Positions 1-64,000 of a DNA stretch of 64,000 nt are shown here, one piece after another (position 1 is the first letter of the stretch; each line of letters opens with the position of its first letter). The notes under the pieces are model-generated. The model had not been told where the DNA came from. It ran no database searches and saw only the letters and a list, made by a program, of their open reading frames with translations. This DNA comes from Mycteria americana (taxonomy: Eukaryota > Chordata > Aves > Ciconiiformes > Ciconiidae): contig NC_134365.1 in assembly GCF_035582795.1 (NCBI RefSeq), forward strand, positions 38,978,135-39,042,134, read 5' to 3'. The position numbers and the translations under genes are program-made.

Positions 1-85
1 TGCAGGGTATATGCAGTCAGTCCAAGAAATACAGCAGTAGTAAGAATAAAGGCTTGCAACACGATGGACACATCATAGAAACTCA
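1..85 (-). CDS. TMBIM4: TMBIM4 exon 5, cut by the window edge
   Basis: After the acceptor TATAG (90-86) the minus strand reads [20 protein letters not shown] and on to AYTLQ, the fourth hydrophobic helix of TMBIM4 with its conserved FYDV. The reading frame joins exon 4 through a split Val codon. The rest of the exon and the last exons with the 3' UTR lie left of position 1. Confidence 0.9.
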
Positions 86-3000
86 CTATAAACAGAAGAA
101 GTAAACTGTCATTTAAAGAACAGTACACTACGGATTTGCTAAGTTATCTTTTGAGGAAACAGAAATTTAAACTTTCACAGACAGGAAAAAAAAAATCTTA
201 ACTGCAAACAAAAAAAGTAAATTATGCCTGAACTCGTCTTTGCACTTCAAAATCACGATCACAGGACTCACGGACCCTTGCACTAGCTAAGTTTGACAGT
301 TAGCTGTAGCTTCTTAAATAGATATAACAGATCTTCCCTACTCAGAATAAAAAATTAAAAAAATAAGAAAGTAAGAAGTATTTTTAAGCCTAGATATGTG
401 AGATCTTAAGGAAAAAGCTATCTGAATTTTTCAGGATACTGAAACAAGAAAAAAAAAAAATCACAAGACAATCAGTAAAGGCTCATAAAAGTTTTAATTA
501 GGGGGTAGGAAGGGAAAGATAAGAGAAACGAGTGGAACTTTTTTCTTCCTGCCTTCCTCAATCTTTCGCCAACTTTTTTGCAGGAGACCATAACCCATAA
601 TGAAGAGGTTTCAACTTATGCTGGAAGCTATAGTGCAAGGTGATGCCCTGACTTTTCCGCACATCGCCCCGTCTCAACCCTGACAACAAAGTACAAAACT
701 CTCCGAACTCAAAGTAATTCCCTTGAAGGAAACAGAGGGGGAAGACAAGGTTATTTCACTCGCAGATCAGCTCTGCTGAAAGCTGCCTTATAGGAAAGAG
801 CACTGCTAGCTGTACCAAAAGAACGGATGGCACAACTAATTTCTCACTTCAGGTTTATACAGTTTCAGTTCTGGATCAGAATCCAGTTCCCTCCCTTGCT
901 TCCCTGTTTCTTGCTAAACTCTCATCACTGTCATTAAAATTTTTGAACAGGGGCTTTATTATCACTTTAGTCACATCCAGGAATCTCAGATGACAATTAG
1001 TACAACATATTGGATTCCTTTTCCTATTTCTTTAAGGAATCAGACAACAGGATGGCTACTGTTTACCTGTAATGGCCACTGTCAGTGCTTCCAGTAGGGT
1101 CTACAAAAAGTAAAAACAAAAAATTATAAGGACAAAACAACCCACACAAAACACTTACACGGAGACTTCACATGCAATGAGCCCTATTCTGCTACATAAT
1201 CCCAGCATGCGTTACATTATCTCTCTTGTTAAATCTTTGTATATGAAAGCATGCTTAATTTTTAACAAGAAAATGGCAATCATACTGTCTTACTGTGCTG
1301 GAAGTTGTTGTGTTACATAAAAATAATACAATATAAACTGAAAATAAATGAGAGACAATCCCTATAGAAAAATGTTGTTATCTACTCAAAGCACACAGCA
1401 TTCTTATCACACTTCTTACAAACTATTTAAGGGGATATAAAATTTCTCAGAGCTGCTATTAGAAATGAACTGTTTTCAGCTTTTTGCACACTTTTCAATA
1501 TTTGAAATACTTTCATCCAACACTCAATATCTCATTAGACAGCTAAGCATCTGCATCAATTTCCTTTTCCCACTCATCCTTGTTCTGAAACAGCTAACTT
1601 AAAATCAAACATATTATTGATGTCTGGGCTGAAGGCTAGTATGGGCCCTGAGTTTTTCTAAAAGGTAATTTCAAATTAAGTTTCATTACAATAAAAGATA
1701 AGAAAAGTATCTATGGCATGAACCAAGAGGTCAGAAATAACAGAACATTTAACCCATATTTTGTTTAAACCAATTTATCACACACAGATTTGAATCCTTC
1801 TTTTCCTACACAATGTAATACTTAAACTGTCATACCACAAACTCCCACACCACATTTGGCCAAACTATTACATCACTCCTCATTACAGCTGCACTTGTTG
1901 AAAGTTTTTGAACATTTTACTCTCCTGCAAGAGTTCCAAAGTCTGGAAGCACGTAACTGCATTACTATTTAAACAGTCTATTTACTCACACAGCAAATCT
2001 GTCTTCCTGTTGTATCACAAATACAATTCAGACAACTCCTAAAGCATCAAATTCCAACGGTGCTACTGTGACTTCTTTTCAGAAGACTGATTTGCTACAT
2101 AATCCAAAATATCCAAGAGCAACAGTTAGCCCCTATCTACAAATTCGCAACATCGGGCAGGAGACTGAAATTTGAGGACAGCTCTGACTGACCTGCCTGT
2201 GTTGGAAACATGCTCAGAATCTAGCATCAAAAAGAAAACAATTAATGAATAAACAGATATGGCTGGATGCATCTGGGTCTCTGCTAGAGGTTGTCCATTA
2301 AACAAATAAGGTAACAGAAATACCTCCTTCTTTCCTACTGAGCAGTTTCATAGAAAAATCACTGACATCAACAGAACAACGAGAGCAGACAGATGTATTT
2401 GGAAAATATATCTATGGAATAGATCTATATATCCAATATATCTATATATTTGGAAAATATATCTATGGAAAAAAATATATCACATGGAAAAAAAAAAGCT
2501 TGGTCAACCCGATTCCATGTTCTAACACTCTTCCTAAAAAGATGCTGGAAGAAACTGAAGTAGAGGCTATCTAGGAACAACCTGTGGATAGAACCTCAAA
2601 AAATAACTCAGAACTTCGTAAGTGTATAGCCACCACTAGTTTGCTTCAAGGAGTTCATCACAATGAAAGATATTCTAGGGACTATTAAAATTGAATTTAT
2701 ATAAATACTTACAAATCCAAAAAGCAGGTATAAATTAACAGGATGCTGGTGTCTGTAGAGAGTCAGTGCCACGATTATAGCCAAAGATCCAAATCCAGAT
2801 ATCAAAACCAAGGCAGGTCTGTAAAGTTTCATACAAAAAAGTCATCAAAATTAAAATAAAATATCTGGAAGACTAAAAAACAGTTTATATAAAACCAAGT
2901 TTTAAAGTGATCACCTAGGTAAAGATACTGCTCCATATATCCAAAGTAAATGTAAAGCAAGTTTTACAATAAAACTGCTCTAAAACATACCACCACAGAT

Positions 3001-6000
3001 AATCAGTTAAGAATAGTACAGTCACAAGTAAAGACAATTTTTTCATACTGAAGCTGAAGATTGCCCAGGAATCCATCACCTGGAGATGAACTCGTATGAA
3101 GAGGAAAATCCATCTGTACTAAACTAACAGTATTAAAGCATATATAATATTTTGCCTATTAAGAACTCCACATTCAGGGAACTGTTTTTTTATAAGCACT
3201 GAATACAACAAATGTGGGCACTAACTGCACCAAAGAAAATCAGTACCGATCAGTATCGCTAGAATTAAACCATTCAAGCAGCCCTCCAAGCAAAAACTGG
3301 ACCAAAATCAAACACAAAATCACAACAGTTCTAAGTGAGCAGGATGATTTTAAATTATCAGATTCAAGTAGAAAACTGTAGTTTTACAACTTCTGTGGTA
3401 TACACTATAGCTTATACAGAAACTTTCATATAGTGTTTGATGCTCCTTTTTTATTCGGGCTTTGAAGTGAAAGTAAAAGCAAAGTCTGCAAGCGCACTTG
3501 AGGGAAACCAGAAACTGGACTCAGTGCTCTCCTCCTTTCCCCAGTTGTTCTTTTCCCCTGTCCATTCACCACAGTTTGGTTTTTGAGACTTGTTTTTTTC
3601 TCATGAAAATCTGAGAGGCAAAAAGAAGCAAGCCCACAGGAATTCTAACAGATTAGTTTTCAGGAAAAAACCAAAAGAAGATGGGGGAGGGAGGGAGGGA
3701 GGGAGGGAGGGAGGGAGAGGAGTAAGACATGATTCAGCTTTTCGGAACAGGTACCTATAATCAACAGCATTCCAAACAGATTCTAAAAGCAGATACTCAG
3801 ACCATAAAAAAAGAAATGTCAATAATTGAGATGTTCTGCAACTGATGTATAGGTTTTCATAGCGTAAATATTAAAATAAGCACTATTAATAAAGTATTGA
3901 TTAAAATAAACTTTAATGATAGTAATAAAATAAATTTTAATAATAAACCAAGGAGAAAAATATCAGAAAACTTATTTCCTAATCAGGTTACAAAATTTCT
4001 ATTACAGAATCAAAACACAGGGTATAAAAATGATCAGGCATACCGAAGTGTTCCAGAGCAACAAACTACATAAACTATACTTACACACGATAAACAGTCC
4101 TACTTCATTTTAGTATTTACCTTTCATAAACAAATGCCTGCACTCCAGTAGAGTACAGAAAAATGGCAGATGTGACTGTGGTCAAAAGAACTTGAATGGA
4201 AAGAATGCTGTAGACTTTCCGTAGAAAAGCTAGAATAAGGAAAATAAAAATGAAATCACTTTTGAGTTACACTTACAAAGTTCAACAGTAAATCAGATAC
4301 AAGTTTTCTATTTGATATGGAACCATTAGAAACTCCTCAGTCAGTGAAAAAGCACAGAGCAAAGTGGTAAGAAGCCATTTTTCCTAAAAAAGACACAGTA
4401 TTCCAGCAAAATTACATTTATTCCTGGACATCATTATTTAAACAATAACAATGATGACAAAAGAAATACAAAAAACATTTGCAAGGAATTTACTTCAGAC
4501 TATTTTAAAAACTACAGACATCTAATCTCACTAAGAACTTACTAACTATACCTTTTCCATCACGTTACTAGTATCTAATCGACCTAAATGAAGAAAGGTT
4601 TACTTGGAAGTTCTGTGGGAGACAGAACCAGCCATAAAAGTTTAAAAAGGAAAAACTTTTACAGTAATATGTATTTGATTGACTTTCTGCCATGTTAGAT
4701 GTTGTTCATCATCATTTGCAACTTACATTGTACTGAACGGATATCTGCAGATACAAACTGCTAGAAAAAAAAAAAAATCCCAGAATTAAGCTAATAGGCT
4801 TCATAATTCTAGAATTATGAAGAGTGAAGAGTGGTTCAGGACATACAGATATATCATACAGATATTCTCTGTTCTGAATGGAAGGAGACTAAGTCCATTA
4901 GGCAAAATGCTCTGAAAGGAAGAATAAGCTTACAGAGAAAATAAATTCAATCTTTAATAGCACAGCCTAAACAAGTTTAAGAGCATATACTATGAGAAGC
5001 TGAATTACCTGCTTACAGCAGGTCAAGTTAAATACACTTGTAAGCCATGAGGGGCTGGGGCCTACTTTGTCGTAGAAAGTGAACAAACCTAGTAGCAGCC
5101 TGCTAGCCAGCACTGCCTCCTCCCCATGTTATATAAATGCATCAGCAATTTTGCTAATGGCAATACCTCTTTCATATTTCATATGGCACCCTTTATTTTC
5201 CAAACAAGATAAAACTGCTATTTTTTACAGGAGGGGTCTCCTGTGTATCAGAAATATCCAATATATAATTCACAGCACACAGCTGTTTTTATTCCACGAT
5301 GTAACCAATAACACTATAACTATTTCAGCAGAATTACTGATTAGACACCTTCTATAAGAGCATTCAATGCATTTGAGACCTGCATATTAACAGCAAAGCA
5401 GTATTTCATGGCCACTAACTTGACCTTATAGCACACAAACGCTTCAGTGGAAGAGACAATATTTTAACACCTCACAGAAAAAATTCAAATCCCTCAGTCT
5501 CCTGGTTTAACTACTGTAATTATAAGCACCAATGCTAGCTTTTATACATCTTATGTATCTTGTTTGGGCTTCCAAATCCACCACTTTGGGGAAAATCAAG
5601 TCTGAATCTACAGGGGTTTAATCCCTCTGATAAAAAGACCTGCCCGCTATACACTGAAATAACATCCAGTCTTTCGCCAGCCACTGATCTTTCTCTCCCC
5701 TTCCATGCTTAACCTGGACTAAGTGACGCCCTGGCTCCCCACTCACAGCCTTTACCCAGAAGGTTAAAATACTGCGCAGAACCTGAATTCAGCTAAACGC
5801 CACAGGCGACGGGGTTAACGGAGAGGAACTTGTAGGGAGCACTGGGGTACGACACCCCTTTGACCACCCAGCAAGGGGAAGCAGCAGGGGCCACTCCGCA
5901 AGGGCTGGGGGGGCCTCGGGGGGGCGACTCGTGGGCGGGCGGCCTTACCCGTCCCCGCCCCAGTCCCTACCCATGCGGATGTGGACACTGGCCGAGGCCA

Positions 6001-6067
6001 CGTTGGTGCCGTAGTTGAAGTCATCTTCGATGGAGCTCCGCGGGTAGAGCTGCTCCGCCGCCGCCAT
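1..6067 (-). CDS. TMBIM4: TMBIM4 (Golgi anti-apoptotic protein), exons 1-5, 3' end beyond window
   Basis: This is the gene-level entry. Coding exons on the minus strand are 6067-5971, 4229-4121, 2818-2713, 1100-1067 and 85-1. Joined, they give 431 nt (143 codons plus 2 nt) with compatible phases and GT/AG borders throughout. The protein begins [20 protein letters not shown] and contains FLRKVYSIL and [10 protein letters not shown], as in vertebrate TMBIM4, whose human form is about 238 residues, so roughly the N-terminal 60 percent is here. TMBIM proteins are multi-pass membrane proteins; TMBIM4 acts in the Golgi, affects calcium release and protects from apoptosis (family knowledge). Hydrophobic segments at residues about 34-58, 70-90 and 97-115 and in exon 5 fit this. 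No lesion is seen. The promoter is a CpG island; the next gene in human order on this strand side would be LLPH, outside the window. Confidence 0.95.
86..1066 (-). other. TMBIM4 intron 4
   Basis: AT-rich, with homopolymer A runs near 186-220 and 430-460. No further gene, RNA gene or recognisable repeat is seen. Confidence 0.7.
1067..1100 (-). CDS. TMBIM4: TMBIM4 exon 4 (34-nt small exon)
   Basis: Only 34 nt long, it encodes [11 protein letters not shown] plus one base and is flanked by TTTTTGTAG and GTAAAC. The peptide matches the family segment that directly follows the LLFGF of exon 3, and the phase joins exon 5 correctly. It is too short to be called by length and is supported by peptide identity and splice borders. 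Confidence 0.9.
1101..2712 (-). other. TMBIM4 intron 3
   Basis: AT-rich intron. At about 2397-2490 a roughly 21-bp unit (TTTGGAAAATATATCTATGG) occurs twice in an AT-rich repeat patch. Nothing else is recognised. Confidence 0.65.
2713..2818 (-). CDS. TMBIM4: TMBIM4 exon 3
   Basis: The exon is 106 nt and encodes [20 protein letters not shown] followed by [16 protein letters not shown]. It holds the second transmembrane helix, a short His-containing loop and the start of the third helix. The acceptor is CTTTACAG and the donor is the consensus GTAAGT. It ends in phase 0. Confidence 0.94.
2819..4120 (-). other. TMBIM4 intron 2
   Basis: Intronic, AT-rich. It holds the GGGA simple repeat listed separately at 3682-3720. 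No other feature is seen. Confidence 0.65.
3682..3720. repeat. (GGGA)n simple repeat
   Basis: About nine consecutive GGGA/GGGAGG units in TMBIM4 intron 2. The plus strand has more than four closely spaced G triplets, so it could form a G-quadruplex; this strand is the template for TMBIM4. Confidence 0.9.
4121..4229 (-). CDS. TMBIM4: TMBIM4 exon 2
   Basis: The exon is 109 nt, enters in phase 1 and leaves in phase 2. It encodes [20 protein letters not shown], then a hydrophobic run to [11 protein letters not shown]. This is the first transmembrane helix (residues about 34-58) and the first lumenal loop. The acceptor is TAG before 4229 and the donor is GTAAAT after 4121. Confidence 0.94.
4230..5970 (-). 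other. TMBIM4 intron 1
   Basis: The first intron runs from the CpG island into AT-rich DNA. It contains a 24-bp perfect palindrome at 4799-4822 and no further coding signal. Confidence 0.65.
4799..4822. repeat. 24-bp perfect palindrome
   Basis: The half-site CTTCATAATTCT is followed at once by its exact reverse complement, with no spacer, in TMBIM4 intron 1. It is AT-rich and could be chance, a cruciform-prone site or a dimeric factor site. Confidence 0.85.
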
Positions 6068-6470
6068 CGCCGCCGCCAGCAACGGCCACAACCGCCCCGC
6101 TTCCGGGAGAGACAATCGCACCCCGCACCGCCGAGCAGGGCCCTCCGTCGAGCGGCCGAGCTCGTCGATCGCGGCTGCCCGCCTTCCCAGGGGGCGCTGT
6201 GCGGCCGCCGTGCCCCGGAGGCGGCGGCGGGGCCTCAGCGCGGCGCCGGGCCGGACCCGCCCGGCCCTTCCCCGCTGTCGCTGCAGGCGGGGCAGAGTCT
6301 GCAGCGAGAGGGAGGCAGGGCTGAGGAGAGCGGCGGCGGCGGCGGCGGCTACGGGTGGCGGTGCCAACGGCTTGCAGCGTAACGGCTGCCGCCGGGCCGC
6401 GGGTGGCCGGTGGCTGTGGGACTCGGCGTGGTGTGCCTGGGCGGGGAGTGGCGAGACACCCGCGTCCTTC
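5860..6470. promoter_or_regulatory. CpG-island promoter of TMBIM4
   Basis: A sharp rise in GC and CpG density spans exon 1 and its upstream side. It contains many CCGCC/GGCGG Sp1-like boxes and no clear TATA box near 6100-6300. This is the usual architecture of a housekeeping promoter. Whether it also fires to the right is not visible. Confidence 0.85.
5971..6067 (-). CDS. TMBIM4: TMBIM4 exon 1 (coding part)
   Basis: The exon codes for 32 residues plus the first base of an Ala codon, ending in SVHIRM. The start at 6067 is chosen because the [10 protein letters not shown] segment lies at the family-typical distance from it. The reading frame stays open upstream to an ATG at 6367, but that stretch is Ala/Arg/Pro-rich CpG-island translation and is not family-like. 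The donor is GTAGGG at 5970-5965. The acidic, Tyr-containing cytosolic N-terminus is typical of the family. Confidence 0.94.
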
Positions 6471-9400
6471 AGCTTTTACGTGGGGGATTTGCATGAGTAG
6501 AGTAGGATTGGGTTTCCTGTGAAGATGGAGTTCATAGATTGGGTTTCCTCTTCAGTGTGCCGGCATTACCCACTTAGGCCTGCCCTGCGCATGGTTCAGG
6601 ATGGCTTGAGGAAGCGTTGTGTTTGTGTTTATCTTAAACACCATTTCCTGTGTCTGTTTTAGGTCTGGAGAGGAAGTTCCCGTGACTGAAAAATCAGCCC
6701 TTCTACTGGTTTTCACCTTTGATTCACCTCTAGCTGCTATGTGGAAAGAGTTCTCCAGCATCTGGGGCTGTCAACAGCTGCAAACACGTAGCTGCGTTCA
6801 GCAGTAACTGATAAAAGAGGCTTTGGGTGTTAGTGCTCACTATCAGCGTATATTCCACTAGAGACAAGTTTCACTTCTGTAAGCCTTTAATGCAAAGTAG
6901 AATTTTACTCAGGCTTTCTCCTAGTTTTGTGTCCAATCCTTCAAAGTAAACTCAGTTTAATTCAGTAGGACACAAAGATGCTTAACGTTTCTCAGGCGTT
7001 GTGTAGCACTTTGTACAGTCAGACTTTGTACTTGTGGAATTGACCCCCAAAAGTTACCCAAGATGGCAGGTGACATTTAGGAATCCACAAAAGCTAAGAT
7101 TTTGGGATGTGGGATGGGGAGTGCAATATGTTACTCTAACTTGTGAATATCATCTAAAGCATGCCAAGAAACTGAAGCAATAGACACTTTAAAAATGTAT
7201 GTAATAGATTAGACTAAAAGTGCTTATAAAAGTTGGAAAATAGTGGCCTCTACTGTATTCATATTCTCAAGGGAGAATTAAATAAATTATATGATTCTGT
7301 GATGAAATAATTTTGAGCAAAGTTCTTTTACTGAGTTGGCCTAAGATATTACATTTCAGTTGCAGATACAAAAATTATGAACATGACTTTATATTCTGGG
7401 AAGTATTTATGGTTTTCCTAATGTCATTTTGCATTTTTAGTTGCTGCAGAGCAGGATCTTTCAGCTTTAATCCTGAATTTTGAGATTTATGCATTGTTTG
7501 CATTGTATAGTAAGTAACTGTTTTGAAATAATTACGCTGTCTGCTTTCTTGCATGTACCTCTGCAGAAGAACAATGCCAATGTTCTCCCAGAAGAAGCAT
7601 TTAGAGTTCTGGACGAGCATCCAGTGTTGCCTTCTCCTAATACGTGCAGTGCAATTTTCTTTAAAAAGCCTCTTAGAGAGGGCCTCAATTCTGTGTGAGA
7701 AACAGAAAATTTCAGAGCATTGCAGTAGAGTCGACTCCTGCAATTTGCAAATAGGCTGAGCCTAGAGAAGACTGAAGGAGAGACGTAATAGTCTTTGAAG
7801 ACTTCATAAAAGGTTGTTGCAGTTCTCCAGCCGTGAAGAAAGTATCACGTAAGAGATAGCGTGGCTTAAACTGCAGTTAAGGAAGATTCAGGGTGAAAAG
7901 TTGAGAACTTTTAAAGAGTAATCAAGGTAAAGCTGTGGAATAGTTAGCCTGGTGTTTAGGCACAGGCTGGGAGATAGGAGATTGCAGAAAACAGGCATGT
8001 GCACTTCCATGCACCCACCTCCTGTGTGGAAGATGTTAGTCTGATGTAAGCCACCAAGAAACAGTAATGGGCTTATTCAGAAAGGCAGGAGACAAAGCAG
8101 CAAATGATTCAATGATGCTACTCACGAGCACAATCTGCCAGAGTTGTGGCAGATGGGAATGGAAGAATTATTTACATCTGCAATACTGATAAAGCCTGCA
8201 ATTTTCGTGCCAAAAGAGAGAATCATTCTTGTCTTAAGATCTTCTTCTGTTACTTGCAGGCGCACACAGAATGCACTGTGCAGTGAGCAGTGCTTTGCAG
8301 TGACTGTACTGAACCAAGGTTTAATAACACCAAGCCTGGCTGAGGGCTTTCAGTGTCTTTGCAATTTTCCATTCCTCACTTGGGAAAGTATACCTTATAA
8401 AATGCGAAATATGCCTTATAAAAAGCAAAGTATGTTTTACATTGCCTTTCTTTTCTGTATTTGATGTTTCCATAAACATACCTCCATCACACTATTTTTA
8501 TTTGAAACCGCTGCAGTCCCACAGTGACTTGCTTAGGACTGGCGAGACGCTTCCACTCTGCGTGCGTGCGTGCAGGGGTGAAAGAGCTTTCTGTTCTCCA
8601 GGTTCTGGTTTGGACTCCGGTATGGGGAAAGGAAGCTCGCTCTCACTAGAGCCCTGGTTAAGGACCATGGACGACTCTGTGCCTTTTGTCTGCGTTACAC
8701 ATAATCGGTGGCTTTGCTGGAAAAAGTCCACCTGGCACTCAGAGGTACTTGGGAAAGGTACTTGGAGCGTTGTCAGGATTCTGCTTCTTTCCAGAGGTTT
8801 GTTTTTAAATAATTGTGCCAGAGCCCCTTTGTTTGCTGCTGCTTTGAGCAGTGTTCCCAGAGTGACCCCTCTCAGCATCGCTTTGATATGCGTCTGTGTA
8901 TCTTCACATCATCACGGCTGTTGTTGAGGCAGGACTAAGTGGTCTCCTCTCACCAGATTGCAAAGCCCATGACCTCTGCATGGCTCCATACAAACGCATG
9001 AGACACGACTGCTGTAATACTGCTGGAGTGAAGGGTGTGCGGTTCCAGGAGTACGTAGTCACACATGGGGCCCCATGGCTGCCTGCCTTTCAACAAGGAG
9101 GTGACATCCAGGCAATATGTGTTCAGAACAGCATGGCTCATGCAGTTCAGATGCAAAGCGATGTGGGAAAACAGAGGAGAGGAGTTTGGTTATGTAGGTG
9201 CATCTGCATGGCTGTTAACCATTAATTTATCCCCAGGTGAACTTTGTTCTCTTAATTTCAAAATAGCTGGCTAGTTAAGTTAGAGGGATCATTTTATTGT
9301 GTGACCCTGAGGAATCTTAATTTGAAGAAACGTGAGTTACTGTGAAATTATCCGCACACTCAAAATACGAAGTTCTCCATGAGAAGTGGAGGCAATCTCA

Positions 9401-11967
9401 TAATTGCAAAGTTCTTCCAAATTAGATTTCAAAATGTACGGTACGTAGCTGCAGAACTGTCACGATGTTCTTACAGGGCAGGAAAATAACAAAGAAATTC
9501 AGGGACAGATGTGCCATCTGTTGCTCTAAATTTCTGATGGTGAATTTTCAAATCCACTGATCAAGGGAAGAGAGTTTATCCTCTTTAGTACTTACAGTTT
9601 CATGAGAAAGGCTCTACCCTTTAGCAAGCAGGTCACTAAGCCAACCTTTCATTATTCCAGGATGAAAAACTTCTCTGAATGTTCCTTCAGTTTCCTAGAG
9701 CCCTCATCTTTGCCTAATGATATGTATATTCTTTTTTCCTACTAAATCCCACCTGCATTATATATTTTTTCATTATACCTCACCATATTGTAACTCGATT
9801 AGCTCCTTTATTTTTTTCCTGTGCATTGTTGATAAGACACGCCAGGTTAGTTTTGGTTCTTGAACTCTCTGGAGGTCTCAGATGCAATAAGAAATGGGTT
9901 GCGGCTAGGAACTGAGCTGTCTGGTGGCACTAGTCCATCAATGTGGTGGGTACGAGCTTACCTGCCAGGGAGCATGTGTGGAAGTTAACTGCCTGGACCT
10001 TTATTTTAGGGATTGTGAACAGCTCTTGAACAGACATGTTGGTTTGGCTGATGCAATTTGGTGAGACATTTTGAATGGGCTCAGGGTGGGTATGTTTCCT
10101 TTTGAAACAGGACTTCAGGATCAATATATCTCTGCAGTTAATAGAGTAGTGCTGGTAGTTAATAAATTAATCCTAGCATTAAAAGTCTTCTCCCAAGATG
10201 TTTGTCCACTTATGCAAGTCTCATATCTTTCAAGGGTGCCATCTTATTTTGACAAGCTGAGGTATTTTATATTTTAAGGTCAGGATCAAGCTGAAAGCTG
10301 TCTTTGCTTTCAAAGCCCACCTTTGTTATTTTAGTAGCTGCTGGAGTTTAAAAAAGAGCATTACCATTTTATTCCATGTGTAAGACTGAATCCTGGGGAA
10401 ATATAGAGTGCTACACTGACAGCCCAGTTATAGGTAATTTTTCTTTTTTTATGGAAGAAGGGTTTTTTCTTTTTCTTTATTCTTTTTTTTTTTTTTTGCA
10501 TGGAGGTAATGTTACAAACTAAACCAATTTAATAGCTGCACTGCCTCGTGAAATAGAAGGGGAAGCATTCTTGAATTTGTTTCTCTGAATGAAACATCAA
10601 AACATACCCTGGTTCCAGGTTGCTATTATTTCATTCAGTTTCAATTTAGTAGTAAGAGCTGCTTGAATTTTGGGAGTGCCATATGGAGTCTGTTTATAAA
10701 ACACTTAACTACTCTTTCTGTACAAATTCCAATGTGCTTTAATTGTCTTCACTGGACAGCCTACGTCAGCTGTAATGGCTAGTCATTCTGTCATCTAAAA
10801 CCTGGGTGTACTCATGTAAATTAGCTTATCTAAATCTTTGAGCTTATTTTGTCATGAACACTTTTAACTCTGAACCTTTTTTTTCCTGGCATTTTGAAAA
10901 GTTGAGGTCAGATTTGCTTATTTCTGTTTGAGTGTCTAGTGCAAGCAGATCCTGATAAGAACTCCCACGTGTAACAACAGTAATAGTCTGTATGCTGTTA
11001 AAGGAAAAAAAGTCCTGCATTTGGAATAGCAATGTCTTTGCAGCTGTTGGTCGGGTCTACTGCAGAGACTGAAGAGCAGGATTCAGCTCCAGATGAAGAC
11101 AATTGCATTTAGGTGTCTATAAATAGGTATCTACATGTGTGCTGAGTGCCTAAGCAACCATTACTGTCAATGGAAATAGGGGTGGCATGCGGACGCCTAA
11201 ACATAAGTGTCTGGTGCCATTTTATGGCCCTCGGTATCAATCTCATTTCCATTTGCTTCTCCAGAAAGGCACTGAGCTTCTGTAAATCCTCTGTTATATC
11301 TGCAAAGCCATGCAGATGCCTTGAGTACCCCAGAGCATCCCAAAAGGCACTGCATGCCAATGCTTAAGCAACGGCACCCTGCATATATGCAAAATATATC
11401 ACGGCTGGGATGGGGACACAGCAAGGGCAGAAAAGGGGGAGGAGGAGCTGACAAAAAACATGAAGGCGTTGGTTATTTCTGTGAAAGAGCAGGCCTGTTG
11501 CTGTAGGTTCACTCATAAAACCAAGTCAGCAAACCTCCTTTGGTGGAGGTGCAGTCCCTGTCTCTGCTAGGACAGCTTTATCAGTGCAGAAGTACCTACA
11601 CAGAGTATGGCCCCCTCTATTCTGGGCACATATTGGTTCCTAGAGAGCTGGGAGGAGAGGAGGGTACAGCTCGCCGTCAGGCACAGCCTGCACCAAGGTT
11701 TTGTCTGAAGTGGCTTCATAAGGCACAAGGCATGCCTGAAGTTACCTCATCTCACGCTGCCATCACACGCAGGTTGACCCCAATGTGCAGAGGCTACTTG
11801 CAAGTCCTGCAATGCCCTGAACAGGGTCTGGGAAAAGAAACTTGAGGAGTTTGGTGTCTTTCACCGTCTTCAGGCAAAAATGCCAAGGGCACCAAGGGGT
11901 CTTTGGGCCATGAGGTGCTGTTACCCATCAAGCAGCCCTTAGTTTTCCCACACTTTTTTTTCCACAG
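6471..11967. other. Intergenic region between TMBIM4 and IRAK3 remnants
   Basis: No gene is supported. Several open frames of 60-160 codons (for example 8442-8927 plus) have no family resemblance and fit chance. The first exon of IRAK3, which would encode the start of the death domain, is expected here but is not recognisable. A poly-T tract lies at about 10441-10498. Confidence 0.6.
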
Positions 11968-12139
11968 CTGAGTGGCTTTCAAGACACTTGCTGGAGCTTC
12001 ACAGCATTGAAAAATATGGAGGGAAGGACAAAAGTGGTGTGAGAGGTTTGTTCTGGTGCTGATGGAACAAGACCGCTGGCAGCCTTGTGCAGGCTCTTCA
12101 GGAAGTGGGTCAGTGCCAAATTCTTTGCTTATTCACAAG
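11968..12139 (+). pseudogene. IRAK3: IRAK3 pseudoexon: death domain
   Basis: A pyrimidine tract and CCACAG precede the exon. In one frame it reads AEWLSRHLLELHSIEKY, then GGKDKSGVRGLFWC, an in-frame TGA, and WNKTAGSLVQALQEVG. This follows the IRAK3 death-domain segment with LAERLS, HIEKY, KSGTRELLW, NKTIGDLLQVLQEMG in the same order and spacing, apart from a 2-residue loss at the stop. The donor-like AAG/GTTAAT follows at 12140. The stop lies about 80 nt into the exon, so any product would end inside the death domain. Confidence 0.88.
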
Positions 12140-15100
12140 GTTAATTATTTAGACCAGTGTTAAGTCTCAGGATACGTGTGCCAGATATATAGTGACTGCT
12201 CATTTTGCGTGAGGCAGAAACAAAGCTCGTGGTTCCAGACATAGCAAAGTACTTCCATGTCGCTTCAAGGTGCCTTTCTGGAACAGCAGTCAGAAAAGAA
12301 TAGTACAGATCCCTAAATACCACACTTGGTCCAGCAAAGGAGAAAAGAGTTGAAGACAGGTCTCTCACCTGAGTGTTTCCTAGTGTTAATTAATATTTAA
12401 ATACCATTTTTAAGAACATTAGCGAGTCTCGCGTAATCTTGACATTCTCAGATACTAGCAGGAAGAACAGTGGTTTATTAGTAAGCCAGAGGTTTGGATA
12501 ATCACTATTGAATTTTTAGCTAGATGTTCCTTTTAAAACTTGCTTTCGAATGATGTGCATGAGAAATATTACTCATTGGCGTGTGATACCTTTGTAGAGA
12601 TTATGGGCTGGACAATCATCTTTGTTGAATCCAGCATTTTTTCAACACTCTTGTCTGCATTGTCCCCATTTGTCCTGTTGAAGATGTTGTTTGGACAAAC
12701 CCTGCTACCTGTGAAAAACTGCTCAGGTTTTTTTAGAAGTGGAATTAGGGTGAGATTTTTCCGATGCATTTAGGGTTGAGATGTATTAACGCCAAGTGTT
12801 AATGCTGTGACTTAAAAAGCAGAAGCATCACTTCTTTCTCCTGCAGCAACAAAGCAGCTCAGCAGTCCCTGTTCATTTAAAAAGAATGAATTATGTATTT
12901 TACTCCGTGTCCAACTCTGCAGGTTTTGCCTACAAGGACGGCTATTAGTGGCATTACCTCTACAAAACATGTGTTGTCCAGTTCAGTAAAAAATCCACGG
13001 TGCTGCCTTCTCCAGAAGGATGTGTCTACTAAGAGCAGCCTAGAGAGTGGATTTACACTCAACAGATCTGTAATCGCTGCAGTGGCTGTCAGCCCGCTAC
13101 CGCTTGGGATCGAAATGTCCACGCTGCGGTTAATAACAGCCAGCTTTAGGATATGTGCTGGTTGAGCGGGCTGTAGCATGCAGGTCCTGTCTTGGTCTGG
13201 CAAAAAGGTCCTCTGCTAAGACACCAGCTGTGCTTGAGCTTTCTCCCTCCTAAAAGCGAGGCATCTAAGTTACATAAACAAGGGGAAGGGGAAAGGCCAT
13301 GTTGAGACATACCCTATAGGTCTTTTACTTTTCAGGAAAGCACAGCCATATCAAATTGATATGTCAAGTACACTTACTTACTTAATTTAAAGGAAAATAT
13401 TTTTGACAGCAGTGTTTGATTTTAAGCCTGTTTCAGAAATGTTTGATACTGAGCATGCAGAAAAGCAGCCAGAACTATGTAGTAGTGGTCGTTACGCTAA
13501 GAAATTGAGTGATCCAGGTAAATTTCTACTGTAAATCCCTAAACTTGGCCTACTGTCATCTGTGTGAGATCTTACTGACCATTCTGTAAGCATGCATCAT
13601 TTGGAACACATCTGCATTGTATTACATCCTAATCCAGTTATCCCATACTGTGTTTGGTTTTTAGAGATCCTTGCCTGAGAAAAATAGATTTTAAAATGAC
13701 TTTAGAAGATGGTTGTCTCTATATCTTAATGAGTCAGCCATTGAAGTGATTGATTCATTAAATCTAATACTTGGTGTTAGACATCTAATCTAATTGGAAA
13801 TCTAATATCTCTGCTAAAATATTAAACACATTCATTAATACCTGCCAACAAAATAATTGTAACTGCAAGTCAACCCTTTTAATGGTGCTTTCATGATTCC
13901 TGGCCAAAATACATAATTGTTCACAACTGTCGTGCAGCTCCTTTAAAGCACTATGTCCGAAGTTAGCAGCTGTGTTTTAGATGCTACCGCCTTTCCTTTA
14001 ACTGAAAATCACTGCTGGGGCAGGATTCTGCTTAATCATCTCTGTGAGGCCTCTGAAGGGAAGGACGGAGCTGACAGTTAAAGTATTAACATAATTATAG
14101 TTATTTATGAATCTTCCAATAACCTTAAGTTTTGGGGAACCTAGCCCTTTATATTCAAACATTAATTTCTCCTTTTTCAAGAACAACTGTAACAAGGAGA
14201 GAGTGGTCTGTCAGCTGGCTTCTGAAGCATCACTTCCAAGGTATTTCCTAAGTACTGGATCTCAGTTGGAAGACTCCTGTGCTCTAGTATATAGCAAGAC
14301 TGAAATATCTGATTTTACATGGCTGTGATGCAAGTCATTCCAGGCAAAAAGTCCAAAAAAGGCCCCAAACCCCACATAAGCTCCTCTGGCAAATTAAAAA
14401 AAAACCAAACAAAAAACCCCCCAACTTTTATAAAAAAATTAATTATCTTAAAAAAAATTAGACTCACAAGCCCTCTATCATGCCTCTGGGTTCGTTCCTT
14501 AAATACTAGCAGCCTCTCCGCAAACAAATCACACAGTGTGGACTTTAACTCCCAGGGCTGCCGAGGCAGACTCTGAATTTCCCAGGTTAGTGGAGAGTTT
14601 CTTTGTGGAAGGCTTCCTTGCCTAGCGCGTGTCCTGCCTGCGTTAGAGCAGGGGGATTGCACCTCCGTTGTCAGGTCTGGGACGGCCTTACAGCTAAGCT
14701 GCTGGTTTTCTGAAGTCCTTTGCAATACACATGGCTACACAGCTTATCTTGAAGATCTGTGTACTTTTTTGAGGGTGTGGAATAGGGCCGTATTTGAGAT
14801 TGCTTGAGCCAGAAGTTCATCCTGGAAAGGTGGGATTTACAGTCCCACTTAAAAAAGCCTTTGGTCGCCAACATTAAGTAGTAATTTTAGCAGAGTTTGC
14901 TTGGACTTGGGACTGACTTATGACTTTGCCCTCTCCTAAACCAGTTTGCTTGTTTGATTTTTATACAATGATTGTTTACAACTGCATATTAGCCTAGATT
15001 AGAAGGAATGCGATGGAAAGTGCGGCAGCTCATCCTGAAGAACTTCAGGAGCGGACATTTCCAAAGATAAATTTTCACAGGCAACCATATTTTTGTATAA

Positions 15101-16480
15101 CTCCATACTGAATAACTTAATGTGTAGATCGTGATCAGTATGACCTCATCTGGGGGAGGGGGGGCTGCTGTTTGTGCTCACAGGAGGAAGGCGATGTGCA
15201 CGCAGGGGTTGGTGGCAGGGAGAGGGTGGTGCCTTGTTGGGTGGCAGCCTGTGTTCCAGCAGGCTTCATAACTAATTATGAAGTCACAGGTTTAGTTAAC
15301 ATTTGGCCCAACTATTTCCTTTGTGGATATCACATTCAAATGTTATTCGGAGCAAAAATTAGTCTTTCAGTAGTGTTTAGGCTTGGGACAGCATCAGATA
15401 AAATAACTTTTCCTGTGCAGCAGGCTGGAGCTCTAGTACACACTAGGTACCAGTGTAAAAGCGCGTGGCTCAAGGTATGTGGCAGGACCAGCTGGTTCCC
15501 AGCCATGCTGCGGTGCCAACGGTTTGAATATTTCTTTGCCAGTCTCAGAAATATATGTTGTGGCTGGTATTTCATATTGGGCTGCTTAGGACTTTTGCCC
15601 AGAGATGGAAATGCACACGCAATCTCAAAATACTTAGAAAATTGCCATGGCTACATCTACGTCCTGCGTGGAGTGGATGCCAGATGTTAGGCATTACCTG
15701 GATAGTGACTTCTCCCTTAAACTTTCTCCAGAATCGTGTTGCTTTTCTCTTCACGTTCTTATGAAACTTGCACGTCGCTGAGAGGTTGCACTGCTGTGGT
15801 TACACTCGGGAAGCACTTAGGAGGCAGCTGAAGGTGTCAGTCCTGTCAGGTATTATTTTGGGGGAAGAAATCCCAAGCAGAGCTCCTCCTCCATCTAAAA
15901 TACACACCTGGAACATTTTCAAATGGATATGATTTTACTGAAGAGCTAAGGGGAACAAAAGTTTCTGACCTCATGATGTTTTTGTCTTTCTAATACAAAA
16001 AAGGGAGTAAATTTTGCAGTGCTGGAAAATGTTACTTAAACATTCTTTGCATCCTATGTTCCAGGAAGTAGAGGGCATCATTCATCTAATTTAAGTTTGT
16101 GTTAATAGTATTTTAGGGCAATATTAGGGAACATCCTTGTGTCTACTAGGCACTCTAGAAATAAACAATACCTGCATAAACCACCCCAAATATTCTGTAG
16201 CTTTTTTTCGAGAGATGTGTAGAAGCAGACCTTCGGGCACGTATGCGTTCTGTTTGGGAGACCAGTTGCAGCAGTGGTTATGATGATCTGGCTGCTTGCA
16301 GACAGGAGCTTTCCAGAGGCAAATTGGCAACAGATGCATTTTTTTAACTAATGTTTTTAATTGGCTGTGCTGTGCTGAATTTTGTAGGGGAATTAATACT
16401 CTAAGGTAAGCCACAAAATTCTAATGATGTGCTGATAAAAATATATAGAAGTCAGTTCTTTCTCTCTGTTTTTCTTTTAG
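12140..16480. other. Former IRAK3 intron
   Basis: No gene is supported. At 12877-13203 both strands stay open for 90-108 codons without any recognised family. A 172-codon plus frame at 15172-15690 is not recognised and is of a length expected once or so by chance in 64 kb. Confidence 0.55.
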
Positions 16481-16523
16481 GAAACACTTAGTGTAGCATG
16501 CATCCCTGAATCTCATTATTAAG
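16481..16523 (+). pseudogene. IRAK3: IRAK3 pseudoexon: linker between death domain and kinase (candidate)
   Basis: A 43-nt segment is bordered by a strong TTTTTCTTTTAG acceptor and AAG/GTAAAA donor. It reads ETLSVACIPESHY and then TAA. The human linker has ET..V, then IPEH in the same order. The match is short, so it rests on position, borders and the ET/IPE residues. The in-frame TAA adds another lesion if the assignment is right. Confidence 0.55.
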
Positions 16524-17898
16524 GTAAAAAAATACTTAAATATGTTTTGACTGACAGTTTCTAGCAGCACCGATGTGGGAAAAGATGCTTTTTGTCAGCC
16601 CCACATATAATTATAATTCTCACTGAAATTCTTTCTGTAAATAGGTTGATGCTGGGAATATAGTTTGAGAAGCTCACATACTTTCCTGAAATTTATGCTT
16701 CCCATGATGGCAATAAATTACAAAACTCATGTTAAGTGCCTTCTAGTTCTCAGAATACAAATGTAGATTTTTCCTTCAGAGGCTTACTGTCATTCTGCAT
16801 CTGTGAAGTTTGTTACTTCTACACAGAATAGAAAACAAATATAAAACTGCTGCATTTTTGCAATTTTATAGATGTTTTAATTCATCAACAATCTAGCAAT
16901 ATGTAGATACCATTTATGGTATCATTCATGGTATTTCTAAATACAGACTAACTTTTGCACAGTTTTATTTTGGCTGTGAAACTGTAGCTTCATCTCTTAG
17001 GTTACATCAGCCTAAGCACTAGATGTGTACCACCATGTCCCATCCCACTGATACAACTATCCTGAACTAACAAAGGATAAAGCTTCTACTTTAATTAGTA
17101 TATCTCTGGGACAGTGTTTTTCTGTGACAGAAAAGTCTTTTATGTGAAAAGTTCTTGATTAACAAAACCCCAATCAGGTTTCTGACAATAGAGAAAGTGG
17201 GTTTATGTATCAAAATATGTATTGCTTTCAAACATAAAGTGTTTTAAAATTAATATTTTTAAAAATACATACATTCTAAATAGCAAAAAAGAAAAGATTT
17301 TGCTTTCCTGATAAGTCCATTACCAACTCAGCAACATTACTCTTGTGACACATATGAAAAAGTAGGCTAATACAAGTCTTTGTGAAATATCATGGATCCA
17401 CACCCAAAGGACAGAAAATCATCCACTGTACGTCTGGCAACATAAAAAAATGAACAGCAATAATGCTATTTTGTTTACATCACTTTATTACTTAGCATTT
17501 GGTTCTTTCTAAAAATGCATTACCACTTTGTTATTATTATTTACTTTTGTTGTAAACCTTGTTTTGGTCTTTGGAGAGATTGAAGAGCTCCCAAATGCGA
17601 GGAATGCAAAAGAGGCTTAAAGTTTCCCATATGTCTCCAGCTCTGTTCCTGCCTTCAGCACCAGTTAAGTGCTGAAGTCCCCAGTGCTGGTTCTAGATCA
17701 CAGCATTGCTGTGGTTCTAGATCACAGCATTGCTGCTCTGAACTGCGGTCTCTGGACAGAGGGAAAATCCCCTGCAAGAGAGTCTCACTTTTCTCTCTGT
17801 CTCATAGTCCCAGAGACCAGCTTCAGCATCCTTGTACCACTCTCTTTTCAATTATTAGTTTTAATTCTGTGGACGCAGCAGTGAAAAGAGTGTAATAG
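16524..17898. other. Former IRAK3 intron
   Basis: AT-rich DNA without gene signal. A 24-bp unit is duplicated in tandem at 17688-17735. Confidence 0.55.
17688..17735. repeat. 24-bp perfect tandem duplication
   Basis: Two identical, directly adjacent copies of a 24-bp unit that starts TGGTTCTAGATC, at 17688-17711 and 17712-17735, about 165 bp before the next IRAK3 remnant. Confidence 0.95.
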
Positions 17899-18127
17899 TG
17901 GTGACAAAAAGGGGAAAAGAACCATGAAGCTGTTAGAATTCTATAAATGGTTGATAAATAATGCTCAACTTTCTATGAAAAACCTTGCACCCCCATATCA
18001 ACTTAAAACCATCAGAGATACAACAGAAAACTTCAGTGAAAACTTGCTGGTTGGAGAGCAAAAGTTCTTTGAAGTCCACAAAGCAGATACTCAGAATCAA
18101 AAATATGCTATTAATTTTTTGAAACAG
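17899..18127 (+). pseudogene. IRAK3: IRAK3 pseudoexon: start of kinase N-lobe
   Basis: The open frame from about 17885 contains YQLKTIRDTTENFSENLLVG, then EQKFFEVHKADTQNQKYAINFLKQ, and ends at the donor CAG/GTGTAG. It follows the IRAK3 segment FQNIIEGTRNF..FLIGEGEIFEVYRVEIQNLTYAVKLFKQ residue for residue. The glycine loop GEGEIFEV is reduced to GEQKFFEV, and the conserved ATP-site lysine (AVK) is Asn (AIN, AAT instead of AAA/AAG). The exon has no stop; its exact 5' border is unclear because candidate acceptors give inconsistent phases. Confidence 0.85.
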
Positions 18128-19913
18128 GTGTAGGCTAGAAATAAGGCTGCTGTATGAAAACAAGATTGCTGCCTTACTAAGATCTTGCCCAATATTTCCT
18201 TTTCTTCTCAGTTGAAACAGTCTTAACTTTCTCAGGCAATGTATGTTGCACACGGATAAGCGAAGTATTCCAGAGAATGGATTGGTACTGAAGATATTGA
18301 TGAGATACTCTATTATTTCTGGCAGTGGTTTTCGTCTACACTAGCTTTAAGACTATTACCTGTGCAATTTCAGAGATTTCACATGGAAATGTTGGACTGG
18401 ATCTAACAGTGGGTTATGGCAAAGTAGTCCAAAGTGTGTGAAAAAATATAAATATAAGTAACAGAAAATACTTTAAAATAAGGCTGAATTTTGGTTTAAT
18501 ACTGATGGTTGCTTGTTTTAATAATGGGTACTCCTCCCTGATGTCCAAAACATTCATTTTTTGCATAATTCCATTCAGGAGATGGTTTTTTTTTTTCTAG
18601 TTTTCTTTATTTGTCTGTGCTAAAGAGTACAGAAGCCTAGAGACTGACCTTGCTTGTAATTCAAAGTATGTTCAGGAGCAACTTGAACATCTTGGAAACA
18701 GTGCATGTTTCAGCTCCACTGTTTCAAACTTCCTGGTCATGTTGAGGTTTGATTTCAGTATGCTTTAAATAATTATAGTTTTCCTGAAGGTCGGGCTTAA
18801 AAGAAATATCATGAGCAGTGCAACATTAAATAATAGAAGTTTTCTGAAATTTGGGGTAAGTATCTTTACAAATAAATACAAATCAGTAAGGGGACTTTGA
18901 ACTTCCTCTGTACTGATGGGGGCTGAGATAACTAAGCCGGAATCAGTAGAGATGTGCCCTCATATTCCACCACATGTATGTGCAGTCTTTGGGTGAGGTT
19001 AGTGGCCATCCCTTTGAGGTAGCAGGCCAGGCAGGTGGTGCTGTATGTAATCTGAGTCTTGTAAGTGTTAATTTTATCTATGTTTATTTTGGTGTGGGTT
19101 TTTGAAGGCTGCTGGGTGGTTTTAATAGGAGGAAAATTTTAACTAAATGACTTGAAATTCCACCCCATGGGATAAACATGGAGTTTAGGATAGAACAAAA
19201 GAAGAAGGGAAAATTAACTTGCCTTTTGCTGTCAAGAATGTTACAGACAACTCATTGGCTAGTGGTATCGAGGCATCAGCGGTGATAGAAGGTATCAATA
19301 AATTTTATTGAATTTATGAACTTTTGGAAATACTGTAATAATTTTCTTGGGTTTTGTTATGTGGTGTTGTCTGTTGCAATTTTGCGGTGGTGACTGAGAA
19401 TCCAAGCTCCCTGCCATCAAAGCTGAAGAGGCACAGGCTTTTTGCGTGCTTGTTTTTGGGAGGACTTGCTATCAGTCTGATTTCTGTTAACGGTTGTTTA
19501 ATTAAAATATAATTGCAGAAGAAATGGTACTGATTAGCATATATGTGTTCCCACAAAGTGCAACTTATTCCTATTCATTACGGACAAGAGTGTGAACTTG
19601 ATCTCTTACAGCCGTCCTGGAAACACTCCCAACGCAAGAGTGCTCCTGGGACCTTGTGCCTGTCTGCAAGCAAAGGAAAAGGAAAAGTCTTTGGTATCTT
19701 CCCTGGCATATGTTTATTCTTACCTTTTATTCTGGCAAACACACCACTTCTTGCATGTTCCCCTGTGGCCTGAGTATTGGATGTAAGCAAGGTAAATGCC
19801 TTTGCTTTTTCCCTTTATGATAGAGGAGTTGCATCCCACATTAACAAGCCTTAAGAACATCTGTGCGCTGTAACTCACATATTGATTATATATGTTTCCT
19901 GGCTAATATATAG
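18128..19913. other. Former IRAK3 intron
   Basis: No feature is recognised in this AT-rich stretch. Confidence 0.55.
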
Positions 19914-20095
19914 ACAAAACATATGAAGAAACAGTGGAAACTCTTTCATTCAGAAATTGAAGCTTTGCAGTTCTGAGTTGATTTTATGTTTTAGCTTTTC
20001 CTTTTCACATTAACTTCTTGCCAAGCTGCATGTAAACCTCCTTTGTCTAGAAAATGCAACCTTTTCAAGAGTAAAATATTCCAGGGGTTAGCTGA
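19914..20095 (+). pseudogene. IRAK3: IRAK3 pseudoexon: kinase N-lobe continuation
   Basis: After ATATATAG the plus strand reads TKHMKKQWKLFHSEIEALQF and then TGA at 19974-19976. It starts in phase 0, as the previous exon demands. IRAK3 has KKHWKRFLSELEVLLLF at this point. Beyond the stop, similarity can be followed only in pieces: around 20045-20075 a frame reads CLENATFSR where the family has CL..RNGTLFDR. Further stops and indels follow, so the 3' border is approximate. Confidence 0.78.
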
Positions 20096-23000
20096 AACTG
20101 GTCTTAACAGTGCTATTCTTCTGGCTTCATGCCTATGGAAGTGGTTAATGGTTGGAATTTATGTCACAGAACACATAATAATTTGTTAGAAGAAACTGGA
20201 TTCAGTCACAGCACAGGCGTTTTTCTCTTCCTGTCATTATATTTTGTGAGGATTTACTTATTTCCTGCAATCTCAGCCCATGTGAAGAAGCGAATGATAA
20301 AATTTCTGCATAATTTTTCTGAGAATACATTTATACTCCAGATGACCTTTGGAGTAAATTTGAACTATTAGATTTTCCCACATATTTATAGCTGTGGCCG
20401 TGCATTTTTGCCAGCAAATCTTGCAGGCTTTATCCACCAAACATTTATTTATGGTAAAAAAACCAATTTGCACTTGGAACACTATAGAAAAAGTTCAAAG
20501 CCATTACAGTTGAAGTTAAGCTTTCATTTATAGTCTTATTTTTTCTGTATTGTCATCAGCCAATGTTACATTCAAATTCATAACCTAAGATGACTGTTTA
20601 CTTCATTTAATTCCTTTCTGTGCTGATAACTATTGCCTGTGAAAGTGATTTTCCTGAGACCACACAGGCATATATAAAATACTGGTCCTTTTCTTTCTAC
20701 TGAGCTATCAAGGATTCCAAAGCTACCTTATGCCTAGGTTTCTTCATCCAAGCTTGCTTGAACTAGATGGATATTTCTCAGAGAATGGGCTGTTTTGCTT
20801 TATATGAAGAAAAAATAATGTGGAAGTCTTAATTTACAAATAAATACTGGCAATTCCATTTTGCGTCAGCCTTTATCAAAATATTTGCTTATACTATACG
20901 AGGTATCCTGTTGTTGACTACATAAAAATATATTCCCAAAGCAAAAATGTTTGCTGGAGAGTACTTTTGGCTTGAGAATTCGATCTGGATTTGTGTTTGG
21001 GATTTTCTGCTTCCCTGTGTGGCTACATACTGCTCTGTACATCTTGCCACACCATGGGACGCCAGGGCTGTTACGTTACTTCCACCCTGGACAATATCCG
21101 TGTAAGCTGGTTCTCGGTAGGCATCACCAAATGATGCTCCTGAAGAAACCTGGAACTTGGAGAAAGGAGGAACACTCACGTGCGATTGAGCAGAGGCCCC
21201 CATGGACAAATACCTGGGTGTACAGAGTCCAGGGACAGACGGTGCTGGGCAATACAGCTGTGGTACTGGAAGCGCTGCTCTTCACAGATTTACATTAACT
21301 CATGGTTTCCTCGAGCAATGACCGTGAACGTATGTTAAGGCCCCAATTCACCAGTGCCATTAAGAACTGTTTCTTTTTAAACATACCTTTAAATCTGGTC
21401 TCAAAATACACATTTTAGTGCTTTGCTGAACTGGGGATTAAGTGTGGCACCTGTGTTATCTTATACACTGAGTTTATGCACCGCAGGCATTGAAGAGGGT
21501 CAAATGGGAGATCATTTATCCTAATTACTGTGATGTAAGAGGAGCAGCAGGGGGTAGAGAGGCAAAAATTTCTTTAATCCTGCCACGTACAGAACAAAAG
21601 CATTTTCAGCACCCTTTCAAGACGTGTGATGGCGCATAATCTCCCACGTCTCCGTCAATCCTTTTATAACCGCGCTTAAAATGGATTTGCCCTGTCAACA
21701 TTAGTTGAGAAACCCTTGTTGCCAATAATTGAAACCTGCAATAGCAATAGATTTTTCCTAAGATTAAATGGGCTTTGAAAGCCTCCAGTATAACTCAATG
21801 TAAAACACTCTCGTTACCGCTGGTCATACCGACGCAATCTCTTCAATGTCTGTTTTAAGCATTTCTTTTTTGTAAAGGTAAGAAAAAGAAGGTGTTGAGA
21901 GTCTCGGTATTGCAAATACATTTGTACTTCTTCAGCAGTATTGTCATAATTTGTACTGAAAAAGAGTAATATGAACTTCAACCCCTCTGAAAATGTTGCA
22001 AGGTTATTTCTTAATTTTGATGACAAAGCTCAACTGTGTGGCATTTAATGAAGAAAACAAATTAGACCCTCCAGGTGGAGGGAGTGTATAGGAGGCTCTA
22101 TATCAAAGCCCTTCAGTGAATATCCAATCTATATTCAAAAGCAGAAGGGTAGCAATTATCATATGGTGTTTTTTTTAAGTTTGCCATTTACTGTTGTGCT
22201 TTTTGAAGTGGAATTTTTGTATTACACAGAGCACATATTTAGTTACAGTGCCTCTGTTTTTATTGTGACGGTCTCTCGCTATCCTGGCAAACTTGTCTGA
22301 ATATATTAATAGGAATAGCCGAAGCTTTTCAGTATTTGCATGCTATCCAGCCCTGCCCTGCTATATGTGTCAGAATAGCAAGGTATGTCATAGAAATGAC
22401 ATTTTCATACATGCTGTATAGTACGCATACACAGAGAGCAGTAGGAACTAGCATGGCATGACATGTATTTAGACAGCAACCTCCCTATAGATTATAACTG
22501 CTTAATTCTGTCAAAACTTTTTGGTTTTCAAATCTTTGGGTAATGAATAATTTACTTAGTGTTGCCCAGTTGCCTAGTTTTGTGAAGAGCTCTTAGCAGA
22601 ATGAAAGGCATTAAAGTGACCTGGTTCTGCAGCAGGGAAACCCATTTCAGCTCAGCCCGGGGCTGTCAGTCCCTGCTCCAGCTACGGTGTAGGTGACCCC
22701 ATCCCCACTTGCAGACTGACTTTCCAGCTTGGCCTCAGGCCTGTCGTGTCACCACAAATCGGTCTGGCAGCGGGGCTGGGGGATGTCCCTGCCTGCCCCC
22801 CCAGCCTGCCCCGCTCCCTTGCTGGGTCGGTGAGATGGGCCCTGGCCTGCCCACCCCCATGGGGGTCCCCATGGGTCCTGGCACCCTGGCCCCTTGCAGT
22901 GACTGTGGGTGCTCAGTCCTTCCCTAAACATCATACAGGTGAAACCTTGATCCTCCTCAAATTTTTGTTGAGATCAGTGAGCCTGTGAGTGGGAGTCGTG

Positions 23001-23707
23001 GTGCACTTGCAGAAGATTCGTTGTAAAACAAGAGGATGAATTTTGCAGTTTCAACCGTGGTTGAAACTTCCTGGCTATTCTCAGTTATATGAATGAAAAA
23101 ATTGCGCTATAGTTCATCTATAGCTCATCTATAGAAGGTAATCTATAGTTAGGTATATAGGTATCGTTCATCTGTAGAAGGTAATCACGTCTGTCTTCTC
23201 CACATAATGTGAATTCAGATGGATGGATTTTACAGGAACTAATACACAAAGATTGGCTGTTTGCATGAGGCCAAGTATTTGGAATTTAAGGTCAAAAAGG
23301 AATTTGGTTTTGGAAGTTATGAACAGCTGAAGAGAGAATTTAGAATGGAAGCAACTATTACATTAGCCACGCACTACTACTAATAAATACTGAACAGTGC
23401 GGTTAGGCACTGACCCAGTGTATGCTTATTTTAAGCATCTGCTCAACTTGAAAAAATGTAAGGAATCTCACTGAAAGGGATAGACTTTTTCAGCTTGTTC
23501 TTCCAGCGTGTACATAAATGGGATTGCTTCAGAGGAGCTATAATGCACAATAAAATATTAATCTAATAAACAGGAAGAATTTGATGCATTAGGAAAATGT
23601 AAGCATTGAATTTCCTTTGCCTGATTTTTCACCCTCCCTCCCTTTTTTCTCCCTCCCCCCCTTTTCTCATATGTAAGCTATATATATACATATATATATA
23701 ATTTCAG
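20096..23707. other. Former IRAK3 intron, missing kinase exon
   Basis: The exon coding for the segment before the activation loop (family IRIGILIGIS..IHYLH) should lie here but is not securely found; a weak candidate is at 20975-21060. A GC-richer patch at 22640-22910 and imperfect repeats of a TCATCTATAG-type unit at 23107-23187 are the only other structures. An AT-dinucleotide tract lies at about 23679-23702. Confidence 0.5.
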
Positions 23708-23898
23708 TACAAACATACTTTTGGATGACCATAATCAACCAAAAATATTGGATTTTGCTGTGTCATGTCTGAGATCCCATGTGGTACTTCAGATTTGCAC
23801 TGAGAGTATGGATACCAGTAAGTTCTGGAGATACATGCCAGAGAAGTTATTAAAATGGGGCAAACCCTCTGTAAAATTATGTCTACAGCTGTGGAATA
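23708..23898 (+). pseudogene. IRAK3: IRAK3 pseudoexon: activation segment, frameshifted
   Basis: After ATTTCAG it reads TNILLDDHNQPKILDFAVSC, then LRSH, and later RYMPEKLLKWGKPSVK. IRAK3 has ANILLDDQFQPKLTDFAMAHFRSH and WYMPEEYIRQGKLSIK. Then the frame breaks: the family TDVYSFGI continues only in the next frame as VYSCGI from 23881. Two bases are missing between AAA and GTC, removing the conserved Asp. In the original frame a TAA follows at 23917-23919. The exon ends at GCAAGT, either a GC-type donor or a damaged GTAAGT. Confidence 0.9.
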
Positions 23899-24175
23899 GC
23901 AAGTATCAACTTCTGTAAACCAATAAACAAATCTTTTTTTCTAAATTATCTGATTGGGAGACGGGATGATCTTAATCTTTTAGCATTATTTGATTTAATG
24001 TTAAATATTGTGCAATGATTTTACCATTATAAGGAATGTAAGCAATAAAGAATAAAATCACTTGCTAAAAAAGATAACTATTAAAAGATATTTAATAGCT
24101 ATAGTTAGTTATTAATGGTTTATTAATATTTTATGATCTCAAAAAATAGCCTAACTTTATTTTGAACTATTTTAG

Positions 24176-24236
24176 GATATAATGGAAGTTTTGACAGGCT
24201 TTGAAGCAGAGATAAAGGGTCCAAACCGCTCTGTTA
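24176..24236 (+). pseudogene. IRAK3: IRAK3 pseudoexon: kinase C-lobe
   Basis: A 61-nt segment between TATTTTAG and GTGAGT. It reads DIMEVLTGFEAEIKGPNRSV, matching IRAK3 IMEVLTGCRVVLDDPKHIQ, and joins the preceding VYSCGI in phase 0. With the consensus donor at 24237 it ends in phase 1, which does not fit the next exon; a weaker GTTAGT donor at 24233 would. The exon itself carries no stop. Confidence 0.82.
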
Positions 24237-24317
24237 GTGAGTCATAGTTCAAAAAGGCATGCTACGTTCCTAAATTTTTATTTTTTTTTTAATGTAACCA
24301 GGTTATACTTTTTCTAG

Positions 24318-24445
24318 CCAGAAGGATGTGATGGTGAACATGATGGAGAAGAGTAGCTTTGATTCATGTCTTGCAAATGCTTGGTCTAGTATGTCAATGT
24401 ACATCACGTGCAAAGCTGAGGTCCACAGTGAGAGAAGTTTGTGTG
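24318..24445 (+). pseudogene. IRAK3: IRAK3 pseudoexon: end of kinase domain, deleted and frameshifted
   Basis: After TTTTTCTAG one frame reads QKDVMVNMMEKSSFDSCL, where IRAK3 has LRDLLRELMEKRGLDSCL. From 24398 the +1 frame reads CTSRAKLRSTVREV, where IRAK3 has CAATRAKLRPSMDEV. The roughly 20 residues that should separate them are shortened, so a deletion and a frameshift lie near 24375-24398. Two separate matches in order in two frames are strong evidence of decay of a real exon. Confidence 0.88.
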
Positions 24446-25000
24446 AGATGATAACTTTTATGATTAAAATGGTATTTTACAACAGGAGGAGAAAGCCAAG
24501 AACAGGATCAAAAGCTGGGCACAAATGACAGCATGGTCTCTACCAATTACAGTCAGATACCAACACTAGAAGATGGGAAGATGACCAAATATATATAATT
24601 AAATATAATTTTTTATATTTACTGGTCTTTTCAAAAAACCCATTCATTTTCCCCAACTGCCTCTCTGTCACATGCTGTATCAGGACTGTGTGGATTCGGG
24701 CACCAGTATTGCTAACGCACTGCATGACACAGATGTGTGTCTGTGGAGTGGGAAGAGCTCCCTGCCATGCTGTAGATACTCTGGAGCAGCGTGTGTGGAC
24801 CCTGGCCTATGTGAGAGTTGTTCAGTATTCTGTTTTAAAGATTGCCAGCATGGTAGTGGCGGAATGCTTTCACTTCAGCTGGTTACTTTGCAATCCTTAA
24901 GTTAAGTTAGGTCAAGGTAGAAGCAGCTGAAAATATTTTTGCATATAAAGTTGAAACAGATGACACAGCTACAAAGATCTATGAAGACACAACTGGCGTA
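24446..25000. other. Non-coding stretch after the last kinase remnant
   Basis: No feature is recognised. The IRAK3 C-terminal exons would be expected downstream of here; no convincing trace is seen in this stretch. Confidence 0.5.
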
Positions 25001-25530
25001 AGGATCATAGGATCACAGGGCAATTCAGAACCTCAGATCTCAGAAGATCTCTAGTCCTACCTTCTGTTCAAAGCAGGCTCAGCTGTGAGATCAGACCAGG
25101 TTGCTCAGGGCTTTGTCTAGACTGGTTTTGAAAACCTCCAAGGATGGTAACTGTACAACCTCTCTGGGCAACCTGTAGCCTTGCCTGACTGTCCTCATGG
25201 TGAAAAAGGTTTTCCATATGGTCAGTCTGAACCTCTTCTTTCAACTTATCCCCCTTGTCTCTTGTCCTTCCGCTGTACACTGCAGGGAAAAGCCTGCCCC
25301 TGTCTTCTTGATAACCTCCTTGTAGGTACTGGAAAGCTGCTATAAGGTCCCCCAAAGCCATCTCTTTCCCAGGCTGAAGAAGCCCTGGTCCATCAGCATC
25401 TTCTCACAGGGCAAGTGCTCCAGGCCTGACCATCGTGGTGGCCCTCTGCTAAACTTAACTGCAGTTCATTGATATCTTCTTCTTGTATTGGGGGACCCAA
25501 ATCTGGGTGCGGTATTCTAGATGCAGTCTA
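25001..25530 (-). mobile_element. CR1 LINE, 5'-truncated
   Basis: The left end has the AGGATCATAGGATCACAGGG type octamer repeat that marks the 3' end of CR1. The body has AGACCAGGTTGCTCAGGG, CTCTGGGCAACCTGT and CTATAAGGTCCCC-like CR1 segments. On the minus strand remnants of the ORF2 C-terminus read AVYSGRTRDKGDKLKE and MENLFHHEDSQARLQVAQRG. It is 5'-truncated at about 25530, as usual for CR1, and broken by stops, so it is not active. It supports an avian or reptilian origin. Confidence 0.9.
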
Positions 25531-28500
25531 AAAAACATTTGATTTTAGTCGGATCAATTCTCTGATCTGGCTCAGCCGGAGGCTGCAAAAGCACTGGTGC
25601 CGGCACAAGGCAAGGAGGAGGCCCAGGCTGGTGAGGGCATTGAGGAGAGCAGAAGTGCCCTTGCCGGCAGCAGTGTGTGCTGAGAACAGCTTATACAGCT
25701 CTTGTGCAGCGTTGGAAAAGGTGTCAGCTTGGGGCTGCCCATGAGGACAGTCTCCTCTTCTTGCATTGGCGAGGCTCTTCTGGCACTAATGAGCCTCGGG
25801 TTCCCTTTGCCACCTACACCCCAGTTTTTGTGCAATCCCTTCCACACAACGGTTGTATTTCCAGAAGAAAACCTCAGGTGGCAGCAGCATCATAGCTTTT
25901 GTAACCGGTCCTGGTCTTCGAGCAATTCTTCCTTGTGCCACCAGTCATTAGAACTTGTTAACGAGGGGCCCTTGTGCTTAACAACATTATTAGCGAATCA
26001 TCAGCCTATGGAAGAAGTGTTCTTTTCTGGCTGATTTAATGATGTGCAGCTCTCATTTGGAAGTCCTGCATCCATGTTTTATATATTCATGCAAATGATG
26101 CGTATTTTTGTATATTCATGTAAGATGAATTTGGGTTACTTTAGGTTGATAATGTGTTTGATCTGAGTTAAACCTCTTAGAGCACTCTCTGAAAGATTTT
26201 CTGTCTCCTTGAAGCTAGATAGTCGTCCACTCTCTGATTTCTTGTATGTGACCGTATGGGAATGAAAAGGCGGGAGGAAGGTATGCAAAGAATTGCTAAA
26301 AGGGCAGTAGGGAATCCAGAAGGGAGGAATTTGGGAGTAGAACAAGCAACAAAAAGTTAAAGAAACATGGTGAGAGATGTAGGAAATCAGACGGAGAATG
26401 CACAAGGGAGGAAAAAGCTCAAGCCTGGTTGGAATAAGAGTTGTTTCTCACAGCTCCGTTTTCAGGGCTCTTGAACACCTGCAGTTCCCTTGCACTGTTT
26501 CAAGACAGTGTCACAGAGATCAGCTTTGGGATTTCCTGCTATTCTCACTTGCAATGACTCTATCTCTCCATCTAATTGCCTTTTTTAGGCACTGGACACT
26601 AGAAAATTCTCTCTATACTTTGAATTTCACTGCCAGTCAAGATCTTTGAAGTCTTTCACATCGTTTCCTCTTTCAGGCTCCTGCCATTAAAGTATACCTG
26701 TAGAAAACAATAAGCACCAAAACTTTCTGTTCTCTCCTCCCAAAACAGACAAGAGAGCAAAGAACATTCCTCTTGAGCACGATGGTTTTGAAGTCACGTT
26801 CCTGCGACCAGACAGAAAAAGAAAACAGTTTAAGGAACAGCAGAAAAATTGCCACTGAAAGGGGACTGGCAATGGGCCATTTCTCCAGCCTATCCCTGAA
26901 ACAAACATGTTTCCTGATACCCACAAGAGCTTGCGACCTTCTTTTCCTTGACTGCAGCATTAGAACAAGATTGCCATGGTCTTGTGGGACTGAAGAATGG
27001 ACACCAAAATACATCAGCTCCTTCTGCACTGGAAAATAGAGAAAATGGTAAGTTTATTCAGTTTTAATGGACTCTGATGCATTTTTGGTACGTCTGCTAC
27101 ATTTGATAGCGATTACAGCAGTGTCTTTGATGCTGCAGTGTCCATCTGCTCGTGTCACCTTGGCCTGGTTTAGACACAGGTGAAGCTGTTATTTGGAGAA
27201 GCGCATGGGTGTAAGGTGACTGAAGGTCTGAGAAAGGGGCAGTCCCACTCCCTGCTGCTACTTTATGCCTCAGGGCAGCACTAGAGGGTGGAGCAGAGAA
27301 GGACTACAGCCCTTCCTGCATCCTCTCCGCCCAGGACTAGGATGAGAAACAGGCGAGTATGCATCCACATGTGCCATCTCTTGCATGGGATTCATGATGG
27401 GAAGGAACCGGTGGTAGACTGCATGCATTGGCATTGCTGTTTTCGAGGCTGCCGCCAAGTACGGGTAATGCCGCTGCTCAGCACAGTTTGCAGAATGTGT
27501 CCAGGAAGTGGAGAAATTAGGATGGAGTGATGCTGTGTAGTGTTAAGATGCTGGTGGCATCTTAAGTGCCTTTTTCAGAGCAGTGGGTGATCTCAGTGAG
27601 CTGGTCTCCCAGGTCAGCATCCTACAAACGCCGCATCTCATCATGCAGCAGGCGGGTAGGTGAGCAAGGCCGGATGTCTCAGATGGCACCGTGAGATGCA
27701 AGGGATGCCTATGGAGCAAGCCCGCCTAAAGATTGCATGGTGTGCTTTTGCTTACTTGTCAGAAGTACAGGCGCATTCTCACGCTGTCTAGATTGATGGC
27801 ATAACTGAGCAGATCCTCCTTGAGTCCCTGTTTGCTCAGATCAGCCAGGCTCTGACCTGTGAGAGGTCCCACAAGCATCAGCAGGGCTACGCAATCTGTG
27901 GCACAGCCGACCACAGCCACAAAATCGGATGGGTCTCCTGGACCAGTGCTGCTGAATCTCGGTGCAGAGCGGAGCAAGAGTCTCACTCCAGTGCTGTCTG
28001 CTAAGCCCGTCCTCCTCCAGCACCCCGGCACTTGCTCCACAGCCTTCTGGCCTGAACCACCAGTGGTGGTGTATAATAAACATTTTATTTGGGCAAGACG
28101 GCAGGCGATTTTGCATCGCAGGTGAAGTATATAAAGCTCCAGTTGTTTCAATACTGGGAAGAATGGGACGAAGAGTAAAAGAACCTCACAGTAGCATGTT
28201 ACTATGTTACTTCCATAGTAACAGTTTCCTAAAAACTTCAGTTATTTCTAAGTCGTGTACATATAACTAGCCCTTTTAAAATTAATTATTCACTGGAGAT
28301 GATTTTATGTCATTTTAAAAATGCACAACCTAATTAAAATACAATTGCCGGTCTATTAAATACCTGATTTGCCCATATTTCTTTATGTTTTATTATTATG
28401 AAACACAGTATTTTAAATTGTGAGTTGACTTCAGCATGGGGTTTATATTAATGTGTAATTGTGGGTTTTACTTATATTTGTGAGGAGAATTGTGAGATTT

Positions 28501-30554
28501 CCCTGGGCAGCGTAACAGATATTTTGCATAAACTGATTGTCTGCCATTTTAAGCTTGCATAACTTCTTCCACTTTTGGAAGGAATAATTGCAAAGCTTCC
28601 AGAATTGCATGCATTCATTACATGTGAATTGGCCCTTTTATTTAATTTCGGTCTCTTGCAAGGTGGTCTGTGCTCCCACACGCTGTATCTTGCATATTTT
28701 GAGGGAAAGTTTCTATAAAGCATTAAGTCACTGTAAAATATGAGCCAGTCTACACAGGCTTGGGGATTTGGGGTGTAGGGGAAGGACTTAATTCCCAATA
28801 AGAAAGCTAAACTGATTAGAAAATAGAAAGAAGAAATATTTGGATGAATCTGGAGTGTACAAAGTGACTAAAATTGGGTTCTGGCGGGGGTTTTTTCTGT
28901 TGCAGTGGGAGGACTACGGAGTCAGAAATGGATGTAAAAATAGGAGCCCCAGGCAAAGGTTGTTTCCTTGCGATGCGTGATAGGGAAGATGGGTGAGGAA
29001 GCTCAAAGCCTCTGGTGTTCTCTGGAGTGGGAAGTTTTAGAGCTGTTTTAGCAACGTGGAAACAGCGTTGGTGCTTAAAGTTGAGCAAACGCTGCTGTAG
29101 CCAGGCTTCGGGTGCTTTTACAAGGTGTCACAGAAATCTGTCCAGATCAGGTCCCCACGTCCCAGCAATCCAAATCCTGCTGCGGGGCTCCACCGGCGGG
29201 AACTTCAAATGGAAAAAATCAGAGCAAATTCATGCTGTCTGCTGCGGAGAGCATGGGCCTTTGAGACACCGAAGGAACTGCTAGGAGTTTCATGTATGAC
29301 CAGCATATGTTTAATACCACGGCCACGGTGCAAATGCACCTTCAGGCCAGTATGACCCAAGGAACCACGTAGACTTTTTCAGATACGTAATTACTCTCTC
29401 CGACTTCAGCAAGACTTCTCAAATGCTTGATATTTCAAACATGTTTTAAGTGTGTGCCAGTGTCACAAAACTGTGACAGCTTGACATCTTATGCATGACT
29501 GATTTGTGACAGAGGTGGCAGAATGGCCAGTGCTTTAATAGGCTCCACTTTTCCATCCCTCTTCCCTGGAGGAAGGGGGAGCATCTTTCTCCAGAGAGAT
29601 GTGGGTTTATCGTCTGTATTTTACTAATTATTCAGATGCAGTGGTAATCAGTACACATACATACACATGCACTTTTTTCTTTTTTCTATGTCAATAGTTA
29701 CACTTAATTTTTATACACATACAGAGAAACAGCAAGGTCACAGAAATGCAGCACAGAGAAATAAATGAGTCAATCAAAAGTCAAGACAGGCTGTGTTCTG
29801 GAGCCTATGATGAGAAGGTGCAATCAGTGCAGAACTTACTGATTTCAGTGAGACGGCACATACACTCTTTGCAAAGCAGGATTTTAAATAGGGTGGGAGA
29901 GGATGCAGTGTAAGGAAAGACATAAGGAAAAAGCAAAATAGCACAAAATTAGTATAGCACAGAGATCACTGTATGCTAGCACAAATCATAAGAGAGAGGA
30001 GACCCACCATATAACAGCTACAAAAAAATTTGGGGGAAAAATACAAACTTTCCAGACAGTGAAAGTGGCAGTGTAAAATCACAGTTCAAAGCACAACACA
30101 TGACATTATATAGGTGCAGTTAAAGCTGCCCAGCAACATTGGGTTATGGTTTTGAATAGAAACGGACAAGAAACTGCAGAGGAATATCCTAGGCCAAAAA
30201 TGTGTAATTTAATACATAGCTTTGACAGACATACAAATTCTGTAAACTAAGATGTGAATCTGGATTTATAATGGAGTAGCATCAAGCTAAAAGAATCATA
30301 TGTTGATGAAGCTCTCACTAACTCTAGAAGCAAAGTGAACCCAAGAGCAATACTAAGTGTTGGCCAAGACCCCATTGTACTCGGCACGCCATGAATGAAG
30401 ACTCTCAAAGCCCAGTACCTCAGACAGTTTACAACCTAAATAACATAAACCAGATGTTAGAAATCAATCTGTGACCCTCTGAAATTAACACAAGGTTTGC
30501 ACTGATTTCAGTGAGGCTGGATATCAGCCAGGCTCTCTATGCAGTGTAAGAATG
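25531..30554. other. Intergenic non-coding region
   Basis: No gene is supported. Open frames up to 130 codons (27759-28151 minus) have no recognised family. An AT-rich stretch with several TAATTA/ATTA cores lies at about 28270-28680, and a 10-bp stem with a 7-nt loop at 28197-28223. The rest shows no clear structure. Confidence 0.5.
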
Positions 30555-30800
30555 AGATTAATAGATCTGAAGGCCAGAGGAGACCACTCTGTTATCTAGT
30601 CTTCTCTTCTCCATAATGCAAGATTTAGGATTTCCCTAAATCCTTTACTTAAAATCCAGCTGCTATTGACCTAACACATAACTTTTAGAAATGTGACCAT
30701 TTTTATTACCTATACTTTTAACAGTAAAGAAGTAACTAATTTCCTTAGGAATAGGCCTATTTAATAAAGATTCCTAGTTTTCATCTTAAGATCCACCAGT
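30555..30800 (-). mobile_element. Ancient CR1-type LINE fragment
   Basis: AGGCCAGAGGAGACCACTCT followed by TATCTAGTC, and a later AACAGTAAAGAAGTAACTAA stretch, resemble the 3' end of old CR1/L3-like elements in the minus orientation. It is highly diverged and the borders are approximate. Confidence 0.6.
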
Positions 30801-33101
30801 GGTTAGTCCATTTAATGCATGATGTTGTCATCTCTTCAGCTGCTTAGTTAAAATGTTATGCTAGGTCATGTCTCGTACAGATAGGTACATGTGTTACAGT
30901 CATACCACTCCCTTGCCAACAAAATTTATAACTGGTAAAAAAAGGGAAGATAGAAAGCATTGGGTTTTTTTTTTTTATCTTAAGTCCACTTTGATTGCAT
31001 CCATGACAGTATCCTGCAAATCAAGAGCCAAAAATGGGTTCAGCACTACAGTGACAGAAACCCATGCAACCTGCAGGTCAGCATTAGTCCTTTAGACTTC
31101 AAAGGCCACCTAATAATTACAGTCTCTCCTGACAACTACTGATGAAATAGAACAAAATCCACCAAAAGTCTTTTTCAGTCCCAGATGCCAAAGATCTTTT
31201 GTGTCAAATTAAGCTGGGTGCAGGAAGAAATTACCAGACACCCTTTTAACCCTGCCTGTGCAAGGGTTGTGATTTAGAAAGCTCTTGGGAAAGTCAGTCA
31301 CTCTGACTCTCAGAGTGCCAGCAGGGACAATGTGAAGCCCTGGAGGATTTCCTAAGGACAAATGTTAGAGATTATGATATTCCAGAGCAAGGAAGAGGTG
31401 AAAAAAACCACAAAGGCTGAGATTAGAAATTGTGTGATGTCAAAGTGAGTCAATAAAAAATAAAGTATATCTTGATAAAACATAAAAGATAATAAAATTT
31501 CAGAATTCAGAAGAAGCTTCAAATTAATTGTGTTACATTTGATTCCGCAAGAGACCATAGATCAGGATTCAGAGGATGAGCTGGCAATTCTGGATATGCC
31601 TAAACCATGCAATTGAACAGTGCAATGCTTTGTGAGCTGTCTTTCAAATTGAGAAACCCAGCATGGATTCAATCAACGGCAGCTCCAATCTTTTTATCTA
31701 GCAGGGGGACTCGATGATAGAAAATTCATAGTAGACTTAAGTTTGTGTGTGCCTGAATGTCTTATAATGTCTTATAATGCAATGGAGGTTTAAGAGGACA
31801 GTATCATACAAAGTAAGAATATTATAGATTATTTATAATCAAGATAACACTAACAAGATGAGAAGATTTAATTGCTATATATTGTGAAACAGAAAAAACA
31901 GCCATTACTGTAAAGGACCTTGTAACTTTCTGCTATTCGTTCCTTTTTTGCTCAGCCAGATATTGGCTGAGTTGCCACGTGCCATATGCAGTTGCCACGT
32001 GCATATGTCTGCAAGTTTGGGAATGGCCAGCAAAATCCCCTCCGAGAGCTACTATGTGAGTGCATGGACACACAACAACTTTGCAAGACATTTGGTGAAC
32101 TTGTTTTTCAACAAAGAAATGTCTGCTTCATTCAACTTCATCACAAAATGGAGTTTCAAAGTTACACAGTGAAGTCTCACTGCTTACTTCACTAAAGAAG
32201 TCACAGGACAGCTGGGGTGTCAGGACCATCTAACCTTCTCCCATGCACGGCCTCAGCCCAAGTTGAGCACGCCTGTCTGCAGCTTTTGGGGATGGCTAAG
32301 AAAATCCCCACTGAGGGCTACTACGCAGGCGCAAATACGTGCCCTGTCCCAGTGCATACTCCCTGTTCTGGTGTGCTGTGGGGCTGCCTCGGTGTTAGCA
32401 CGTGCGCTGCCCCCACTTTGCACAAGAGGAAATAAGACGGAGAAGGATTTTACCACAAACCCCATGATTTCCAACCCAAGAGCTGCTCCTGGATTTGTTC
32501 GATTACAGGGACTGTATCAAGACAAAGCAGTTGAACTGGCAAAAGCATGCAGGATCCTACTAGGAGGACAAGGAGGATGTTCTGCATGATGTTTAGTCCA
32601 AGTATGCTCCTCTTATCCTTTTCCGAGACTGGACTTCAGCAAGTTCTTTTAACTGCTAAAGTGTTAAAAGGAAACAGTTTCCTTAGAACAAGAGGAAATA
32701 TTTTTTATAAAACCCAAATAAATAGCATCAGATTTTATCTAACAACATTGTGAGTGAAATAAACAGCTTTCAGGTAGGCAGGAAAGTAGAAATGCGAATC
32801 AGTTCACAGAATAAGGGATAAGAAGGTGGTTTACGAGAAGGTTGTCATCCCAGGAAGGGGAGAAGACATCTAGCAACAAATAGATGTGTACTGCAGCTCA
32901 GGATGCATACGGTTTAAGAAGAAGAATTCGGGTAGAGCTTAGACACAGTATTAGGCAAAAATTTAGAAAATATGCTAAAAGAAGTGCCAACTCTATCCCC
33001 AACCTATTCAAAGTAAAGACCTTCCATCAAAGGCTGGAAGCAACAACAGGCAGCCTTAAGGTGTGACAAAAGATTCATTCCAGCTGAAGAATGGGACCAC
33101 C
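30801..33101. other. Intergenic non-coding region
   Basis: No gene is supported. It contains the pair of related segments listed at 32001-32334 and a short 11-bp tandem duplication near 31758-31780. A 60-codon Arg/Lys-rich frame at 32884-33066 is not recognised. Confidence 0.5.
32001..32334 (+). repeat. Two diverged copies of a ~68-bp unit
   Basis: Segments 32001-32065 and 32267-32334 align along their length, sharing GTCTGCA, TTTGGG.ATGGC, AAAATCCCC and GAG.GCTACTA. Similarity is roughly 70 percent by eye. Just before the first copy, GTTGCCACGTG occurs twice (31971 and 31991). The family is not recognised; it may be part of an old LTR or transposon. Confidence 0.65.
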
Positions 33102-33103
33102 GA

Positions 33104-33143
<40 letters not shown>

Positions 33144-33154
33144 AAAAGAAAGAA
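33102..33154 (+). repeat. (GAAA)n microsatellite
   Basis: About twelve GAAA units, with one longer A run near the end. It may be length-variable. Confidence 0.95.
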
Positions 33155-36100
33155 TTGAAAGCCTAAATAATCCCTTAAGAAATGCAGTAGCAGTATGGCA
33201 AGAGATTGAGAAATCATTCATTTGCAGTCCTAGTGCCCAAATAGCAGCCAGAAATGGTGCACCCCACCTTCCACTGGAGTAGGGATTCTGAACAATAATG
33301 GAATCGGGTGAGTTTGGGAGAGGCTGTGATTCACACACTCTCCATGTATGGCTGAGGGCTTGGCTCACGTGTGCCCTTGAGCCTAATATTGAGGCAAAAT
33401 GCTCCAACCTTCCCAGCTCACCATCCACCACACTCTGGATGCACATCTACACCAGCACTCACGGGAGACCCTTGCTCTCCGTGTCTTCCATGTGTCAGTC
33501 ATGGCGCATCTCAGCAGCTCATCTTCTTGGGGAGCTGCTGTAAGTCCTTGATGTAGGTATCAGGAGTTCAGCACAGGCTCCCTGTTTTCATTTTGAATGA
33601 AATACCAGACTTATATTACCGTATTAGCCATGGAGTCAGATAATAGCTGAATAGTGCATCTGAATAGCTACTCTAAATATAATTATGCAGGTGTAAGACC
33701 TCTGTAGGAATGTTATTTCTACCCTTTTTCCCTAAGACGGTAGCTACTGTACTGAGAGAAGGAGGCTTCCAAAATTGCAGTTATTTTCCCTTTGTGTTGC
33801 CTGTGGTGCACATCTGAATTTCAAAACCACCTTTTATCCAGCTATATATAAATTACCTTTCCTTTGCCATCACCTTGGTCACAATGAAGTCCATTTACAT
33901 GTTAATATTTTTCTCCTCATGGATATTTTACATTTTTTTGCTGAAGTATTGTATCATTGATTAATATCCTGTCATTACCTTGAAATGCCTATAGCAGCCT
34001 CGGTAATAGGCTGTATTAAAGAACTGTAGACAGGTAGTATCCAGCTTGCTCCAAGAACACCAGACCTATGATGGGAAACGAGCATGCAGAAGGCCCTGCA
34101 CAAGGGATCTGGATTTCTACCAAGACCGTGTTATGCGATGTGTTGTTGACATGTTGGCGAATGGCTAAGGCTAGTCATGTCCTGGTCACAGCTGGTGAGC
34201 GCAGCACCCGACTGTCACATGGTACTGGCTCTCATTTTTGCTGTAAGTTACTAAATTATGTTGGAAGCAAATTAAACGTGCACTTAATTGTTACTTTTCT
34301 TTGTAAGCTGTGTGGCATGGGAGCGGAGTGAGGGCCCACTTACAAGATGAGACATTGCAGATCCCTGCTTCGTAAAACACCATGGAAATAAAGCATCACT
34401 CTATAGATGGCCTGGACAACAGGGAAGGTTAAGAACTCTTGCACCTCTTCCCAGAGTTATCTGTGGCAGCATCATTTCACTGTACCATGCCACATGCCAC
34501 TAACACCTTGGCTCTCCAGGCAAGGGCAGTGTGGGTGACTGGAGAGGGCTGCGCTACTGGGCTGCTGCAACCTGCCACCATCCAGGAGGGCCCCTTGGAG
34601 GCAGTCCTCTGCTCTTCTGCACAGGGCTGTGGCTTTTCTCTGCAGGGTCCTGCTGGCCAGCACATCCAGGTAGCTGGCTATGCTGGCTTCTTGGGTCTGG
34701 AAGCAAGCAAAGGCCTTTCAGGCAAAAAGCCTTTGGTGTTGCATGTGAGATGGTTATGGTGCTGGTTGCAGGTGCTTCCCAGTGCAGATCCAGGGACTCA
34801 AGAACATTCATATGTAAAAGGCAAAGGATTTGGAGGAAAATGGTGAAGTGACAGGATGTCTGAAGCTGACGGGGTCTTAGGCTCTGGTTTTGAGTGCAAC
34901 CTGTATGATAGAGAGGACAGAGAAAGACAAAGGGATGTGTGGTAAAATGGGAGGGAAACGTGGAGGATGAAACAGGTGGGAGACCTCTCTTCAGTGCAGA
35001 GGTTTGACTTCCTTTGGTGTTTTTTAGCAAAGGCTTCTTGTGGCGTTGAAACAAAAGTTGACCTGAAGTGTCCGCCAAGGCAATGGCTGAGGGTGGGTGA
35101 TCACATGTGAGCCACTAGCAATACTGCAATAAGACTAAGAAGTTGATAACATCTCCGAGACCACAAATCAGGCCTCTGTGAATGTACATTCATTATGAGA
35201 GTAATCCTAGAATTCTGAGCTGGGATGTCAACACTGAACGGAGTGTTACTGCAGCAGTGAGGGCCACAGACGTCGCCAGGTACCAGGATCTATGGTGCTG
35301 TGAGGTGCAGACCTTGCCCATACCACAAAATCTTCCCTCCAACAAAACCTCTCCATGAACATGGCGGTTGGCATCCATCCATCCATCCCGACAGCCCCAA
35401 GGAAGGAGCCAGAGCCAGTTTCTCTCTTATGACATCTTACACAGAACAAGACAAACATGCGTATGTATTATTGAGAGCCTGCAAGGCAGACATAGTGTTT
35501 GCCACATCCAGGGAGCTGATGGCTATTTAGCTTTGCCCGGTTGACAGGGATTTCTATGGCTTTGCTCCTTGCCCAGAATGGTGTTTGTGCTGGGAGGGAT
35601 GGAGGGGAATCATTTCTAGTAACACTGTTCCTGTGTGTATATAAATAGTACCTGGCTGGGGCTGGCTCATCACACAAGATGGCAATCCATGCTTCCCTTC
35701 CCCCGCCTTCCCCTCCCTCCTCACATCTCTACCAGCACAACAGATTCCAATAATAAACCCATCACTGTGAAAGCCAGGTGTCATCCAAATTCGTTTGCTG
35801 CAGCGTTTGATCTATCCTCTGCTTCAAGATACAGGTTTCAGAGTATTTTATGAGATGCACTTCACAGCTTTGTATCATACAAGACATTCTGCAGCATTTT
35901 ATGAGCTGCATTTTATAAAATTTCATCAAATATTATGTAGAATATTTTAGCAATGAGCCCTTTTTTAGGGGATCAGTTCCAGCACAAACTTGCATACGTA
36001 TGAAAGTGCACAGAAAAAATAGGAACATCCTCAAAACACTGTTAATGCTTAACCTTCCAGAAGATCTTTGCTGGGCAATTTATCTTGTGATGGAGCTTGT

Positions 36101-39100
36101 GCAGTTCACAAGGAAAGTAAAATGGGATTTAAGGCACGGCAACTGCTTTACTATGGCTATTTAGCTTTACAAAGCAGAGAAGCCTCAGTTCATCCAGTGT
36201 CCTCCGCACTGCGGAGTAGCCCAGGAGGGATCATGGGCTGAATAGCATCACCTTATTCCTCACTGGCCTCCCCTTGGCTTTCTCGAACAAGCGTCATCTC
36301 TGTTTCCAGGCCTCACCAACCACTGACACATCCTCCATCTGGCAGGGTGACGGTACAGGTGCATCCGCAGCGCCGACTCTTCTCATTGCAATTATTTGTC
36401 TTCCCCGGTGCTAGGCAGAGCACATCACGGTGTGGTGTGGGTGCCAGGCCCCCCACACCTGCCATCCACAACCACCCCTCCACCTTTCAGATGTCCCCAA
36501 AGTACCGCAAGAGCTCATTACATCAGAGATCTGGGCATCGAGCAGTTAATGTCCCCCAACGGTGGGAAGAAATTAAGAAGTGGCGCCTGAAAACTGTGGG
36601 AATCTTTTTTTGTCATGGAAATGGAACAAAAAAAGCAGTCGTTATTTGTTAATTTTCTCAGCTTGTATCTAAACCCACGCACAGGTAAGATCCGTCTCAG
36701 CTTCTCAAGGTCTAGGGAGGGAAGAGGAGGACGTCTGAAGATCTCCTTGCAGTCGCACAAAAACGAGGCCAGGTGCTGAGGAGCAGCAGCGCTTCTCCAG
36801 TCTTTATATGATGCTGGTCCTTTCCAAGGTCCCAGTTTCAGCTCTTCAGGGCTGTGCTCCCCTGGCTCAGGCAGCTCAGAAGAGCCTTGCCTGAGAAGCG
36901 CTGCGGCGCAGGCGTCCCTGCACGCCTGCAGACGGACACCTCGGACCCAGCACGTCTCCAGCTGCCAGGAGAGGTCACTTTCTGTACAGCTCTCTGGAAG
37001 AGACAGACCAGTCCCATTTAGCAAAGTCACTACGAAATATTCAACTTTGTGTTTAATTTTTTAAGTCTTTTCCCATTTGTTTAATGGAAGCTGAAACACT
37101 GCCATCACTGTCAAGCCCAGGAGCAGTGTTGTCTTGCCAGATCTTTTTGGGTTTACAGAAAATGGCAATATTCATACTTGCGTTACAGCAACAGACAATA
37201 AAATTGAACATGGCATTTACATTTGCAGCATGAAAATTCAGATCACTGAACGCAACATAAAAGTTATTTAAGGTCCTAATAATCTATACTTGCACGCTGC
37301 TGGTGTTGTGTCATGCCAGTTGTTTTGAAGGATGAACTCTCTTTAGAGTTCCTGCAAAGGAAAGGAAAAAAATGCTGAAAAATAAAATCAATAGACTCCA
37401 AAAGAAATCGAAACAAAAAGAAAGCTGAATAAGACGAAATATAAGATATCATTTTCCTCTATTAACCAAGGAAAAAAAATGAACCCCAAAACTTCAGGTC
37501 TAGTTTTTGATTATTTATTCCTAAATTGATTTCTGTCTGTTATTTTTAAAATTCTTGCTTTAGTGATTTTTTTCTCAGGCATCAATTGCTAGTTGTTACT
37601 TGGTTATGTCAATGAAAACAAGAAAAACCTCAGGTAATAAATTCTTCTATTGGAAGACAATAATGACCCAGACCTTCTTCTCTAATAATACTGTAGCAGA
37701 GGATCATGAAATATAAGAAGCACCTTAAAATAAAAATTGCACTGTATTAACTGTATACTTTAGGTGGTCATCATGTTTCAAGCAGAGGTCTGCTATGCTT
37801 ACAGAGAACTGAGCAATTGTGAGCTTTGTTCATCTTCACAACCCCTGTAAATTTTGGGATAAATTGTCTCTGAGCTAGCAGAAGTCTGAGGAAAGCATTT
37901 TGAAGAAAACTGTCTCTCATTTCTTAATATAACAAAGTGAGTCTGATGGCTTAAATAAAAAGAACAACGCTGGCAGCTACCGAGCTCTTACAACCACTAT
38001 TTTAAACCAAAGAGGAAGGAAAACCCCTATATATGAACTCAGTGACAAGCAGGAATCTCTAAAGCCAAGGATGAGAATGGAGTAAAAGAGGGACACGCAG
38101 ATATTGTGAAGGCAGGCAAGCAGGAACCTGTCACTGTCATGGATGAGGATGAGTAAGTGGTACCGTGGTTTTCACAGTACGCTAACGAAGAACTAACGCG
38201 GGTTAGGTAACACAGTCATTCCAGCACATTTAGGCTTCTGGTGTTTACACTGTTCTCTATTTTACATGAATAATTAATCCCAATTAGGCTTTTTGATTCT
38301 GCGCCAGTAGTCACCGATGTAAAATACGCGTACGGTATACTTCAGGAGCATACCCTGGCAGGTCTGCTGATTAGCTAAGCGTCTTAGGAGAAACATGAGG
38401 GATGGTCATCAAAAATGTCAAAACCCCCAAAATTAACAAGGTAATGAATTCTGTTCTGGAACTGGGAAATATTTCAAAGCTATGGGAAGTGAAAAATATA
38501 GCGCTCATTCAGCAATTCTAAGATGAAAAATACATCTTAATCTTTCAAAAAGATTACGTAAAATAGTTGCTTTAGACAGCTTTGAAGAGTCCTCTTGGTA
38601 CACTTCTTCTACAGTTTCTGGCTTTCCAGACTTTGGTTTCCACTCCGGAGAAACTCAGTCGCAGATGTGAGGCTCTGCGAGCCCCAGACCCCTCTCCCGC
38701 TCCAGCGATTGGACTGCCGAGAGCTCAAGCTGGAGCTAGGCTCCCGCACCCCGTATTTTGGGCACTGAAACTGACCCCAGAGCCCTGCCCTTGTTTCGAG
38801 GCAGATGCTGCCGCTGGGAATCGCAGCCAGGCTATGCATGAGGCCACGAGCCCGAGGAGGTGGCCAGCGAGGAGCAGCCAGCAGGGTGCTTCAGGGGCCA
38901 CAGGTGGTCCGAAACCCTGCCCGTCTTTGGAGATGGGCACACACATCAGCTTGCAGCCCACGGCTCAGGAGGGAGGCTCGAGGAGCAGATCTAGCATGAA
39001 AGAGCCATCAGAGAAGATGTCCACTGACACCCCGGGACCTCACCGCCCTGGACCAGTCTGCAACATCAGGCTTTGATCTTGCTGCTTTTCTTTTACTTTC

Positions 39101-41924
39101 CACCTATGAATCTTTAATCTTACTAGGGGATTAGGTATCTAGGAGGGCTGCTGAAGCAGACCCCATGGGGAAGTTAGGAGGAAAACCAGACCAGCTCTGG
39201 ATCCTCACTGGGCTTTGGGCTGCTCAGATCAGGTCCATGTGCAGAGACATGGGAAGCTTTGAAGTAAATAAGCTAGGTACCCAGGGTGTTTCAATAATTC
39301 AAGGATGAGAGAATTACAGAACGGGTTTGAGTTGTAATTTTGGTTTTATGTGCCTAATTTCTGCTTAAATTCGGGTGCCTTCGAAGATTTTAAATCTGAC
39401 TCTAATTTGAAACGCACGGCTACAAGCTCTTTCCACACTGTCAGCTGAAATGCAAGGGCTCTGGGAAGTTGTCTGGGGAAAGGTAAATCTTTTCTATCAC
39501 ACTGAGCTACTGTGGATGCCAAATAGAATGAGGTAGCTTTAAAGGATTTTCCCAAGTCAGCTCAGAAAAAGTGATTATATAGGATTTATGAACCAGCTTC
39601 TCATAAATTTAATAATGACTCACCATTTCCTCCACGTGCTATATTGCTTAGCACTGATTTGGATGCTCTGATAGAGCAGCATTAATAAGAAGCTGCGTGA
39701 TTTACCTTGAGGTGGTATTTCATTCTCTGAAGATAGTTCACATCTCTGATATCAGAATGAAGGAAAATAATGCTTACATAACAGAAGGTATAAATATGGT
39801 ATATTCAAGAAATATTTTTAAACTGCTGTTCTCAGAGCTGTTTCAAGTGAATCTGGATTTCTCCCCCCTAAACCCTGTGACAAGTCAGGAAGAGAGTCAG
39901 AATGCCCTGAGCATAGGTAACTGATCGGAGAGTCTCTTTAAGGTGAAAGAATGTAGGAAGGTATCACCTCCAAACTGTTCTGTCTGCTTGTCTCATCATG
40001 TTTAGCATGAATGCACTTCATCTGTGTCACTGGAAAAACAGGCTATTTAGCTTAAACTGCTGCTGAAAGCTGCTAAACAAAACTGACTGACTTTGTGCAG
40101 GAGCGGATGAGTGCTCGGACAGCTGGGTGTCTGGCTTCGCCTGTGTGGAGGCTGACAGAGCAGGAGAAACAAATGGGCTGTGATAACATCTGGTCCATCT
40201 GACCACAGTCTAAATTCTCAGCTCCAACATTTGCTGCCATGGCAACTAGACAAAAGTGTGGTTCATCAAGAGGTAGAATAGCACTATAAGCAATATATCA
40301 ACATATCAAGGTCTTAATGAAAGTAATTTGAAAAGGAATCATGATTACTAGGAAAGAAGAAAAAACTTGTTCTGTTCTTGACCCGTACTATGTTGGAGGG
40401 TAAACATCTTGAATCCCATTGGGCTGGTCCTACAACCACTGAAAAAGCCTTTTTCATAAACACCTTCTTCTTTCAAACTTAGTAGCAATGAAATATGTTG
40501 GCACAGTTCAAAATACACACGTGAAATTTGAGTTCTACTGTGAAATGTATTGTGGAAGAATGACCTGGTTCATTTGCACGTGTGTTGTCTTTCACTAATT
40601 CAATAGCAGATTCAATACATGAAATTACTGACTATACCTTCATTAGTAATAAAAACACAGTCTCAATATAAGTGTCTGTTGATATTGTGTTGAAGAATCC
40701 AGGGGCTCTTCTGTAAGCACTCTCACCTGGGAACAAAACAAGTCAGAACATAGCAAACTCCATTCTTCATTAGAATCAAAAATACGAGTATGTTATCACA
40801 CAATTATGCCTCATGGGAACAGCTCTCTTAAATTAAAAGTAAATATGTGAGAAGAGTTTTAAATTTAAAAATCTATCACATTAATATAAACAAATTTGTA
40901 TTATTCGCTGAATAGCTGTTACAGGAGCAGACTCATACACAAAGGAGCAGGAAGAGTAAAAATATTCCTTTATTTGTTAGAAAACCTTGTCCACGTGTCA
41001 TGTCAAGAAATAATTTTCTCTGTTTTACGTCTTAAAACAAGCTTTTCTGGGACCACCTTATTATTAAACAAATAATTTTGCATGCAAAGGTCTCACTGTG
41101 TGGAATATGTGCATCATTACTGTTGGGGCCTTATGAACACTGTGTGAGTAGTGCTAATACAATAAAAGAGAAATCATGATTCATTACTAGCTTCATAAGG
41201 TGTGGGATTTACCAGTGGATCCAGTCAGTGTTTTGCCTTTCTCCCTGGAAAGCTGTAGGTGAAAGGAAACTTGCTCATAATTACTAACCAAAACTCTAGC
41301 CAGGAGCTGGTTTCTAGATGAGCTTAGGTGAGACAACGTTGCTTATTAAGAGTGGAGATTTCAAGTGTTGCTTTTTTTCCTTGAAAAACTGCTATGGAAA
41401 GTCTGCCTTCCTTTGCTTTGTTTTAGATTAATTTTCTACTTTTTCCTTCTGCATCCTCAGAAAGGATGGACCTCTTTTTCTTTTCAACGCTCACACCTTC
41501 CCTCATTCCTCCCTAATTTGGCATCTTCTAAAATTCTTCAGCTTACAGTTCAAGGTAGCCCCCAGATTTGCCTGTGTTGGCCCTCATCCCTCCAGCTCTG
41601 CGTGCTTTGTCAGGGCTACCCCAGAGCGCTGCGTGACTGGAGATGCTGGGAGGAGACCCCTACACACCGAGGCCACCACTGCAAACTCTTCCATCAATTA
41701 TGAGAGAAATTTTGGCCAAGTTGCAAATATTAGAGCTCCACATTAGACTTGCCCTTCTACTTTATCTCAGTCTATTTGCCATACGTCATGTCAAATTTTA
41801 TGCTTCAGAAGAAATAAAAAGTTCATTGCAAAAACTACAGGAACCAAAAACCAAAAACTAGGAAACAGCCCTGCAAAAAACAGAGCACACAACTCACTAC
41901 CTGTTAAGGTCGTTGTATATCAGC
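33155..41924. other. Intergenic non-coding region with two GC-richer patches
   Basis: No gene is supported. GC-richer patches occur at 34440-34850, 36300-37000 and 38580-39080. The last two carry open frames of 170 codons (36518-37030, minus) and 164 codons (38582-39076, plus), Pro/Ser/Ala-rich and not recognised. No splice or homology evidence supports them. A short ATCC run is at about 35371-35388. Confidence 0.5.
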
Positions 41925-42494
41925 TGTCATGGTTTAACCCCAGCCGGCAGCTAAGCACCACACCGCCGCTCGCTCACTCCCCCCCCGCAGTGGGATGGGG
42001 AGAGAACTGGAAGAGTAAAAGTGAGAACACTTATGGGTTTCGATAAGAACAGTGTAATAATTGAAATAACAACAACAACAATAATAATAAATTGTAATGA
42101 AAAGGAAAATAACAAAAAGAGAGAGAAATACAACTCAGGAAAACCAAGTGATGCAACCGCTCCCCACCCGCCAACTGATGCCCAGCCCATCCCCGAGCAG
42201 CGATCGCTGCCCCCCGGCCAACTCCCCCCAGTTTCTATACTGAGCATGACGCCATATGGTATGGAATAGCCCTTTGGCCAGTTGGGGTCAGCTGTCCTGG
42301 CTGTGCCCCCTCCCAGCTTCTTGTGCGCCTGGCAGAGCATGGGAAGCTGAAAAGGCCTTGACTGGTGTAAACATTACTTAGCAACAACTAAACATCAGTG
42401 TGTTATCAACATTATCCTCATACTAAATCCAAACCACAGCACTATACCAGCCACTAGGAAGAAAATTAACTGTCTCCCAGCTGAAACCAGGACA
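41925..42494 (-). mobile_element. Solo LTR of an avian endogenous retrovirus (copy 1)
   Basis: A 570-bp unit starts TGTCATGGTTTAACCCCAGC and ends ACCAGGACA, with TG..CA ends. In the minus orientation it has retroviral LTR order: U3 on the right, a TGACGCCA-like site and a damaged TATA region (about 42233-42250), then U5. No gag, pol or env lies beside it, so it is a solo LTR left by recombination. Target-site duplications are not clear. Copy 2 is at 62991-63564. Confidence 0.85.
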
Positions 42495-43129
42495 ACCAAC
42501 AAAAGGGGAGCAAACATGTCAGTAAAGAAAACAGGTTCTGCTTTCAGGGTCACAAAGGAACTGCCACATGCAATCAAGAGTGAAAAATCTTTTAAGTTTT
42601 GAAAAATCATCCTGTAATTTTATTTCTCAGATATGACAAAGCCCTGGGCTGCAGTGATCGCTAAAGGTCTAACACATTTCCAAAGGAAAAGGATATTAGC
42701 TGCAGCACTGTATCAATCCCAAAACACAGTGCATTTCTATCGATCCATAATGTCTCTGGCATTTTGGTCTGGAAAACTTAATTTTCACTCTGTGTGAGGA
42801 CCCCAAAGGGAACTTATTCTTTATTTTACTCTCAGTCCTATGCTAAAAAAACCCCATGGTTTGAGCAATTTGTCTGTCATCGTGCATTCATTTTCCATGA
42901 GTGTCTTCTGATCCATACTAGATGCATGACCCAGCACAGTGTTATGTGAGCATTTTAACTTTTTATTAAGTTCAGAGCTGCCATATCCCTCTTGTCAGAA
43001 CTACTTTCCATTCTCCAGGTGGTTTGTTTAGGATGGAAGCTGGTCATAGAGAAAAGTGCATAGTGTCATTAAATCCCAGTGGATTTAAAATCCTCCTGAC
43101 CTCTATGCCCATTGCTGCTTGACAGCATC
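42495..43129. other. Intergenic non-coding stretch
   Basis: No feature is recognised. Confidence 0.5.
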
Positions 43130-43290
43130 AATCAACAAAATCTCACCACTCTTCTGAGTTTTTCTATTATTCACAAGCCCTTTGTATCAGAGGGCCTTAC
43201 ACAAAACCAAAAGGCAGGGTTTACAGTCTGTTATTATCTATCCAGACCTGGAAGCAATTGGGATGAATGGGAGGACTGTAAAGTTCTTTC
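43130..43290 (+). pseudogene. Possible relic of the IRAK3 C-terminus
   Basis: One frame reads HHSSEFFYYSQALCIRGPYT and then K; another reads LSRPGSNWDEWEDCK from about 43236. The end of human IRAK3, as remembered, has SSCEESWF..Y..SQDLRPYK and later SRP..SWDEYEQYK in this order. Each match is short and they are in two frames with gaps, so this could be chance. It is 19 kb from the last kinase remnant, which is possible for this gene. Confidence 0.3.
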
Positions 43291-43534
43291 CTGTAATGCT
43301 GGGGTCTATTAGTGTTTCTCATCTACTCCCGCTCCATCCCTTCTCTGTAAATCCTCCTTGGAATCCTTGCTTTTCCAACAGAACACCTATTGGGAATGGC
43401 TGTTTGAGGAAAAAGAGAAGAAAGAAAATTAGTGAGAAGTTAATCTTTGTATTCATTAATTTTGTTGTTACAAAAGAAGATGAACAGTTGCATTTAAGCT
43501 GTTTTTAGCTGTAATCCAGGCACTTCAGTCTGCT

Positions 43535-43710
43535 CATTACGCTTGTAAGACCACATGAAGAATATTGCATTAAAATTCATTACCAGGAAAGTATAGAAAA
43601 ATTGGAGGAACAGTAACAAAAAAGGGTTAGTGCACAACAGTGATTTATTTATGAAAAAAGATTAATAGCTAAACTCAGGAGCTCAGCTGAAGGGAAATAA
43701 TTGGAAAGGC
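43535..43710 (+). mobile_element. Ancient CR1-type LINE fragment
   Basis: AAGACCACATGAAGAATATT, then AAAGTATAGAAAAATTGGAG and a GGAGCTCAGCTGAAGG-like segment, resemble the C-terminal ORF2 region of old CR1 elements in the plus orientation (family RPHLEYC, then the IEQLE..Q segment). It is strongly diverged. Confidence 0.6.
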
Positions 43711-46700
43711 TCTCAAAGGACCCTCTGGAAACAGGCTCAAACCTCAGACTGTGAAAGTCCTTACTCATTTTTATTTAGTCCTTGTTCAAGAAAAGCTCCA
43801 GTTAAAAATTAAACAGGGGGAAAGTGGCTACAAATATTTTCCAGATCTGAGTATCAAGCAAGGCTTTATACAGCTAATGTGAGCAGTGGCCTTTGGTGGC
43901 AAACAGCTGGAAAGTAGAACTGTACTCAGGTAAATGACTTCTCTTGGGAAGCTTTAGTGGCTACCTCTGAACCAGAAAAGAAAACAGCCAGGATCTGTTC
44001 TTTGGTCCTGAAGCTGAACAGTGAGAAGGGGCAGAAATGCTCTCAGATCCCGGGCATCTTCTGGGACGGTGCTTGTTGGCACAGGCCAAGATGTGCCAGG
44101 GTGCCCACAGCTGCATACAGTGCGGACGATGGCACACCTCTGCTTCAGCCCCGGTTCTGGCCCAGGTTAATTTGCAAGTACAGATGTAAACTGGGCCCAG
44201 AATCACATCCCGACAGTCACACAGTATCATATGCTGGCAGTAGGGTGCCCTTCTGCTTAGGAAAATAATTTAAAAAAAAATAAGCACAGAACATACTAAA
44301 GTCTTCAGTCAAATCCTGAGGGAAACATACCCCCCATTTATTCCTCCCTGTTATCAGACAAATAATCTGGAAAAGCAAAGACAAGCAAGTACAGAACAGT
44401 ATTTAAAACATATTTACTAATATCCTTTTGTTTAACAGTCTCAAAAGACAGAGAATTTTCCTTTTCTGAGACCCCTTTCTTTTTAATTTTGAGTTTATTA
44501 ACTAGATCTTTGCTGTTTGGCTCACCAGGAATGTAGAGATTACACCATTACAGAACAACATAGCTCTGTAAGTTATAAACATAAATTAACAGTCTTGGAT
44601 TCTCTTGCAAAAATGCAGACTTCTGCAATTCACGAACTATTTCTCCCCCAAACCATTCATTGTGACAGGATACTGGAGGAAAAAAAAAGCAAACCAAAAT
44701 ATTATCACACAGTCATTATAGTTACCCAAACTTTAATTACAAATAGCACTGGGGGATTTCAGGAATTTCATAGGAAGGCTGGTCTTTGATTTCCTGGGGT
44801 TTTTTTCTGTTTTTCTTAGCCTTTTCATTAATGGAACACATTGGGATAATGTAGTCTTTTTTTTTTTATAAGCCACCAAGATATAGACTGTTTTAGAAAC
44901 AGCACTGCAAAGTATTATCCACTACAAAACACTGTTAAGAGAGGTTTTATCTGTTCCTGGAGAATTATATAACAGTTCCGGATTTCTCTCCTGAGAGATA
45001 CAAACCTGTAAGCATGACATGGAGCCTGGTGAATGAATGTAATACATTCAAGCAGAACTCTTTGTACACATACATTTAATTATAAAAATAGTTATATCTT
45101 TTTTAAGTCTGTAGCAGCAGCCATTCTATCCAGAAAGTTTTTTTGTGTTGGGATTGCTTTTTCCTCCCTCAGACATAGAAAAGAAACTCGTAACACCATT
45201 CTTTTTAATGCTCTACAACAGTGTGGTTAAGTTAAAGCAACCCTGATCCTACAGATGAGGTCACCATTCTGTAAGGGGAAATATATGCCAGATGCTGCAA
45301 ACATTTTGTGGTCTTGGGAAGAAAGGAGACCTCTCTTCCTGCTACTAGTTTTTTGGGTAAGTTATCCTTGCAACACCAAAGAAAGTCTTTTTGAATCTGC
45401 TTTTAAAAATGAATCTACCATGCCTTTGAATAGCAAATAAACGGCCATAAAGAACGCTGCCTATAAGAAAGACAGGTAAGGGCTTGTCAGAGCTTATTTA
45501 GTATCCATTTTCTTGACAACCTTGAGACTAAAAACTTACTGATTTTTAAAAGTAAGCCTAACATTCCTATAATAACAAGTCTCCAAGATCTTTTGCAAAA
45601 GAAGAAAATTCTCAGCAATGTACCTAATCTCAGCACGCTCACCGCAAAAATAACACGTTTATTAACAACTCCTAGGAATGCCAGTCCTACTTAACATTCA
45701 TAGGCCCTTGAATCAAGTTCGTCTCTCTTCTGTCTGATCAAGAGATAACGCTGTTGTCTGTTGCACATGCTGTACTTAGCATTTTGACGCAGCACAAGCT
45801 GATGTCATACTGGCAAAGCCCTTATAGACAGCTTGAGGAAATTTAGGATGGCTGCATTTATACCAAAGAACAAGATAGGTGGCCCTACACTACACATTGC
45901 ATTAGGTTCTTAAAGTGTTACTAGCCTGGGCATGAAGAGCATAAATGTACACAATAAGGGTTGGATTATATCCAATAATAGTTGAGCATTTGCTATTTGA
46001 CACAGCAATTCTGGCTTCTATGTTAAATACCATGTGCCCTGAGGCAATGCTGAAACAGCTTCTGTCTTACGTTTCTTACAGACAAAGGAATGAGAGGATG
46101 CTGAGACACTACACAAAGCTATGAAACAAGAACCAGTAGCCAAGGCACAAAAAAAGTCCTTGCTGAACTTTTTTTAAAGGGATTTCATTGTAGAGGGCTA
46201 CATAAAGGATTATATGGGCTATATAGAGGACTATAAGCTTTATGACATTACCAAACATGTTAGTTTCTCCTCTACTTTTTTTCTCTTTTTTTCTACTTTA
46301 CTTTCTCCTCTACTTTTTAAAGAGACAAGTCTTTTTAAGTAGGATTTTTTGACATCTATTTCAAACCATTTGTTCTGCACACTGCATCAAGGCTTCATCA
46401 GGTCTTTTGGATAATGAAAAGGTTGTGTTGGTTTTTAAATTCTTCTGAAGCTTTTAATAGGGAGCAGTCCTGTGTCAGAACTTTGAATTAAATGCAAAGA
46501 ACATGTCTTGCTTCCTAAAGCTCTGATAATGCCAAGCAGAGTTCAACATTATTGCTAATGCTATAGTTTCTATTGGCAGAGTTCCAAGGCAAATCACTGT
46601 ATCTGTCCTGACCAGGGGGATCTATCCTACAGCTCTCAAGTTTTCAGAAAGCCCCTCGTCTAGACAATGATTAAGTACGCTGCAGTATTATGTTCTTATA

Positions 46701-49700
46701 ACAACTCTCACCTTTTTTTTTTTAATGTTTACATACGTCTCAAGCTCTGCTAGTTTGATACTTAATAAAGCCTGTGAGACATATATATCTCATTCATGGC
46801 ATGTTTGACATCTTCTGAAATTCATTGTCTGGGGAAAAACAGTGTCTGTGGAATTATCACTTTCTGCCTTACCTATAGAAATGTCAGCCAGCTGTGAAGA
46901 GATTTCACATGAGAAACTCTGGTAACTAACAGTTTTAATTTCTCTGCAGTCAATTTACAGCCCCTTTTCACTAGCCACCACTCTCCAGAAGCTTCTGTAT
47001 GTTGGCACCAGTTCATGGGATCCCTAGATCTCCAGAATCACCATCCTCTAATATTAGGCCATGCTGGTGGTAGCTGACAACTCCTGGGCCTCATGTCCTC
47101 TTCCAGGAAGCTCATTACTAGCAGTAAGGATAGCTCACTGTCATTACTAGCAGTAAGGATAGCTCACTGTCGTTCGGGTCCAGCACCTGAATTTAGCATC
47201 TCAAAAGGCAGCGAGGCTGGGTTGCTGTTGTCCGTAATTTCCCTTCCTCAAAAGTATTGCTGTGGAGATGATTCCTCTATGGCACCCTGAAAGATCACAG
47301 GGAAAAAATGAAACCCTTCCACCTCAAGAGGAATGAAAGCTTAAACCTCTCTCTGCTACTCCTGCCTCCTGCTGTGCTAGATACATCACCTAACTTCATG
47401 CTCTGAGGGCTTCCAGTTGATTCTCCTGGACAGCAAACTCAGACTTCCTTTTGGAGTTCAGCAGAGCAGAATCTCTTGAATCCCAGCAGAGTATCAGGGA
47501 GCAATGAATATCCAAACGAATTTGAGACTGGGGGATCCCCCCCCGATCCTAGTCAGATTCAAAGATGAGCTCCTAGTCATCCCTTTAAAGGGGATGTCTG
47601 GCATGGGGCAACACTAAGAAATGGAGCAAGTCTTATTTAATTCTGGAGGTTGGCATTAATATAATCCTTCAGTGTATAAATGGTACCTGCCAGAACGTTC
47701 TGAAAATTGTTTTCAGAGTAGGATTTCAAATACCCTTTAAAGGATGGAGATTTATACGTGCGTAATTTTTATTAAGTTAAAACTTGCTACTGTGTGTCAA
47801 GACGCAGAGCAGTAAGAGACAGTGCAGATGATCTCTCCTTCTTCATTGTGACTATTTGCTTTTTAGGGCTTTGGATTTTTTTTCCCACTGAATGCAGCAA
47901 TATTGAGTTCAAATTTATAAACACATTTTTCCCCATGGACAGAAGAGTAATAACTCCTTTGGTGTCATGTCAGATTATACTCTAAGAATCATGAATTATC
48001 ATGGCAGTGGTATTATGGTGCATTAGAAGGTAAAAACATAGGGTTGTCGAAGCATGTTTTCCTTTTACTGTACATTCTTGGGTTTTGGGGTGGAATTTGA
48101 AGTGAGACATGATGGAGAAACAGCTAGTCCCCAAAGCTGATCTAAGATTTCAAAGTATTTTTCAAACTATGATTTAAAGCCTTCATGATAGAGTAATTTT
48201 TGACTGAATCTCCTGGCCTTGTGTTCATCTTTTTTAATGCTCAACAATCTTTTCTTGCACATATGTGTTGTAAATTTCTAAATCTATACAATTGCTCATT
48301 TATTTTTCTATTTTTCACTCTTATGACTTCCATGTATGGAATGGAATCCTATTCTCTAACTGTATGGGTAGCAGTATTGAGTAAGGGGAGGAAAGAGAAC
48401 CAAGCAGATGGGAACCTTAAACTTGGCTACACTGTGGAGATGAGCAAATCATTTTGTCCCACATTTTTGACGGATCCTCTAATTCTCAGTGCTTGACCAC
48501 CTAGCTCTAGAAAACCAATCTTACTTCACCAGAGCAGCAAATAGTCACATTTTTGAAAATCAAGGCTTACCTATTTAAAGCTGGGCACACAGGAAGCCAT
48601 TCATAATCAGGATGCATCTAACTCTCAGTATATGTTCCTCAGTCTTTACAAAATAGAGTATTTCCTTAACTGAATGACAAAGAGGAATGGAAATGTAAGA
48701 CACCATACAGGAATTCAGCATGTATAGTACGGACTGTAGAAAGACAACGACATTCCAGAGTCAGGCTTGCTGAATACAGTATTAAATTTGTATTTTCAGA
48801 ATAGACTGGGGCACTCAGACATCCAGTTTCACTTAACACAAATACACAGTTAAATGTGAAATGTTGTTTCATAAGAAAAAAGTATCTTAAAGCACTGATT
48901 CAGATGTATCACTGCATAACACTGTTAAGCACTTCAGTAAGCTAATGCTTCAAATTTTTTAAATTAACATGAATGTCTCTGTCCCCTCGCCTGTCTCCCT
49001 TTTATAGGCCATGTGTTTTCAGCCTGCCATGTAAAGGAGTTTTTTCATTATCTCTGAATTATGCTGGAGAAAGAATACCGTTATTTAAAGTTAACTCACA
49101 CAAGAACTGAAAACAACTATTTCAAGACTCTGTTTACATGAGACTTGCAGCTGGTTTTAAAAATCATAAAAGTCATCTATACATGTCTCTGTCTTTTTAT
49201 AGATATTGCTTGACACAGTAAAGTAGGTATTCCCAGAAACGGAGAAGTGGCAGAGAACCACACCAGGATAGAGGGAGAGTCCATGCTCCTGTGTGTGATT
49301 GAGCTGAAGGCCCCTCAGTTTTGTAAGGAGGAAGCAGGCGAAGAGAGGGTCATTCTTTGTAGGGTAGTCCTGTGGGCAGAGGGCCTCCTGGATCACACAT
49401 GGGAAGGAGTCAAGAAACAATGTGAAAAAGGATTGGGTCTCTTTTAGCTTAGACCAAAAGGAAATGTTGGCTATTGATCTGTTTTATTATACATCACTTT
49501 TTCTAAACATATGTACAAACAACCTTCGCTACTGAAGGTTTGAAGGGTATGCCTATGCTGTTGACAGCTTCTCTGAAGCTGGGCAAACTACCTGCTGCTG
49601 TGCCTAGACTGGTACATTATATTCAGTGTAATATCAGGCATTTCTGTTTTGCACTTTGGTCTGGAGTGCAAAAACACGCAGTTACTTAATTTCAAATGGA

Positions 49701-50690
49701 AGAACGCACCAGCCTTTGCACCAGCCTTTGCACCAGCACCTCCTGCTTTTGCTTCTCCTTTAACCTGTGTGCCAGTACTCTGCAGTGGCAGCAAGCCATC
49801 CATAGTGGCCTCCTGTTTAGTTACATGGGACATCAGTCCAAAGTAAAACAAAGGAGAAACTGGAAGAAAATACAGTTAAAAAATGAAAGAAGGGGCAAAT
49901 GAAAACACAAGAGTCAGCAAAATGAATTTTATTTTTTGAAAATAAACCTTATCAAACAAACATTATTTAATTCTTTGATGAAAACATATACTATCTGATA
50001 GGGGTAAACATGCAGAAATACAACTATGTGACATTTTGTTAAAAAAATAGAGCTACATAATAACATGGCAAATATTAACCTCTTAACTACTAACCAGTGA
50101 AAACCAGATTAAAACAGATCCTAGAAATACTTGCTTTCATCACTGAATAGCAGGATTTCTGGTGGACTTCAGGAGAAATCAATACTAAACATGATACGGC
50201 TTGGTATTTTCATCGATGAGCTGCAAGAAAACATGAAACTACTGGTTGATAAAGTTTCAGAAAAGGCAAAGATGTGCAGTGTTGAACAGAAGTGAAGACT
50301 AAGCAGCTATGTGACCTGCCTGGGTTACAATACAGGGAAGTTCCGGTGGTTTTAAATGAGGAGCTCCTGGAAAACGATTTGGCAGTTATACACAGTATTT
50401 TACGACTTTGGGAGGCAGCTGGATAACAGGATATACTGGAAATCTGACTTTACGATTTGATGGTTTTGTGATCGGGGTCACGTGAAGACACAGAATTATC
50501 ACCCGATTTATTAAAAAATGCACTGTTAGTGCAGTAGGTACCAATGTACGAGTACAAACAAGGCTGGGGCGAGAGCTGGGGCTCAGGGCTCAGCCCTGCC
50601 CACATCCAGCGCCTGTTTCTTCACCCCCGAGCGGTCACACCGCAATTACCAGTTCTCTGTCCCCCGGGGCACAGGCACCAGCTTCGTGCG
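43711..50690. other. Intergenic region upstream of HELB
   Basis: No gene is supported. It holds a 29-bp perfect tandem duplication at 47112-47169, a 12-bp repeat of 2.5 units at about 49706-49737, and homopolymer T/A runs. Short open frames show no recognised family. Confidence 0.55.
47112..47169. repeat. 29-bp perfect tandem duplication
   Basis: Two identical adjacent 29-bp copies (47112-47140 and 47141-47169) starting TCATTACTAGCAG. The lack of any difference suggests a recent event or an assembly artefact. Confidence 0.95.
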
Positions 50691-51370
50691 TTACCCGTTA
50701 CCTCACCGCAACCCATCTGCCGGGGGCAAGGTTCGCAGCTCCAGAGGCGGCACGGCCTCCTCAGGCTGCCCCGCCACCGCCGGGCGGGAGGAGAGCGGGG
50801 CCGCGGCCATCACCCACAACCCGGCCGGGGCCCAGGGGGCGGCAGCAGGTAACGGCCGCCGGCCCTGCCTGGCCGTTCCGCCCGCCCGCCCCGCCGCTGC
50901 CTGCCGCTCGACACCTCCTTCCGCTCCGGGCGCGGGGTGGGCGGGAAGGATCCCAGGGGAGGGCGCGGCGCAGTGGCGGCATGGCGGTGTCCGGCCAGCA
51001 GCGGGGGGCCGCGGTGGAGCTGTGGGGAGTGCTGCTGCCTCCGCGGCGGGCGGCGGCGGGCTCGGAGGAGGAGACCGAGGAGGAAGCCGAGGAGGAGACG
51101 TACTTGACCGAGGCCGCGCTCCTGGAGGCTTCCGGGCCGGAGCTGGAGGCCGCGCTGCCCCCGCGCCGAGCCGGTGAGGGGCGGCGGGAGCGGGGCCGGG
51201 CGGCGGGCGGGCGGGCCCCAGTGTCCTCTGCCCGCAGCCTGCCTCGGGCGCGGGTTTGGGCTCGGCCCGGGGGCTGCGTTTGAAACGAGTGAGCTGCACC
51301 CGGCGCCTGCGGCCCCGCCTGTCCGGTCCTGTGCGTGACAGCCTCCTCGCCGGCGTCGGGAGGCTCTTGT
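50690..51370. promoter_or_regulatory. CpG-island promoter of HELB
   Basis: GC- and CpG-dense block around the HELB start codon, with GGCGG/CCGCC boxes and no evident TATA box. The long minus-strand frames inside it are composition shadows. The transcription start is probably between about 50800 and 50980. Confidence 0.85.
50981..51173 (+). CDS. HELB: HELB exon 1
   Basis: Codes for residues 1-64 plus one base, from [16 protein letters not shown] to a Glu-rich block [20 protein letters not shown]. The mammalian protein has a similar acidic block near its start. The ATG lies in a good context (GCGGCATGG) inside the CpG island; no better upstream in-frame ATG is seen. The donor is CCG/GTGAGG. 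Confidence 0.88.
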
Positions 51371-54300
51371 CTGCTAATGCAGAATGTTTTAAAAGTAAAT
51401 CGAAACTCCCTCCTTCCCCGGTTACCGAGCTCATTGCAGGGGAAGTGGCAATGATGCGAAGTAGGTGATAAATCTGGTGCAGGTAGTGGAAGTGTCGTGT
51501 AGTTGGCACGTTTGTATGGCCGCAGTATTGCAACAGTAAGAAAACATAAAATTTTTCCACTCAAGTTAACTTTACACAAAAAATGCATTTTTTTCTTTCA
51601 TGACATATGTTACTTGACCTTAATGATTCCCTACTTTCTACTGAGTGCTTAGAAAAGCAGGTGACATTGGAGCAACTTCTGCCTAGCAAGAATATTTTGT
51701 CCAAAAACTGTTTTAAAAATGGCTAAATTGAGCTAAGTAACAAGGGGAAAATAAACAGACAAGTTGTTATAGACCGAAGAGCTGCTGCTGCTCTGGTTTG
51801 GTGAGAAAGAGGTCCTGCTAAACATAGGTGCTCGCTTTGCTCGGGTCGTAGGATTGAGCCCCCAGTCGTGGATCGAGGAATGGTGTTATTAATTTTTGTG
51901 AGGGAAAGATGATGGAAAGAGGAGGCAACCCGGGTCCTACAAAATGTTAAGAGTTCATTATATTAATCGCTTATGATTTTGGTGGTTTCAGTTACAGGGA
52001 GTATTTGGTATACAAATGTGTCTGAAGAGCATGCGGGTGCCACGGTGCAATGCTTTGTGGCAAAACTGTTTAAAATTGAATGGCAAACTTGACTTGGCAG
52101 AAATGGTGTAATATTAAACCATATGCCAGTGTCTTTAATTGGCTTAATAAATATTCATACGCAAGTTTAATTTTGTAGTTCTGACACTTGGAGAAGCAGT
52201 TTTAGTGCTTGTTCCTGAGGGTGGTTTTGCTTTTGGTTTTAAATACTACTGGAAAGACTGACATCAGGAAGTTTACGAAGAACCCTGCTTTGCTTTTACT
52301 ACTGCAACTTATACAAAAGACAAAAATAAGCTTTGAACAAACAAAACTCTTGTAATCAAACCAAAGTTTTAATCTTTATGACTATTAATTAACAATGGTT
52401 TTATTTTTCTTTTTAATGATTCAGTTGTTATACAAGAAGAGAGCTCCAAAACCGAGTATGAAGTAGTTGGACGTTTTCCATTAGTTGACCCTTGGTGGAG
52501 AGTTTGTGTTAAAGCTAAAAAAATGGGGTCAAAGTACTTTGTGCAAGGATATCCATCATATTTTCTGCGGACCAATATAGAAGAAAACAACCGACAAGTC
52601 TTTTCACTCTTTCTTAAGGAATGTGCTGTTCCTGAGGTTTTTAAAGAAAAGTTTTTTACTTGGCTTCCTACGGAGTCTGTGCTGAGTTTTAGAAATCTTG
52701 AAGAAAAACTAGAACAGTTCCAAGTTTCACATTTACAGACACAGAAGAAACAAAGAAACACCAAGGAGTACGACATCTTCTACTATGTTTCAAAATCATG
52801 TAGGTATATCCTGTGCTATTTTGATTGTTTTATAAGCTAACAAGTTCTATCTCAGATACTGTGTTCAAGCTAACGTGTCTTCATATGAAGTGTATATTCA
52901 AATGAATTTGGAACATGCGAAGATTCTTCTTTTTTTAAAAATTTGAGGACAGTGGGACAGCTGACCAATTAAAGATAGGCATACATTTAGAAATACATAA
53001 GGACTTTCCTGAATTGTGTAGGCTTACTAAGTAGAATTGTCTGTGCTAGGGATGCAGAGACACTGGTGCTGGCTTCCTATGGTTTATTCAGATACAACAA
53101 GGCCTATTAAAAATGGGTTCAGCACTGCTTGAACATGGTGGTATGGCTTTTTAGGACAAATATGTGTTCAGAAACAGTATAGCTGCTTCTTTGTAGCGCA
53201 TGGGAACAGTGAATGAGCTCAGCATAGTCCAAATCAGCTGCACTAAATAGGCTATCTAAGTGTGTCTGAATCCTGCCCATCAGCAGATAGGTATGGCTGG
53301 GGATCAGAGTGCGGAAACACTGGAGTGTCTCCACATGGAGATGGTTGAGGACTGCTGAGGATCCTGTTGTGGACTATGTTGGTGTGACTACATGAATGTT
53401 AGAGATTGGATCAGGAGTGTGCTTTTGAAGCAAATGTCCCTCTTGTCTCCACTGTGGTGCAGTCTCTGAGAGTATTGACTGTATTCCTGCTGGATGAAAC
53501 CCAAAAGGCATGTTCCAGCTGCACACCTAAGGTACTCCAACCCCTAATGGACATTCAGTCTGTGGGATCAGACTATAGCTGGTCTGAAGCAAAACACCAA
53601 AATACAGAAAGTCAAGATGTCTGGGACACGTCTTCAGCACTAGCTCTTTTGTTTTGCTCTGATGATCTGTTTCCATTATGCCACGTTCCTGATGTGGACA
53701 TAGGCAGTCCTGGGTTGGTGCTGTACAGAGCCACTTAGCTGTCAGTGCCATGGGACTCAGTACTCTGAGTTGGAGGAATTCTTTTAAATTCAGCCTCAGC
53801 TGTGCATAAATCTGTACAGACAGGTCGGGTCTATCTATGAAGTCTTTCAGTACCTGGTTTACTGGGCAGTGGCAGGTCAAAAGATGGAGGTGACTGCTTT
53901 GGAGGTCAAATCATGTCTGACAGGAGAGTTCATAGCTTCTGCTAGACATTACTCCAAATCACATGCATAAGAAGAGGAAAATTTTCACAGTTCTATGGAC
54001 TTCAGGCTTTTTGTTGTGTTTTTTTAACAGTAGAAGTTCTTAACCCCTGTTTACGGACTTTAAATCTTTTCATGACCACAAAGAGATGGGAATCTATAGC
54101 GGTAGAAACTCAGATCTAGTTTGCTGCTTGAGTTTTAATGGGATATATGGATCAATTCTGATTGATTGAAGCTTGTCTGATATGTTTATGAATCTTCAGT
54201 GTTGAAGATTGCACAGTGTGCCTAGGTATCCTGTTCTTGTAGTTGGCAGATTTTTCGTAATACCTAGCTTAAGTGACTTTGATACAAATTAAGCTGTCTT

Positions 54301-57300
54301 CTTTCTCTGTCATTGGGCAATAGAAACAACAGCCCACCCCCTGTATGTCATGTTGTTACTATTACTATTGTCACTTTTTCCTGGTTGTCATTGATACGGG
54401 CTCGAGCACTTTGTTATTCAAGCATTCATTATACTTTTGTCTAGAAGTAGTGTGTGTTGATTCTCCACTTGTAAATTAAGTATTTGTGTCAAAAGGGAAA
54501 GGTTCCATCTTTGCCTTCCTGTAGGTGAGTGGTCAGAAAAAGTACTTAACTGAGAAAACTGGGTGTTTTAAATTTGGAATAATGAAGTTTCCTTAAAACT
54601 CCATTAAAAATTGTGGGTTTTTTTCCTGTGAAGAGATAAAACTTCTAGAAGTCTCACTTTCTTCTAAAATTTGTTTTTTTAAAGCAAGGTATAGAGCAAA
54701 TCAGTTTCATTATCCCCCTTTTGCAGATCCCAAGACTGATACAAACAGGGAAAGTGATAGCTTAAATTTGGGGTCATTGAGAAAGCCAGTGGAGAGCACT
54801 GTTTTCTTAAGTTTCTGTACTGATCTGATACTACAAATTTAGAAGCCTGTTTTCTTATTTTGGATTTCAATTGTTCTTCTGTACATCTGTATGAAAATTA
54901 TCTTTAGATAGGAGAGGCAGGTGTGGCGACGTCTGAACTGATGTTCTACAAAATGCTATTGAGTAGGCAGTTTAAACCAAATGTATAATATATATTTCCC
55001 AAATGAGTACGTTTAGTTGCAGTTTTTATTTGTCATCTGTTTACATTTTTTTTCCCCAACGCACTCCAGGGAAAAACGGACTTTAAAAGAATTTGAAAAG
55101 GATTACAAAGAATAAGAAACTGAAAGAAATTAGAGATGTTTTGGATGTAGGGGAGGCAGAAGGATAAGAGTCAGAGTCAGTTTAAATTGCCTTTACAAAT
55201 ATCTTTGTATATCGCTTAAAACTTTCTTGGTTTATGGTGCATACAGTTGCAGGAAAGGCAGTATTGGTAGCTCTGACTTTTCCGATGATACTGGAATTCT
55301 TGCCAATTCTTCTGCCACGCCATTTTTCCTGTCTGTTGAATATGGTGTGTTGGCAAAGAAAGACTGAAGAAAACAATGGTACGGATGATGAGGAAGTACA
55401 TTTTCAAGACAAGATGCTAACAAAGTTGGATGAGATATTAAAGAATGAGCCATGGAAACTTGGATTCAGCAGGGTAAGTAATGTTAAGCAGGGTAAAAAA
55501 ATGTGTTACATTTGAGCTTCATTAGAATACAGTGTTGTTTCAGTTACGTTCAGTTTATTAACTGGACATTTGTAGGAGGTAAGCGTAGTTCATTTGGAAA
55601 TGGATGATTTACTTGACTCAGTTTTAGCAAAGGTATTTTTTTCCAGTTGGTCTACAATAAATCAGTCTCAGAAGATTTTAAAGTTGGTTTTGTTACAACC
55701 ATTTGCTTAGTCTTTTCTACAAGGAACAGAAAACTAAATACTTGAAGTAACTGGGCCAAAAGTAAGAAAACTAATTTAAAACCCTCAATTGTACTGTTCA
55801 GTTTTATACTGGCAAATGACATTTTCTGTTCTTAATACATAGAACAGTATCTATGCTTTCATAGTAAGGTAGATAAGTCACTCTGTAATAGGTCATCTGG
55901 TCTAGTCATTCTGCTTTTTTATAATGGGATTTGTCGTTGCTGCTTACTTTTTTGTTTTGCTTTGCTGTGCTTGCTGTGCAATTTTGCTGCCGCACCTCAC
56001 CTTAGCACTCCTGTACCTCAGATGGGAGCTGTAGCTTAATAGTTCAGAAATGTGATTAGTTAATCCCTCTGCTTCAGCCCCCCAATGCTTTTACTGACAG
56101 TTGTTCTGACTTGTCTTTAAGACCTCCGATTTCAGAGATTCAGCAGTCTAGCCAATATATTCCCGTGTTTCACATTCTTTCCTTTAAAAAGTTTTTCCTG
56201 ACATCCAGTTTGACTATTCCTTGATGCAATATAGGCTTGTTGCTCTCTTGTTTCTTGTACCAAGGACCTGCATTCTCACAGCAGGTTTTTTTTATTGCTT
56301 GAAGACTCTCTTTAGCTTTTTCGCTTAAGGCTTGGCAAGTCCAATTAATTGTTCTTTCCCTCAGTAGTTAATCTTATTTGCACATCTCAGTCTTTCGCTA
56401 TTTTGTGGTAGTCTCTGTAAAGGTTGTGTGTTTCTTGAAGTAGCACGTTCAGGATTGGGTACAGTATTCTGGCTAATGTCTTTCCTATGCTATGTTTCTA
56501 CAGTTTTTGTGCCTTTACTTGAAAGTGTGCTAATTAGGTGTGCACAAGTTCTCCCTAATACCCAATTTCTGCACCAGGTTTTTGATTTTTAAAGTTTCTG
56601 TTTTATACAGAAGGGTGACTGAGAGGAATTACCATTCCATCTTACTTTTAAATGTCTTGCTTTCATATACCTGGAAAAGCATTACAACTTCCTACATCAT
56701 GAAAAGTACATACATTTTTGTAGCCTTCCACCCTCTGAATTGCAATTTGTATTTACTAGGAGGAATGTTATTCAGCAAGAGGCTAACATCTTCTGAAATA
56801 AATATATATTTGCTTTTATTCTTTCTGGGGAGAAGATTACCTATAGGGAACTGAACCTTTCTTACTGTGAGGCAACGTGGGCCGCCTTCTGTCAGTGTGA
56901 ACATCTCCTCTGGAAGATTCCTGACTTGCAGAAGAATGCATTAATTCTGTATGATCAACTCAAGAAACAGTGTAGAGAAATGGGACACACTTATGAAGAT
57001 CAAGATGAATTGGCTTATTTTGTATCTAAATGTATGTCCATTGAGGATGTTTGGAAATCTCTTGAATTTTTGAAAGATCAGAACGTAGTGGTTAGGGAGA
57101 AAAAACTAGTGTTTCTGCCTCATCTTTACAAATCTGAAAAAGACATTGCAATGTATATAGGTGACCTTCTGTCAAACCGCTCGTGGCAACTGGACGTTGA
57201 TGTGAGAAAGGTACTTAATGCTTCTGAGACACCAAGACAAATGGTAGATAACAAAATGAATGTTACCCAGGCTCCTGAAATGGAACATCTGAAGGAAAAT

Positions 57301-60300
57301 AGTCCAGACAATCACAGCTGTGAAGATCATGTTCCTGAGAAGGAAGTGGGGTCTACGTCTGGTACCCAAAGTAAAGCAGAGGTAGACTTAGATCAGGTGA
57401 TTGCTATGGAAAAGATTTGTTCTAATCCTGTCACAATCATAAGTGGAAAAGGAGGCTGTGGGAAGAGTACAATAGTTAGCTGCCTTTTTCATCACTTAAA
57501 GCAGATGGAAAAAGAAGTGGAAGCTGCTTCTAAGGACTTTGAAGAAGACATGGATGCGTCTGAGGAATGGAATACCTTTGATCATCATTGGGAGTCAGAG
57601 AATATGTACACAAAAAAATTTTTGAATGTACTATTTACTGCACCTACAGGCAGGGCGGCAAGCCTTTTGAGTGAAAAAACTAAGCTTCCTGCATATACAC
57701 TGCATCAGGTAAAGAATTTTTTTTTTTTTTAAATTGTGTTCTGAAAGACCTTTTGTCACTGTCCATTCTTGTTTTGAAAAAAAAGCTTGTTAACTGAACT
57801 TTCCTTATGAAATGTGTAGCTATTAATGATAATGCTTAGGTACAGCTTGTCAGCATTTGAAAGTCAGCATTACGTTTTGGGGAATCGTAAATCAATCATT
57901 TGCAATACATTATTTGCTGTAACTGGTTTTTTTTCTACTTATACACATCTCAAATTTGTGCCTTTCTAGGGCATCTGATCTTCCTACCTTCTCAGTTTTG
58001 TTTTTTTTTTAAGACAGAAATACTTGCTAAATGGCAGAGCTGTTTTCTAGTGTCCTGTTGCCTCGCAATCATACTGATACCTGCACAAACATGAAGAGAT
58101 CAGTAGCCTGGGGTTGAATAATGAGATAAACTTCATTCACACAGTGTTTTCTTAATTACCGTTAAATATTGTGCAAATTTTTTTAGAAAAAAGTAGAAAG
58201 CAAAGTCTTTGTTATAAATGTAGGCCAAGTCTCTGTTGTCCTAGGTGGTGGAAGGTGCCAAGAAGATGTTGGAGGTGTGGAATAACCTGTGTAAATCAAA
58301 ATTATAATAACATAAAGAGTACCGTGGGCTTATTTTATCTCTGGGGACTGGATAGTTGCCTGTTCCCCTTCCCCATGCAATGTTGGGGATTTATTAATGT
58401 CAGCAAGCTGTAGTAGGAGGTGTTCTGTTACTGAGCAGCCTAATGGCTGACCTTATATCCTTTAGGGTCCCTCCAGGAAAAAAAGGATGCATTTCTGTGC
58501 TTTTATGTAAGTAAGTGTTGATAATCTCAGCTAGAAATGTATTCACTAAGGAGGAAAATAAGACTGAACAGTTGCGTCTTCTGAGTCTTTACAGAGTTAA
58601 GTTCAGAATTTCAGATAATAGCTCTAAATACAGCATTAGAAGATACCACACTGGCTACCTTTATAAGACAGTTGTTTACAGTTGATTAGTGTCAGAGCTT
58701 GATTTATTTTGATTTGTTTCTAGATCATCTATAGTTTTAAATCGTGGAGGCAGAGTGAACAAGTACAGCCGTGGAAGTTTTCTACTGTGACGGTTCTGAT
58801 TGTGGATGAAGGAAGCTTGGTGTCTGTACACATTCTTAGTTTAGTTTTAAGACTCTTGTGTGAGCACGCTCAGCTTGCCAAACTTATTATTCTAGGTAAG
58901 TGAAACAGCAAATTTAGCATTATACAATATTTAATAATACACAATATGCAGTGTAAGTATCAGAGCTGCCACTGGTCTCACCTAGTCTCTTAAAAACCCC
59001 AGAATGTTACATTGTTCTGTACTTGGATATTTCTGCTTATTCAAAAGGTCAGATGAGATACGGTTTTCAATCTCAAGTGTCAGTATGAAAGTATCAGTAT
59101 CTCTGTTCTCTGTTTAGCAGTGTTTTGTCTGAGTCTGAAAGTATTATGACTTCCATGTGGTAGCTTATTACATCTTGCAACTGGAAAACTTTTCTGATTT
59201 CCATAAATTTAAAAAAGCTAGTGTAAGCATATTAATCACGTTAGAAGGGAGGTTTCATGTCATTCTTAATGCTAGGATCATCTTGTTTTAATTTAGAAAG
59301 GAAAACGAAGTATAAAATCAAAATTTTCTGCTTTCTCAGAGGTTTGCTTTTTGTCATGCCATTTATGGCATTTGTTTTAACTATGTAACTTTCAAAATGT
59401 GTTTGGATAAGATGTGATCACTGTCAGTGCTCATCCTGCAGAGTGATTAGCACCTGCTAGTAAAGCATTACTGAGTGAGGAATATGAAGAATTTAAACTA
59501 TGCTACAGCGTGATTCCCCAAACAAAGTTTCTTAGATTCTTGAAAGTTTTATTTCATGTGAATTGTATTGAGGAAGCATGTAACAGGTTGAGTATTTATT
59601 AATTCCAGTGGGTTTTTTTTGAGACAATTTTTAATGGATGATCTGTTACTGCTTCTCACAAACACTAATTTGCATTCTGTTTAGGTGATACTAGACAGCT
59701 GCCGAGCATAGACCCAGGAAACATGTTAGCTGATATCTTTGAGGGTCTAAAATCAAGAGGCTTTTCTGTGGAACTGCGAACTAATCACAGAGCTGAATCG
59801 CAACTAATTGTAGATAATGCATCAAGGTAGGACTTACTTACGTATGTAAGAAGCATTCTTGTATTAGGCCTGGTCCTTTACCTGCAAAACACTAGTGCGT
59901 CCAGATTTGACTCTATAGTACTGCTTCTGTTACAGTTTCTTATTCAAAATCAGTAACACTGGTTTTAAAAACAAACAAACAAACAAACAAACCCACAAAA
60001 TAACAACAACAAAAACCTGCAAATTTTTCCAGGAGTATATGTATTGGACAAAAAAATGTGTGTGCTGGAATACTCTTGAATTTTATGGGACTTATTTCAC
60101 TATCAGATACTCTGCTGTTTTCAAATGAGTTGTGCATGCACAAATCACTTTACGCCTTCTGAAATGACTTACAACTGCTTCTCTAAAAAGGAATTTTTAA
60201 AGACATTGCTGGTAAGTGTGACAACAGCTAAAACAGGCTGAGAGCTTAGATGTCGCAGGCCATTAAATCATAGTTTCTTTTTATTTTTTGCTGTATTAAT

Positions 60301-62055
60301 ACCTAGAACCTCTAAATGTTTCCAGCATTTGCATTACTTCTGGTCTGGAAACAATCCTGTTTACTGTCAGCGCATGATTTCTTTTTTAGACCTCAAACAA
60401 CAAAATCTAGGTCTGAGTGCCCAAGACCTTTTGATGTTGATTGGAATTTGAGTATGTTCTGAGCATTTGCAAGATGTCCAGAATTACCAAGTGTTTTACA
60501 AACGCCCTCACTTTTTTTTGGTAACACTTCTGTGTTACTCCAGTCTGCTCCCATGAGAAGAACTGTATGAGTAACACTAAGTATCTACTGCAGTGCTGAA
60601 GGGTTTAGAGAATAAATTGCCATTTTTTTTTAATGTGAAATTAAGTTATGTTCAGAAGAAAGAGCTTTTGGTGTATGTGGTGTAGATGACCAAAAATTTA
60701 TGGTGAACTTCAGGCTGAAATGATGCAGATGGTGCTACACTGGAATCCTTTAACTGGAAATAATTTTTCTTTTCTGTTTTCCCTTCACTGCTCTGGTCAA
60801 GAATCTCTCAGCGGAAGCTTCCTGAATTTGATGAGGTGCTGAAAGTTTCTGGTTGGAATGAGGAAATGACAATGCCAAGCCCAGAGAAGAAATTTATTCT
60901 TATTGCTTTGCCTGCTGGCAGGGGTTGTGACAGTACGTGTGTACAATCAGTTTGTGATCTTGACTTTCCCTTTGGTAAAGCGTAGACTATTTGGCTGGTA
61001 CTAACATGCTGGGAAGATTTTAGTCGGGTTTGGTTTGTGGTATAAATTTAAATGCTAGATTCATAGTTTACCTTTTGCCTTCTGTAAGTGCACATAGCAA
61101 GACCCGTAAGTGCAAAGGATACGCTGTAGAGCTACGGCTCACCAGTTGCATTTTGAAATGGGGGTGATACAGCTTCCACCAGTGTAATCAAATGTGATCG
61201 TCTTTTTATGTTGTAGCTGGAGCTGTCAAACCTTAAAAGATTAAATTTTTCAGAGGTGAATTGTGGGTAAAGAGCAACTGTTACAGGATGGTGTGTTGGA
61301 CAGGAGTGTGTTCCCAACTCTAGAATCAAGTTAGGAAAATGGAAGCAAAGGGGACACCAGTATTTCTTTAAAAATGTTTTGGGGTCAGGGTTAGGGCCAT
61401 TGTTTTTGGTTTTCTTTGACCTTTATTGGATAAGTAGATTGAGTGGCCTCTACTTTATATGCATCAAAAACCTTCAAGGGGGATGTGGAAAAAAAAATAG
61501 TGTGAATATTATCACCTTATCTTACTATAGTAACTTACTCAGCAAACAAAACCGGATTTCTTCTGCGAAACCTAAATGTATAGGTCTGTGGCTTAAAAAT
61601 GTTCTACCTTTACCTCTTTAATGTGCTGTATCAAAACCTTATTTTGCATGAAATACGCTCTATGCAGCTGTTTAACACAGAGAAATAAGAATTTATCTCC
61701 TTCCATATCACTCTTGTCTCTCAGACTTTAATAGTGGGATAACTGCATGATACTTTTTGGGGGGAGTATATGTGTGGGTGTTTTGTGGTGTGGCGGTTTT
61801 TTTGGAGGTGTGTGTGTTTTTGTGGTTTTTTTTTTGTTGTTTTAAACAAGGTGAAATGTCATTGAAGCAAGAAATAAGCAAAGCCAATTTCATATTGAAT
61901 TAGGTTTTTCTTTCTTAAATTGTTTGTTCAGCATATTTTTATGCCTTACCTTTTGTGTCTTCTAAAACAGATTTGCAAACTGCCATAAAGACTTTACTTA
62001 AAAAAGGACCAGGATTGCAGGATGCCAAACAATCACAGTTCCTTGCTTTCAGAAG
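50981..62055 (+). CDS. HELB: HELB, DNA helicase B, exons 1-8, 3' part beyond window
   Basis: This is the gene-level entry. Exons: 50981-51173, 52425-52799, 55247-55473, 56836-57708, 58724-58895, 59685-59826, 60802-60932 and 61971-62055. Joined they give 2198 nt (732 codons plus 2 nt) without a stop, and all phases agree. Human HELB is about 1,087 residues, so two thirds are here. HELB is a superfamily 1B 5'-3' DNA helicase, RecD/Dda-like, that binds RPA, aids recovery from replication stress and limits end resection (family knowledge). Visible motifs: Walker A GKGGCGKS at 469-476, TAPTGRAA from 533, Walker B VDEGS with D584, and GDTRQLPS from 614. An acidic stretch from residue 499 corresponds to the RPA-binding region. 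Later helicase motifs and the C-terminal regulatory tail lie right of the window. No lesion is seen. Confidence 0.96.
51174..52424 (+). other. HELB intron 1
   Basis: The CpG island fades into AT-rich sequence. No other feature is recognised. Confidence 0.7.
52425..52799 (+). CDS. HELB: HELB exon 2
   Basis: Residues 65-190. It reads [20 protein letters not shown], then [19 protein letters not shown] and FLKECAVPE, matching the HELB N-terminal domain (family GRFP..WWRV, QGFPSYFL, LFLKEC). The acceptor is TGATTCAG. The donor is read as GTAGGT at 52800, because the alternative GTATAT at 52804 breaks the phase with exon 3. The last part is poorly conserved. Confidence 0.92.
52800..55246 (+). other. 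HELB intron 2
   Basis: The largest HELB intron in view. Open frames such as 53406-53738 have no recognised family. Nothing else is identified. Confidence 0.65.
55247..55473 (+). CDS. HELB: HELB exon 3
   Basis: Residues 190-265. It reads [20 protein letters not shown] and ends [15 protein letters not shown], matching the conserved FPKIMEFLPVLLPRHF and HPWKLGFSK of HELB. The acceptor at 55246 is required for an open frame; the next AG would create TGA. The donor is the consensus AGG/GTAAGT. Confidence 0.93.
55474..56835 (+). other. HELB intron 3
   Basis: Most of it is an ancient CR1-type fragment (55888-56510). No further feature. Confidence 0.65.
55888..56510 (-). mobile_element. Ancient CR1-type LINE in HELB intron 3
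   Basis: From AATAGGTCATCTGGTCTAGT on, the sequence follows the order of an old CR1 3' region read on the opposite strand: TTTAAGACCTCC, AAAAAGTTTTTCCTGACATC, TTGTTGCTCTC, TTGGGTACAGTATTCTGGCT. It is much more diverged than the copy at 25 kb and lies antisense to HELB. Confidence 0.7.
56836..57708 (+). CDS. HELB: HELB exon 4 (Walker A)
   Basis: Residues 266-556 in one 873-nt exon. The start at 56836 makes GFSR/ITYREL, matching GFSKITYREW. It holds the middle domain ([35 protein letters not shown]), a variable acidic linker, [17 protein letters not shown] with the Walker A lysine at 475, [12 protein letters not shown] from 499 in the RPA-contact region, and [11 protein letters not shown] from 533. 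The donor is CAG/GTAAAG. Confidence 0.96.
57709..58723 (+). other. HELB intron 4
   Basis: AT-rich with T runs at 57717-57730 and 58001-58012. No feature is recognised. Confidence 0.65.
58724..58895 (+). CDS. HELB: HELB exon 5 (Walker B)
   Basis: Residues 557-614. It reads [20 protein letters not shown], then [19 protein letters not shown] is the Walker B motif with D584 and E585. The acceptor is TTTGTTTCTAG and the donor is G/GTAAGT. Confidence 0.95.
58896..59684 (+). other. HELB intron 5
   Basis: No feature is recognised. Confidence 0.65.
59685..59826 (+). CDS. HELB: HELB exon 6
   Basis: Residues 614-661. It reads [20 protein letters not shown] and then [25 protein letters not shown] is helicase motif III, where RecD-like enzymes have GD..QLP; NHR..S.L is motif IV-like. 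The donor is AAG/GTAGGA and the phase is 2. Confidence 0.95.
59827..60801 (+). other. HELB intron 6
   Basis: Contains the (CAAA)n repeat at 59967-59993. Nothing else is recognised. Confidence 0.65.
59967..59993. repeat. (CAAA)n simple repeat
   Basis: About six CAAA units in HELB intron 6. Confidence 0.9.
60802..60932 (+). CDS. HELB: HELB exon 7
   Basis: Residues 661-705. It reads [20 protein letters not shown] and then [15 protein letters not shown]. Its start matches the family RISRRQFPKFD and the rest is variable. The acceptor is TGGTCAAG and the donor is A/GTACGT. Confidence 0.9.
60933..61970 (+). other. HELB intron 7
   Basis: GT-rich low-complexity tract at about 61760-61835. No other feature is recognised. 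Confidence 0.65.
61971..62055 (+). CDS. HELB: HELB exon 8
   Basis: Residues 705-733. It reads [20 protein letters not shown] and then SQFLAFR, matching the family AVKTLLQ..LQNAKTSQFIAFRR. The acceptor is TCTAAAACAG and the donor is AAG/GTAACG. It ends in phase 2, so the coding sequence must continue past the window. Confidence 0.93.
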
Positions 62056-64000
62056 GTAACGGAGCATGCAGGCAGACATTGAAAAAGTCCTTGCTAGCAG
62101 CCACAACCTAAAAATAGCTGAATGTGTTGAGTTGGAGAGACTAGTGGCAATATCATAAAATTACTAGAGAGAACAACAGGCCAGGTGTCTTTTCCTGTAC
62201 CTTCTGGTTGCTCCCAGTCTCTCCATGGAGAGTTGCTTCATTTTTCTGTAAGCTTAATGTTCTTTTGCACCATGATTTCTGCCTTTGTGTTCACGTTCAT
62301 CTATACTGTTTATGTCAAAGAAACAAAGGGTGGACGTAAGGGGTCAGTTTTTGTAGTAGATTCTCTGAGAGCCTGTGCTCTGGTGTTTGCTAACAGTGCA
62401 GTGTTCCTCAGAAGAGAAAGGGGAGGGCTTGACTGCATGAGGAACCTGCAAAATACAAGGAAATGTCCATATTCAAACATATCCCATCGTGGCAGATGTG
62501 AATTCCAGGGTGCATGATGGAACATATAACCTACTGTCTATACATGCTTTGTCACAGGTGGACATTGAGCAAATGACAGAAGATACTTGCATTTTGACCA
62601 TGTGACAAGGGCCAGATTTAGTCATGTAATCTGATGGGCATTAGTGCTCCTGCTGGGCAGTGGTGAATGCCTACAGTTTGGATATTTGGATGCACTCGTC
62701 ATTTAAGAAGGGGTGGGGTGTAGGGCTCTAACACAGTTTGAAGAAAGATTGGAAAGGTTATTCATCACTGATAATGGGAACCATCGCAGGAGTGTGAATA
62801 GTATGGATGGCCTCACAGAAGCACTGAAGGGATAAGTGATTGGTCCAGTTGTACCAATAGTCCCTAAACTTACACTTCTGCACAAAAGAAAAAACTCTTC
62901 CACTTTTATTTGTGAAGAACCTTTTCTCAGCAATTACAAAACACCCACTATTTACAGGTTACTAGTGTGCAAATAAGCGATTTATAAATTTGTCGTGGTT
63001 TAACTCCAGCCAGCAACTAAGCCCCACCCAGCCGCTCGCTCACTCCCCCCCAGTGGGATGGGGGAGAGAACTGGAAGAGTAAAAGTGAGAAAACTCATGG
63101 GTTGAGATAAAGACAGTTTAGTAAGTAAAGCAAAAGCCGTGCACGCAAGCAAAGCAAAGCAAGGAATTCATTCACTCCTTCCCATGGGCAGGCAGGTGTT
63201 CAGCCATCTCCAGGAAAGCAGGGCTCCATCACATGGAACGGTTACTTGGGAAGACAAACGCCATCACTCCAAATGTCCCCCCTTCCTTCTTCTTCCCCAG
63301 CTTTATATGCTGAGCATGACGCCATATGGTATGGAATAGCCCTTTGGGCAGTTGGGGTCAGCTGTCCCAGCTGTGTCCCTTCTCAACTTCTTGGGCACCT
63401 GGCAGAGCATGGGAAGCTGAAAAGTCCTTGATTTAGTATAAGCGCTACTTGGCAACAACTAAAACATCTCTGTATTATCAGCACTGTTTTCAGCACAAAT
63501 CCAAAACATAGCCCCATACCAGCTACTATAAAGAAAATTAACTATCCCAGCCAAAACCAGCACAGAATTTTAGCTAGTTCACCTGTTTATTGTGAATGCT
63601 GAGTAACTCTGAAATCAATTTTATTTCTCCAATCTGCATTCAGCTACAATACTGTTATTAAAGATTTCCATATAAGATTCTTCTAGAATATATTTATAGG
63701 TACTTAATCTGCATTTGAAAGTTAAAATTCCAGGTCTTTAAAAAGCAAACAAATCTTCTGACTATTTTTAATACATCCACAGACAGAAAATAATGTATCC
63801 AGGCTTTAGTTTTTCTTTAGTTTTCTGCTTTATCTTAAAAACAAATCTAGCTAATCTAGGTATGCATCACAAACATCCTTGCCTCACTTTCTATGGTATT
63901 TAGACAAAACTGTTCCTTTACTGCCCTGTCTTCTAAACTCTGAATTGGCAATTGTTTTTAATTGTTGGTGGAAGATCATCGTAGCTACAATGGGCTTTTT
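62056..64000 (+). other. HELB intron 8 (partial)
   Basis: No next exon is recognised before the window ends. It contains a solo LTR (62991-63564). A 110-codon frame at 62185-62517 has no family resemblance. Confidence 0.65.
62991..63564 (-). mobile_element. Solo LTR of an avian endogenous retrovirus (copy 2)
   Basis: A 574-bp unit starts TGTCGTGGTTTAACTCCAGC and ends ACCAGCACA. It has the same family, ends and minus orientation as copy 1 at 41925. On the minus strand a TATA-like CATATAAAG follows a GGCGTCA site near 63300-63325. Flanks AAATT (left) and GAATT (right) may be a mutated 5-bp target duplication. The outer parts match copy 1, but the middle (about 63126-63300) does not. It is antisense to HELB; no viral gene is beside it. 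Confidence 0.88.

What the first reader, a model, noticed from the sequence alone, without database searches (positions are those of the whole stretch)
11968..24445. IRAK3 (IRAK-M) is a unitary pseudogene in this bird, in place between intact TMBIM4 and HELB
Seven segments matching IRAK3 in the right order, strand and location carry several independent disabling changes (stops, frameshifts, a deletion, loss of the ATP-site lysine), while both neighbours are clean. IRAK3 limits TLR/IL-1R signalling, so its loss would change how inflammation is restrained in this lineage. Seen: peptide matches and lesions. Known: family role. Inferred: loss of function and no second copy.
Basis: partly seen in the sequence, partly recalled or inferred. 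Interest (0 to 1): 0.88.

Follow-up and report, generated by a model that had tools for sequence, protein, structure and literature searches.

The report
Dead IRAK3 immune-brake gene in bird
This bird carries only the decayed remains of IRAK3, a gene that in mammals damps inflammation; birds had already been listed as lacking the gene, and here its wreck is found in its original place with no other copy found in the assembly.

Summary
They fit IRAK3 better than IRAK1, 2 or 4 and lie beside TMBIM4. The frame is broken by three in-frame stops, a 1-base frameshift and a ~45-base deletion with a frame change. At residues invariant in 42 intact IRAK3 proteins the relic keeps 28 of 44; intact members left out of the definition keep 84-100% on closely similar column sets. 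Introns and four splice signals remain, so it is not a retrocopy. Three searches of the 1.35-Gb assembly find IRAK1, IRAK2 and IRAK4 but no second IRAK3. It is a unitary pseudogene.

The loss is not new: Gosu et al. 2012 (PMC3498205, passages seen) report from database searches that Aves lack IRAKM. New here: the relic, its lesions, and a rough neutral divergence of about 0.2 substitutions per site. No sauropsid name appears among 120 listed of 228 IRAK3-profile hits, so the absence may be wider than birds; the database's sauropsid coverage was not tested.

The parts
11967..12137 (+). IRAK3 death-domain pseudo-exon; in-frame TGA at 12060-12062 and 9 bases missing beside it; acceptor CACAG kept
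   Evidence: PDB 5uke (IRAK3) E 1.5e-6; 47% identity to Pongo IRAK3
17918..18127 (+). pseudo-exon of the linker end and kinase N-lobe; ATP-site Lys codon is AAT (Asn) at 18113-18115; donor GTGTAG kept; the stretch before 17981 is weakly supported
   Evidence: 41 bits, model 127-204
19914..19967 (+). short kinase pseudo-exon remnant (KKQWKLFHSEIEAL); weak match
   Evidence: (5 bits, background 4)
20730..20804 (+). kinase pseudo-exon remnant (HPSLLELDGYF), followed at once by TGA 20805-20807
   Evidence: (9 bits)
22243..22380 (+). kinase pseudo-exon up to the catalytic loop; donor AG|GTATGT kept
   Evidence: (35 bits)
23706..23876 (+). kinase pseudo-exon (NILLDD to YMPE); acceptor TTTCAG kept; 1-base frameshift at about 23877 before VYSCGI
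   Evidence: (49 bits)
24179..24223 (+). kinase pseudo-exon remnant (IMEVLTG)
24322..24439 (+). C-lobe pseudo-exon, two blocks in different frames with about 15 residues (45 bases) missing between them
26592..26855 (+).
   Evidence: (30 bits)
3..6067 (-). TMBIM4 (neighbour): four matched segments at 6067-5972, 4245-4123, 2817-2680, 119-3, none with a stop; the rest of the gene lies beyond the window start
   Evidence: 50-75% identity to a recalled human TMBIM4, residues 1-143; Bax1-I

Best explanation
The interval 11967-26855 is the unprocessed, orthologous remnant of IRAK3 (IRAK-M), a unitary pseudogene. The gene was inactivated in an ancestor of this animal and has since decayed about neutrally. 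Any transcript would meet a stop inside the death domain (TGA 12060), so neither the MyD88-docking domain nor the pseudokinase can be made. Shown: homology, order, place beside TMBIM4, lesions, decay at invariant residues, no second copy found in this assembly. Inferred: the loss is fixed and old, probably shared by many or all birds; and this lineage restrains TLR/IL-1R signalling without IRAK3, relying on other brakes.
For: IRAK3-specific similarity: PDB 6ruu E 2.3e-25 against IRAK1 8e-8; 5uke 1.5e-6, next hit 0.16. 4 of 4 tested exons score higher against each of 5 IRAK3 references than against partial loci of the animal's own IRAK1, IRAK2 and IRAK4. Order and background control. Lesions. 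Retention at invariant columns 28 of 44 against 59/70 for the worst intact member left out; P 0.0007. Own-genome searches: ape IRAK3, 26 matches, 4 in the locus; caecilian IRAK3, 25 matches, 4 in the locus; the relic's own translation, 12 matches, 8 in the locus, best elsewhere E 0.05, 27% identity, 4 stops. Annotated IRAK3 proteins exist in mammals, amphibians, coelacanth and ray-finned fish.
Against: Several exons are still open over 40-60 codons with good splice signals, so the decay is moderate, and a short product cannot be ruled out from sequence alone. Exon 1 and most of the linker were not found. In some searches the top-scoring place was not the relic but another kinase (C7, ROR1-like). 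Of the matches outside the locus and the IRAK paralogs, I identified 4 of 16. One assembly only: no reads, no RNA, no population data. The age estimate is rough and biased, because only recognisable segments were counted.
Confidence: 0.95

Rival explanations
1. The locus still makes something: a short death-domain or kinase-fragment protein, or a non-coding RNA with a role of its own.
For: Four splice signals look intact and some exons are open; trout is reported to make many IRAK3 variants (PMC6763605, abstract start in the listing).
Against: A stop lies inside the death domain; kinase exons are cut by a stop, a frameshift and a deletion; invariant residues are lost in death domain, kinase and tail; exon 1 was not found.
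Confidence: 0.04
2. It is a duplicated or processed pseudogene and a working IRAK3 lies elsewhere.
For: The assembly may be incomplete.
Confidence: 0.01
3. The lesions are sequencing or assembly errors in a working gene.
For: Only one consensus was seen.
Against: 16 of 44 invariant residues are changed, with a ~45-base deletion, missing exon parts and three stops in different exons, while the matched TMBIM4 segments have no stop.
Confidence: 0.005

Closest known systems
IRAK3 (IRAK-M, IRAKM) of mammals, amphibians and fish
   Same: Same domains in the same order: death domain, pseudokinase, C-terminal tail with the EVTFL motif; same neighbours (mammalian synteny recalled).
   Different: Stops, frameshift and deletion; 16 of 44 invariant residues changed; exon 1 not found; cannot encode the protein.
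Absence of IRAKM in Aves as reported by Gosu et al. 2012 (PMC3498205, passages seen)
   Same: Same conclusion for birds.
   Different: They report absence from database searches; here the relic is located and its lesions listed. Their statement that Aves lack IRAK1 does not hold for this genome, if it is a bird; 'amphibians lack IRAKM' does not fit the annotated amphibian IRAK3 proteins.
Other bird unitary pseudogenes, e.g. STK33 in neognaths (PMC4509753, title and abstract start seen in the listing)
   Same: A conserved vertebrate kinase-family gene that became a unitary pseudogene in birds.

Membership tests
IRAK3 orthologue (by descent) | Sequence closer to IRAK3 than to IRAK1, 2 or 4 | tested here: met
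   (paralog loci are partial)
IRAK3 orthologue (by descent) | Death domain followed by kinase-like domain and IRAK3 C-terminal tail, colinear | tested here: met
IRAK3 orthologue (by descent) | Lies between TMBIM4 and HELB | tested here: met
   TMBIM4 side; on the HELB side only one AAA helicase exon was tested, so this half is weaker; the mammalian order is recalled
IRAK3 orthologue (by descent) | No catalytic Asp in the kinase-like domain | tested here: met
   loop reads CVRIASTN where ape IRAK3 has CGSISSAN; weak, since the gene is decayed
Functional IRAK3 | Open reading frame over death domain and pseudokinase | tested here: not met
Functional IRAK3 | Purifying selection on invariant residues | tested here: not met
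   28 of 44 kept; intact members left out keep 84-100%
Unitary pseudogene | No functional copy elsewhere in the genome | tested here: met
   within this assembly of 1.348 Gb in 279 contigs; only the best candidates are scored by that tool
Unitary pseudogene | Unprocessed (introns kept), in the orthologous place | tested here: met
Unitary pseudogene | Fixed in the species, shared lesions in relatives | not testable with these tools
   the genome tool states that this genome has no relatives held

The most novel reading that the evidence does not exclude
Functional IRAK3 is missing not only from this bird but from all living birds, and perhaps all sauropsids, so that a whole vertebrate branch runs TLR/IL-1R signalling without this brake while mammals, amphibians and fish keep it.
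Probability: 0.35. Interest if true: 0.6.

Novelty: new member of a known kind. Interest (0 to 1): 0.42.

Why it matters
Birds would be natural IRAK3 knock-outs. IRAK3 is described as a negative regulator tied to endotoxin tolerance and sepsis, with some reports of opposing functions (PMC8846508, abstract start in the listing). A physical relic turns a database absence into a firm gene loss and makes it possible to ask which other brakes took over. It also separates true loss (IRAK3, inside a 223-Mb contig) from apparent loss (IRAK1, on a small GC-rich contig).

Tried and rejected
Considered and rejected: retrocopy (introns and splice signals present); another IRAK paralog; local duplication (no repeats of 40 bases or more in 11900-27000); assembly error.

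An apparent extra match at about 18519-18600 that I read by eye as the HPNILEL segment was dropped: the profile places that segment at 20730-20804. In one search the start of the 17918-18127 fragment was misaligned into the death domain (29 of 49 counted there); it was trimmed for the count of 28 of 44, and 46 of 79 at 95% columns. The controls were not rerun on the trimmed set; on their column sets the relic, still with the misaligned start, kept 34/52, 44/70, 29/46 and 35/58. The death-domain Pfam search of the whole genome does not list the relic, and the Pfam scans of its typed exons stay below the curated cut-offs. In one search the best out-of-place match had E 0.032 (minus strand, 13966-14290).

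Dating: 28 of 44 corresponds to about 0.2-0.25 neutral substitutions per site in a simple simulation with equal codon use (95% range of retention 0.48-0.78). With a recalled avian rate of roughly 0.2% per million years that is of the order of 100 million years, very loosely. A divergence of 0.4, my rough expectation for a loss at the base of sauropsids, would give 28 or more with probability 0.01, but the count is biased upward because only recognisable segments enter it.

Literature: eight searches on birds or loss and one on function, PMC open subset only, no bioRxiv, lists capped (for instance 25 of 353, 25 of 75, 15 of 64, 25 of 71); and word finds in PMC6763605, PMC3498205, PMC4290089, PMC12954441 and PMC8449477. 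I saw no paper describing an avian IRAK3 pseudogene.
Full report
WHAT WAS CHECKED. The window is C1:38978135-39042134 of an unnamed assembly of 1.348 Gb in 279 contigs; C1 is 223 Mb long. Genome size, IRAK4 at 34.06 Mb and this locus at 39 Mb of the same large contig, and a small contig with 73% GC fit a bird, but I did not test this; a keratin-family check did not complete.

THE SEGMENTS ARE REAL AND ARE IRAK3. With 6 mammalian IRAK3 proteins, tblastn of the window gives ten plus-strand blocks in protein order from 11967 to 26855; off-locus matches at E < 1 were two places with E 0.47-0.96. Six further queries (marsupial, platypus, frog, caecilian, axolotl, coelacanth) each recover six of the blocks: death domain, kinase N-lobe, HPN segment, catalytic-loop exon, NILLDD exon and tail. 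A profile from 42 intact IRAK3 proteins, scored against all six frames of the whole window, gives 49, 41, 35, 30, 26, 9 and 5 bits inside this interval and at best 4 bits elsewhere; the small blocks at 24179-24448 score 4 and 2 and so rest on order and alignment, not on score. Among solved structures the joined kinase exons hit IRAK3 at 2.3e-25 and IRAK1 at 8e-8, and the death-domain exon hits only IRAK3 with significance. In one search, 4 of 4 exons scored higher against each of five IRAK3 references (33.5-56.2 bits) than against partial loci of the animal's own IRAK1, IRAK2 or IRAK4 (at most 27.7 bits). Beside it, TMBIM4 has four matched segments without a stop, and on the far side a 311-codon open exon carries AAA helicase domains; HELB as a whole was not checked.

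IT IS BROKEN. In-frame TGA at 12060-12062 in the death domain with nine bases missing beside it; TGA at 20805-20807 directly after FCFI, where intact proteins read on; one base missing at about 23877 before VYSCGI; about 45 bases missing with a frame change near 24375; TAA at 26688-26690 in the last exon. The ATP-site Lys reads Asn. Exon 1 and most of the linker were not found. At columns invariant in the 42 intact proteins the relic keeps 28 of 44 residues, and 46 of 79 at columns conserved in 95%. When each group was left out of the definition, its members kept 48/51 to 52/52 (mammals), 59/70 to 68/70 (amphibians), 45/46 (coelacanth) and 52/58 to 57/58 (ray-finned fish); the relic, with one fragment end misaligned in that call, kept 34/52, 44/70, 29/46 and 35/58 on the same columns. 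Even the worst intact rate would give 28 or fewer of 44 with probability 0.0007. This is decay of a gene, not noise in a consensus.

NO OTHER COPY WAS FOUND. Ape IRAK3 against the whole assembly gave 26 matches at E up to 1: 4 in this locus, 2 at IRAK4 (C1:34.06 Mb), 3 at IRAK2 (C11:10.18 Mb), 1 at IRAK1 (C256) and 16 others. The best-scoring of all was one of those others, C7:67732552, which is ROR1-like; three more of the 16 were identified as CaMK1-like, RIPK2 and RIPK3-like and 12 were not looked at. Caecilian IRAK3 gave 25 matches: 4 in this locus, 3 at IRAK4, 4 at IRAK2, 1 at IRAK1 and 13 others, of which two are the ROR1-like and CaMK1-like places. The relic's own spliced translation gave 12: 8 in this locus and 4 elsewhere at E 0.05 or worse. 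The paralog names rest on solved structures: IRAK4 1.4e-26, IRAK1 5.1e-12, IRAK2 3.3e-23. Because paralogs were found exon by exon with an IRAK3 query, an intact IRAK3 should have been found; IRAK1 sits on a contig whose first 10 kb are 73% GC, so even a hard region was assembled.

HOW IT WORKS, OR RATHER DOES NOT. With a stop inside the death domain no IRAK3 protein can join MyD88/IRAK4 complexes. The likely consequence, inferred from mammalian work, is that TLR/IL-1R signalling in this lineage is restrained by other means. IRAK3 is a pseudokinase, so the lost lysine alone would not prove loss of function.

WHAT WAS KNOWN. Gosu et al. 2012 (PMC3498205; passages seen) state that Aves lack IRAK1 and IRAKM and that reptiles and amphibians lack IRAKM, based on BLASTP and TBLASTN of databases and genome assemblies, and add that not all vertebrate genomes were included. 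This genome agrees on IRAKM and has an IRAK1 gene. Frog, caecilian and axolotl proteins annotated as IRAK3 do not fit the amphibian statement. Eight searches of the open-access library on this question, with capped lists, showed no paper describing an avian IRAK3 relic; that is no proof of absence.

HOW WIDE AND HOW OLD. Three protein searches listed 120 of 946, 25 of 25 and 120 of 228 hits. None of the named rows is from a sauropsid; 3, 3 and 4 rows carry no name. The last two searches used the relic in the query and would favour sauropsid sequences. This suggests, but does not show, that other sauropsids lack an annotated IRAK3; the database's coverage of sauropsids was not tested. The retained residues fit about 0.2-0.25 neutral substitutions per site. 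With a recalled bird rate that is near the age of crown birds, with a wide margin.

VERDICT. A true unitary pseudogene, soundly supported. The loss was already in print as a database absence; the relic, its lesions and the whole-assembly tests are the addition. Interest is moderate.

Noticed in passing
L021 (G000:C256:1-10000), minus strand, about 9546 to 887: IRAK1, reported as lacking in Aves in 2012, is present here: segments matching its death domain and much of its kinase on a 336-kb contig whose first 10 kb are 73% GC. The C-terminal part was not looked for.
   Followed up: partly
L022-L023 (C11:10.17-10.19 Mb) and L024-L025 (C1:34.06 Mb): IRAK2 and IRAK4 of the same genome, found exon by exon and used as controls.
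   Followed up: partly
protein search: None of the named rows among the 120 listed IRAK3-profile hits is from a turtle, crocodile, lizard, snake or bird, although frogs, caecilian, axolotl, coelacanth, monotremes and marsupials are there.
   Followed up: partly
window 50001-52000: The most GC-rich 2-kb step of the window (54%) lies before the helicase gene, as expected for a promoter; the 2-kb steps from 8001 to 18000, around the start of the relic, stay at 36-44%.
   Followed up: no
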